A stretch of DNA of 64,000 nucleotides from Ceratorhiza oryzae-sativae. Its lineage: Eukaryota; Basidiomycota; Agaricomycetes; Cantharellales; Ceratobasidiaceae. Made by a program: the position numbers and the translations under genes. Shown piece by piece: positions 1 to 64,000 of the stretch. Below the pieces are notes generated by a model. That model was given only the letters and a program-made list of their open reading frames with translations. It was not told the DNA's origin and ran no database searches. Location of the stretch: the NCBI GenBank assembly GCA_030998015.1, contig JARWMV010000061.1, positions 1 through 64,000 on the forward strand, written 5' to 3'. Every line of letters begins with the position of its first letter. Position 1 is the first letter of the stretch.

Positions 1-358
1 CAGAATTCCTCCCACATGCCCGTTGGCCGAGGACTTGTCGGCTTCTATGGCAAGCGGTCTGATTTTGTTCCGTCTCGCCGAGGCCATCAAGGAGACAGAC
101 TCGGGCGTGCCCGACTCGGCGTTCCCTCGGGGACCAGGTGACGATCGTCTCGACGGCCTGTTCAAGCTTTTCGACTTTTTGCTCGACAACGACGTTCGCA
201 TGGGTGCCGTCAGCATCAATGACGTCCGAAACGGAAACGGCGAGAAGATTGCTCAGCTTGTGAGGAGCCTTAAGATCTGGGATGAGAAACGTCGAGTTGG
301 GGTGAGGCAGAAGCAGACGGTGGCTAGTGGGCCATGGATGGGTATCACCTCGTATTAA
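1..358 (+). CDS. C-terminal part of a calponin-homology-like protein (5' end outside window)
   Basis: Open from the left edge to a TAA at 356-358, with no convincing ATG, so this is the 3' end of a longer gene. The residues run from a helix ending in SGLILFRLAEAI to GLFKLFDFLLDNDVRMGAV, then INDVRNGNGEKIAQLVRSL. This is the pattern of the second half of a calponin homology domain: a 'G-ILF-L' helix, then '-K--FL---V----' and 'D---G---K-A-LV-SL'. CH domains bind actin or occur in signalling scaffolds. About 25 residues follow the domain. The AT-rich text after the stop looks like 3' UTR. Family assignment is by eye only; the parent protein cannot be named. Confidence 0.5.
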   Translation, partial: RIPPTCPLAEDLSASMASGLILFRLAEAIKETDSGVPDSAFPRGPGDDRLDGLFKLFDFLLDNDVRMGAVSINDVRNGNGEKIAQLVRSLKIWDEKRRVGVRQKQTVASGPWMGITSY

Positions 359-954
359 GTTCTTGGATCCTGCTTTTCTTGGTATAAAATGTCTTTCCCC
401 TAGTTTGTCAGACCCGTGTCTTTCCTTGTCTTTCCCCGATCATCTCTTTTTTGCACACATCCCACTATCCTTAACGTTCCTCGCCTCCGCTCCATCAATT
501 TGCTGGTCAAATATCGTTTGACTATTCTGCTGACACGTTTAATGGGCTTGGTTGTTGCGTATATCTATCAATTTTGTTTCGTTTTGTTCTTTGTTCATGC
601 TGTATCAAATTTCTCCAAAGTGTTCGAAAGCTTGGTTATGGTGCCATTCTGGGTCCGAGGTTTTTTTCCTTTTTAGCTTTTCAGATTCGACCATGGTTGT
701 GATAGACCCAGCCGTAAAGAGTTGGAGAGGAAACGTGACTCACCTGTTTACTGCTATTTGGGGGCAGACTAGGGAGAGGTGTGCCTGGAGCTCCCGCTGT
801 GCATCACATCTTGATTCCGACCTCGCCCAAAATCCACAGATTTTGAACACACTGGGAAGAAACTGTGTGATAGGAGCTAGCTATGGAAAGGCACCCCGCA
901 GGCATGTCATAATATACCGAATGAATCGTAAAAAATCAATCAACTATTATTAGC
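359..954. other. Intergenic, no gene seen
   Basis: T-rich text after the first gene, probably its 3' UTR and terminator region. Short open frames here have no recognisable motif. A possible upstream exon of the kinase relic cannot be delimited. Confidence 0.4.
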
Positions 955-2245
955 GTATCATGATATCGAGAGGTTCACGGTTGGCACAGAAGAAAGTGAT
1001 TCGGACGAGTTCCCAGCATCGCCGACAGGTTCAGTAGTCAACCCCGAACCTATCTGTATCGCGGGTGCTCCAGTGGAGGTTATATCCAGCAGTATGGTGC
1101 GTGAAAAGTGTACCCATGTAGCATTCTCTCACTATTGGTGTATTGTTACAATTGGTCTGCCGCCGAGATCATCACGGTGCTATTCAGTCATAAATGCCCC
1201 AATATAAGCGTTCAGCTTGATTTACAAGAGCGCGATACCTTTCCATTTTCAGGTGGTGGTTTTGGAGATATATATCGGGGGGCGATGGTCACCGGAGATC
1301 GAGTGGCAATCAAATGTGCTAGGCTATATATCTAGCAGAACGAGATAAATGGGCACAAGGTCTTGAAGGTTCGTTTCACAAATGGGGGCTTTACGCGAGT
1401 TTGTCTAAATATTCACTTCCTTCCTTTTTGGGAAAAGTACGCTGCTCGCGAGCTATACGCGTGGTCGCGCCTGGACCATGAAGACGTGATGAAGCTATTA
1501 GGGCTGGCACAGTTTCGAGGCCAAATCGCGATGATATCTCCCTGGATGGAAAAAGGAACGTTACCCCAGTATATTGAGCATAATCCTACCGTTCTCTGGT
1601 AAGCCCAGATGATTTTCATCGTATTATGCGCAGTAATCATTCTCACCCGAGTGCAATGGAATCGCCGAAGGGGTGGCATACTTGCACGAGAACGATACAG
1701 TAGTTTTTCCTTAGCGACTAGCTACGTTGAATGAACTTGGTGACATTTTTAGATACACGGCGACATTAAAGGGGTGAGGGATCTGTTTCGTCCGCAAGCT
1801 CCAGAATTGCGCATACCTCATAGGCGAACGTGCTCATATCTACTGAAGGCATAACAAAGATGTCATACGTACCAGGGAAGCGGGTGTATATGCGCTAGGG
1901 ATGGTATTTACGCTGATTCGCTTCATTAATGCTGAGGATTAACTTGAAGGCGGACAACAGACTCTACTGGTGCGTCAGTTTAGTGATTTGGATGTCGTTT
2001 TTCTCACATGTTTCATGCAGGAGGTTGTCACCGGTGAAATACTATTTGGCAACAAACACGATGCGGGGATATACAGCACTGTCGTCATCAAGAAACTGGG
2101 ACCAATGCGACCAAGCGTATTTCCCTCGTTTGAGCTATCTGAAGTAGATGACTTGTGGGATCTAGTGACATGTTGTTGGGCAAACGATCCTTTTGAGAGG
2201 CTCGGTTCAGGAGTTGTTCGGAACAGGGTGAGTTTAAACTATTTC
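955..2245 (+). pseudogene. Decayed TKL-type protein kinase gene lacking its activation segment
   Basis: Kinase pieces appear in order, separated by intron-like gaps: an acidic N-terminal exon (about 960-1095, donor GTGCGT), glycine loop GGGFGDIYRG with VAIK lysine (about 1250-1315), RELYAWSRLDHEDVMKLLG (1438-1600), GVAYLHENDT (about 1655-1700), catalytic loop HGDIKG (about 1755-1775), APEL (about 1800), VYALGM (about 1885) and the C-lobe EVVTGEILF...CCWANDPFER (2020-2230). HGD in place of HRD is common in expanded basidiomycete TKL kinases. Defects: an in-frame TAG directly after KCARLYI (about 1333), no DFG or activation-loop exon between HGDIKG and APEL, stops between APEL and VYALGM, and no AG at the expected acceptor near 1155. 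Its best relative in the window is the kinase at 24498-28231. Confidence 0.75.
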
Positions 2246-2808
2246 GAAGCATGCAGTCTTTATTTAGCTAGCGCATGGGCATCTCAAGGGTATTGCCGGA
2301 TGGACTGAGTTGTATGTTGACCATCCGTTTGGTCATGTATGCGATAAAATCAATATTTGCATCCTCGGATATTGTATACTTCTATAGTACTACACTGCTA
2401 ATACTGCCAATTCAACGAGGACGCTTCCGAGTTCGATAACTACTCGATTGGAGTTTATTGCTAAGAGGGGCGTTCTGGGAGTAGGTCTTGGTGGCTAGAA
2501 TTATTATCTTATACCATGCAAGGGAAAGCGCTATCGGTGGGGAGATATTGCTGGGCGAAGCTCACGCGGAACGGTGAGCCTGGGATCTGCCTCGGTGCGC
2601 TGCAAGGTGCTAGGGCTTTGGCGCACGGTCACCGTGATAATAATCGACAGTGTATACCGAAAGGCCGAAAGGGGATGGTTGAGAAAAAAATGGCGAAAAT
2701 GCACATAAAGTTGATATGCCATTGTTGGACGGGTACCTCGCCTGTTCGTATTGATTAGTCAGCGATCGAAATTTATCCTGTTGAAGCCACCACCATCCGA
2801 CGGCTCCA
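2246..2808. other. Intergenic; likely promoter side of the TTC27 homologue
   Basis: Decayed tail of the kinase relic followed by the 5' flank of the gene starting at 2809. A short open frame at 2516-2758 has no family signature and I do not call it. Confidence 0.4.
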
Positions 2809-5594
2809 ATGTCTGACTATCGCCCTCTGCTTCGTGACATCGAGTGGTCATTGATCGAGGGAAAATGGCGCAGCACTCTAGATTCACTTGACTTGGATGT
2901 TCTCCCTGTGGTCAAATTGGTTAAACTGGTGGTCGAGGGCGAGTTCAAAGAGGCGCTTTCATCGCAGCTTGCCAAGCAAATCCTGACGCTCGGGCATTCG
3001 AGTCAGATATTTAATCAAAAGGGCACCTTTAACGGTCGACTAGAGTCTTACTTCGGGTTCAAAACCGACGTCGATGGCGTTGATGCTGACCTTGCTCGCC
3101 TTGCAGTCGCTGTCGCCTGCCTGCATTCGTTTATTCAGTTCAACTGGACCGGACCCGATCTAGACCTCGACCCTCTGAATATCCTGAATCTGCCCACACC
3201 TCCAACCCAGCCACTGACAACCGAGATCCTGAACACTCAGTCCGTGAGCGAGCTCGCATACGGCGGTGAACCAGCATACCACCTTTCCCAGCACCCAGTC
3301 TTGCTCAGACTCGCTCAGATTGTTCTCACTCGAGGGTTCGACGAGGATGAGGGACTGGTCTCAGGTCCCTGGTGGAACCTGCGCACGTATTTGGTCCACC
3401 AACGGGTGTTGGACGAGCCCGTACCTGTGCCTGATCATTTCTGGATGAGCCTTGACCCGCTCGAGCAGGCTGTCGAGGGTGAATTAGCAGGTCGATTGGC
3501 GATTGAACAGGGCCTACTTCGTCATGTGTTCTCGCATGATCGGCTCGCGAAGGATCTCTTTGTTAAAGCTGCGCAAAAGACGGGTTTGCGATACGAAGTA
3601 ACGGGCGCTTTGGGAAAGAGGACCAAGTTCCAGACGAGGGACTTGACACAGTTGGTACTCCTTGCCAAGAGCCAGGAAGAGGAGGGCTCGAAGGAACGCG
3701 GTGACCGGGAGAACGTACCGGAAACGATGGCCTTGAATGACGATACCTTGCTGGAGCAAACCGAATACAAAGCTGGCGAACTGGGCCAAGGCGATTTGAA
3801 GGATGTGGACCCATCCAAGCAGCCTGCGCTCCGACCGATCGACCAGTGCATATTTCTCGGGATGTGCTTGAACGTGCGGAACACCTCTCCTGCGCACGGC
3901 TTGACATCAGAACAAATGATGCCGTACGTCACCCGGGTGATCGCCCATCCACGAAACTGGTCGGTGCATACAATGGCACTTCTCCTGCGAGCCCGACTCG
4001 AGTCCACTAGAACCCGAACGGTCGAACGGTCGACGCTGCAACTCCAGGCACTCGTAGATCAGATGCCTACGGCCGACAGTTCGCTGTCAGAGCGGCTTTT
4101 GTTCGTTCATTCGATTCTTCTACCCAGCAAATGGGCTATGGAGAACGAGTTGGCACATCGGTATCTCAGCATTGGCGTCGTTAAGTCTGCTCTGGAGATT
4201 TTCGAACGGCTCGAAATGTGGGAAGAGGTGGTACGGTGTTACCAATCGATCGAGCAGCGAGATCGCGCGCTTGAAATCGTCAGAGATCTGTTGGCAGGTC
4301 GCAAGGCCGAGGCCGAAGTTGTTATCGCTCGCGGTCGAGGTCAAGGTCAAAGGATGGATACGGCACGCGAGTCTAAACTATGGTGCCTATTGGGAGACCT
4401 CGAGCCGGCCAAAGCACGCGAGCACTATAACCACGCATGGGAAGTTTCGGGAGGGACGAGTGCGCGAGCCGCTCGCGCGCTGGGCGGATACCTCTTTGCG
4501 CGCGGAGAATTTGCTTCTTGTATACCCCACTTGCAAAAGGCGACGGCGATGCAGCCTCTGAATTTGCGTTCCTGGTTCCTATTGGGCTGCGCATGCGTGC
4601 GCGAGGAGAATTGGATTGAAGCACGAGATGCATTTGCACGATGCGTTAGCATCGATGAGGAAGATGGGGAGAGTTGGAACAATATTGCGAGCGTCTATAT
4701 GCGCATGGATGAGAAAGGGTTGGCTGGTGGCCCAGATTTGACGGCAGAAGTTCAGAAGGAGGTGTGTGGATGTTTCATTTTGAGGTGTGCCTACGCTAAA
4801 TCTCTATCGTACAATAGGACTCGGCAATAGCTCCGATAACAGCCTCAGATCTCAAGTTCACAAACAAGATGCTCGCCTTTCGTGCTCTCAAACAAGGGCT
4901 CAAATATTCGTACGAAAACTGGCGCATGTGGCAAAACTATGTTATCGTGGCTGTTGATACTGGAGAACTATCAGAAGCATGTCGCGCACTCGGCCGACTG
5001 GTGGAACTTCGCGCGGAGAAGGAAGGTTCTGCAAGCGTGGATATCGAGGTTCTCGAGAAACTGGTCGATGCGGTTACGCGAGCACCCCCAGATGAAGATG
5101 AGCCCAACGCGAATCAGCAACGCGTACGAAGCGCGGATGAGGGCCATGGGCTTTTCCCAGGCGTGTACGATATTTTTTCGCGCGTGATTTTACCTCGCAT
5201 ATCCAACTCTTCGCGCATATATCGAGCTTGGGCTCGCCTTCTTACATGGCGTGCGGGCTCCAAGGCTGCCACACACCTCCGGGTGACTTGGACAGAGGCG
5301 CTGAATGCACATATGGACGCATACCGGTCCGGAGTTGGGTCAGATACACGTGTAGAAAGCGAGCTTGATAGATTCAGGGAAGGCGTTGTCGAAATTGAGG
5401 AGGTCGTGGACGTGTTGAGGAATCTAGGTCCGAGAGCACAGGAAGAAGAGATCGAGGGGAAGAAGGGAGGGACGTGGCCATTCCAAGCGAAGAGCCTGGT
5501 TCGGACATTCATGGGGAGGACAAGGGTTAGTTTTGGGGACGAGCCCGAGTGGGGCAAGCTGAAGGAGTTACTGGATGAACTGAAAAACGATTAG
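2809..5594 (+). CDS. TTC27: TPR protein, TTC27/Emw1 family
   Basis: Two exons, 2809-4761 and 4818-5594. The 56-nt phase-0 intron (GTGTGT...CAATAG) joins ...EVQKE to DSAIAPITA and gives 909 residues, close to yeast Emw1 and somewhat longer than animal TTC27. Family signatures: the N-terminal helical region with LAVAVACLHSFIQFNWTGP (about residues 100-120), the segment NWSVHTMALLLRARLE followed by RTVERSTLQLQALVDQMP (about 385-425), and C-terminal TPR helices (about 515-720), e.g. NLRSWFLLGCACVREENW and GESWNNIASVYMRM. Yeast Emw1 is needed for cell wall integrity and related proteins are linked to RNA and assembly processes; the exact role here is inferred. The ATG sits in a plausible context and no frame damage is visible, so this is a single-copy housekeeping gene between two kinase loci. 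Confidence 0.9.
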
Positions 5595-6600
5595 AGGTAT
5601 CAATCCAACTGAATGGATAAATAGATTATATGGTATACCCATAGCTAAGGAGTGATATGAATTTGTACCAAGGAACCGTTATCATCCTGAGACTCAGTAT
5701 GAATATCGAAATGCAATTATATGCAAAGAATTAGCAAATAACGGCAGCATGTTAGCGCATACAAGACGTCCCGGGTGGTGCTTCACTCCTGGTGTCATCC
5801 AATGCGGAGATCCATTAGTCAGATTTAGCATAGTCACTCGCTCCGCAGCCTCAGCTTGTGTCGTTCAGTATAGTCTCACCGTAAAGCCTGGACTCCACAA
5901 GACTCCAAATACATAATATATATATAAACTACCTACCTTTCGGGATGGACAAATGCCCGACCATCGCAAAAAGGCGCACATTAGGCAGCGTTGATCTAAC
6001 ATGGGTGGTTGAAATGACCTTGGTACCTGAAGATCGTTAACCTGGTTGGTTGGATCAGAAAACGTCTCACATGACTCAAAGAAGGGTAGCGATCGGCGCT
6101 CATTTTGTGGAATAGGTGACCTAACACTTCCCTGCTGCGGCTCTTGCTACGACCCGTAGGAGGGCTCGTACTAAAACCGACAGACGTATTAAGGGGGATG
6201 CGAAGGTATTTCGACCTGCGGAGCAGGCACGAAACCCTTGGCTATATGTATTCAACTCTAGCATACAATCAAAGCATGATACATAAGCGAGACCATACAA
6301 AGTGGGAAATAGCAAAAGAAAGAAACACAATGCAAAGCCTTGAAACTACCTGATACAGAACCAGACCATATGCATGTGACTATTTGTCCAGGGTAAGGCC
6401 ATTATAGTTGTCTCATGACAGCTCTGTCATCTGTGCTACGACCCGCCAGGGAGGCCGTACGGTCACACAAGAGGTGATAGAGGGGGATGCAAAGGTATTT
6501 GGACCTACAGAGTAGGATCAAACCCCTTTGGTATATATTCATGTCCTGTACATCAAAAATACATAGTAATCCAATACATTGGTTTGTAACTAACTAAATA
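5595..6600. other. Intergenic with a diverged repeat pair
   Basis: No gene recognised. The 3' flank of the TTC27 homologue grades into repeat-derived DNA. Two related blocks (about 6145-6250 and 6430-6540) share a TACGACCC start, GGGGGATGC-AAGGTATTT, GACCT-C-GAG-AGG and a TATAT-TATTC end. Confidence 0.4.
6145..6540. repeat. Two diverged direct repeats of about 105 bp
   Basis: Unit 1 is about 6145-6250 and unit 2 about 6430-6540. Both run in the same order through 'ctacgacccg', 'gggggatgc', 'aaggtattt', 'gacct', 'gagtagg or gagcagg', 'aaaccc' and 'atatattc'. Similarity is partial. They could be termini of a degraded element, but no coding sequence lies between them. Confidence 0.45.
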
Positions 6601-6924
6601 GGAGACAAATGAAGAAAGTGGCATATATGCGACACTAAATTAGGCCACAGAGCCCTTGCTTAATGACCACAAGTTAGGGGTAAGGCTGGGCCTTGTGGCT
6701 CACAACAATCTGCTCCTCCCGGTTGATTTAAGCTACTGGCAGCTGCCTGACAAATTTTCTCCCTTGCAAAAATTGACTTGGGTGTTTCAAAACTGGCCCA
6801 TCAGCGATTGTTATCAATGCCAACCCTCAAAGATTTTGGTATGTTTGTCATGTGCATGATGAAACAGCATGAGAACCTCACCTGAGACCCCCTATTCAGC
6901 AGCATTTAGTTTTCCACTGAGACC

Positions 6925-7320
6925 ATGGCTTCTTTGTTACATAGCTGGAACACTGGCAATTTTGTCTTTTTGATTGCAATCTCACCAAACAGTGAGCTTC
7001 TCAGAGTGGGTTGTGGCAACATGGTTATGCTATGGGATGTTCACACTTTGTTAATGGCTCTTAGCCCTCTGGAGGGACACACTGAAGATATTGGAGCCAT
7101 AGCATTCTCACCAAATAGACAGGTAATTGCTTCAGGCTCAGTTGATTCCACCATTCACCTCTGGGATTCAAAAAGCAGCAAGCAATTAATTGTGGTTGTT
7201 GGTGGTCATATTGGTCAGGTTTATTGCTTAGCTTTCTCCTGTGACAGCCATTCAATTGCCTCAGGAGCTTCAGATGAAACTGTTAAATATATGTGTTTGT
7301 ATTGGTTGTGTAGGATGTAA
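6925..7320 (+). pseudogene. WD40-repeat fragment
   Basis: One open frame of 131 codons holds about two and a half WD40 repeats: AIAFSPNRQVIASGSVDSTI followed by HLWD, preceded by MLWD and followed by GQVYCLAFSCDSHSIASGAS. The GH...WD repeat geometry is typical of WD40 propellers in fungal NLR-like (NACHT-WD40) proteins, but no NACHT or other partner domain lies nearby. The surrounding DNA (about 6.6-8.8 kb) is nearly free of CpG and rich in TG/CA. The frame ends in non-WD sequence (KYMCLYWLCRM). I read it as a captured or decayed fragment rather than a working gene. Confidence 0.65.
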
Positions 7321-8560
7321 TTAATAGCAAGGACTACTGTGTAGTTGGTGGCTGTGAGTAACAAGTATATGTAACAAGTATATGTAACAAGTAGCTGTTG
7401 TGAGCCTAATTAAAGGTACAACAGGTGCAAGTTCTGTTCCTGGTTCCACTATTGTGATTGCAGATGGTTTCCTTATATGAGATGTCTACTGGTGTATGTC
7501 TGTTGTATAGTCCTATGAGTTGTACAGTGCAGGAGTATCTCTGAAGTGCTTGCCTCCCTTACATATTGGTCTTGTGGATCTTGCATGCTATGGCCAGGCT
7601 ACCTGGTCTATGTTGGGACTTACTGGGTGTCACAACCTCTGAAAGCAGTTGTTGGACTTGCTTTACAAGTGGCTAATGCCTCTGATGGGTCTGGACTATG
7701 TCTGGATTATTGCTGATGTGTGGCTCATCTGGGCTTGATGCCTTGTGTGTGTCTACCATCTTGTGGCTTGACACCATATGCACTTATGTGCTTGTGGCTG
7801 ATGGACACCCATCACTGAATAAGCAACTGTGGACAGCAGCTAAGTCAGATGCTTGGTGTTGGGGCTTGCAACATGGTCTTGACTCAAGACCCTTCTAGCT
7901 GTTACTTAAGCTAATAAGTCAGCTAGGGACTGTTCTTCACACTGGATGCTTTAGAGGGGAATTGACAAGGTAGAGCAAGCTGGGGTAGACTGGCTTGCTC
8001 TCCTTGCTTTTATACTATTCTAACCAAGGGAGTGACTAAGCATACATGCAGGATGAGTAAGAAAGAATGGCAGTGATCAGTCAGCCAGTTACTAATAATA
8101 GTATGTCCATCAGTCAGCCAGTACTAATAATAGTAGCATGAGTAAGGTGAATGGCAGTGATCAGTAAGCAAGTGACTAATAATAGGACAAGGATCAGTAA
8201 GCAAGTGGAGGTGCTTACTCATGAAGTGGAGGTGGTCAAGCCACAAGACAAAAGTGGAAAACAAAGGAAGAGGAAAATGATGGTTAGCCACAAGACCTTT
8301 GATCATGGCTCATGACACTGGGCCTAGTGATGCGGACTGACAAACTTGCACATGTCAGTTGCTATGGGAGTATGTGTGGAGTAGCTAACTGCATGGGCTA
8401 ATGATGGAGCTGAGCTCAACATAGTCAGAGCAGTGCTCAATGATGTCTCTGGCTTGCTTAGGCAAAGCATATAAGAGAAAGAGGGAAAGAGAGGGAAGGT
8501 GATATTCAACAGCCTAGGAGGCCCTCTTTATATACATTTTGGAGACAACAAATACTGGGT
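7321..8560. other. CpG-depleted repeat-derived DNA
   Basis: No gene seen. The block near 7960-8020 ('ttgacaaggtagagcaagct...cttgctt') resembles 38116-38165, and short repeats of 'gatcagtaagcaagtg' type at 8080-8210 resemble 53840-53870. This is decayed LTR or other mobile sequence. Confidence 0.5.
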
Positions 8561-8568
8561 CTACATGC

Positions 8569-8696
8569 TGCTGCACAGTGACTATGGACTGCTGCACAGT
8601 TGCTGCAGACTGCTGCACAGTTACTGTGGACTGTGTGCACAGTGACTATGGACTGCTGCACAGTTGCTGTGGGCTGCACATTGCAGTAACTGCAGG
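8569..8696. repeat. 21-bp minisatellite, about six degenerate units
   Basis: Tandem units built on CTGCTGCACAGTTGCTGYRGA repeat from about 8569 to 8696, varying mainly at one or two positions. No CpG is present. Both strands stay open over part of the array, which is a repeat effect and not coding. Confidence 0.7.
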
Positions 8697-8839
8697 CTAC
8701 ACTTGGACTGTGTATGCTGCAGACTTCGTGGACTCCACAGCTGCGTTCTGCGGCTTGCTGCAGTGGGAACGAGTACAAGCAAGACTGTAATCCAACTGTT
8801 TTGAGTGGGTATATGCATAGTCAGAAAATAGGGAAAATG

Positions 8840-9345
8840 TTATGACCCGTCAAACGGACATAACAAAACAACCAAATATTTCTACAGATTTATGGCATTT
8901 TTCCTAAGCGGAACAAGCCATAAAACAAGGTCATGTGACCTCGGCGCTTAGCCGGCGCTTACGGTGGTTACCCTGAACTCGCTCCAGCATTTCTCTCCCT
9001 TGTTACTTGGAGCGAGGAGCGAGTTGTCACGTGATCCTGGCGCTTACAGAAGGGTCATGTGACCTCAGCGCTTACGGTTGTTACCCTGAACTCGCTCCAG
9101 CATTTCTCTCCATTGTTACTTGGAGCGAGGAGCGAGTTGTCACGTGATCTCGGCGCTTACGGCAGGATCACGTGACCTCAGCGCCTACCCCTCGGACCTC
9201 GTGCAGCTCTATAAGATTCGGAGCCGCACAAACTTAAGACAAACAATTACCTAACCCATAGTACTGTACAGAACCTACACCTACTGCAGAGTGTGCTTAG
9301 ATAATACGTCCGCAGCCACCGCAGCCACAGGTATATATAAGGAGG
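8840..9345 (+). repeat. LTR-like block with tandem CACGTG/CATGTG-flanked units
   Basis: Units begin at 8929, 9053 and 9165 with GGTCATGTGACC or GGATCACGTGACC, then AGCGCTTACGG, CCCTGAACTCGCTCCAGC and TTGGAGCGAGGAGCGAGTTG. The third unit is partial. A TATATAAGGAGG motif follows at about 9334. The reverse complement of 38330-38740 is the same sequence with its CpGs converted to TpG/CpA, so this is a dispersed family, probably an LTR U3 region. This copy still has its CpGs. Confidence 0.6.
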
Positions 9346-9363
9346 ATAAAGCAAGACTGGACA

Positions 9364-10668
9364 TGTTACGGGTCAGGGTACACTTGAATATCTAGAGCTT
9401 AAGCAAATGTAGATATGTTAGTATACACTAATCGTACTCAATACTTCTTAGACTAGAGTAAGAAGGCTCAAAATAGTTGCAATGCGATCAAGTAACACTC
9501 AAGGTAGTCTTAATCTTTCACAGTGTAAACTGACTAATTTATAGGTATAAAGAGCAAGACTACTATGGTCAGGTTCCCTTAGATATCTTAAATGTAGTTC
9601 AGCCCTAGTCGCTTGGACTAACTGATACTAATCTTAATACTAGGCTTAAGCGATAGCTTATAGGATAGATGGTGGGCTGCCTAATGCGTGTACTTCCTCA
9701 GCTACAGGTACTTAGATTTCCTCTAATAGCTGGTACTTAATGTCACGCTCAATCAGGCAATATTGTATCCTTATATATCTCTGTATATAAGATACAATGT
9801 CTCAGACAGTATATAACTAATATGGTACTTTATTCCTCAGTACTAGTTATATAAGAAATCACACACAGACAAGAGAAATAGAAAGAGAAAAGAAACCAAT
9901 AACCGGTCTGGGTTGAGTAGAGGGAGGTGGTCTGGAAGGGCCTCAGAGGAGGTCCTTTTATACCCTGAGGAGGGCATTCCAGAGCCAAATAGATACATGC
10001 ATGCCAGTGCGATCATCAAAAGAGGGTACTGCTATACTTGGGGTACACCCTAGCCCAGTATAGGATAAAAGAGTAAAGACAGGGTGTGGATCGAAGGCAT
10101 TGATGCATCTGAGACCTGCTATTGGCTTGTAGATCATATTATCATAGTATATACATGTAATGAATGGAGGCTACATCTCAGTGAGTCATAAAGTGAGTCA
10201 GAGAAGCTTCTGGATCAATTTGGGAAGCTCTCCTGACTCACTGGAGTCATTAGATCTTGATTGATGGTCCAGTAAGATTCTAATGATCTTCGGGCCATTC
10301 CGGCGCGAGGATCCGGTGGATCGCGACGATCTTCGGGCAGCAGATACCGCCGAAGATTGGCTATCGATAGAGCACAAGATCGCTTTGATAGCGTAAGCGG
10401 TTGCCGAGATATGAGCGGTGCGATGTTGTAATCAATATCTCCTGATAAGAGGAAATATCGCAACCTCTGTATCTCTCTGAGATCTTATCGTAAAAACTTA
10501 ATAAAATATGCGTTGGAGAGCGGGGAATTTTGTACTATTTAATGAAACAGAAAATAGTACAATTCAGAGCGCATACAAAATTGAGTATTTCACAATTTAA
10601 TTACAGAGGCATCGCTTGAGGTTGGCAGAGCAGACTAAAATAATAGAAAATGTTAGTGATCCATAACA
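9364..10668 (-). repeat. Solo LTR, copy 1 of the 1.3 kb TGTTATGG family
   Basis: About 1305 bp bounded by TGTTACGG and CCATAACA, nearly identical to 57134-58439. In the opposite orientation it carries a TATAAAAGG box (visible at about 41535 in copy 3), so the element lies on the minus strand. No 5-bp TSD is visible: GGACA precedes and TGGGG follows, the latter probably being the start of the LINE. An 82-codon frame inside (10215-10463) recurs in copy 2 but has no family motif. Confidence 0.85.
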
Positions 10669-10764
10669 TGGGGAGCGGAGCCGGAAGGCAAAGCTTGTTG
10701 GGATGCCGCGGAGACTGGGAACCAAGGGAGGCCACAGGGCGGCGGAGGAAGCTATGCAGCAGCG

Positions 10765-11961
10765 GTGGAGAGAGGAGCAGTCTGGCCTCCACCAGGCGAG
10801 ACCCCCCTAGGAAGCTCTCTGTTGGAGAAGCAAATCCAAGAAGGGGCAGAGAGATTGAGACAGGGAGAGCGACGAGAGAGACAGTTAATGATTGACCCAG
10901 AGGTGGTCTTGGGTCAGAGAAGCTTACAGAACGTTACTGAACAAGACCTACTTGAACAGGCGCGGAAGGCAGTCAAGAGGATTCAAGAGTCGGATCTGCT
11001 GAGAGGAAAACCCAAGGCTGTCAAGTTCAACTCAGTGGTGAGACAGGCAAACGGAGGACTACTCTACAAGTTGAACTCAGTAGAAGCCAGGAGATGGCTG
11101 GTGCGCCCAGACGTCTGTAACAGGTTCACTGATGGCTTCGGTTGCACAGTGCAAATCAGAGAGCGCAAGTTTCCCGTCCTAGTACAACACGTCCCGATCA
11201 GCCTCGATGTCGCCAAGAAAGCGACAGTCGACAGCCTTGAGGAGACCAACAAACTACCGAAGGGCTCAATACTCAGCTTAAGGTGGATTAGGGACCCCTC
11301 AAGACATGAACCGGAACAGTGACATGCACACTTGATTATTCACTGCTCGTCGAAAGAGTCTGCAAACAGCTGGATAGAGAATCGGATGACACTGGAAGGA
11401 AAAGACTGCTCTTCGGTAAAGTTACTATCTACCCTGTTAAGATGTTATAACTGCCAATTGCCAGGACACCAGGCAAGAGTGTGCACAGCCCCTCAGACTT
11501 GTGGCACTTGCGGAGGTGGTCATCGGACTGAGAACTGTACGAACAGACACGACACCTATTGTGTGACCTGCAAGACCAAGGGACACCCAACCTGGTCAAC
11601 TTCCTGCCCGGGTTATGCTACCAGGTGTGCCAACCTATCTGATCGAGTCCCAGATAACCGCTACCGATTCTATGTTACTAGTGAACCATGGACTTGGGAA
11701 TTCCTGGGCTCTGAGCAATTGGAACAACGTTTTCGTCCCCCGCGCACCCGCAGGGAACCTCCAGCACCTGCCACACCTTTGGGTCCCAGCGCGACTGAAC
11801 CAGGCACCCAGGCAGAACACCCTTGGCCAGACAACCTAGCGCAGCCTACACCCGGAGGAACAGTCATCCCACCTTGGCAGGCGACGATAACTGAGTACAC
11901 CAACACCCCAACCACCACCACCCAACCCTCGCTAGTACCTCCTGCCTCTGATAATGCCTAG
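10765..11961 (+). pseudogene. LINE ORF1 (gag-like RNA-binding protein), one nonsense codon
   Basis: A single frame continues on both sides of a TGA at 11320-11322 (…RHEPEQ, stop, HAHLIIH…). A CGA to TGA transition would explain it. The first half is a helical domain without a clear name. The second half has three CCHC-type knuckles: CYNCQLPGHQARVC, CGTCGGGHRTENC and CVTCKTKGHPTWSTSC. A Pro/Thr-rich tail follows. ORF1 proteins coat LINE RNA. Its stop overlaps the ORF2 start as ATGCCTAG at 11954-11961, as expected for termination-reinitiation. Confidence 0.8.
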
Positions 11962-14900
11962 ACGACCCAACGAGCCCAACACCAGAGAACTCAGAAAACT
12001 TAGAATCTGGCAGCAAAACGCCAACACGTCCCCACTAGCGCATCACGACTTAATGAGAGCGGCCACCCCGGACAACTGGGACATTCTAGCCATCCAGGAA
12101 CCGGCACTTAACGACAGAAATGCTATTGGAATCACGTCAAAGTGGATTTCGGTTTACCCCACAAACCACCTTCGAGACGGCCAACCCCGATCCAGATCCT
12201 TGCTACTAGTTAACCGGAAGTTGTCGACAAATTGCTGGAGAACGGTAGCACTCGGTTCGGCAGATGTCACGGCTATCGAACTGGAAACCACACGAGGGAA
12301 GACCCAAATCTACAATGTCTACAACGACGGCGCCCACGATAACACGATCGAACTACTAGAGTCCCACTTAGCCAACACGCCAAGGAACATCAACGTGATA
12401 CTAATGGGCGACTTCAATAGGCACCACCCGTACTGGGACGAACCTAGGAACGAGCACTTGTTCACAGACGCAAGGCTGGAGGCAGCTGAACGGCTACTAG
12501 ACTTAGTTTCGAATAACAACCTAGTGATGACACTACCCAGTGGGATGCCAACTCATGAATTGTTCACTACTAAAAACCTGTCTAGGCTAGACAACGTGTT
12601 CGTTTCATCAAGGCTCAAGGACGAAGTAGACCTTTGCACAGCCCAGCGCGCTCCTAGAATCTCAGCCACCAACCACTTTGCGATACACACAGTGATCAAT
12701 CTCGCCTGCGAACAAGCAAAGACCAACCTGAAACGAAATTACCCAAAGACAAACTGGGATGAGTTTAACACTTTGCTAAAAGCCCGAACTGAAGCACTGC
12801 CTACAGGGATAATCACAACAGTCAGACGGTTCAACAAGCGACTAGAAGACTTGATGAAGGCCATACAGTCGACAATTGAAGAGACTGTACCCACCACAAG
12901 ACAAAGCCCGCACACAAAGAGATGGTGGACACCGGAACTCAAGCAGTTATGGAAGGAAAAGAACAAGCTGAGTCGACTAATCTGCCGGTATGACTATGAG
13001 AACAATCACCCCATTCATGAAGAATATAGGCAAACAGAAAACGACTTCAGAAACGCACTGAAGGAGTCCCAACGGTCCTGCTGGAATAACTTTATCGACA
13101 CAGCGGATGCGGACAAACTCTGGGATGCACACTGCTACTTAACTGGTACCAAAGGAGATGGAGGCGCGACTAGGATCCCCACCCTGATTGTAGACGAGCC
13201 AGGCGGAGGGAAGCGCACTTGCGAGACAAACGGGGAGAAGAAGGGAGCATTTTATGAAACTTTCTTCCCTACGCCAGCGGAATGCAATATCCCGGAAGAC
13301 GAGGACTACGTTGACGATGTAGAACAGTTCCGAAGGGTGACAGGTGCACAGCTGCATCGCATTATAGCTAAACTTGAACCGCACAAAGCACCTGGCCCGG
13401 ATGGAATCCCAAACTGCGTCTTTATCAACTGTGCAGATATCCTAGTCCCGCTGCTGATTCCGCTGTACCAAGCAACGTTCACCCTCAAACTACTACCCAC
13501 AAGCCTGGCGCGAATCAATCACAGTGGTTCTGCGTAAACCCAGCAAACCAGACTACTCTAAGCCAAAAGCTTACCGACCTATCGCACTCTTGAACGTCAT
13601 CTCGAAGCTTCTCTCTGCATGCGTAGCAGAGGAACTCAACAGAATAGCAGAAAAATGGAACCTTTTACCGGAACACCACTTCGGGGGACGACAAGGCCGT
13701 ACGACTTCAGACTCTATGCACACTTTGACCTCGTTCATCAAGAATGCCTGGCGAAATGGAGACGTAGTAGCTGGACTATTTCTAGACGTATCTGGCGCCT
13801 TCCCAAACGCGAGTCCTCCGATGCTAGCCCACAACTTACGGAAAAGCGGAATTCCAGAAGACTATGTCACCTGGATGGAACGAAAACTAGCAGGCCGGAC
13901 TACAGTACTAAAGTTCGATGATTACGAGTCGGACAAGCTCGAGATCAAGCATGGCATTGACCAAGGTTGTCCGCTGTCGTGTATCTTTTACATCTTCTAC
14001 AACAGCGACTTGGTTAGGGTGGCGAGAGCACCAACGGGGCGGAGCAAGAGGGAGGAGCTGGCGGTGGGCTACATCGACGATGTTGCGCTGCTCACAAGGG
14101 CAGCCACGATGGAGGAGGCGGGAGAGAAGCTGAAGGATATGATGGAAAGAGAGGGCGGAGCTCTAAAGTGGGCAGAGTTGCATACGTCAGAGTTCGCTCT
14201 GGAGAAGACTGCGCTAGTTGGGTTTTCGAAGAGCAAGGAGAGGAAATCGGGGCCGCTGCACATAGGAGGGGTGTTGATCAAGCCAGTCAAGTCACACCGC
14301 TTCCTGGGAGTGATCTTCGACGAGGGGCTGAGATGGGGAGATCAGAGGGCGGAGGTGCTAAAGACCGGGTCCACCTGGGTCAACCTCTTAAGGAGGGTGT
14401 CCAGGACGCGACACGGGCTGAAGCCGGAGGCCGCACGGCGGTTGCACCAAGCAGTGTTTTTGCCAAAAGTGACATACGCGGCTGACATTTGGTGGGAGCA
14501 TGTTCGCAGGAACGAATCGGATACAAGGGACCTTGGCGCGTCGGGATTCACAAAGAAGCTGCAATCAATACAGCGCATCTCGGCACTCAACATCACGGGT
14601 GCATTGAGGACTTCACCAACAGACGCACTTGACGCACACGCCGGAATCCTGCCGATAAAGCTTGAGCTGCAACGGGCCTGCCACCGAGCCGCGATACGAT
14701 TAGCCTCAGTCCCAAAAAGTCACCCACTACGGCAACTCGTGGATAAAGAAGGGAAGCACCTACCAGCTGAGCATCGCTCCCCACTACAGATGCTATTCTC
14801 GTCCACTGAAGTAATAGTAGCAGAATACACACCGAAAGCTCAGAGCAACGACCTCCAGAAAAAGCTCATGAAACTACAGGTCACAATTGCGGAGACGCGA

Positions 14901-15836
14901 GAAGAAGCTATAGACTATGAGAAGACAACTACAGCGGACGTCAAAGTCTTTACCGATGGGTCGATGAAGGACGGTGGTGTGGGAGCGGCAGCGGTTCTGG
15001 TTAGGGAAGGGGCGGAGGATCGCACACTCAAGGTGTATCTGGGATCGGACGAGGAGCACGAGGTGTACGAGGCTGAGATAGTGGGATTGCAGCTAGGCTT
15101 GCGCCTGCTGGAGACAGAGAGATGGCCGATGGACAATGCGGTGATATTTATGGACAATCAGGCGGTGCTGCGCACGCTGTTGGCTGGGAAAACGAAACAG
15201 CTATCGAATATGTTTGCTGACTTAAACGCTATATTACACAGGGTATTTAGGAAACACGGCCAAGTACGAGTCGAGGCAAGGTGGATACCGGGGCACGAGG
15301 GGGTGGATGGAAACGAGAAGGCGGACGAGGCGGCCAGGGAGGCAGGCCAGGGAGGCAGAAGCGCACGGGAAGCACTCCCCGAGAACCTGAGAGAACGGGT
15401 ACCAACAAATCCCACGGCGGCCAAACGAGTATTTCGGGAAATCCTACTCCGGAGGTGGAAACAGGAGGTCGACGACACGAGGAAAGAAAAGCTACAAAAC
15501 CTGGACCCGAGCTACCCGTCGCTGAAGTTCTTCGAGGCGGCCAAATCACTCAGCCGACGCGAATATGCAGTTTTAGTGCAGCTCCGGCTCGAGCACTTCC
15601 CGGTCGCAGTGTACCTAGAACGTTTCAAGAAGGTCGACTCTCCGATGTGCCCGGACTGCGGTATGAGTAAACAGACAGTGTTTCACCTATTGATGACTTG
15701 CCCAGCGCATAGAGAGGCACGGAAGCTGCGAACGAGAGAATTAGGAGACGCATCAAGATCATTCAGAGCACTTTTGCAACCGGGGAAAGCAACAAGACAC
15801 CTTATCCAATATCTAGAGCGAGTAGGAGCCATATAG
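11954..15836 (+). pseudogene. LINE ORF2: endonuclease, reverse transcriptase, RNase H; one frameshift
   Basis: The endonuclease/exonuclease/phosphatase domain comes first (IWQQNAN, AIQEP, IYNVYNDG, LMGDFNRHHPYWD, SRLDNVFVS, TNHFAI). RT follows with HKAPGPDGIPN, YRPIALLNV, SGAFPNA, and YIDDVALL as the catalytic box. RNase H shows VFTDGSM, YEAEIVGLQLGL, FMDNQAV and HEGVDGNEKADEAA. A C-terminal CPDCG...HLLMTCPAHR motif matches the Cys-rich tail of these elements. An extra C at about 13504-13505 shifts the frame between LPTS and WRESITVVLRKP; otherwise the protein is about 1290 residues, normal for the clade. Without that base it would be a complete polyprotein. Confidence 0.85.
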
Positions 15837-16088
15837 AGTCGCAGGGCGACGATTTTAATTACGCGACGGGACGCTCTGGAGCACTAAAACGGTCGAAGCG
15901 GCCGGACGGCAGGGGGGCGTAGGCTCGTCTGTCGGGCATTGCTCGGAGCGAAAAGAAGGGGGCTCAGGGGCCGACGATGGGGCGGAGCAGAAAGCACCCT
16001 TTTGTACCTAGAACGTTGTAACTGTCCTACATAGCCGCGGGCTGAGCGGACAGAATAAACAGGATTCCAAAATATATATATATATATA

Positions 16089-17084
16089 GATCATGCCCAA
16101 GGCATTTGAATCTATTATTTTATTTGAAGAAGCTGGCTAGAGCAACTTTATCATGTCATTGCGGTGGGGAGCCTGGCCTGAATCGCATAGGGGTCATCGA
16201 CAAACTGCCGTCCACAGAGCCATTTGCTCCAGCCATCAGCGAGTCGCAGCGGGGGGGGGGAGCTTACACCCAATTTCAGAAGGTTTGGGCAATTTTAGGG
16301 ACCACAATACAAGTGGATTTCGCGGTCAGCGTCATCACTGTTTAGTTAGTGAAAATGTCACTATGGCATGTCGATGTATTGTTTGCTCAATCATTGGCAT
16401 TTTGAGTAAGCTCAAACACGATCATATTCGTATGGGTCGGCACACACATCACGCCCAAAGCCGTTGAAGCGGGATAAACGGGCGCTTCAATATTGGATAG
16501 CGCAGGGGCTACCAAGCGACCGAGCTCAATAAAGTAGAACGCAAGTGAGGGTGGTAAATGCCGCTGAGGATGGAGGGGACAGTGTTTTCGTTCATATATG
16601 CTGTGCAACGGACAAAGCGGAGCGGGTAAACGGAGATACATCGTTTTGAAAACGATGGTACAGAGGGTATGATTCACATGTATGATATAACAGAACGCAC
16701 AACGGAAATGTGAGTTGACTCACGCGCATAACGTCGGGCTTACATGCGAAGAATCACATTCGTTCAACAACAGCTGGCGCGCCTCAAGTTCAATTCGCCC
16801 TGGGCTACCAAGTTGTTTTCGTCACAGCATCAAATCGGCGCTAAGCCCAAGCTCTCTAACTGCGAGAGATCAGTACATGCGGCTGTGGAGTAGCCATCGG
16901 CATCCATGACCCAAAGAATTCGGTGGAGCTTAGATATGCTAATGTGCCCGAAAAGCGGATAGGCGCATATGCATAGAAATATCAAAAAAATTGATTCAAG
17001 AATGGGAGCCAAGAAGAATCGAGTATAGCACTGGTTGCTCCACAAATTTGGTGTCAAGGGGGCAACAACACAAGAGGCTCGTGT
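16089..17084. other. No gene seen
   Basis: Flank between the LINE tail and the M35 peptidase gene. Short open frames on both strands carry no motif. A G-run lies at 16251-16260. The right end is the 3' UTR side of the minus-strand peptidase gene. Confidence 0.4.
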
Positions 17085-18547
17085 TCATGGAGCCTCTGCA
17101 AAGTATTCGTACGAGTCTGCATTCCTGACGGCCCGGGCTGGGTTATCGTTGGCCAGGTCTCTGCAGTTTTTCTTCCCATAGACAACATCACCCGTGCCCC
17201 CCGCAACGTCGACAAAGTGAGATGCCCTACGATGCAGTTATTTAACACGACTGTTTAAATGAGATACAGACCGATATGCTCACTCGTGAATAATTGTGCC
17301 AGCTGATAGTTCAATAAATACCATGAGCACCTAGGTCCAGCCAGTAACGAGAAATCCTCCCTTACCTCGAGTGTCTGAGCCTTGATCAACAGCAGCCGCC
17401 CAGAACTTGGGGCAAAGAAACACTTGGCGATACACAAGGGGATAGACATACGCATATGTCAAAGCGTCACCCTTTGGACAATTGCAAAAATACTTGATAA
17501 ACGCGAGATAGGGTTATATTGAGCCCGACCAGAGTTGGGGGTCACTTGCCTGGTAGTTCCTCAACTCGTCCTGCCTCAAGCGACCAAGGATACTCTTGAC
17601 CGTTTGGACACGAGCGTTGTCCCATCCGCCGAACCATTCCTGGGGAAGGGGGCCCCAGGCGCCCTGATTGACATTTGCTCGTGTAAATGCTATTTGTGCT
17701 CTTCCATTGGCTAGTCTAGCTGCTTCCTGGATTTCAATTCTTTGATTCGGGTTACAGAAGTCCTGCATCGTGGAGCTGTATTCGTTGTCTTGAAGAATTT
17801 GCTGGCCTGTTTGGGAGGTATAGGAGGGGAGGATGCTAAGTTGGAATCCTACGCTCGGCTGGGACTTGAATTTCATGACATTGATCCGGCCTCCTTCATC
17901 AACCAGTTCGATGTATTGAGCGATTGTCGCGGTGTAGTCCCCAGAAGTTGACTTGGAAAAATCATAGAGGGGTGCAACTACCCGATTGACCCCGGTGATG
18001 AGCTCGAGGCCTCGGTTCAGAGAGTTGCTCACGTTGTTGAGTGACTTCCAACCGGCCGTTCTTCTTCAAAATCGCTACATATGTCGGGTCACGCGAGGCT
18101 GCTGCCGCTTCCTCATCCCATTTGACCTAATGGTAATGCGTGAATTTCAAGCGAACAAAATCCGTAAAATATAGAAGCTATTTACTTTCACCCCCTTGAA
18201 GACAGGTGCAATGACCTTGCTGTTCTTTGGTGCGATATTGAACCGTTCGGTTTCGAACGAACCCGAAAACGGAGACTCGGGGGTTTTGAGGATCTTGTAA
18301 TCTTGGTTTCCGGTGTTGATGATGGTCACCTTGATTCGAAGGTCTTTAGACGTCGAAGATTCAACTAGAGCAAACGATCCAGCATGTCAGACGCTTGAAC
18401 GGAGATTCGAGGCGCTCATGTCCCATGTATTTCCATACCTTTGAGTGTCACGTCCGCCGCTATAATAGGGATGTCACCAAAAGCAGAGGCTTGAAGCACG
18501 TTGGCACAAGAGCATAAGAAGACCACAAATATGTCCAAGGCTTTCAT
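17085..18547 (-). CDS. Secreted M35 (aspzincin) metalloendopeptidase, deuterolysin/peptidyl-Lys type
   Basis: Seven exons on the minus strand: 18547-18439, 18364-18186, 18126-18033, 17977-17550, 17492-17366, 17302-17284 and 17226-17085, summing to 1098 nt (365 residues). A signal peptide (MKALDIFVVFLCSCANVLQA) precedes a propeptide with KVTIINTGNQDYKILKTP and FKGVKVKWDEEA. The catalytic domain has EWFGGWDNARVQTVKS, CNCPKGDALTYAYVYP and zinc motif HEASH (residues 318-322), then GGTGD...YG, the aspzincin pattern of two His plus Asp. It ends NADSYEYFAEAP. The 17549-17493 intron starts GCAAGT, a GC-AG intron; reading through it gives a false TAA. The 18032-17978 intron is an ordinary GTGAGC...TAG intron that otherwise looks like a frameshift. 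The protein hydrolyses extracellular peptides, preferring bonds N-terminal to Lys in the closest subfamily (inferred). Confidence 0.9.
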
Positions 18548-20021
18548 GTTTTACTGCTGCGTGTCTGCAACGTTCCCTGGTGGTCTATTTTATAGATACG
18601 AGCAACCCAACTGGTACCCGTCCGGCTGAGAGTGCCCACCTGCGTGACGCTACTTGAAATCTAAAACCCGGCCTGGCGTGTGAGGAGAGTAGTATCATGG
18701 CCGGTGAAGGACACTATAGCCGTGCTCGGTCGCATCCTCCGATGGTTGCCGTACGACATGGGCACAACATGGCTCGAGTTGCATGTCGGGTATCACTTGT
18801 CGGACAGCGATAGCTTGACTTGTCAAGGTAATGGCGGGGCGGTAAAGGGCAATGTATGTGAGCTGTAAGCGTGCACTAAATTTCAATACAAGCAATGACT
18901 TTATCCGGTCGGGTACAACCTAATGCAGGGAGGATGCCGCTGAAATGGCTCAAGGTTACGGTTCAATTACTTGACGACATTTGTCTTGGATAGTATAAAT
19001 GATTCATTTTGATGTTTAAACCTCGAGGAATATCTGGGAGTTCTAGGCGAGATCATTTGCCATGCACGCTAGTTGACCGATGTGCCATGGTGTGGCCCCT
19101 ACAGTTGTTCTTTGCGTGCCCCATGGTGGCGTTAGCTTGTGTCAAGGCTAAGAATGAATGATTCGTTTTGATAGAAACCTGACTTCACTGTTTCGGGTAT
19201 GATTGCAGGACACGAGCTGTCAACTTGCCATGTGTTGACCGTAACCATAACATTTCTGTTTTGATTGTATCGATTCCGGTGCATCGGTGTTGGGAGAATC
19301 GCCGAGGCGGGAATGTGGCCGCGGTTTGGTCCAATTGAATGTATGTTGGTGCCGGGTTGATGGAGGATAGGGAGAAGCGACTATCTGCATGCCGGAGTAT
19401 GGTCAAGACCGTTGTGCGCCTAACGGAGGCGTCCCTCATCTTCCACCAACTGGACTCTGAGCCGCATCGAAAGTGCTCGGAGCACTATATATGCTGAATT
19501 TGTCGCCTGCGAGGGCGAACGTGTATAATCCCTAAAGACTGCTTTTTTCTTTAGGCTGTCAATGCCCTCACGTAAATAGTTTTTCTTGTCGTTCAATGAA
19601 TGTCTATACCATGGGACGTCCGCGAGTGCCCGGCAACCCCACCTTTGGCAGAAAGAAACTACCCTCCATTAGCGGATGTACATGCGGGTCCCAGAATTTA
19701 CTGTTTTCTGGCGCTCACAGATGTCCTAGGATATCATGAACGACAAGTGTAACTGTTTACATGAGCATCAGCAGACTCAAGAAAATATGTTATCCTTGAC
19801 GATCGCCCGCATTCGCCCTCACTGGGGCATATACCCGTGGTTTGCACCCTTTTGATGGGAGCGGGATGCGTGATGGCCCTTGCAATGATTGATGACAGCG
19901 CTTGGCACCAAGGAGCGATGTATGGCCACGTGACCGCGGCGCAACCATCAACATCTCCAAGGCCAGCACTGTAAACGATTTCCGTTGATGACTTGTTGGA
20001 TGCGCTAATGGAGAGTACAGG
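18548..20021. other. Intergenic, divergent promoters; no gene seen
   Basis: Lies between the start of the minus-strand peptidase gene and the plus-strand coiled-coil gene. A TTTTATAGATAC block at about 18590, just upstream of the peptidase start, could be its core promoter. Short open frames (for example 19185-19439) have no motif. Confidence 0.4.
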
Positions 20022-23000
20022 ATGAACGTTCCGTCGACGCCTGCGCCGCCTGGCGCACTACGCTCCATGTTCCGGTCGATCCTGCGGGAGCAGAACACGC
20101 CGGGGTCGGGGCGCAGCGTTCGATGGGGCGCCCGCAACGCCTTTCGCACGATCACGCCCGAGACGTCGGCCAACTCGACCGAAGGCGCGTTGACCGTGCC
20201 CAGCACGCCGCTGCTCGAGCACGAGGAGCACACGTCGTTTCTGGACCGACTGCGAGACGACAGCAACGACAGCAACGACGGGCGACCCCCGAGCGGGCGA
20301 GAAAAGATCGAGCAACTCGCTGCGCTTGGACAGAGTGTTGGTTCGAGGCTAGCGTCGGGTCCGTCGGTCGCCAGCGCGCCCCCTGCTCCTCTCTCCAAGT
20401 CGATGGCCCCCATTCCTCGGCCGCAGTTTGGTGGGCCTTGGACATCATCACCGCTGTCCCGAGACGACTCGAGCTTATCTCTTCCTCATTCCATGTCCCC
20501 TGCACAAGACTATTCCGTCTCCCACCGGCCGTTTGACATGTCGCGCGAGCTGGATGCTATCCCGATGCAACTCGGCAACGACAGTATGGCTTCTACCACT
20601 AGAGGCGCCGCTCTAGCCGCAGACCAAGACACCCGGTACCATTCCGACTCCTTAGACGTGTCACGCAGTGCCGCCCAAGATGTCCTGCCCTCTTCTGGCC
20701 CCAACGAAACCGCAGCAGGCGGCATGACCACACGGTACCCGCCCGGCATGTTCAACCTGACGAAAACACAACAACGCATTCCCTCTTTCTCCATCGACCC
20801 CGACTCGTCGGCCGAAAAGACGCGCATGTCGGGAGAACGAACCAGGGCATCGGCCCAAACAAGGACGAGAGATACAACCGGCTCGAGCTCGCTTGATTTC
20901 ATCACTGCGAGCGCTGGCTCAAGAGGGTCTACACCTGGGCCTGGCCCTGTGCTCGATGCTGAACCGTCGCCGGGCTCTGCACATGCTCGCTCCCAATCCC
21001 TTTCCATGTCCGGCTCTCGATCCAGGTTTTTGTCTCGTGCGACGACGACAGCTCCGCCTCGAGAGCTACTCGAGCCTACGGAAATCACCGCCCAGGAGCT
21101 CCCCACCCTTTATCCTCCTGGTTATGCCAAGTTCAACCAGACCACGGTCGTCCAGGTCGATCCCGAAAACATCCCTGAACTGTCGAGATTTTTCACGCCG
21201 ATGCTCGGCGAAGAGGATACCACACGACTCGGCCTCGGCCATGAATCCCACTCGAACCAGGACCAAACCGGCATCACGATCGCAGCAGCCGCAGCCGAAG
21301 ACATCCCCCTTCCCATCTCCCCTCCTACCTCGCTCTCGGGCTCGACCTCGTCGACGTCCTCGCTCCCCGCCCCAGCGGACCTAACCGCCCTCATCGAATC
21401 GCAATACAAAGCCGACCTCGCCGCGCACGCCGCACTCGTCCCCATCCTCCTCTCCCGCGCCGAATCCGCCGAATCCAACGCCCGCCGGCTGACGACCGTC
21501 GTCAAACAGACCCGAGGACGCGTCAGGGAGCTCGAAGCGCTGTGCATCGAGTTGGGCGAACAGGTCGGGGTGTTGCGCGAGGAGCGAGAGTGGGTGATGA
21601 ACACGGAGCGCACCGAGCTCGTTGGGCAGGTCTCGGATCGGTCCGGTGTCGGGGTCGGGGAGGAGGATGAGGAATCGGAGGACAAGATCGAGCTGTCTGG
21701 CGAGGCGATTCGAGATATCGACGAGGCGCTTCGACGGGCCGAGATCGAGGCGGGCCGGAGTCGGAGACGAAAAGACGAGCGGGACGCGGCTCGAAACACG
21801 ATCAAGGACCTCGAGCGGCGGTTGAGAGAGATGGAGATTCGCGAGCGCGATTGGGAGGTGCGGGTCGAGAGGGAGCGCGACGGGCAAGGCGCGCGAGAGC
21901 GGGTTCAGGTGGAAAAGCAAGGTTGGGAGCGGGAGCGGATCGAGTTGCTGGATCGGTGCGTTCGGGCTGAAAAGGCCTTGGCGGATCTTCAGTCTGGTTC
22001 GGTTGTTGCTGCTGCGTCGGGTGGGGCGGAAGAGGACAGGCTCAGGCGCGAGCTGGAGAATTACAAGTCAGAGGTCAACGCGCAGTGGAAGTATGCCGAG
22101 CAGGCCGACGAGAAGAATAGGCGCTTGGAGGAAGAGATCAAGGTCCTAAAAGCTCAGGTGAAAGAGTCTCGGGCGTCGAGTCCGCGAGGAGACGTCGACT
22201 GGCGTGCCAAAGAGGCGGAATGGAAGACCAAGGAAGCCGATTGGAAAGCCCGAGAGGCGGAATGGGAGCGCGAACGCCAAGAATGGGTCCCCACGCACCG
22301 ATACGGCCAACTCCAGACCCAAATCGCCGATCTCCAGGCGGAACGGGAAGCCCTGGCCGCCCAAGCAGGCGACATGGACCGACTGGAAACCGAGCTGGAA
22401 AACATGGCGGCCGAACTCGACAAGGCGGATAGCGAGATGGCGGTCTTGACCGATCGGGCGAGGCACGCGGAAGAAATGTACGTCGCTGCGCAAAAAGAGG
22501 TCGAGCGTGCCGAGGCGCGTGTGCAGGAGCTCGAGAACCGGTCTCGGTCGCCTGATCAGCGGACGATCAGGCGTCTGGAGCTGGAAAAGGAGGAGATGCT
22601 CGACGCTGTTCGGGATGCAGAGGATCGGTTGCGCGAGATGGAGGAGCGTGCCAAGGCGTTGGAGGCACGGTGCGCCAAGGCCGAGGAGGAGCGGAAGGAC
22701 GTTCTTCGGGACCGGGCCGAGTTGGAGGATGAGCTGGAAAAGGTGCGGGTCAAGGCCGAGGACGGCATGCATATTGAGCAAGAGAGGAACGCTGTGAGTC
22801 GTTTGCCGTCGTGGTCGTCGGCAGGTATTCATCGTTTGCGTGCAGCTGGCAGCAGAGCTTCGATCCGAGCAAGAGGCTCATGCAGCGCTGGCCCACGAAC
22901 ACGAACACCTCGTACGTCAGTTTGACGAGATCGAGCGCGAACGCCAAGTTGCGCTCGAGAACCAACAGCGCCTCGAGGGCGTCGTCCGCACTCGCAACCA

Positions 23001-23843
23001 AGAGATTGCAGATGTAGAAGAGCGGTTGCTCGTTCAATCCCGCGAGGCCGAACAACTACGTGCCGCGACTCGAGAATTGGAAAAGGTCAAGATCCAGCGA
23101 GACGACGCGATCCAGGCCGAGGAACATCTCCGGGCCCAGCTCGAGGGTCGACAGAGCGTGGAAGTCAAGGCCTTGCGGGACAAGGTCGCCAAGCTCACGG
23201 ACGAGACGAGTCGGCTGCAACGGCGGGTAAACGAGCTCAAGGCCGAGAGCGCAGACAAGGAGGTCAAGATTGTGCAGCTGCATAAAGCCCGGGCGTTGGA
23301 AGCAGAGGATCGAGAGGGTTTGAATGTGGCGTTGCAGGCGAAGCAGCAAGAACTCGAGCTGGTGAGCCTTGTGGTTGGTGCCCTCGGGCCTTGGTTTACT
23401 GATGAGCGTAGATCAAACGAAAACTTGGCGTACGCGGGACGGCGGGTGCGACTCCAGCACCCGGACGTGTTGCGAGGTTGAGCAGCACCCGACGAGAGTC
23501 TTTGGCGTCATCTGCGGCGTTTGAGACTCCTTTGCCCCGTGCTGCGCTAGCGCTTCGAGATGCGGCTCCGCCTCCCCCATCTGATTCGACTGCGTCGGTT
23601 CTCTCGTCGTCGGTGTCGAGCAACCTGCATTCCATCTCGACCAATCCCCTCCAAACGAGCACACGCGCGAACATATACGACGCGATGAGTAGTACCCCTG
23701 CGACGGTGAAACCGGTACGATCCTCATTACGAGGATTCTCGTCTTTGAGCGTGTCTGGCATCCGGGGGGTGCATTTCGCTCCGTCCGAGAGCAGTACGAC
23801 CGAGAGTGGGACAGAAGACGCGGATGTGACGATTCGCGAGTGA
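20022..23843 (+). CDS. Large coiled-coil protein of unknown function
   Basis: Three exons, 20022-22793, 22846-23361 and 23412-23843, joined by 52- and 50-nt GT-AG introns in phase 0 (…QERNA/LAAELRSE… and …QELEL/IKRKLGV…), giving 1239 residues. The N-terminal 450 residues are low-complexity Ser/Pro/Thr with two TRYPPGMF/TLYPPGYAKF-type repeats (about residues 235 and 360). From about residue 465 to 1100 nearly everything is heptad-rich coiled coil, with repeated WKTKEADWKAREAEW units at about 730-750. The C-terminus returns to disorder with a short RSSLRGFSSLSVSG block. The layout suggests a cytoskeletal or spindle-pole scaffold, but I recognise no named family. It is GC-rich with no damage, so probably functional. 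Confidence 0.8.
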
Positions 23844-24497
23844 GAAGGGTCGCTCAATGATGATTTATGCTCTCTATACCTCAGGTTTTTGTTGGTGCCG
23901 ATTGCGGATCATATATATGCACTCCCCAGCTTGACATTTTGTAGTTTATAGTTCATTATTAGTTTTTGGTTCCATTTTGATTCGTGCTTGGGGTGTTCGT
24001 TCTGCGTGTGGCTGGTGTACTATAGACTCCGTGACGCATACAATTGATGATTGTGGAACACATGCCCCACCGTTCTCCAAGCCTAGGCTGACCAATTAGC
24101 AACCTCGCAGCAAACCGTTTGCGACCGATTGCAAGGACCGTGCAACGTAATTCGTGAGTTATCTCGACGTGATTTGGAATTCATCGGCTCCGTACCAACC
24201 CTTGCACTGTTTTGCCCATGTGATATAATTCACGGTTCTGGTGTGGTCGGACCGAGCCGATGCGAATTGGTTCCTGGTCCCCTCTTATTTGTTTCCTACT
24301 CGATCACCCTGTACAAGGCGTTTTGGTGGTTTATGCAGCATACGATCGATCCCTCCGATTAAATGCTATCGATGGTAAATATCTCGGCTCCAAGGTGGAC
24401 CTTTCAAATCCGGCGGGTGGCAACGTGTTGTCACGTGCATCACATTCGGCTGATTGAAACTACGACGACACGATATCACAACCACATCGTAAACACA
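23844..24497. other. Intergenic; 3' flank of coiled-coil gene and 5' flank of kinase gene
   Basis: T-rich 3' UTR-like text to about 24050, then unremarkable sequence to the proposed ATG at 24498. Open frames at 24129-24457 have no motif. An earlier exon of the kinase gene could lie here. Confidence 0.35.
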
Positions 24498-27400
24498 ATG
24501 GATTGGAACAAGTTTTATTTTGGACGATTTGTGGTGATTTTGGCTCATCCTCATGCTTCTGGCTGTATGGTTGACTGATTGATATTGTATAGGAGGTAAG
24601 AAGGCTGCCCAGACAGCTGCCCCACTACTCGCAATGCTTTTCTCCATAGGGGCATGAATCGGTAAAAGGAAATGTATGTATTCTATCCGCTTAACGGCTA
24701 TTTATGCGCTTTGATAGACTTGTAACATTACTCCAGCGCAATATTCGACCTATCCTTGGAGAATGGGTGCGTCGCATGTCTCCCACTGCACATGTGGCTA
24801 TCTTTTCAAATTAACATCACATGACTTTAGCTTGTGAGCTGCCCTAGCTCACTCGACTCGCGACCTGTTTGACATATTTATGGTTGTTTTCGATGGCTTT
24901 CAGGTCGTGAGTACTTGGAGATCCTTGATCCTCATAGCAAATACCATCTGTGAATTTAGGATGTACGTGGGAGCCATTCGTCATATTTATCTTGACTAAC
25001 GTTACGTACGAAAGAGGGTACGTGTTCTAGCCGGCTTGATCATGCCGTTCCAACAGTCCATCGGTGACATCTGTAGCGTGTGAGTGTCATTTGTTTCCTT
25101 GGCCGGCGACGTGTTCAAATACTTCTTTGTATAGCCGGTAGGTATTGTGAATGGTTCTGGTCTGTTTGTCTACTCAAACGGCAGGGTGTACGGCTTGTTA
25201 TTCTATAGAAAGTAAGTGGCCCTTGGGTGCGCTGAATCTTATCGAAATCCCATGGCTTACTTTGTTTTAGGGCGTAAGTCGACCCACTGTTGGACAGGCC
25301 CTTAATCTGACGCTGCTGACCCCTTGATGGATACGATAGACAGTATGTGTTGTCCCATAGTTCTTCTTACATTTCGCTCAAGGGACATGTCCCGCTTTTT
25401 TACAGATGGTAAGTACACTCGCTGTTGGAGGCATACAAGCATCTCATGAAGGATTTCTGCCATCATTAGCTCGTGAGTATCTGGTTCCTTGTGAGCTCTT
25501 GAAACACCCTGCTTATATGCAATGTCATTCCAACAGTGGGTAAGTAATTTTTGTTGCCTGTCTATTCATGACTAAACGAAAACACTGTGTACAGGATGTG
25601 AGTCGCTTTGGTCTTTTCTAACAATTAACTCGCTCAATCGATGGAGGTTCCAGGATGTGAGTGGTTCGATGCTCGCTTACCGAGTTGGATTTAAGTCTTG
25701 TCATATAGAAAGTAAGGGAATTTATGGGCGACCCGAATGAGCACTGATAAAAAGCGCTCTTCGTGTTCTCAGCGTGTAAGCGGCCAAGTTGCCCTGTTTT
25801 CTCATCTGACGAATCGTTCTAGGATGTAAGCCGGTATTCTATCGACTCCTCGAGCTCTTACGTTCAATTTGTTGCTTCAACCTAGCTTGTATGTGAATTG
25901 CCCTCATTTTTAGATTTATTTGTCGATGACAGGCGCTAGTTTGTGAGCTACCTTTGGATTAACGGACCAGTAGTGCTGAAGTAGGATTAATCATATCACA
26001 CATGCGGTAGTTCGTAAGTCAGCTTCGAACTTCCTGCTGTGCTATTGATTTACCTGGCAATTCGCCGATAGTTTGTAAGTCTGTTTGGCTTTTAAGTAAG
26101 ATTAAAAATGACAATTGACGTTGTGCCGACTCGCAGAAGGTGATACTATTTGCGCGCAATGATTGATTGTGGGACTGACGGATTCGACCTTACAATCCGA
26201 TGCCCTCATTCAGCAAGTAAGCAGAATTTCTAGAAATTATGTCCAGAGTGACTGGAACTTACCTTTTCATTTCGTAGGATGTATGTTTGGATATAGCCTG
26301 GCCATGCTCAATCGCTTACCATAGCCGATACCATAAAATAATCTATATATAGCTTGTGAGGCCTCCCCGATTCTTCTCGAATTTGGTTGATTGATTTTTT
26401 TCTAGGACGTAAGTTGCCAAACCCCTACAGCGTCTAAGCCACGGCTGAGCTTTATCTTAACTAGTCGGTAAGCCTACTTACCATCGGTGCGTAGGCGGCT
26501 GGCTGAGGATGCCGGCTCCTCACATATATAGTCCGTGAGTAACCCGAAAAAATAGTGGTGCTGATTTGAAGTGCATGATTGTCACGTTAATATATGCAGG
26601 AAGTGAGTACGATTTATTAAATTGATTATATGCGCTATATACACGTACTCGAATAGATGGTACGTCTTATTGCGGTGAGAATGATCCCATACTTTGACTG
26701 TGCAAATAACCCCTAGGAGGTAAGCCTATCATTGCAGCATATACTCGGAAATCCTAATGCTGCGAAATTTTGCAGGTGGGCCAGAGCCAGTACACCATCC
26801 GATCATTAGCCAAACTCTTTTCTAGGATGTAAGTTCCATCGTTCGTTCCTTCTATATTGGGCATATATTCATGGCGCTGTCAGTTTCTTCGCACGCACCC
26901 GGTCTATCGCAAGCCAATCCATATTCCATCGAATCTCGTAAGAACTCGAGTTTTTCCTAGTACTGACTGACTACATTTGCACAGGCTGTTTCCGACATGG
27001 TGGCCTACTTGACTAAGCACGCCGGTATTGCTGACCTCACAGCTGAATTGACGAAGTGGCAGACTCCTGACTACCCAACTGCCACGGGCGGGCAAGGCAA
27101 TATCTATCTTGGGACCAAGCCAGGAGGTAGCTTGTTTGCTATAAAATGCATCACCCAGGCCGATGAGAAATATGCCAAAGTAGCTAGACCAGTGTTTTTG
27201 TTGCAAGTTACTCAACTTCCATTTCTAGCATACTGCTCGGGAATTAAGCACTTGGGCCAAGCTTAAACACCCAAATGTTTTGGAGCTATCCGGACTGGCG
27301 ATGTTTCGCGGTCGGCTAGCAATGGTATCTCCGTGGATGGAAGGTGGCAGCGTCAAGGCTGTTTTGAAGAACAATCCTTCGATGGATCCTTATGCTATGG

Positions 27401-28231
27401 TAAGGGTTACAGTGTATTCCACTTGCGATTTTGATTCATTCTTCGCAGTGCGAACAGCTTGTTGCAGTAATCAGTTATTTGCACCATCGGAATGTGGTAC
27501 GTACAATGATTTTAAATATTAAGCTAGACCGCTCTTACCTTGGGTGATCAGATTCACGGAGATATAAAAGGAGTAAGTGTTGGCCTTGCTTCTAGTGTTC
27601 GATTGAAGACGACTTAGCTATGGCAGGACAATCTGCTCATGGGCCCTGATGGTAACCTCAAGTTGACCGACTTTGGACTCACTGTTATGCACGACAAAAC
27701 TTTGCAATTCAGTGAAACCGATCCGGCTGGCGGCACATTCCGCTGGATGGAACGTGTTGTTTACTCTTTGTTATTTTTGAGACTAACCGGTTATCCATAC
27801 AGGCCCCAGAGTTATATCTCGAAGGAGCTGAGATCTCGAAAGAGGGAGATATGTATGCGGTTGGCATGGTAGGTACCTCTGTTCGGAATTTACTTCTAAT
27901 GATTCTTGTTGTTCAATTTATTGACTCATTGTGCAGACCATGCTCGTAAGAAAGAGTTTAACAGCGGGGCCAATGATGTACTAATCTTTCCTAGGAAATA
28001 ATCACGGGCGACATTCCGTTCCGCGAGATTCGGTCTACCATAGCTGTCATTAAAGCCGTCAGTGAAGAGAAACTGACCCCCAATATTTCGGAACTGGAAA
28101 AGAAGCCCGTCTCCCCTCGGGCATACGTTATGATTGCCGCTATGCATCGTTGCTGGCGAACTGACCCGAAGGAACGAGCGACTGCAGAGGAGATCGGTAA
28201 CCTGGTATGGTCGGACCTACTCTTCCCATGA
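24498..28231 (+). CDS. TKL-type protein kinase with 45-exon model and a chain of single-codon exons
   Basis: The proposed model has 45 exons and 366 residues. It starts with 24498-24533, 24593-24595, 24650-24661 and 24737-24766. Then come 32 three-nt exons, 26884-26937, 26985-27179, 27229-27399, 27449-27496, 27552-27572, 27627-27749, 27803-27868, 27937-27945 and 27995-28231. Every intron is phase 0. The kinase domain shows GGQGNIYLG (from about residue 112), AIK lysine 131, RELSTWAKLKHPNVLELSG, MVSPWMEGGS, catalytic HGDIKG (residues 217-222; HGD for HRD), DNLL, DFG (237-239), APEL, GDMYAVGM and HRCWRTDPKERAT. It would phosphorylate Ser/Thr substrates, targets unknown. The intron after RWM begins GAACGT instead of GT; retention gives early termination before the C-lobe. 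The kinase part is secure; the 5' half rests on splice-site reading, and the start ATG is uncertain. A shorter gene starting at ATG 26997 is the conservative alternative. Confidence 0.75.
24593..26828 (+). other. Array of one-codon exons between short introns
   Basis: Triplet and first base: gag 24593; ctt 24831; gtc 24904; gat 24960; agg 25015; cgt 25077; ccg 25135; aaa 25209; ggc 25271; aca 25340; atg 25406; ctc 25470; tgg 25537; gat 25595; gat 25654; aaa 25709; cgt 25773; gat 25823; ctt 25886; ttt 25940; ttc 26011; ttt 26072; aag 26137; caa 26214; gat 26278; ctt 26353; gac 26406; tcg 26465; tcc 26532; gaa 26600; atg 26657; gag 26717; gat 26826. Each follows an AG, usually YAG, and precedes a GT donor, mostly GTRAGY or GTAYGT. 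Introns are 47-74 nt, and many contain CTRAY-type branch sites 15-30 nt before the AG. Intron sequences are not repeats of one another. The gag-to-gat interval (26720-26825) contains AG|GT at 26774-26777. Exons of 12 nt (24650) and 30 nt (24737) interrupt the run near its start. Confidence 0.8.
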
Positions 28232-28762
28232 ATATCTCGCTGAATTGAATCTAGCTGAAGCATATGGGCAAGTTTTAGCTTGGGGGCATTGGATCATGTA
28301 GAAATATGGTGAATGGGAATGAGATTCAGGATGAACCCGGTTAATATCTGAGTGGAATTCTGTATAGAGGGTGATGATTCGATTATCCTCGGGTTTTTGA
28401 ACTGCTCTACGCCTATGCATGCGCTGTGCGTACGAAGAGCGTTAGCGTCCAGTAACATAAGCTGCTCTGACAGCGCCTGGCGCTTCTCGCGATCAGGCAA
28501 TCAACGACCCTCATCACTCTTCTTTGCTCGTGCGAGACTATCTCAACCAAAGGTGGTATTCAATTGATATATCAAGCAGCGTCGAAATCAACGGCTCATC
28601 TAAAAACGAGAAGACTACGAAGAGCTTGCAGCCCATTCTTGCCAGATTTACCGGCCTTTATCCTCCTCTACCTGAAGACGACCGTGCTACGGCCTCGGGT
28701 CTTTTGCATATTTCCGTATATCTCGCTTTCATATTCTTCAACTTTGATTCAATTTGCCGAGC
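28232..28762. other. Intergenic, no gene seen
   Basis: Between the kinase stop and the DUF4470/MYND start. Open frames here lack motifs. It presumably holds the kinase 3' UTR and the next gene's promoter. Confidence 0.4.
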
Positions 28763-31700
28763 ATGTCGCACCCAATAGTGTGGATGTTCGACACAATGTT
28801 TTATCCCCTCGGGAATACGCCTGCATTGTGTCTTACCCAAGATCTTTCGCCCGAGCAAGACGCAGAGATTCTTCTGCTTGGGTGTGGAGATCCTCGTAAT
28901 CTCTTGTACACCCTATACGTGGACCTTACGACCAAAGGTATGGATCTTCCTCTTGGTCAGAGGGCAAAGTACTCATGAGCGGAATCCAGATAATCGAAAA
29001 ATTGATGCCACATGTTGTGATATGGAACCGGCTGTGCTTGGTATACCACATTTTTAAATAGATCTTCCTTCCTACTTAAATTTCTTCTACTAGCCCGCAA
29101 TGGTCTTCTGTTTGCGTTGATAGAACAAGACGTGGCCGCTTCGTGTTTATGGGACATATTTTTTCATTTCAAAATCAACAAGTCTGTAGCTTCTCAGTTG
29201 ACAGCTACCGCTAGTAAGCTCTCGGAGGCTTCAACGACAATTGAAGATTGGAAGCGGTCTAAATGGAGCTCTTACATGAAGCCGGTCGACCTGCAGACGC
29301 TCTCTGCACTTCGTCGGCACTGGAAATTCTACGCAACCTTTTTTGAATTGCCTCCTAGCAAGATAGACGGATTTCGCCGAGAGCACTCCCAGCTTTCAAA
29401 GCGATTCACGGACACGATGGGGCAGAACGCTGGTATCGGTCGATCTGCTGGGATATTCTGGGCTGATGCCATGACTCCCATGGCCAAATTATTCGAGCAG
29501 TATTGGGACAATGGCACTACATTTATCTCTCCCGATGATATCAAGTCAGCGACAGAGCTCAATCCAACATTCGGATACTCTATGTCGGGCGAGAGGTTTA
29601 AACCACACTACGGAACTTTCCCTCAGGGTTTCCATTTTGCCCCTGCTTTTGCCCCCGTTTTATCGAGCTCAAATAACCCGGCAAACTCCGACGAAGGCGA
29701 TATCATCCCAGTCGCCAAGCAGCAGTTTTCTGATTACTGCCAAGCCTTTCGGAGAGCGCGATCAGCGAACTCGATTACGATTCGCTTCTTCTCGGGTGAA
29801 GCCACAACGTTTTGTCGCGCGTTAGATATCTACTCGAAGACTGGCCAGGCCAAAACGGGAATATTTACCTGCCAGTGGCGTGCCTCAGAGATAGATTTCA
29901 GTGATTGCATGCCCATGCCTCTGGAATTTGACGTAGTCGATACGTCCAATTTGCTCGATCATCTGGGCCCCTTGAACGTACTTATCACCACCCAACCTCT
30001 ACTCAAAAAACGGCCTGCGTCCCAGTCTGTTTTGTACATGGAAGCTCTCCTCCCTTCGGGCAAGGATGCAACTCAATCCCTCTCGGACCGCTTTTGCGCA
30101 GACGTCCCTACAATCGCTATATTATTTGGTCTCGCGCCTCGAGCGTATCTTTCTGCTTTCACTACCCAGTCTAATGTCCACGAGATCATCGTCTCGGCCG
30201 CTTTCAAGCAGATCAGCCAGTACCACGAGCGTGTCGCTTGGGTTAGTCCGGCGTCTGGGAACCCAAATTTCTCTGAGACTGGGCCAGTCTCGTTGAATGC
30301 GGTTGACCTTTCAAACTTATTGTTAGGTATATACGTCAAAATGTTCAAGGATGAGCAAATCACCCCGGAGTTGAGGGCCAACCCTACCGCGGCAGCCGCG
30401 CGAGAAATGTCTCAGGCACATTACCATCGCGAGTCCTTTGCGCTCCTACTTCGCCTTGTTAGAAACCGAGTTCAGATGTCTCAGGAAGATTGGGAGGAGA
30501 TGGTCAACAGGCTTCTCAGCTTGATCACCAGCAATAAGGAAAGTATGCTAGAGATGGACCATTATCAGGACCTCTGCCTCCAACTTCACTTGTACGGGCT
30601 GTTCACGGTCTCTTCGCTTCATCCCAACTGGCAGCTGGTGCCCCGAGTCGGAGTTGCCAATCTCGACATTTTCGAAGGGTGGGATGATATTCCGCCCGTA
30701 GTCTGCGTAGTGGCCACTATTCCTAGGAAAAGCCTTGGGGCACTTATGAATGAAAGCGCTGGAAGCCCGCGATTCCAAATGAACATGATGGGCGGCAGCT
30801 CTTATCATAACAATTACTCCTCCTTGCACGGTATTTGGGGTACCTGCGTTCGGAACTCTAACGACTCAAGCGTGGTTTCAATCGAAGAGGATCCAGAAGG
30901 TATTCATGGAACATCCGATTTGGTTGTTTCTTTCTGGGCTTCCCCCTATCTGCTGGTCACCGCGAACACCACCGTTTGTTTTGCGCTTCGACCCAACCCT
31001 TTCACTATATCTCAGTTTATGCGTAAACTTGGGGTGAACATGGTGATATTCAAAGCGAGTCTCGAGGACAGGAAATATGTCACGATTATGCGAAATCGGC
31101 CGATGGGCGGCTCTGCTGTTCAGCGAGTTTCTCAACTCGGATTAGGACTTTCTCTGCCGCAGCCCGACCCGAAGAACGTGTCGCTCCAAATAATTACAGT
31201 CAAGGAGGAAAGAACGAAGTTTACATACAACGTCGCATCAATAATAGCAAAACTATCTATTGTCTCTCCTGGCGAGCAGATTGAGCTCTTAAACGGGGCA
31301 TCGGTATCTGCGAAACAGATATCACCTTGTGCTATGGAGGTTTCAGTTGGCGATTTTCGGCATGATGTAGCCTTTCCGTATCCGATAAACGGAGCCGGCC
31401 ATCGCTTGCGTGTTGCGCGAAAATCGCATTATATCGAGGTGAACTCTCCATGAAGCTCCTTTCAAGTTACATGGCACCTAATCTATTGCGTAGGTGATTT
31501 CAAATGTGGCAGCACCAATTGGGCCTGGAGGGTATTCCCTAAACACATTCCCTATCCTTGGATATGGTTCATATACACCTTGGAACATCCACCACATCAA
31601 CCTAGATCGAATGCCGCTCCTCGATTTCAAATACAAAAAGAAACTTGAATGGCTGAAGACCCACTGCATGTTCCAGCTCTCCGATCGGGAGCGCGCCTTG

Positions 31701-32492
31701 AGCGAAGCAGCCAAGAACAAGCCGGAGAACGTGATGGTTCAAGTCAAGGAAAGCATATACACAATGTTTACGCATTGCTCTGGACTGGAAGGGGGCCCTA
31801 CTAAAGCCTTTTGCTTCTGCGAACCTTCGGGGAACCTCGGGGTGTACACTGTCGCTTTGGTCGCTGGTACGCGCCTAGATCTGGCATCCTCAACCGTTGT
31901 GCTCGACGCCGCTATCGTGCCCCTATCCCTCGCTAAAATGCCTACCCTTTTACCTGGGATTCAATCCCTCCACTCGAGGGGCAAAGAAGTGGAACAGCTG
32001 ATAACTCATGGTGCCGAGGTTGTAGCATGGAAACATCTTTTGCCGGCACTAGTCGAACGGTGCCGCACATGGTCGCATACTCCTAATTGTGAATACTTGG
32101 CCGAAAACGACATTCCACTCACTATGGAACCATCCCTTAGCCCGATTTGTACATGTGGGCAAGGGATCGGCTTCAACTCTACAGAATGGAACGTTTCGTG
32201 GTGGCAAGGACTTCTTCCGCATGCAACGCGAGTCGCGATTTCACCCATATTCGCAGTATCGTACCTCGAACGTGTCGGAGGAGATTTATTAGATTTGACT
32301 TCGTCTCCCAGCTCTAGGGGCAGCGGGGGCTCCGCAACACGAAAATCAAGCACAGCTTGTTGGTCCTGTGGTGGGCCAGGGCGACCGAACCTGTCAGTTT
32401 GCGGCAAGTGCAAGAAGGCACGATATTGCTCAGCTGATTGTCAGCGGAAAGATTGGAAAGATGGGCATAAGACAAAGTGTCGATCCTTTTGA
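28763..32492 (+). CDS. DUF4470-like protein with C-terminal MYND zinc finger
   Basis: Four exons, 28763-28937, 28990-29040, 29094-31438 and 31494-32492, summing to 3570 nt (1189 residues). Introns are 52, 53 and 55 nt. The N-terminus MSHPIVWMFDTMFYPLGNTP, the motif LLLGCGDPRNLLYTLY and, across the first junctions, DATCCDMEPAVLARNG fit the DUF4470 domain of fungal and animal MYND proteins. The middle 900 residues are conserved-looking but unnamed. The C-terminus is a MYND finger: CWSCGG...CGKCKKARYCSADCQ, then KDGHKTKC, with all Cys/His ligands present. MYND fingers mediate protein-protein contacts. Start chosen at the first ATG before the DUF motif (28763). No damage seen; the gene directly precedes duplicated segment A. 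Confidence 0.85.
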
Positions 32493-33640
32493 TTTGCAAC
32501 TGGAGCACGTATATGTCCCTAGAACACAACCAAATTTACTTGATTCACGCTTTGTTCAATATGGTGCTTAATCAGCAATTTAAATGTTGTTGCAGAAAAC
32601 CAGATGACGGCCTTATGCAGAGTTCCATGCGATCATTAATGCTCCCGAAATGTACCACTCTTCAATATGCAGGAGCTCTTGCAGTCTGAGATTCGTGGTT
32701 CCCGGGGCAGAACGGTGGCCTCGAGGAAAGCTTTTGCATTTCTGACTAATCCAAGGGCGACTGATCGACGCATTGCGTGATTGATGACCGAAGCATCAAG
32801 TTCCCCCGGGATCACACTAGAAGTAATCCACTCGAACCTATTGGCTGAGCAATATATTTGTGGATTTCGGGCTGTCGACGAGTGATATCTGGGGATATTT
32901 ATCGTATCAGAAACCTCTACGCACCATGACACCAGTCCCGGCCGTAAACACGCCACCCGGAACATCCAAATGACGTATTTCAAAGTCTAGCTGGGCCATC
33001 ATCAGGTCACGGTAAATCCTCTGGAAACCTGAGTGTCCAGGAACACTTGCTCCGCTTGCTGCTATTTATAATCTGGCATATCGGGGTGATCTCCGCTTCG
33101 TGGCGGCTGTCTCACAAAGGTTCAAGGAAAGCACGCCAGTTGGTCTCGGCAAATCCTGTGCATAGAGAAGTGACCGACTCACACGCTGATTCATTCCGAG
33201 AATCAGCGAAATCATCCCACTCGGGCTGAGCATGACTTCCGTCTTCTCGGTTGAAAAATCACAGCGAATGCCGGGCATACAATTTTTACCTCAAATTCGT
33301 TTTGTTCGGCTCAAAATTCATAATCCTGTCTTAAACGTCAAGCCCAATTTACGTCTGGCAGGGATCAGGCACTCCGGGCGAGACCGGTATTTACTAGTGG
33401 CGGCCCCTTTTCCGGATGTGAGGCGTTTTCCATATCCCGAGCTCGATCTAGTCAGGAACACATCGTGAACAGGGCGGCCCAGCTTCAAACGGCGATCTAC
33501 TTACAAATGCGGGACATTCTAGATGCCAATGAGCGCCGACCTGTCCAACACTTTAATCTCGTCAAGTTCCTCTTTCCGAACTATATATTGGAGGGGATGA
33601 TAGCTTCCGGTTGAAGTGGCAGACACCCCCTCCCCTCGCG
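32493..33640. other. Upstream part of duplicated segment A; conserved but unassigned
   Basis: From about 32580 this aligns with 47313-48336. The last 130 bp or so (33470-33600) are strongly conserved between copies and open in the frame reading NERRPVQHFNLVKFLFPNYI, just before the membrane-protein ATG. A minus-strand frame (32636-32983) shares GELDASVI-HAMRRSVALG and EPRISD with copy B. I recognise no family. It could be a decayed gene or conserved regulatory sequence. Confidence 0.45.
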
Positions 33641-35392
33641 ATGACCCCCGTGTACTGCACTCCACGTTTTACCCTCTACACATTGGTCTGGGCTTCTTAT
33701 GCGATGAGCCAGGCTGCAATTCGTGTCGACGACTCGAACGTTTACAGTGCTACGCACCCCACTGGTATTCAGTACAGTAAGACTGGCTGGAGTACTGTCA
33801 CGACTGGCGATGCCACTCAGAGATACCAGGGTACATATACTGAGAGCCGGACATACGGCTCACAAGCCTGGTTCGCCTTCCGAGGTGGGCACCCATGATC
33901 AGAGTGCTTGCACAGTTGCTAAATCCCCCGTTCGGATTCAGGCAGCTCTATCGCTTACTATGCTGATAAATCCGCTGGATTCGGTGCCGTCACGCTTTCG
34001 CTCGATGGATCGGAGAATATCAACGTGAACTGGACAAACACTGGAGTGAACACATTGTATCAACAGAACATCTGGTTCGCTGGAGGTTTGGGCCCTGGCG
34101 ATCACATGATCGTGCTCGGTAACACAAACGTAAACAATGCCTCAATAGGCCTGGACTATTTTGAGTAAGGAGCCTGGTATCTCGGTGAATGAGGCTTTCT
34201 CATATCCCATTAGGATCACTCCACCAACTGATGGCGATATTAGACCACAGGGTTACGGACCGTGAGTTATTCTTTAATTTTAGATTCTTTATCTCGCTAC
34301 TCAACTGAGCTCCAGCGGCGCGACCAACGTCCCCTCTGCTGCGATACTCGTCGACAACGAAAGTAACGAAGTGAGCTACTCGGGCTCTGCATGGGATACA
34401 TGGGTAAGAGATTGATCAGCTCTATGATATAGAACTGAAACATGTGCTCGGTCAGCGTACCAGCGCAAACGCTTCAACTCAAGTCATGTACTATAACCGC
34501 ACGGAGCACTGTGCTATCACACCTGGAGCCATCGCCACGTTTACCTTCAACGGAACGGCCTTGTGGTATTTTGTCGACGATTTTGCCGGCAACTCCAGGG
34601 TCCAATTTAGTGTTGACGGAGGGCCCGGGCAAATAGTCGATACTGCGACTAATGGACACATATGGGTATGCCTTGATACCACTTTTGTAGGGTTCTCTGA
34701 CTGGCATTCCTTGTCCATAGACTACTCAGAAATTATTGTGGAATGTCACTGGCTTGACTGCCCAGCCTCATACTGTTACCATGACCCATGTGGGCGCAAG
34801 CGGGGACTATGCTTGCATTGATTTCTTCATGTATCTACCAAGGTGTGTTTGCCGCATACAGCTTTACCTTGTGTAATCTAACCCAGATTTTTAAGTTCGG
34901 CAAGCACAATCACTCCGACTCCTTCGGCTTCGGCTTCGGCTTCCGCAACTCCGACGACTGTTCCAACGTCATCTAAATCTACCCCAGTAGCGGCCATAGC
35001 TGGAGGTGTCGCTGGAGGAGCTGTTTTCCTTTTGCTCCTGGCTGGGCTGGTCTTGTGTTATCGGGCACGCAAGCCCCGTGGGCCTAACGGTCCGCACCAC
35101 GAGACATATGGCGGAGAGACAGCCTACCATAACAAGCCGGTTGACTCGACATATCCGAGTAATAATCCTGGCCGTGGCTCGGGACTGGAGCAGGATCGGT
35201 ATAACCCGTATGGGAACATGGTAGGCCTGGTAGTATTTAGCTCGATCTTGCCCTACGCTAACATGTTACCTAGGCAGAACAAACCTCAATGACTCAAAGT
35301 AAGCAATACGAGTTCATCATTTAAGATTATGCTCATTTAAATTAGCTGCATGGACGGGTACGACCTATCATGGGCACCCAGAAGTGCAATGA
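33641..35392 (+). CDS. Single-pass secretory-pathway membrane protein, copy A
   Basis: Nine exons: 33641-33884, 33942-34164, 34214-34261, 34316-34403, 34456-34665, 34721-34842, 34896-35220, 35274-35298 and 35346-35392, together 1332 nt (443 residues) with mixed intron phases. A signal peptide (residues 1-24, ending AMSQA) precedes a beta-rich extracellular region with two related halves: YGSQAWFAFRG...VTLSLDG and TFNGTALWYFVDDF...VQFSVDG. A Ser/Thr/Pro stalk (SASTITPTPSASASA), a TM helix (AAIAGGVAGGAVFLLLLAG) and a basic RARK stop-transfer follow. The cytoplasmic tail has Tyr/Pro motifs (YNPYGNM) and ends GTTYHGHPEVQ. This is a common but unnamed basidiomycete surface-protein architecture. 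Eight of nine exons match copy B exactly in length. Ligand unknown. Confidence 0.85.
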
Positions 35393-35849
35393 AGGATATT
35401 GCACTCAATAGCCTCGTATGGTTATTGTACAACGTGCCTCATACATTCCTGGGTTTCAGCTTTTGTCGGGTTGTGAATGTGTTTCCTGTTTCGGAGTTGA
35501 CGATAGTGTACTATTTAATGACCAACGATTCAAGCGCCTTTTCTGCGATGGGGATGTTCATTTTGACAATGCGCTACCGATGGACGAGCTCAGGCTCACA
35601 GCGGTCAATAGGTCCAACCCTATCCCAAGCTCAGCCGAGAGGGGGGGACTGTAGCATTGTCCCTTTATGGTTCTGATGTGGATTTGTTGGCTCTCCACTG
35701 GCGCAGAGCGCTGAATCGGCGGTTCGAATCGTGCGTAGGTGTACGAATTGTCCGTCGCCACGATAACGCTCCGCTGGCTGGAGATAAAAAGATCTCTCCC
35801 TCCTGCTCACCTCTCGAGAAAGTTGAAATAATAAACAAACAGCACAAGG
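35393..35849. other. Spacer between membrane protein gene and GPI18 relic
   Basis: Aligns with copy B at 50080-50230 and 51080-51480, retaining normal CpG. No gene seen. Confidence 0.45.
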
Positions 35850-36329
35850 TATTTCATCTCTCCGGATATTCGGCTACGTCTTGCTTTGGTTTGCGTTACG
35901 ATTCTTGCTCAAGTCTTGGGACCCCAAGTCCCGGCGTTTGATACCTGACACTTCATCAAGACCCACTATCACCAAGGCCATAATTATCAGCTTATTCTTG
36001 ATGATAACCATTTTCGCTTATTGTTCTCGGCGGGATCTTTCATCAGGTTCAGAGCGGGGTCATTCTTTTTTCAAGCCTCAGCGTGTAGATTCTGCTGGTC
36101 GAAGATGAGACACACTCCACTATCAATCCACAGCACTCAGTGGCTTCGATTTATATGAGCATCAGTATGCATTTCCACCCGGCGTCCCCATTATCTTGCG
36201 TGTCGTCCATCTCGGAAATCAAGGTTTTCTGGCTGTAGTTCAATCCACTTGGATGAAAGACCATTCAGGTGTATACCTGATCTCCTGGATTTTTGTGACT
36301 CTCAAAATCAAAGCCCTACTGATTGGCCT

Positions 36330-36515
36330 TTTCTCTGCAAAATCTGAAGGTGCAATTGTGGTTCATGAAGTGCAAATAAACCAGGGGCTAGTAAATGTGT
36401 TCCTGGCATGCAATTTGTGCAATTGATGCCTGTTCATTGGTGCAATTGGCATTCATTGCATACAATCAATGCATGAACTAGCCCCTGGTTTATTTGCACC
36501 CACGGATTTTACAGA
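36330..36515. mobile_element. MITE-like palindromic insertion in the GPI18 relic
   Basis: About 185 bp absent from copy B, where AAAGCCCTACTGATAGG runs directly into TTCTTATCCTCTGAGCC. Outer arms are TCTGCAAAATCTGAAGGTGC (from about 36335) and, inverted at the right end, TCTGTAAAATCCGTGGGTGC. Perfect inner inverted repeats of 23 bp lie at 36370-36392 and 36477-36499 (GTGCAAATAAACCAGGGGCT plus AGT). There is no coding capacity. Exact ends and TSD are obscured by decay. Confidence 0.75.
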
Positions 36516-37209
36516 TTTATCCTCTGAGCCATGCTTAGAGCTTTATTCATGAGTCCAGACTGCTTTTTGCTCCAGTTTTTTGATTACAAAACTTAATAAT
36601 TTTCATCACAACAACTGTAAATGTTTTACAATCCAGATTGACCACTTCAATTTCCCACTCACATCACTTTGCATACTTGACCAGTGAGATTTTTAACATC
36701 ATCCAGGCACCACCAGTGGTATTTTGGGATGCCTAGATGGAACCATTTTTTGCATATTTCTCTTTTAGAGGTTGGCACTGAGTTTTGTACATGATGTGGC
36801 ACTTTTAATGCACTCAAATAGGCATAAAATCATATCATCATGATGGATATCTCATGGCTTTGTTCTATTTCTCCCTGGCCACTTGTTTTTGGTCTAATGG
36901 TATCATTATGGCCAGGTTTATGATTTACAGCTGACTTATTCATCTGATGCTAGAGTATTGCATCTTGAGAACAAGAGATTCCACTTTGAGTGGTCATCAT
37001 GCCCCAAAAATGCCTCTTGATGCTATCAAACAAATAAGAATATACACATTCTCTGCACTTTGTTCCTTTTGGCAATTGTAGTTGCACCTTTTATTGCCCA
37101 CCAGTATCTTGGATATGTCACATTTTGTATTGGCCCAAAAGATCTCTCCAGTGATGGTTGGTTCCCTTGCCCTTAGTGTTCTTCCTGGGTCCCCTCCACA
37201 TATTTGTTT

Positions 37210-37837
37210 TGTTAGAGCTGACAACTTGAATGGTGACACCTAATGCTTGTGAGGTGAAGGCAGATCCACAGGCTGTACCACCCAGGATCAAGATCACAAC
37301 ATCTAAGAGGGATGTGCAGTGATGAGGATAGGTGCAACAACACACAGAGGGGTTTAGATGTGCAGTTGTGCTTAAGAGCACTGGGCAGAGACTGCTTGGC
37401 TTGGTGACTGTGCAGGTAGAAGGTGGGATGTTGACAGGAGGTTGAGTTCTGAGGCTTAAGGCTCTCAGACTCTCCCTTATATATTCATGTCCAAGGCTGT
37501 ACATATGAAATCCAAGGACAAATAAGAAGTAGCAACAATGGTATGATCTGTAACTATGGTACAATGGAAAATGGTAACTATGGTATGATGACAATAGCAA
37601 CTATGGTACAATGGTAACCAGGGTGCTAATGACACATCATCAGAGGAGGACATTCTGTAAGATACAAACAAGGGTCAAACAACAACAAGCTCACATAACT
37701 TCCTTATGTAAGTAAATTTATGCATATATCCTAATATCCATGACTGGATCAAAAACTATATAAAATAAAATAGAGAAAAATATGAAATAAATTTATAAAA
37801 ATTGAAATAAATCTGTGTCATAGTCTAGGCCATGACA
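37210..37837 (-). repeat. LTR of the TGTCATGGCCTAG family, minus orientation
   Basis: The right end read on the minus strand starts TGTCATGGCCTAGACTATGA; the left end is TGTTAGAGCTGACAAC. Related to 39048-39557 and 39772-40294. It is inserted in the GPI18 relic and CpG-free. It contains short tandem 'aactatggtacaatgg' repeats at 37545-37620. Confidence 0.6.
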
Positions 37838-38905
37838 AATTTGTCCAACATCAGGAAAAACACCCCTGAATTATTATTGTTTATAACACAACATTGCTGT
37901 GTATTAACCAGTTGCAAGAATTGCTGTCCCTCCCTTTTATCACCTAACATAATCTGTGGGGGGTGATGATTATAGGCAATTGCAGTGGATAAACCAGGAT
38001 TATATGTTGAGGCCCCTCTGTCTCCTTGTCTCTGTTGATTCCTTAAGTAGTGGCTATGTTGTCAGTTGTAATTTGCAGTATATATTGATAGTATTTATGT
38101 AGTATGTATGGGCAATCCCTGTGGTTGACAAGATAAAGCAAGCTGGGGCCTACAGGCTTGCTTTCAATGAGTTATATACCCTTCAAGGTATGAGTCAGAC
38201 TGTTCCAAAGTCCACAGCAGGTTATGGGTCATGTGTGGTGTAAACAAGTATTAAGTAAGTTACTCTTAGGGTTGTTGCAGCTCCAAATCTTATAGAGCTG
38301 TGTGAGGTCCAAGGGTCCATGATTTAAGCACTGAGCTCATGTGATAACTTGCTCTTTGCTCCAAGTTACAATGGAGAGAATTGCAGGAGCAAGTTAGGTA
38401 ACCACTGAAAGCACAAAGGTCATGTGATGTGTTAAGCACCAGGGTCATGTGATAACTTGCTCCTTGCTCCAAGTTACAATGGAGAGAATTGCAGGAGCAA
38501 GTTAGATAACCACAATAAGCACTGAGGTCATGTGACAGTTATAAGTGCCCAGATTATGTGACAACTCACTCCTCACTCCAAGTTACAATGGAGAGAATTG
38601 CAGGAGTGAGTAAGATAACCACTGTAAGTGCCAGGATAAGTGCCAAGGTCACATGATCTTGTTTATAGCTTGTTCAACTTAAGAGAAAATGCTATAAACT
38701 ATAGGGTAATTCTCTTCTTACATTATGGCTGTCTGTGCAGGTCATAAGATTATAGCCATAAATCAATTTGAAATTCCCCCAACATATCTTCAAAGTGCCT
38801 CCCAGGAGACATGCAGGTTTATAAAAAATGCATTTCACAAATTTACACAAACTTGCTATAATCTGTGAAATCTTGATTTATAAAAAACCCAGTTTTTCCT
38901 GACAA
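37838..38905. repeat. Further mobile DNA inside the GPI18 relic, with a CpG-stripped LTR block
   Basis: 38330-38740 is the reverse complement of the family at 8840-9345: GCTCCTTGCTCCAAGTTACA and GGAGAGAATTGCAGGAGC repeat three times where the other copy has GCTCCTCGCTCCAAGTAACA. All CpGs are gone. The segment near 38116-38170 resembles 7960-8020. No gene. Confidence 0.6.
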
Positions 38906-39047
38906 ATCCTATTACTGGGATGTCAGGTTCTTACAGTACTGGACCATGGCACAAATTCTCAACTTCCTCCTGCTGCCAGTGTTATCTGTAGTAAGCTGGT
39001 AAATAGCTACATTCCTGTGGATTATCTGTATCAGATTAAAGGTGTCA

Positions 39048-39557
39048 GAGCCAACAACCTGAATGACAATGCCAAATGCTGGTGAGGCAATGGCAGACCT
39101 ATAGGCTATGATGGCCAAAAGTCTAACTCCAACACCTAGAAGGGGATGCACAGTGAAGGGGTAGGATGCAACAACATGCAGGGAGGTGTAAGATGTGTGC
39201 ATGACCTAAAGAGGTCTGGGCAGGAACTGCTAGGCTTGGTGACCACACAGGTAGAGGAGACATTCAACAGGAGGTTGAGTTCTGAGGCTTAAGGCTCTCA
39301 GACTCCCCCTTATATATACAGCAAGAGGCAGTACATGTGAAATATAGAATTGTACAATCTACAAGAGTGGTGCCATGTCAATTAGAATATTCTGGAATAC
39401 ATCAACAGTGGTCAACAACAACAAGGTCATGTGACTCAGTCAACAATTCTATGCATATATCTGAATAAACAGGACTTGTCCAAAAACCAGGAAAGCAAAT
39501 GAAAATAAAATAAGATAAAATCAGAATAAAATTGTGCTCATGGTCTAGGCCATGAGA
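39048..39557 (-). repeat. LTR of the TGTCATGGCCTAG family, minus orientation
   Basis: Mirror image of 39772-40294: shared landmarks are GGACAAGTCCTGTTTATTCA, GATATATGCATAGAATT and GAGCCTTAAGCCTCAGAACT. Its left end coincides with the end of GPI18 homology at 39046. Confidence 0.65.
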
Positions 39558-39771
39558 GCTATGGGTGTAGTGTTCAAAAAAATGTGGGCTCTGCCCTCAA
39601 TAAAACTGTACTAAGTAGTATTAATCACTTTGCACAGTGATAGAATGCATATATGTAGATGAATTCACTTGAGTAAACAACAGTGGTAGTAAAAAAACAA
39701 GACTTAGTAACATACATCAAAATGGTGACACATATATCAACTGTAAGCAGTCATGTGACCACTATCCTTAC

Positions 39772-40294
39772 TGTCATGGCCTAGGCCATGAGCACAAATT
39801 TATCCAAATTTATTATGATTTATTTTACCTCTCTTTTCCTGCTTTATGGACAAGTCCTGTTTATTCAGATATATGCATAGAATTATTGACTGAGTCATGT
39901 GACCTTGTTGTTGTTGACCATTGTTGATGTGTTCTGGAATATTCTGTTGATGTGGCACCATCTCTGTCATTGTACAATTTTCTTAGGCTTCTTATTACAT
40001 ATGTACTGCCTCCTCTGTGAATATATAAGGGAGAGTCTGAGAGCCTTAAGCCTCAGAACTTGACCTCCTGTCAAACATCTACCCTCTACCTGTGTGGTCA
40101 CCAAGCCAAGCAGTCTCTGCCCAGATATCTAAGGTCAAGAGCACTTCTGAAACCCCTCTGCATATTGTTGCACCCATCCTCCTCACTGTGCATCCCCTCT
40201 TAGATGTTGCAGTCTTGATCCTCAGTGTTACAGCCCTTGGATCTGCCTTTGCCTTACAAGTGTTAGGTGTTACCATTCAGGTTGTCAGCTCTGA
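39772..40294 (+). repeat. LTR of the TGTCATGGCCTAG family, plus orientation
   Basis: Starts TGTCATGGCCTAGGCCATGA, containing an 18-bp perfect palindrome at 39774-39791. It carries ATATATAAGGG at about 40020 as a likely TATA element and ends near GTTGTCAGCTCTGAC. The two inverted LTRs are 214 bp apart. Confidence 0.65.
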
Positions 40295-40659
40295 CTTTAG
40301 GTTGAGTTCTTTGTACCCTTGGGAGTTGAGAAGTACCCCTGTACTAGCCTACTGTGAAAAGGAGAAGGGCTCAGACCACATAATAGTCAAAAGCAGAAAG
40401 AGACTATCCAGTAACAGGTGTCTACAAGGCAGACAGTTCCTATTGCCCAACCTTAGGACTCTTGTCCATCACTGCATGTGTCGTAGTCAGCAAATCACCT
40501 GCTTGCATAGAAGACACTCTAAATCATGCCTGTCAATGGCTTGTTGATTAGTAGTAGTCATTGTCCAACACTAGGTGAAAGAGCAACCACAGTGTTTGAA
40601 AGTGAGAATCCCAGCATCAAGAGCATGCATACTTTCCCATCCACCTTCCTATTCTAGCT

Positions 40660-40828
40660 ATGTCCACAACCCCTGTTGCTACCCCTTCCACCAATCCTGC
40701 CCCTGCACCCAATTATGTCTTGGTGGACCCCTCCCAAATTGCTCTACCTGCTGACCAAGCCAATCAAACCAGGTTCTTCCAAGAAATCACAACTTCTCAG
40801 TATATATGGGGGTCACTGGGGCAGATCT
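40660..40828 (+). pseudogene. Start of a retroelement gag-like ORF, cut by an LTR
   Basis: ATG at 40660 begins a frame with PNYVLVDPSQIALPADQANQ and RFFQEITTSQYIWGSLG, then runs straight into the TGTTATGG LTR end at 40829. Its position after an LTR and a leader suggests the gag start of the element whose LTR is at 39772. The assignment as gag is inferred. Confidence 0.5.
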
Positions 40829-41789
40829 TGTTATGGATCACTAACATTTTCTGTTATTTTAGTCTGCTCTGCCAACCTCAAGTGATGCCACTGTAATTTT
40901 TCTTGAAATTAAATGAATTTGTATGCATCTGAAATTGTACTATTTGTGTTCCATTAAATAGTACAAAATCTCCTCTTTCCAATGCATATTTTATTGTGAT
41001 TTTATCTTAAGAACTCAGAGAGATATAGAGGTCGTGATATTTCCTCTTATCAGGAGATATTGATTACAACATCGCACTGCTCATATCTCGGCAACCGCTT
41101 ACGCTATCACGGCGATCTTATGCTCTATCGATAGCTAATCTTCGGCAGTATCTGCTGCCCGAAGATCGTCGCGATCCACCAGATCCTCGCGCCGGAATGG
41201 CCCGAAGATCATTAGAATCTTACTGGTCCATCAATCAAGATCTAATGACTCCAGTGAGTCAGGAGAGCCTTCCAAATTGATCCAGAAGCTTCTCTGACTC
41301 ACTTTATGACTCACTGAGATGTAGCCTCTGTTCATTACATGTATATACTATGATAATATGATCTACAAGCTAATAGCAGGTCTCAGATGCATCAATGCCT
41401 TTGATCCACACCCTGTCTTTACTCTCTTATCCTATACTGGGCTAGGGTGTACCCCAAGTATAGCAGTACCCTCTTTTGATGATTTCACTGGCATGCATGT
41501 ATCTATTTGGCTCTGGGATGCCCTCCTCGGGGTATAAAAGGACCTCCTCTGAGGCCCTTCCAGACCACCTTCCCTCCTCTACTCAACCCAGACCAATTAT
41601 TGGTTTCTTTTTCTCTTTCTATTTCTCTTGTCTGTGTGTGATTTCTTATATAACTAGTACTGAGGAATAAAGTACCATATTGGTTATATACTGTCTGATT
41701 CATTGTATCTTATATACAGAGATATATAAGGATACAATATTGCCTGATTGAGTGTGACATTAAGTACCAGCTATTAGAGGAAATCTAAG
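40829..41789 (+). repeat. LTR, copy 3 of the 1.3 kb family, truncated at its 3' end
   Basis: Reverse complement of copies 1 and 2, starting TGTTATGGATCACTAAC. Here the TATA box GGGGTATAAAAGGACC (about 41530) and CT-rich downstream text show the real transcription direction. About 350 bp of the 3' end is missing; at 41790 the sequence switches to the Copia C-terminus. Some CpG remains. Confidence 0.8.
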
Positions 41790-43858
41790 ATACCAGTGTT
41801 GATTATAGTTCAAGGGTTTCGTGAAGGCGTTGGCAAGGTTTTCCTTCAATGGAATGAATGAAACCATGATTGTCTGCTTGTGGATTTCATCTCAAACAAA
41901 GTTGTATGGCGTGTCAATATGCTTGGTGTGCATCTTGTTTGTAGGATTATGCGCAGAGTCAATAGCAGCTTGATTATCACATAGAATAGGCAAGGTGACG
42001 TGAGACGAATATTTGATGCCAATATCATCTAAGAATTGTTGTATAGCAAGTAGCTCCTTTGCAGTATGATGACAAGCAACAGTTTCAGCCTCCATAGTTG
42101 AAAAGCGACAGAGGATTGACATTTAGATAGCCAAGCAACAGCAGCACCACAGAGAATAATAACACAGCCAGAAATAGACTTTCAAAGGTGTGGTTGTGCA
42201 AAGTTGGAGTCTGAGTAAGCAACTTTGTAGAAAGGTTTATAGCTGTTGTAGGTGATGCCTAGTTTAGCAGTAGTAGCAAGGTAGCGATGTACATGTTTCA
42301 TGACTTGGATGTGCGCATCTCCAAAGGCACCAGCATGGCAAGCTAAAACACCAACAGGGAACAAGCTGTTGGGACGAATGCAGCGAGTAACCCAGAACAA
42401 GCAGCTGAGTTGAGTAATATACAGATAATCAATCTGGTCAGTTGAAGGTTCAAGAATAGGTGTAGTATTTGACATAGGCGTTTCAGCAGGAGTGGCCTTG
42501 TCAAGATTGGTGAGTTTGACAATGGATTTGATGTACAATTCCATAGTAAGTGACAGAGTGCATTGGGCATGATTGCAAGTGACAGCAATGCCTAGGAATA
42601 AACAAGTTTTGCCTAGATCTTTACAGTCGAATAGGTTAAGGATCTTGTGCTTGATAGATTCAATATGACCAGCTGTACAGCAGATAACAAAGTTGTTGAC
42701 GTAGCAGATAATGATGGAGAAAACACCATTCTTGGTGCAAGGGAAGATAGAGACATCCTTTGCGCATGGACAATAGCCAATAGCAATGATTTTGCCATTG
42801 TGAAATAGTTCCCAGAGATAGCTGGCTTGATGCAAGCAGTAGAGTGCTTGAGTGACAAACATAATAGTTGGGCTGCCTTTCCCATATCCCTCTGGGAATT
42901 CAACATATAGTGGAATATCCATCAGCACATGAGTATATGTGCTAGTGACATCGACCATATGGCAGTCCAAGTTGGCATGAGCAACAAGAGCAAGAACAAT
43001 ACAAATATATGCAAGATTGGGTGTATTTGAAGCAGTTTCATTATAAGTGAGACCAGCAATCTGCCAATTTCCGTGAATGACTAGACAGGCCTTGAGTCAG
43101 ACTTCTTCTCCATTGGTGTCACGTTTGATTTTCAGTACTGGGCCAGAAGTGAGTATTTGGGCATTGTGAGGTACATTATGGTGATCGATTTCTGTGTAGA
43201 CTTTATTCTTCTTTAACTGATTGAATTCAGCATTGATGTCAGCAAGCCAGTCCTTTTGGCAACTAGAGTTGAGAGCATTGGACCATTTAGGTGAGTCAGA
43301 ATCGACTAGATCAGGCTGATAGAGCAAAGAAAAGTGTTTTGCAGCCCAGGCATTGTAGCAAGGTAGTTTGTCGTTGCAGCTAGTATTGAGCACAAGAAAG
43401 CAGGCCTGTATATGACTAGGTAGCTGCAAGCGATAGGGAGAATTGCCAAAGGATGACAAGTCGACTAGATAGACTTCATCAGGGTCACATATAAACAAGC
43501 TAGTACGATTGTGCAAGTCATTGAGTGCTCAGAGCCATAGTATGCATTTGAGTTTGGACTTTTTGTCAAGGCGCATGTGTTTGATTGGTTTAGCGCCAGT
43601 GCAAGCCTTAGTATGCGTAATGTGATGATTGTCGCCAGGGACTAGTTGATCAGATGATTTGGATGGTGCAGAAGGACCAGGAGCAGGTTGATGGGAATGT
43701 TCAGGATGACTAGGGCTAGTGTTTACCAATGGACTAGGTGTTAAAGGTGTAGCAGCAGGTTGCGACAGCATAGAAGACTCCCCCTGAGCCTGAGTGGACA
43801 GGTCTTTGTGCTGAGTGGATGTATGCTTGTATTTCAGAGTGTCAGGACCAGTTCCCAT
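41790..43858 (-). pseudogene. Copia reverse transcriptase and RNase H remnants
   Basis: Frames 43858-43529, 43516-43097, 42970-42182, 42122-41892 and an extension to 41790 together hold RT and RNase H. Landmarks: WSNALNSSCQKDWLADINAE, DVTSTYTHVLMDIPLYVEFP, catalytic box ICYVNNFVICC, KDLGKTCLFLGI and CDNQAAIDSAHNPTNK. The YVDD box reads YVNN at 42692-42703; two CpG to CpA changes in GTC GAC GAC explain both lost aspartates. A TGA after YNFV interrupts the RNase H tail, again explicable as CGA to TGA. It cannot be functional. Confidence 0.8.
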
Positions 43859-43990
43859 CTCCCCCTCACTTGGTGCGAAGACCTGAACCCATTTGTCTTC
43901 GGAGAGACTATCTGGTTTGCCAGAAATGGCTATAGGGGTTGGAGCATCAAAAGATGTTTGATTGGGGAGGTGGCAGGGAAAATAAACATT

Positions 43991-45373
43991 TCAAGACATG
44001 TGAATCACTCGATCAGGCCAAGCAAGGTAGTGCCAAGCACCTCCAGAGTTTCTATCAATGCCAGTAAAGATGGCATGACGCGTTTTGGCCTTGATTTTCA
44101 AACGGGGTTTTGATTGTATAAGAACCTGGCAAGTAGTACCAAAAAGTTGAAAATAGGACATGTTGATTGGTTTGTTGAACATTTCAACTTGGGGAATATG
44201 CCATTCGCCACAGATCTTGTGAGGCATGTTATTGGCAATCATATTGGTGTAAGACACAGCTTCCTGCCATAGAAAGAGCTTGCCTCGAGTATTTGAGTGA
44301 CCATGTATCATAGACCTAGAGCGTTTGGCAAGAGTACAATGTGCATGTTCAGCAGCACTGTTCTGCTGTGATGAGTAGGGAGCAGTTGTAGTGATTTTAG
44401 TGCCAGTCCTGTCACAGAATTTGCAAAGTTGATTATTGATCATTTCTTTGCCGTTATCAAAATGAATGTGCTTGATTTCCAGACCATTCTGAGTGCAGAT
44501 GAAGTTGGCAAGAGCAATATATTGGTTGACAGCCTTGTTCTTGTGATGCATAAAATGGACAAAAGTGAATTGAGTGGCAGCATCAACAAAGACAATATAA
44601 TAATGGTTGCCTTGAAGAGATTCGACAGAGGCAGGCCCCCAGATGTCAGAGTAGATCAGATCAGCAATGTTGCAAGGGGTTTCGATGGAGATATTTCCAA
44701 AGGGGTGAACATGTGCCTTGCCCTGTATGCAGCCAAGGCAGTTGAAATCCAGACTCAGAGAAACAGAATCAGTCTTAGTAATCTCTAGACTGCAAGCAAG
44801 GTTGCTATTTTTGAGTCTAAGAATATTCCAGGGGTCTGTATGCACAAGAATGATGTGCCAGTCACAAAGAGTACAAGTTAAATAAGCATGCTGGCCAGGG
44901 TCTGTAGTAGCCATAAGATACCAGGAGTTCCCAGTGCGTTGCTTGCCTATCTTCTTGGCTAGAGCAAATAGAGTTGAAGAACCAGAGCCAGAGTCATTGA
45001 AGAAAGCCATAGTATCCCTAGTAACATGCATAGAGTGCCTAGGATACTCATCAGTCCAAGCAGATAGCAATAGAAGGTTGACTGGGGAGTTTTCAACTAG
45101 AGCAACATTTGTAAACAAGACACGACCATCAGGGCAACCGTAGACAGGTCGATTTTCAATGATGCGAGGGACTCGGGCATGCATGAAAAGAGTGATTTCA
45201 CCAAAACCAGAAATAGTAGCCATACCGCCAACACCTTGGATAGACACAGACATTGGAATACAATTTGTTAAGTGCTCTTGGCGGTTAGTCACATGGCAAG
45301 AAGCGCCAGAGTCAATGATCCAAGAGTCGTCTAAGCCAATGCCAAATTGAGTAAGATTCTGAAGACTGAACAA
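43991..45373 (-). pseudogene. Copia protease and integrase
   Basis: Starts directly after the gag-pol TGA. Protease motif WIIDSGASCHVTN, then a GAG-pre-integrase segment, then the integrase core with DLIYSDIWGPAS, FDNGKEMINNQL and QQNSAAEHAHCTL, matching D, D and E positions. The frame ends at 43991. Catalytic residues of this part appear present. Confidence 0.8.
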
Positions 45374-45379
45374 GAATTG

Positions 45380-47007
45380 TCAGAAGTTGTTGGCGAAGTA
45401 GCACTGGACACAGGTGGGAGAATCTTCAAAAGTAGGCAGAGGCGGATCAGGTGTGGATATCAGTTCTCGAGTCGGAGAAACAGTTGGGGCATTTGTAGAT
45501 GAGCTAGGAATCGAGCCAGATGCCAAATCGGGAGGACTGCAAGTAAATCGAAAGGAAAATGCAAATTCGGACGATGAAGCAAAGTTTGCATGTTCATCAT
45601 TGTTTCCGTTCTGCTGTTCGTCGCGGCATTGATTATTATTACCATTGTTGTTAGCGTTATTGTTGTTGCAATGATCATTCCGACCTCCAGTGTTTCTGCG
45701 ACCGGTTCCATGCCCACGGTTGGACGTTTGACGGGTACTGCCACCTCTACCGCCCCTATATGCGCCGCCTCCAGCCTTACGACACTCAGGTCTCTTGTGG
45801 CCAGGTATGCCACAGTTGTGGCAAATGATTTCAATGATGGCAGATGCGTGCTGTGGTTGGGCATTACGGCGGTTTCCCGGGACTTGGCGGTTACAAGCGA
45901 AGAAAGATTTTTCGCTTTGTGAGGATTTTCGGCAATGGTATTCGGCGAGTAGACGCGACTGGATATCAATGGATAATCTTGATCCGTCGGTGTCGCCTGT
46001 TTCGGGACACTGTGGAATGATGGATACGAGTATTTGCCATGATTCGGGCAGCGATACAAGGAGCTGTCGGACAAACTCGATCTCCCTCAATCGGTCCGAC
46101 GATTTGGCAAGGAGCGCTATATTAAGGTCATTGAAGATTTTTCGTAGCTCCTTGATATGGGATTCGAGGTCGTCGCCCTCATTCATACGAAGGGAAGTAA
46201 AACAATTTCGTAGCATAGTCATAGCTGCAATGCCTAAAGATTGGTATTGATTTTTGAGTATACTCCAGGCATCTGCAACCCGTTCGGCTTGGGCAACATG
46301 GATCATAGGTCCAGTATCGACGCGACGACGTAAGGCGCCAAGTGCGGCCTTATTCTTCTTGTCCCAAGTGGCTTGTGCGGAGCCAGTAGTCTCGGTGGGG
46401 CGCGCAGTAGTGCCGTTGACAATATCCCAGACATCGACGTCTTGGAACATGTCCTCCATGTGTATGCGCCAGACTTGATAGTTGTCTTGGCCATGTAGCT
46501 TGGCAATGGAATAGTTCTTGTCGGTAATAATAGTGGTCGACATAGCGGGCGCAGGAGGAGCGACTGCAGGAAAGGTAAAAGGCTCGACAGTAGTTTCAGC
46601 GGGCGACGGAAGGCCAAGCTGGGTAAAGGCTAGTAGATATAAACGGTCCTCGTAGGGTAGCTGTTGGACCTTGGTGCGTGTATGCGCGTCTAAAAGTTGT
46701 TCGTAGAGATCGAACTGATGGCTAGCGAAGTGATATTCGGTAGAACCTAACTGGAGCGAGAGGACTTGATCTTGTAATTCGAGCTCGACAGTATCCGGGG
46801 ACGATGCGTCGGAAGGTGTAGGAGGTAACGGGACCTCAAAGGCAGCCGGGTTAAGTGTAAAATCTGCGAAGTCGTCAGTGACACCTGTAGCGTTGAGTAG
46901 ATTCTGAATGTGTTGATCGGACGACGTAGGAGACGAGCGAGGCGACTGGTCGGGCGTAGAAAGCTGTGGGTTCGACAGTGTGGGCAACGACGAGCTCAAT
47001 AAAGCTC
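45380..47007 (-). pseudogene. Copia gag
   Basis: The open frame extends upstream through the primer site and LTR to 47101, so the true start must be downstream of 47008. The best candidate is ATG 46543, giving MSTTIITDKNYSIAKLHGQD, the usual Copia gag opening. UBN2-type capsid features follow (NYQVWRIHMEDMF, LKNQYQSLG, FVRQLLVSLPESWQIL). One CCHC knuckle, CHNCGIPGHKRPEC, precedes a Gly/Asn-rich tail. It is in frame with protease-integrase, separated only by a TGA at 45380-45382. Confidence 0.8.
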
Positions 47008-47020
47008 GGGGCTCATAACC
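47008..47020 (-). other. Copia primer binding site, internal initiator-tRNA type
   Basis: On the minus strand GGTTATGAGCCCC begins immediately after the LTR end. It resembles the primer site of Drosophila copia, which pairs with an internal (anticodon-side) fragment of initiator Met tRNA. Identification from memory of that motif. Confidence 0.6.
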
Positions 47021-47312
47021 TATTGAAGCTAACCAAGCAGGATACGCTTCGATTGTACTTAGCACAGTGATTAAAGCGATTGAACTCAGTGAATGAAGCA
47101 CACGAGTAAATGGGGGTAAATGTCGCTGATGATTTGAAGCGACAAGTTCATTCAGTTATATACCAGACAACGGAGAATACAAAGGAGAATACACGGGTGT
47201 ATCTAACTAATGTATCTACGTATGGAGTTAACACAGGAATATCGGACAACAGACGGAGTGAGATAGGAACAATATCGATATAATATCTACGTGAGCACGG
47301 GTTCGTTCAACA
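47021..47312 (-). repeat. Copia 5' LTR
   Basis: 292 bp, bounded on the minus strand by TGTTGAACG and TTCAATA (imperfect inverted ends). It directly precedes the primer site and abuts segment B at 47313. Confidence 0.65.
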
Positions 47313-48336
47313 AATGTTGTGGCAGGAAACCAGATGGCGGCCTTACGCCGCAATCTATGTGATCACGAATGCTCCAGAAATTTACCCTCTTAAATATGCA
47401 GGAGCTCTTGCGGTCTGAGATTCGTGGTTCCTGGGGCGGAACGGTGGCCTCGAGTAAAGCTTCCATTTTTGGTGCGCTGACGAATCCAAGGGCAACTGAT
47501 CGACGCATTGCGTGACTGATAACCGAAGCATCAAGTTCTCCCTGGATCGCACTAGAATTAACCTAGCCAAAGCCTATTGAATGAACATCAAGTTTGCGGA
47601 TTTCGGGCTGTCGATTTATATCTGGGCATATCTATCGTATTGGAAACTTCCACGCACCAAGTGACACTAATCCCGGCCGTGCAATCGACCCGGAACATCC
47701 AACTCCACGGCATGTCATATCCTCCGCAAACCCGAGCACCCCCGAAGACTTGCTCCGCTTGCTGATATCTATCGTCTGGCGTACCGAGGCGACCTCCGCT
47801 CCACGACGGCTATCACAAGTAGGGTCAAGGGGGGCAGGCCAGTTGGTCTTGCAAATGCTGTGGATAGCAAATTAATCAACCCACGCGCTCATTCGTTCCG
47901 AGAACCAACGAAGGCATCCCGCTCGGGTTGAGCGTGACTACCGTCTGCTCGGTTGAAAAATCACAGCGATAACCAGACATGCAATTTTTACCTCAAATTC
48001 GTTTCGGCTCAAAATTCATAATCCTGTCTTAAACGTCAAGACTCCTATTCGTCTGGCAGGGGTCAGGCACTCCGCTAGAGACCGGTCTCTACTCGTGGCG
48101 GCCCCTTCTCTAGGTGTGAGGTGTTTTCCTTTTTGCCAGCTCGATCTAGTCATGAACACATCGTAAACAGGGCAGTCCAGCTTCAAACGGCGATCGACTC
48201 ACAAATGTGGGACATTCTAGATGCCAATGAGCGCCGACCTGTCCAACACTTTAATCTCGTCAAGTTCCTCTTTCCGAATTATATATTGGAGGGGGCGATC
48301 ATTTTCGGTACAGGCGGTAGATACCCCCCCCTCGCG

Positions 48337-50079
48337 ATGACCCTTATGTACTGCACACCACGTTTTGCCCTCTACGCATTGACCTGGGCTTCGTATGCAA
48401 TGAGCCAGGCCACCATTCGTGTAGACGACTCGAACGTTTACAGTGCTACAAACCCTACTGGTATCCAGTACAGTAAGACAGGCTGGAGTACCGTCACGTC
48501 TGGCGATGCCAATAAGAGATACCAGGGCACATACACTCAGAGCCGGACATACGGCTCACAAGCCTGGTTTGCCTTCCGAGGTGGGCGCCAATCATCAGTG
48601 TACTTCCCCAGTTGATAAATCTCGCTTTCGGATTCAGGCAGCTCTATCGCATATTATGCTGATAAGCCCGCTGGATTTGGCGCCGTCACGCTTTCGCTCG
48701 ATGGATCGGAGAATATCAACGTGAACTGGACAAACACTGGAGTGAACACATTGTATCAACAGAACATCTGGTTCGCTGGAGGTTTGGGCCCTGGCGACCA
48801 CACCGTTGTCCTCGGTAACACAAACGTAAACAATGCATCAATAGGTCTGGACTATTTTGCGTAAGCTCCCTGCCATCTTGGTGGACGGGAGTTGCTAACA
48901 TTATCTTAGGGTCACTCCACCATCTGATGGTGATATCAGGCCACAAGGCTACGGTCCGTAAGTTATTATTTTCATTTACATTCTCTGTCAGAACCTCAAG
49001 CAAACACCAGTGGCGCGACCGGTGTCCCCTCCGCAGCGGTACTAGTCGACAACGAGAGCAACGAAATGAGCTACTCAGGGTCCGCGTGGGATAGATGGGT
49101 GAGGCAATTTGTTTACTATACAAGCATTAGCTTAGATATAAACTGGCGCAGAATACAGATTCCAACAGCACAAATCAAGCCATGTATTTCAACAACACGG
49201 AGCACTGCGCCATCACACCGGGAGCCATAGCCACGTTTACCTTCAACGGAACTGCCTTGTGGTATTTTTCCGACGACCTCGCGACCAACTCCAAGGTTCA
49301 GTTTAGTGTTGACGGAGTGGCCGAGCAAATCGTGGATACCGCGACGAACGGTAACCTATGGGTCTGTAATCTCATCGCTGTTGAGAACACACTTTGATGT
49401 GTATCTCTCGTTTACAGACTGGTCAGAAACTGTTTTGGAATATCTCTGGCTTGCTTGCTGGGCCTCATACCGTAACTATGACCCATGTCGGCTCAGATGG
49501 AGACTATGCTTGCATTGATTTCTACATGTATCTGCCAAGGTTTGTTTCGCCACATATATTTATGACTTGCATGATATTGAACCCGAATGCCAAGTTCGGC
49601 AAGCACAATTACGCCTACCCCTTCACCCACGATAACACCGACACCGACACTGACTCCTATTCCGTCCTCCAAATCTACTTCAGTAGCGGCTATAGCGGGC
49701 GGTGCCGCTGGAGGAGCGGCTTTCGTTCTGCTGCTGACGGGGCTGCTCTTGTGGTATCGAGCACGCAAGCACCGCCAGCCTCACGGTCCTCATCATGAGA
49801 CGTATGGTGAAGAGGCGGCCTATCATAATAAACCGGTTCACCTTACCAGTAACCTTGGGCGCGGCTCGGGAATCGAACAAGGTCAGTATAATCCGTATGG
49901 TAATATGGTACGTCTCATCGTCTTTACCCTAATTCTGCCTCACATTAACATAATATCCAGGCAGAACAAACCTCAATGACGCAGAGTGAGCGTTCAGAGT
50001 TCCTGTTGTAAAATTATTCTAATTTTGATTAGCTGCATGGGCGGGCACGACCTATCATGGGCACCCAGAAGTGCAATAA
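48337..50079 (+). CDS. Single-pass secretory-pathway membrane protein, copy B
   Basis: Nine exons: 48337-48580, 48638-48860, 48911-48958, 49011-49098, 49152-49361, 49418-49539, 49595-49907, 49961-49985 and 50033-50079, together 1320 nt (439 residues). Exon lengths equal those of copy A except the stalk/TM exon (313 versus 325 nt, four codons shorter). The protein has a signal peptide ending AMSQA, the same duplicated beta-rich ectodomain, a TP-rich stalk, TM helix AAIAGGAAGGAAFVLLLTG and tail YNPYGNM...HPEVQ. The stalk differs most (PTPSPTITPTPTLTPIP), as expected for a flexible O-glycosylated linker. Both copies look functional, so the pair has been kept since duplication. Function unknown; probably cell-surface sensing or adhesion. 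Confidence 0.85.
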
Positions 50080-51479
50080 AGGATTTCTTGCTCAATGTCT
50101 TCGTATGGTTCTTTCGCAACCGCGTCTCATAAATTTCAGGATTTCACTTTTTGTTGGATTACAAATATGTGCTTCCTGTTTCGGAGTTGATAATCGTGTA
50201 ATGAAGAAGGGTTACATTTCCTCATAGGGTGCGCGACGCTCGGTCGACTCAGACGAGAAAGAGATGGGCTATGCGGGGCCAAATCTCGGTCGATGTAGCT
50301 ACTTCTACACCCAGGGAGGCACACCGCACAGGTAATGGCAGTTGGGGGGCTGACGAGTTGGGAGGGCGAGGCGGGAGGAGGTCTAGCAACTAGGATAGGG
50401 GGGTCAACGATGGGAGCCTAGCATGAGAAGCACGGCGGGGATTATGTAGCACGCGATTAGTCAAGGGATATCGCTTCGATCGGAGTGCCGAATGATCTAC
50501 GCCCACAAGCCGTGGGGGGGAGGCGAATAAGCGTTAAATTTACAATCATATCCGTTCATGTATGCGGCATGTTTGTACTTTTGCGTCCCTTTCTGAAATC
50601 ATGCGTCCCCCTTGTGAAAACTTTCTTCCCTTGGTTCTCTAACTTCGGAGTTGAACTAAGGTGTAGTTTTCTCTTTCATTTTTCATGTATTTCTTTTCTT
50701 ACTGTCCTTTGTAGTACATTTGTATCCAGGTACGGCCAATATATCAAGTTCTCCACCTTCGTAGTTGAGCTAAGTACATTCTTGTCTAGCTCCCCCGAAA
50801 CCTCCCTGCGTGAGAATGGGTGAGCTAAATGCAGGGGATATCATCGGACCTCTATTGCGTTCACGCGGATAAGCCTTATATAAATATATAGTAGGCAAAA
50901 ATCGAAAGTAAAAATGGCGAAGGGTGCTGTTGGAGGCGAAAGCATTCAATAGCCATGAATTTGCTTTTGCGTGCAGTGGAAGTGAAGGCATATGGATCTT
51001 TTGTTGATCTTTATGTTCAACGGGTGCGCTTTATACATAAAACTGTGAGACGAATGGCAGAGATGCGTAAATACGCGGGATGTGTGATATTCAACAGTTC
51101 AAATGCCGTTTCTGCATTGGGAATGCTTCTTTGACATCTGCTATGGATTGACGTTGACGAGCTCAGGCTCTCAGCTGTCAATAAGTCCAACCCCGTCGCA
51201 AGCTCACCCGATGGAGGGTGTACTTTAGAAATTTTCGTCCCTTGATAGTTCTGACTTAGATTCGTTGATTCGAATCTCAAGGTTCCATGTACCGCTGGTA
51301 ACGCCAATTAGCTGACGACGAATGTGAAGGCTCTACGTGGAGCGCTGACTCAGCAATTCAAATCATGCGCGGATGTATGAGTTGTCCATCACCACGACGA
51401 CACTTGGCCGCCTGGAGATAAAAAGACCTCTTCTTCCTCGTCGCCTCTTGAGAAAATCGAAATAAAAACAACCAGGATA
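50080..51479. other. Spacer upstream of GPI18, with about 850 bp absent from copy A
   Basis: 50080-50230 and 51080-51479 match copy A; 50230-51080 does not. The private part includes T-rich sequence and a 112-codon frame (50485-50823) without recognisable motifs. No element ends found. Confidence 0.4.
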
Positions 51480-53150
51480 ATGGATTTAATCTCCCCGAGA
51501 AATCGGCTACGCCTCGCCTTTGTTTGCGCTGCGCTTTTCGCTCAAGTCTTGGGACCCCAAGTCCCAGCGTTTGATACCTCACACTTGATCAAGACTCACT
51601 ACCCCCAAGGCCCTAATTCCCAGTCTATTCTTAATGATGATTATTCATTCGCTCATGATTTCCAGCTACATCCTTCGTCGGGTTCTGAGCTGGAACATCC
51701 TTTTTTCGAACCTCAGCTCGTAGATTCTGCTGGTCTAAGATGGGACGCACTCCATTATCAATCCATAGCGCTCAATGCCTTCTATTTATATGAGCACCAG
51801 TACGCATTTCCACCCGGGGTCCCCATTGTCTTGCGTGTCGTCCATCTCGGAAAGCAAGGTCTACTGCGCGTACTTGAATACACTCGGATGAAAGACCGTC
51901 TGGGCGTATACCTGATATCCGGGATCTTTATGACTCTCAAAGCCCTACTGATAGGCTTCTTATCCTCTGAGCCATGCTTAGAGCTTTATTCGTGAGTCCA
52001 GACTGCTTTCGCTGCAGTTTTTCGATTACCAAACTTCCAAAATTCATCGCAACAACTACGAACGTTCTACGACGCAGATTGACCGCTTCGATATCCCACT
52101 CACATCACTTTGCATATTTGACTTCAGCGATTTTTATCCTCATGGGGGCGCCACCAGTCGTATTTCGGAACGCCTACGCGGAACCGTTTTTCGCGTATTT
52201 CTCTTTTAGAGGTTAGCACCGAGTTTTGTACATGATGTGGCACTTTTTAATTAACTCAAATAGGCATGAGATCGCATCATCATCACGGATATCTCATGGC
52301 TTCATTCTATTTCTCCCTGGCCACTTGTTTTCGATCTAACGGTATCATCATGGCCGGGTTTATGATCTACAGCCTACTTGTTCGTCCGATGATAGAGTAT
52401 TGCATCTTGAGAACAAGATATTCCACTTTGAGCGGTCATCATGCCCCTAAAATCCTCCTCGGTGCTATCAAACAAATACGAATACGCGCCATTCTCTACG
52501 CTTCGTTCCTTTCGGCGATCGTAGTCGCACCTTTTATCGCCCACCAGTATCTTGGATATATCACATTTTGTGTTGGCCCAAAAGATCTCTCCAGTGATGG
52601 TCGGTTCCCTCGCCCTTGGTGTTCTTCCCGCATCCCCTCCATATATTCATTCGTCCAATCCCAGTATTGGGAAGTTGGGTTCTTACGGTACTGGACCGTG
52701 GCACAAATTCCTAACTTTCTCCTTGCCACGCCAGTGTTATCTCTAGTAAGCGGGTCGATCATTAAATTTCTGTGGACTATCTGTATCAGATCAAAGGGCG
52801 TTCTGTCAACCCCCCAAAAGTCGACAAAAACATCCACCTCGTCTTTTAGCCCAAGTGAAACGATAGCCCTCACGCTCCTTCCCTATGCGATTCATGCACT
52901 CGCGCTGTCCATGTTGCTGTTTACGTCTGCTCACGTCCAGATCGCCCTTCGTGTTTTACCGGCTGCGACTCCGTGGGCCTCGTGGGTGGGAGCTGCGCTC
53001 CTGGTGGCTGGTGCTAAACGTCAAGGCAGTTCGGCTGTCGGTCAACCTCTCCCTTGGTATATTTTTGTATCACATTTGTGGATCCGATGGATTGTTCTTT
53101 GGGTTTTTGTCAGCAGCGTCCTCTGGCTTGCTTTTCTCCCCCCTGCGTAG
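51480..53150 (+). CDS. GPI18: GPI mannosyltransferase 2 (PIG-V/Gpi18)
   Basis: Exons 51480-51991, 52018-52211 and 52264-53150, together 1593 nt (530 residues). The enzyme adds the second mannose to the GPI anchor precursor in the ER lumen. Family marks: LRWDALHYQSIA...YLYEHQYAFPPGVP (about residues 85-115), FRNAYAEPFFAYFSFRG (about 220), ATCFRSNGI (about 250) and GFLRYWTVAQIPNFLLATPV (about 370), with several hydrophobic spans to the C-terminus. The second intron (52 nt) is ordinary. The first (GTGAGT...CTGCAG) would be only 26 nt, unusually short; it exactly restores frame, but an indel in a slightly damaged gene is the alternative. This is the only potentially functional copy in the window. 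A longer intron with other borders cannot be excluded. Confidence 0.82.
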
Positions 53151-53960
53151 TGCACATGTCGTAATTATTCAAGCGAAGCCTCTAATTGTCTTATTGACCA
53201 TGGCTATGCATTTTACACTTTGACCATTGTCTGTATGAAAGCGTCATATTGGCACAAGCAAGCGGTACCATTACCAACCCATTCAATCAACATAAACCCC
53301 ATTGCTTCCTGTGTTTCATCCTTTACAAACGTACTGCTGTATAAGTTGCTAGGGCACATGTTATCAGTTAGATCAATTGCATCATGTGTTGGTGTCAATA
53401 GATGTCAAACAGTGATTACAGGATGTGTGCCTGTCAGACAAATTGTGTTGGTGCTCTTGGTGCACACCTCCAGCCCTTTGTTGTCAGCTGTTGATATCTA
53501 TCTGATATAAATGTATCTATAACATGCTGTATGTGCACATGGCCCAGTGATTAAGACCAATAAATATATGATATATTCAGATGTGAAGATAACTACCTAC
53601 AGAGCAAGATTGCACTCCTTATATACATGATAAATGTCACAACCCACTGCTTGCCTGGGTGTGTGTGTGTAATAAGGGTGATGTGGACAGGCTGGTGAAA
53701 CCAGTCTGCCCCCCAGTACAGTGGGGGGGATGTCAGGATGAAGCAATCTGGGGGACCCAGAGCAGCTTCATGGCTGTATTTATACTCCTCTATGTACATG
53801 ATCACATAAGCATACATGGTTTGGTATCAGTCAGCATGAATGGTGGATCAGTAAGCAGGTGATTGGCAGTTACTAATCCCTCTAGCCACATGACTAATGC
53901 ACCATCAGTGGCTGACTGATCATATCAGTCAGCCCCATTACTCATCCAAAATACAATATG
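53151..53960. other. CpG-poor repeat-derived flank of the Gypsy element
   Basis: No gene seen. Contains a (GT)n run near 53660, a C6/G7 hairpin at 53709-53729 and 'gatcagtaagcaggtg' text related to 8160-8210. The 5-bp TSD copy ATATG is at 53956-53960. Confidence 0.45.
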
Positions 53961-54335
53961 TGTCAACAACGACAAGTCAGGTGGTGAGAAAAATAGTAAG
54001 AAAAGAAAAGAACTTGTATTCGATGAGAGGTCAAGTTCTTGAGGAGCCCTCTGCAAACTTGACCTGGTTTATATACATAGTACAAGCCACATCATAACAA
54101 ACAAGTCTGTACAGTGAGTCACAACTGATAAGAGATAGAAGCAGTAGAAGCAACTGCGGAACTGCAGAATTTCACATCAGAGTTGAAATACATCTTGGTT
54201 GTCAGTCTGGAACATCCTCTGAATCACATGACACAGATATACCATAAAAGGCAAGTATGTTTGAAGCTGGTCTCATAAAATGTAGTAAATCAAGAAAATA
54301 TTACAGAGTGGATATATGCATGTCAGTTTGTGACA
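53961..54335 (-). repeat. Gypsy 3' LTR
   Basis: 375 bp, matching 61835-62207. The pol stop codon (54323-54325) lies 11 bp inside it. Confidence 0.9.
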
Positions 54336-57133
54336 CTTCCCCCCTTCAAGGCACAGGGGTCATGGGGTGCCTTTGGGTGTGACTTGACATAGTCAGCAAT
54401 GAGTTCTGGTGCGTTGACCAGGTCATCATAGGTTAACCATTGTTGCTTGTTGTAGCTGAGCCACTTGACATAGTATTCAAAGATGTTAGATCTTTTGTTG
54501 TATCGTGACTTTATGATCTGTTCCACTTCAAATTCTTCTTCCCCTTCTGGAGTTACCACAGGTGGTGGTGGGGGAACCTGATGGCCATAGGGGTTGTCTT
54601 TATATTTGGTGAGGAGTGAGACGTGAAACACTGGGTGTATTTTCATGGTTATTGGTAGGTCCAGTTTGTAGGCATGTGTGCCATGTTGTGCTACCACCTT
54701 GAATGGTCCAACTCTTTTGTGGGCCAGTTTCCTGGAGGCCTGATGTGTCTGTATGTTTTTGGTATCAAGCCAGACTTTGTCTCCAACCTTAATAGCTTCA
54801 GGAGTCCGATGCTTCTGGTTGTAGTATTCCTTGATCCTCTGGTTTGCTATTTCCAGGGCTGCCTTAAGTTTGTCATGGCCCTTTTGGAGCCATTCTGCAT
54901 GGTTGTCTGCTAAAGGGAGTTCTGGTTCCTCCCTGTCCCCAACTGCTAGCCTTGGGTGGAAACTGTAGTTTGCAAAGAATGGTGATTTGCCAGTTGAGGT
55001 GTTGACACCATTATTGTAGGCAAATTCAGCCAATGGTAGGAGCAAGACCCAGTCGTCTTGTCTGTCTGATACATAGTGTCTGATGTACCCTTCCACTACT
55101 TGGTTGGCCTGTTTGGACTGGCCATCTGTCTGAGGGTGGTATGCTGTGGAGTAGGAGGGTTTTATATCCAGTCGTTTGTATAAGTGCCTTAAGAATTTGG
55201 ATGCAAAGTTGGGGCCGCGGTCTGAGATTGTTTTCCGTGGTAACCCATGAAGTTCCCATACATATGTTAGGAACAAGTTGGTGCAATCCATAGCACTGGC
55301 TTCCGATTGACATGGAATAAAGTGGACCATTTTTGTCAGGTGGTCGACAACTGTAAATATGGTGTCAAACCCCTCTGACAGGGGTAGCCCAGTGATCAGA
55401 TCATAAGTAATTTCCTCCCAACGTTTTTCTGGTGTGGGTATTGGGTTTAGGAGCCCTGGGGGAACTTGGTTGCTGTGCTTGTTCCTGATGCATGACTTGC
55501 AGTGTGTGACGTATTCGTTGACTGATTTTTTCATTGATAACCATGTGTATTTGCAATTTAACAATTCATATGTTCTGAACTGTCCTGGGTGTCCTGCTGC
55601 TGGGCTGTCATGACGGCTTTCGATGACCAGTTTGCAAAGTTCTTTGTTATTTGGGACATAGATTCTGCCCTTGTGTCGTAAGAGTCCTTTGTCCCATTCC
55701 CAATCTTTGACCTTCTCATTGTCATCTAGGGCTTTTAGGACCTTTGATAGGTGTTTGTCCCCTGGGATAGCATCCCTAATGAGTTGTTCCAGGTCATTGT
55801 CTGGCGTGATTGCTTGCAGGCATAGCGATTTCAGCTCCAAAAATTGGTTTTGTGCAAGCAGAGCTTGGCTCTCACCCCCCTCTTTAGGGATGTGTCTTGA
55901 CAGCCTAGAGAGTATGTCTGCCCGGCCATTCTTTGCCCCTTCAATATATAGAATCTTGAATTTGAACCTGGATAAGAACTCATGCCACCGTGTGACTTGG
56001 CTGTTCAGTGGCCGATTCGTCTTCCAATACTCCAAATTCTTGTGGTCACAAACAATGTTTACTGGGTGTTTGGCCCCTTCTAGCAAATGACGCCAGTTTT
56101 TGAGGGCCTTTATAATTGCCAGCATTTCTTTGTTGTAGATATCATAATTTCTTTCTGCTGGGACCATTGCCTTGGAGTAATAGGAAATCAGGTGGAGCAT
56201 TCTGTCCTCTCCATATTGCAATAATACAGCGCCTGTGGCATAGCCTGAGGTGTCCATTTCCAAAATGAATGGTTTGTTGGGTTCTGGCTGAATTAGAAGG
56301 GGGGCTTCTTTTAATTTCTGCTTCAGCAGGTTCCATGCCTGATCCCTTTCTTCTGTCCATTCCCATTTTACATCCTTCTTGACAAGTTCATAAAGACATC
56401 TTGTAATTTTCAAAAAGTCTTTTATGAAGTGCCTCAACCAATTTGCAAACCCCAACCCTTCCAGGACTTTGGTTGGGTTGGTAGGGGTTGGCCATTCGAC
56501 AGCTTTTTCAACCTTGGCTGGGTCTACTTTAATTCCCTGGGGGGTCACTACTATTCCCAGGTAATCGACTTTGGTGACATCAAAAACACATTTCTCCAGG
56601 GTGCAATATAGGCCAGCTTTTTGGAGGCAACGTAAGACTTCCTTGACATGTTCATCATGTTCTTCTTGGTTTTTGGAGAATACTAATATGTCATCCATAT
56701 AGATCACAACATAAATGCCCTCAATGTCTTGGAACTCTTCCCGGATCATGGCCATGAAGGTTCCTGGTGTGTTCTTTTGACCAAATTGCATGACTAAGGG
56801 CTTGTACAGCCCATATTTGGTCTTAAAAGCTGCTTTCCATTTGTCCCCTTCCCAAATTTGTATGAGGTTGAAGCCCCACTTTAGATCAAACTTGGTGAAT
56901 ATCTTTGCCCCATGCAGAGTCTCCACAATATCATTGATGCGTGGGAGTGGGTACACATTAGAGACTGTCATTTCATTTAGTCGCTTGTAGTTGATGCACA
57001 TGTGCAACTTCCCATTCTTCTTTTTGACAAATATGACTGGGGATGCCATTGGTGACCTTGAGGGTCTGATATGCCCTGCTTTCAGTTGGCGGTCCAAGGT
57101 TTTGTGCAATTCTGCATCTTCCTTGACACCCAC
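54323..57133 (-). pseudogene. Gypsy pol: RT, RNase H, integrase, chromodomain-like end
   Basis: Open frame following the inserted LTR; its apparent ATG (57133) is created by the insertion and the real frame continues from the protease part. Landmarks: SPVIFVKKKNGKLHMCINYK, RT box YMDDILVF, RNase H LEMDTSGYATGAVL, integrase zinc finger H...H...HCKSC, core ITYDLITGLP and TISDRGPNFASK, and a C-terminal EEEFEVEQIIKSR...YYVKWLSY chromodomain-like segment. In the integrase, the residue 36 after the second Asp is Lys in DGQSKQANQ, where active elements have Glu (TER). Codons 55112-55114 (AAA on the minus strand) fit a CpG to CpA change. About 936 residues. Confidence 0.88.
54336..54347 (-). other. 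Gypsy polypurine tract
   Basis: GAAGGGGGGAAG on the minus strand, directly before the 3' LTR; expected primer for plus-strand DNA synthesis. Confidence 0.8.
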
Positions 57134-58439
57134 TGTTATGGGTCAGGGTACACTTGAATATCTAGAGCTTAAGCAAATGTAGATATGTTAGTATACACTA
57201 ATCGTACTCAATACTTCTTAGACTAGAGTAAGAAGGCTCAAAGTAGTTGCAATGCAATCAAGTAACACTCAAGGTAGTCTTAATCTTTCACAGTGTAAAC
57301 TGACTAATTTATAGGTATAAAGAGCAAGACTACTATGCTCAGGTTCCCTTAGATATCTTAAATGTAGTTCAGCCCTAGTCGCTTGGACTAACTGATACTA
57401 ATCTTAATACTAGGCTTAAGCGATAGCTTATAGGATAGATGGTGGGCTGCCTAATGCATGTACTTCCTCAGCTACAGGTACTTAGATTTCCTCTAATAGC
57501 TGGTACTTAATGTCATGCTCAATCAGGCAATATTGTATCCTTATATATCTCTGTATATAAGATATAATGACTCAGACAGTATATAACTAATATGGTGCTT
57601 TATTCCTCAGTACTAGTTATATAAGAAATCACACACAGACAAGAGAAATAGAAAGAGAAAAGAAACCAATAACCAGTCTGGGTTGAGTAGTGAAGGGAAG
57701 GTGGTCTGGAAGGGCCTCAGAGGAGGTCCTTTTATACCCTGAGGAGGGCATTCCAGAGCCAAATAGATACATGCATGCCAGTGCAATCATCAAAAGAGGG
57801 CACTGCTATACTTGGGGTACACCCTAGCCCAGTATAGGATAAAAGAGTAAAGACAGGGTGTGGATCGAAGGCATTGATGCATCTGAGACCTGCTATTGGC
57901 TTGTAGATCATATTATCATAGTATATACATGTAATGAATGGAGGCTACATCTCAGTGAGTCATGAAGTGAGTCAGAGAAGCTTCTGGATCAATTTGGGAA
58001 GCTCTCCTGACTCACTGGAGTCATTAGATCTTGATTGATGGTCCAGTAAGATTCTAATGATCTTCGGGCCATTCCGGCACGAGGATCCGGTGGATCGCGA
58101 CGATCTTCGGGCAGCAGATACTGCCGAAGATTAGCTATCGATAGAGCACCAGATCGCTTTGATAGCGTAAGCGGTTGCCGAGATATGAGCGTTGCAATGT
58201 TGTAATCAATATCTCCTGATAAGAGGAAATATCGCAACCTCTGTATCTCTCTGAGATCTTATTGTAAAAACTAATAAAATATGCGTTGGAGAGCGGGAAA
58301 TTTGTACTATTTAATGAACATAAAATAGTACAATTCAGAGCGCATACAAATTCGAGTATTTCACAATTTAATTACAGAGGCATTGCTTGAGGTTGGCAGA
58401 GCAGACTAAAATAATAGAAAATGTTAGTGATCCATAACA
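57134..58439 (-). repeat. Solo LTR, copy 2 of the 1.3 kb family, nested in Gypsy pol
   Basis: 1306 bp, TGTTATGG...CCATAACA, flanked by CCCAC at 57129-57133 and 58440-58444. Removing it and one CCCAC rejoins protease to RT in one frame (…IYSVG/VKEDAEL…). It is nearly identical to 9364-10668 and has normal CpG, so it is younger than its host element. Confidence 0.93.
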
Positions 58440-59164
58440 CCCACACTATATATGGGGCCATGCCTTGGCTTGGCATCTGGTTTTAAATCTATTTCCATAT
58501 CCCACTTCCTATGGGGTGGTAACGGCTGGATGTCATCTTCTTCAGCAAATATTTTCTTGAACTCCCTGTATTTGGTTGGGAGGGAATCTAAAGAATCCAA
58601 CTGGAGCTCCTTGGGTTTGTTTGCTTGCACATGTAGGGGTTTTGTAATGCAGTGTTTCAAGCATATTGGCAAGTTGAACTTCATATCTTTCCCCTCCCAA
58701 TCAATGTCTGGGTTATGGAATTTGAGCCACAACATGCCCAGAACTAGATCATTTTTGCCAACATTCACAATGTAGGCACTGAGGATCTCTCGGTGCTCTT
58801 GAATGCACAACTCAAAGGTGCAGTAATGGGTCACAGACCCAGAGTCTATCTCCCTTCCATTGATTACCCTTAGTTTCTTGGGTGTTTTTAGGACGACGGT
58901 AGGAATATGGTATTGTTTAACCAAATCTTCATGTATAAATACTGACGTGGCCCCTGAGTCAATCATGGCCCATCCGTTGAATTTTTTCATGTTATATGCA
59001 GACTTGCATTTGGGGGTTATGCACAGAGGGAATGCATGAAAGAAAAACTGTAGTTGTGATTGGTTTCCTAACAACATACATTCCATTTCCATATTTTTAT
59101 TTTCATTATGCGCATTTTGTAACATAGCGCCCAAGACCGCCCCCCTGGCACGGTTTGAGCTCAT
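58440..59164 (-). pseudogene. Gypsy pol N-terminal part: aspartic protease
   Basis: Starts ATGAGCTC at 59164, overlapping the gag stop by ATGA. Retropepsin motif GWAMIDSGATSVFIHEDLV, then NDLVLGMLWLKFHNPDIDW, then the linker to RT (KFKKIFAEEDDIQPLPPHRK-like, ending KPRHGPIYSVG). Cut at 58444 by the solo LTR. The catalytic D-S-G is intact. Confidence 0.85.
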
Positions 59165-60591
59165 TCTTTTACCGACTCATTGTCAGTTGTTTCTACATCC
59201 TCAACCACTGCCTCGTATCCTGACATCTTAGCTGAGGGGCATTTGGCTGCAATATGACCCTGTCCTCCACAGTTATAGCAGGTGTTTGTCCCCTTTCCTT
59301 TTCCTTCGCTATCCAGATCCATTGCATCCAGATCCTTTGCCTTGGGGGCTGCTGGTGGATGGTTATCCTTCTTTATGTCCTTGAAGGATTCTTGTATGTT
59401 GGCATTGCTGCCATTGTAGCAGACAGTTGGAACTGTGAAACCCTTCCCATTGGGCCCAATGGCCACAATCTGACCTTTTACAGCTCTCCCATCCTTAATC
59501 TTATATATCCATTCCCCATTTTTGAATTTCTCCTTTTGGGGAGTGCTTTGGGGGTTATTGGTCAGCCTACTGGACAAGGCATTGCTGCTGGGCTTGTTAC
59601 TCCCATGAGACGTTCGTTTGCTACCAAACAAGATGAGGTGGCGGTCAATTTCCAGGGCTTGCTGACTGAGTTGGGCAAAGGTTTTGGTGCAGGGGTCATA
59701 GTTTTGGGCCACCATGCTATCTGTTACGTCTGACGATAGACCATCATAGAACTGATCACACATGGCAGCATCGTTGTAGTTGAGACCTGTGGAATATAGG
59801 TTGAATAGGGTGAGGTAATCCTGAACCGTCTTGGATTGTTTCAGTTTCCACCACTTGTTGCGGTTATTTTCGGTGCGATTCAGGTCTCCGTAACAGGTAG
59901 TAAATTCTTGCCAGAACAGATTGGCATCATGAAGCCAGGGGATCACAGTTCCAGGGTTTAAAATTTCAAATTCTTCATACGAGTTGACCCATTCAGCTGC
60001 TGATCCTTCAAGGTAGGATGTGATAAATGCGACCACTTGGTCAGCTGAGTGCCCACTCATATTTGTATTCATGTATCAGGCACATGCAATCCTGAATGAG
60101 ATGGCTTCTTCACGCTTTGTGCCATCAAACTTTTGGGGAGCCGCCATCTTGACTTTTACGGCTGATCTGCCAGTGGTAACAGTAGCTGTTGGCTGTGGTT
60201 GGGTCACACCAGTGGTTGGTTGTGCTTGGGTGGCACCTGAGCCACCTGATGAGGTGTTTATTTGCGCTTCAACGTGCGTGATAGATGTTTGAAGTATTGC
60301 TAACATGCCCACAAGGTTATTGACACTGGTGGCCAGTCCAGCCACATCGGCATCTATTTTTGTCTGGTTGGTGGTGAGCTTTGCTTCAAGTGTATCCGTG
60401 TACGTCTTATTGTTATGTTCTATGTCCCCAATGTCATTTTGGAGGTTGTTGGTTCGTTCTTGTAATTCATCCATTGACTGGAGCATATAGATGACCTTTT
60501 CCCCATCAGACATATTTGCCCAAGCAGGGGTAGAGGGTTGTGATGCCATTTCAGAGAAGATTTGGTAAAATTCTAAAGACGTCGGAGACAA
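59161..60591 (-). pseudogene. Gypsy gag with one nonsense codon
   Basis: One frame with a TGA at 60076-60078 (…FRIACA, stop, YMNTNMSG…). The N-terminal part (start MASQPSTPAWANMSDGEK, about 60549) has a coiled segment and a Gln/Thr-rich linker. A capsid-like retrotransposon gag domain (SAAEWVNSYEEF, LFWQEFTTCYGDLNR, WWKLKQSKTVQDYLTLFNLY) follows, and one CCHC knuckle, CYNCGGQGHIAAKC, sits near the end. Gag coats genomic RNA. Its stop overlaps the protease start as ATGA, suggesting reinitiation for pol expression. Confidence 0.85.
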
Positions 60592-61513
60592 TAAGGAAGT
60601 ACAGGGAATTGGGAATTGTTTTGATAGTAGAGGATTTCTGTTCCCTGCACAAGTCTATAAACTTCAAAGTTTCTGATTCCCACAAACCTTAACCAAGTAT
60701 CGTCCAGGTCCCAACTTTTGGTGTCTTGGCAACAATATGGGCACTCCACCCTCTTCAGTTTAGTTTGGTCCTGAAGGAGCACTTCCTTGGGGAGAATTGA
60801 TTTGGGCTGCTGGAAGGGGTGCTTCTTCCTGAATTGGCAAGCCTGTGCCACTTAGAAAGGTAGGGTGAGGGAGGTCTGACAGCGTTGAGAAGACGAGGAA
60901 GGTGTACTTGTGGGGTTCAATTGTTTCTTGGACTATAGCTTCTAGTCTGAGATGGTCTTGGAGGAGGGATAGGTAGTCCTCCTGGTGTTTGTGCAAACAC
61001 TCAGTTAAGTATGCGCAACAGGCCTTGGCTTCATGAAGTTTTTCACAGGTTTCCTTGTACTTATTCTGGTAATAACGGTACCTGTCTTGGAAATTTTTGA
61101 TAGTGTTTAGCAGGTGACAGAGAAGCTGTTGGCCGAGGTTCTCCAGCTTATAGCTGGTTGCGGGGGATGGTGTAGTAGTAAAGGAATTTGTCTTTTTTAG
61201 GACAATAAGGGCAGCGCGCTGGGAAGGTGGCTCCGTTTGCCCAATGGCAGATTTTGCACTCAGGGGCACCTGGCTCAGTGACGAAGGCTTGTTGGGCGCG
61301 TCTGACCTTTTGGGGGCGGACTTTGATAATTACTACTTGGTTGAAATCGATATGCCCAGCTTCTTCAAGGATGCTTTCAACCAAGTTGAGGGTGAAGCAG
61401 TGGATCGACAGGTGTCCAAACCACCCACACAAATGGCAGCACTGGTCTTCTGTAAAAGGTTGTGCCACTTGAAGGCCGTGTGTTCTGTCAGAGACGTACT
61501 CGAGCAAGAGCAA
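60573..61513 (-). pseudogene. Extra ORF region between Gypsy 5' LTR and gag, Cys-rich and coiled-coil
   Basis: Three overlapping frames: 61513-61148, 61269-60760 and 60851-60573. Frame 1 has CCHLCGWFGHLSIHC and CKICHWANGATFPARCPYC, zinc-finger-like pairs. Frame 2 has a long helical segment (NTIKNFQDRYRYYQNKYKET... and HKHQEDYLSLLQDHLRLEA). Frame 3 has ECPYCCQDTKSWDL. The second element (62257 onward) carries the same three frames in the same order, with its own decay. Standard Gypsy elements have no ORF here. It may be one protein read across frameshifts or an intron-containing ORF. I do not recognise a family. Confidence 0.6.
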
Positions 61514-61834
61514 GATAAAAGGAAAAATAGACCCTTTCCTGAGTCTATTGGAATAGGAAGGTGACCTCTGTTGCTCAGCTACTTAAGGGCAATGAGCAAC
61601 CCCACCTCTTGTTGATGAAAGAGATTAGAGAACCGAAGCTTGTTATGACGTGTGAGGGACCTGGCTATGCAAGGTTTCACAGAGGCGTGTATAGGGCAAC
61701 AATATCTTGTGGCTGTGGATAGATGGAGTAGGATTGGGGAAGGCAACGGGGAGTTATCTTGAGACAATGCCAACGGCGTTCCAGAAGTATCCCAGACGAC
61801 ACTGAGACTTACGATTGTCAAGAACTTGACCTGA

Positions 61835-62207
61835 TGTCGACGACAACAAGTCAGGCGGTGAGAAAAATAGTAAGAAAAGAAAAGAACTTGTATTTGACAA
61901 GAGGTCAAGTTCTTGAGGAGCCCTCTGCGAACTTGACCTGGTTTATATACATGTACAAGCCCATCATAACAAACAAGTCTGTACAGTGAGTCACAACTGA
62001 TAAGAGATAGAAGCAGTAGAAGCAACTGCGGAACTGTGGAATTTCACATCAGAGTTGAAATACATCTTGGTTGTTGGTCTGGAACATCCTCTGAATCACA
62101 TGACACAGATATACCATAAAAGGCAAGTATGTTTGAAGCTGGTCTCATAAAATGTAGTAAATCGAGAAAATATTATAGAGTGGATATATGCATGTCAGTT
62201 TGTGACA
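61835..62207 (-). repeat. Gypsy 5' LTR
   Basis: 373 bp, TGTCACAAACTGACATGC at the right end on the minus strand, ATATG TSD immediately outside. Contains a TATATAAACCAGG core at about 61945 as read on the minus strand. Confidence 0.9.
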
Positions 62208-62256
62208 ATATGAGTAAGATTTATAGTCATAGCCACCAGTTCCAGTCATGAGCCAC

Positions 62257-62632
62257 TGTCACAAACTGACATGCATATATCCACTCTACAATATTTCCTT
62301 GATTTATTACATTTTATGAGATCATCTTCAAAACATACTTGCCTTTTTTGGTATATCCGTGTCATGTGATTCAGGGGATGTTCTGGACCAATAACCAAGA
62401 TGTATTTCAACTCTGATGTGAAATTCCACAGTTCTGCAGTTGCTTCTACTGCTTCTATCTCTTATCAGTCATGACTCACTGTAAGGACTTGTTTGTTATG
62501 ATGTGGCTTGTATTATGTATATAAACCAGGTCAAGTTTGCAGAGGACTCCTCAAGAACTTGACCTCTCGTCAAATACAAGTTCTTTTACTTTCTTACTAT
62601 TTTCCTTGTCACCTGACTTGTTGTTGTTGACA
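62257..62632 (+). repeat. 5' LTR of the second Gypsy element
   Basis: 376 bp, TGTCACAAAC...GTTGTTGACA, inverted relative to 61835-62207 and with most CpGs converted. Confidence 0.9.
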
Positions 62633-63029
62633 TCAGGTCAAGTTCTTTCAATTGTAAGTCTCAGTGTCATCTGGGATACATCTGGAATGCTGTTGGTGTC
62701 ATCTCAAGATAACTCCCTGTTGCCTTCCCCAATCCCACTCCACCTATCCACAGCCACAAGACATCATTGCCCTATACGTGCCTCTGTGAAACCTCACATA
62801 CCTATATCAGTTGAAGTGCTGTTGGTCTTCATGGACACGGCTGCTCACTGACCAAGGGTTGGGTCCCTCACACATTGTAACAAGCTTTGGTTCTCTAATC
62901 TCTTTCATCAACAAGAGGTGGGGTTGCTCATTGCCCTTAAGTAGTTGAGCAATGGAGGCCACCTTCCAATTCCAATAGACTCAGGAAAGGGTCTATTTTT
63001 CTTGTTCTACCTTGCTCAAGTATATCTCT

Positions 63030-63945
63030 GATGGAACGCATGGCCCTCAGTGGCACAAACCTTTACAGAAGAACAGTGCTGCCATCTGTGCAGGTGGTTT
63101 GGACACCTATCCATCCACTGCTTCACCCTCAACTCAGTCGAAGACATCCTTGAACAGGCCAGGCACATTGATTTTAACTGTGTCATAATCATCAAAGTCT
63201 GCCCCCAGAAAGTTGGACAAGCCCAACAAGCCTTTGTTACCAAGCTGGGTGCCCCTGAGTGCAAAATTTGCCATTGAGCAAACAGAGCCACCTTCCCTGC
63301 ACGCTGCCCCTACTGTCCTAAAAAGGACAAATTTCTATACTACTACACCATCCCTTGCAACCAGCTATAAGCTGGAGAACCTTGGCCAACAACTCCTTTG
63401 CCACCTGCTAAACACCATCAAAAACTTCCAAGACAGGTATTGTTATTACTGAAATAAGTACAAAGAGACCTGTGAGAAACTCCACAAAGCCAAGGCCTGT
63501 GGTGCATACCTGACAAAGCAATTGTGCAAACATCAGGAGGACTACTTATCCCTCGTCCACGAACATCTCAGACTAGAAGCACTAGTCCAAGAAACCACTG
63601 CACCACACAAGTACGCCTTCCCTGTCTTCTCAATGCTGTCAGACCTTCCTCACCCTACCTTTCTAAGTGGCATGGAATTGCCAATTCAGGAAGAAGCACC
63701 CCTTCCAGCAGCCCAAGTCAATTCTCCCCAAGGAAGCCCTCCTCTGGGATCAAATTAAACTAAAAAAGGTGGATTGTCCATACCGTTGTCAGGACACAAA
63801 GAGTTGGGACCTGGACAATATGTGGTTGAGATTTGGAGGGATTGAGAACTTTGAATTTTATAGACTCATATTGGGGACAGAAATCCTTTTCTACCAAAAC
63901 AACTCCAAATTCCCTGTACTTCCTTACTGTCTTTGCCATCTTTAG
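63030..63945 (+). pseudogene. Extra ORF region of the second Gypsy element
   Basis: Frames 63050-63277, 63213-63452, 63522-63758 and 63667-63945 match the three frames of the minus-strand element: CCHLCRWFGHLSIHC, NTIKNFQDRYCYY, HKHQEDYLSL-type text (KHQEDYLSLVHEHLRLEA) and DCPYRCQDTKSWDL. Additional stops (TAG after ICH-equivalent, TGA after RYCYY) show decay. The order of frames relative to each other is the same in both elements. Confidence 0.65.
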
Positions 63946-64000
63946 AATTCACTTAAGCTTCCCCTGAAATGGCATCACCAACCCCTGCCCCCACTTGGGC

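Follow-up and report, generated by a model that had tools for sequence, protein, structure and literature searches.

Codon-sized microexons are reportedly known from the nank family of Tuber melanosporum, where they were described by Iotti et al. in 2012. The micro-exon genes of Schistosoma resemble the locus described here in having many small, frame-preserving exons, and differ from it in that their exons are longer than one codon; we know of no array of identical introns in these genes. In the case of the NACHT-ankyrin genes of T. melanosporum, passages of three papers describe multiple, up to tens of, alternatively spliced microexons of 3 bp (PMC3689799, PMC4986451, PMC10197012). The preliminary description of the present locus had stated that no chain of this kind was known, which was therefore wrong. 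In Cryptococcus, the available passages on the gene CNN00420 report that the expansion of a DNA repeat gave rise to identical introns, with a repeat copy number that varies between strains (Sharpton et al. 2008, PMC2395259). In fungal NLRs of the HNWD type of Podospora, near-identical repeats are shuffled within and between family members and few codons vary, according to passages of PMC4986451. Judged from listings, no paper in the open-licence literature was found on near-identical introns combined with hypervariable single codons.

The DNA analysed here, referred to in the following as the window, comprises positions 1-64,000 of the forward strand of contig JARWMV010000061.1 of Ceratorhiza oryzae-sativae, whose genome assembly holds 48.8 Mb in 253 contigs. 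On the plus strand, 32 triplets are placed between an AG and a GT, the first at 24831-24833 and the last at 26826-26828, in agreement with the preliminary description (Table 1). Counting from the 30-nt exon through the last triplet, there are likewise 32 introns. The regular unit of 50-74 nt that had been reported holds in essence for 31 of them, with lengths of 47-74 nt, and fails for one intron of 106 nt (26720-26825). Donors are mostly GTRAGY (21 of 32) and acceptors mostly TAG (22) or CAG (9), with a single AAG, again as described before. A frequent branch site had also been claimed; this could not be upheld, as the motif YTRAY is present in 18 of the 32 chain introns and, on average, in 15.7 after shuffling, i.e. 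without enrichment.

Regarding the spacing, the 2-kb chain stretch contains 32 sites at which a donor follows an AG after exactly three bases, and 0-4 sites for each of the spacings of 0-2 and 4-15 bases. The density of three-base sites in the rest of the window is 0.64 per 2 kb, and 2000 dinucleotide shuffles of the chain stretch gave a mean of 0.75 sites, a maximum of 5 and a longest chain of 2. The chain is therefore not a product of chance. Read from the site list, 30 of the 32 matches are exons of the gene model and 2 are not; as for the model exons outside the matches, one has a donor (GTGATA) that does not fit the pattern, and the final site is cut by the edge of the slice. Genome-wide, AG-NNN-GTRAG was counted 5590 + 5528 times, lower than in the reversed control (7385 + 7396), thus chains are too uncommon to show in such a count.

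The introns of the window chain are unrelated in sequence, as had been noted. No mutual similarity beyond that of shuffles was detected among them, and Tandem Repeats Finder reported no array in the chain. Recent duplication was considered for the window chain as well; residual intron similarity was sought and did not rise above shuffle level, so this candidate was rejected. An AG directly abutting a GT, with no exon between, lies between the last two triplets both in the window gene and in its paralogue L037. By reading, this site would divide the 106-nt intron into 56 and 50 nt.

Table 1. Features of the predicted kinase gene in the window (positions in the window) and the basis of each assignment
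Feature	Position	Strand	Basis
ATG exon, 33 nt, MDWNKFYFGRF; weak donor GTGGTG, end uncertain	24498..24530	+	Likeness by eye to the start exon of L037
Single-codon exon GAG (E)	24593..24595	+	GAA at the matching place in L037
24-nt exon GHESVKGN	24650..24673	+	L037 24-nt exon EHDEIKGR
30-nt exon RNIRPILGEW	24737..24766	+	L037 30-nt exon SEIRAEIARW
Chain of 32 putative single-codon exons (LVDRRPKGTMLWDDKRDLFFFKQDLDSSEMED), with intervening introns	24831..26828	+	Spacing, shuffle and codon-usage tests
AG/GT site, zero exon between, candidate for recursive splicing within the 106-nt intron	26775..26776	+	L037 counterpart
54-nt exon FLRTHPVYRKPIHIPSNL, the F-x-x-HP exon	26884..26937	+	L037 54-nt exon; homologous starts in database proteins
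Kinase domain, eight exons, each a multiple of 3	26985..28231	+	Gene model, profile matches

All 45 exons of the gene model are multiples of three, and the model introns are therefore in phase 0. Exon lengths and frame, together with the paralogue exons described below, support the earlier proposal that the chain would be joined in frame on both sides within a kinase gene. One upstream exon had been given as 12 nt; because L037 has a matching 24-nt exon, the 24-nt reading is preferred. No stop codon occurs among the 32 triplets, a sign that had rightly been called weak, since random intron triplets would be free of stops with P = 0.205. In their codon usage, the triplets are more coding-like than stop-free random intron triplets (P = 0.012).

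The predicted protein has 369 residues and matches PF00069 with 147.3 bits (cut-off 31.7; residues 115-363) and PF07714 with 123.1 bits (cut-off 23.1; residues 118-359). Its kinase domain thus exceeds the curated Pfam cut-offs for protein kinases. The families matched are of the kinase type only, and the predicted protein gave no match to NACHT or ankyrin. The exon end placed at 27749/27750 is uncertain, as it has no GT; if the in-frame GT at 27756 were used instead, the protein would be two residues longer. Among the best 120 of 290 database matches, the top relatives are Ceratobasidium proteins, the closest sharing 69% identity across 82% of the query sequence.

Several other features lie in the window. 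A second kinase exon, which shares 43% identity with the query, is found at 1465-1596 on the plus strand. Two separate tandem repeats, with units of 113 nt (8955-9188) and 108 nt (38325-38628), have motifs such as CTTGGAGC/CACGTGA in common, as seen by eye. There are also long retroelement-like open frames at 11954-15836 (+), 42182-47101 (-) and 54323-60072 (-), which we take to be LINE-like, Copia-like and Ty3-like, respectively. An open frame at 31494-32492 (+) ends in a cysteine-rich stretch, presumably a MYND zinc finger.

Three more near-identical copies of the kinase gene are present on contigs C234, C39 and C15, with 99.4-99.9% identity over 8-10 kb. An alignment of the four copies over 24400-28300 has 29 variable columns, 25 of which are intronic. 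There is one synonymous difference, at 24673 in the 24-nt exon, and the C15 copy has a 3-nt insertion (three columns) at an edge of the first single-codon exon; this insertion either adds a codon or shifts the acceptor. The kinase exons show no differences among the four copies, and 0 of the 96 nt of the triplets are changed; as only about one change would be expected by our estimate, this says little. A selection test on the triplets of these copies was dropped for having too few differences to work with. Between the window and the C234 copy, gaps (6) outnumber mismatches (2).

A set of 20 kinase loci was examined. Nine carry a chain of 3 or more single-codon units, namely the three window copies, L034-L037 of a second subfamily, and L043 and L045 of a third; in the other 11 (L038-L042, L044, L046-L050) no chain of 3 or more was found. 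In both diverged subfamilies of this genome the chain is located before the F-x-x-HP exon, as in the window gene. In the case of L037, the order is a single-codon E exon, the 24-nt exon EHDEIKGR, the 30-nt exon SEIRAEIARW, the chain, the 54-nt exon FFHEHPGRKKPIHINADT and the kinase. For exon pairs picked by eye, the combined peptides of the E, 24-nt and 30-nt exons are identical at 7 of 19 positions between the window gene and L037, and those of the 54-nt exon at 8 of 18, a level that none of 20000 shuffles reached in either case; the final five chain codons, SEMED in the window and AEIEA in L037, agree at 2 of 5 (628 of 20000 shuffles as good). Judging by these alignments, the flanking-exon peptides of the two genes are homologous. 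The kinase exons of L037 are 36-69% identical to the window kinase.

At the DNA level, the non-array chains have nothing alignable in common with the window chain. Comparing the non-array chains of L037 and L045 with the window chain, the best matches were 11-20 nt long with E values of 0.017 or worse, the kinase serving as positive control (E 1e-7). The spacing is again found in these non-array chains, with 12 AG-N3-donor sites in 1110 nt of L037 (shuffle maximum 3) and 10 in 1050 nt of L045 (shuffle maximum 2). Upstream of the arrays described below there is little excess, with 5 sites in L037 (shuffle maximum 4) and 3 in L045 (shuffle maximum 5). In the 3' non-array chain of L034-L037, 12 triplets show one synonymous difference against 1.6 expected, which is not significant, and two less certain small exons vary among these loci (ATG/GTG and GAACCT/AAACCT). 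In L045, the stretch 5150-8160 apparently encodes two consecutive kinase domains, each preceded by a linker that begins in a similar way.

Whether the triplets reach the protein can be approached through database homologues. Among the best 120 of 290 matches, 19 proteins have the F-x-x-HP motif ahead of the kinase; 13 of these start 0-21 residues before the motif and 6 have 30-102 residues before it. The former number fits the earlier expectation that gene finders would start such a gene near 26.9 kb. It would also fit a gene whose mRNA lacks the triplets, either by starting near 26.9 kb or by removing a single 2.1-kb intron, with the chain as a relic. Also in line with a relic are the proteins P0012, P0015 and P0023 (contigs of 1054-1167 nt), in which intron-like sequence leads into the F-x-x-HP exon and the kinase part is uninterrupted. 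These three have the appearance of transcripts in which chain introns were retained. Relics, however, would not keep an AG-N3-GT spacing over 2 kb, between unrelated introns and in three subfamilies; the subfamilies also have conserved exons ahead of the chain, and the triplets are codon-like. We therefore regard a relic as quite improbable.

In our judgement, the residues upstream of the motif look coding in one of the 19 proteins, P0028. It has an uninterrupted frame of 343 residues in a contig of 1338 nt, and is for this reason probably derived from a transcript; the residues LNEIAK directly precede its F-x-x-HP exon. In an AlphaFold model of low confidence (block pLDDT 63), LNEIAK and the F-x-x-HP exon form one helix. 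A database search with the N-terminus of P0028 returned the protein itself alone. Taking together the conservation of frame and exons, the codon usage and P0028, we infer that the triplets are probably spliced and translated.

In contrast to the diverged introns of the window, part of the chain in L034-L037 is a tandem array with a period of 68 nt, consisting of a 65-nt intron and a triplet. With a threshold of at most 12 differences from the intron consensus, which excludes more diverged edge units, 66 units were counted (15, 9, 16 and 26 across L034-L037). The intron is identical to the consensus in 49 of these, and the triplets belong to 12 types: GAT 16, TGG 12, GCT 12, ATT 8, CGG 6, CTG 4, with six others less frequent. 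Diversity per site amounts to 0.656 for the triplets and 0.012 for the introns. L043 and L045 hold a second type of array with a 107-nt unit and a 104-nt intron; for its intact units (31 of 58), the corresponding values are 0.640 and 0.0139. In both types, the diversity per site of codons is roughly 50-fold that of introns.

These arrays bear on the origin of the chain, which the preliminary description had attributed either to intron gain at codon borders or to the stepwise removal of one large intron. Neither is favoured by the sister genes, whose arrays of intron plus codon look like tandem duplication: units with a whole intron stand head to tail in both the 68-nt and the 107-nt arrays, as expected for tandem intron gain. 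In the window chain itself, with its diverged introns, such units are not seen. The duplication of a whole-intron unit, making new identical introns, is also the likeness to Cryptococcus CNN00420, as far as the passages on that gene go; its unit of about 107 nt includes exon ends, is present in few copies and has no hypervariable single codon.

One could also imagine an invasion: an exon already in place would have received copies of a single intron at its codon borders, either through reverse splicing or in the manner of an introner-like element, and this would yield near-identical introns between different triplets. In genome searches, however, each intron was confined to the contigs of its own arrays (C47, C12 and C251 for the 68-nt unit, C250 and C66 for the 107-nt unit, both lower bounds), and near-identical introns spread over many genes, as introners would produce, were not found within these bounds. 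Most residues in the 68-nt arrays are always encoded by one codon (GAT, GCT, TGG, ATT, CTG), arginine excepted, as in copied units. Additionally, an old exon would have left a common triplet order among the copies. The four 68-nt loci are 92.6-98.0% identical, with alignments extending from the flanks into the arrays; still, the similarity in triplet order between array copies was no greater than after permutation, and no specific exchange is indicated. Within the L034 array, a block of four units, TGG ATT ATT TGG, is repeated (permutation P 0.0055). Altogether, an invasion seems very improbable to us, and far less likely than tandem duplication.

Another explanation for the variable codons is a mutation hot spot without selection: mutation or imprecise repair at the splice junctions would generate the codons as a side effect. 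Codon diversity is indeed near saturation and the introns barely differ. In the 107-nt arrays, length changes affect 27 of 58 units, many at the junction; in L043 and L045, changes of 1-2 nt cluster at the unit junctions, i.e. at the variable place. These are either assembly errors at variable repeat sites or real indels at the junction, and if real, they would break the frame. They often lie at short single-base runs, and may be assembly errors since the window and C234 copies, too, differ more by gaps than by mismatches. Against a hot spot, the length of intron plus triplet is constant in the 66 units of the 68-nt arrays, apart from one foreign insertion in L037. We thus consider a hot spot doubtful, though less so than a relic. 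A unit-by-unit comparison of the two 107-nt arrays, in which some units differ in place, was given no weight because the length changes make the assembly doubtful.

Two irregular units were observed in the 68-nt loci. The insertion in L037 (3841-4013) is about 170 nt long, has inverted-repeat ends like a small DNA transposon and splits one array intron. In L034 (5133-5203), an AG is shifted by three bases and abuts the next GT, leaving an array unit without a codon.

From these comparisons, we think it likely that the window holds an old, diverged codon array encoding a kinase N-terminus, whose units would multiply in tandem and exchange, giving a variable N-terminal peptide. In this mechanism, a unit of one short intron and one codon would duplicate in tandem by unequal exchange or slippage. 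In young arrays, the near-identical introns would provide homology for exchange between units and between copies. Single codons could then be shuffled and replaced like cassettes and new codons retained, with selection on the protein probably favouring new residues. Because unit lengths are divisible by three and the introns are in phase 0, the spliceosome might join or skip units in frame, and the resulting kinase would have an N-terminal peptide that varies. With time, the introns of an array would lose their resemblance to one another, whereas the splice sites and the spacing of 3 nt would persist, leading to a chain like the one in the window.

A bolder form of this mechanism, in which introns act as homology arms through which single codons are shuffled, gained and lost by exchange, and frame-neutral splicing yields many N-terminal peptides per allele, is advanced tentatively, at somewhat less than even confidence. 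If true, a signalling kinase would be diversified residue by residue, at the levels of both DNA and RNA. The fungal group is known for its anastomosis (hyphal fusion) groups, and such diversity could possibly be used to discriminate self from non-self. The HNWD-type NLRs are similar in shuffling near-identical repeats with variation at few codons, and differ in that, according to the passages on them, their repeat is coding, whereas in the kinase arrays all but one codon per unit is intronic.

There is a close likeness to the nank NLRs of Tuber, a fungal gene family with tens of consecutive single-codon exons, as predicted here for the window gene; according to the passages on them, these exons are proposed to diversify a receptor. 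However, the Tuber genes are ascomycete NLRs with NACHT and ankyrin, whereas the window gene belongs to a basidiomycete and is a kinase with a match to neither. Alternative splicing is reported in the passages on Tuber, whereas the microexons of the window are predicted from the gene structure in the sequence. Near-identical introns with variable codons go unmentioned in those passages. The window gene, having no NACHT or ankyrin match, is not a member of the Tuber family, but on paper it would work alike.

Single-codon exon chains would then extend from truffle NLRs to basidiomycete kinases. Since gene finders would miss N-termini of this kind, related genes are probably mis-annotated. Apparent young and old stages of the chain are found side by side in one genome, and the origin of extreme intron density can therefore be put directly to the test. 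Provided that the arrays are expressed, they would constitute a natural system of exon shuffling with single amino acids as its units.
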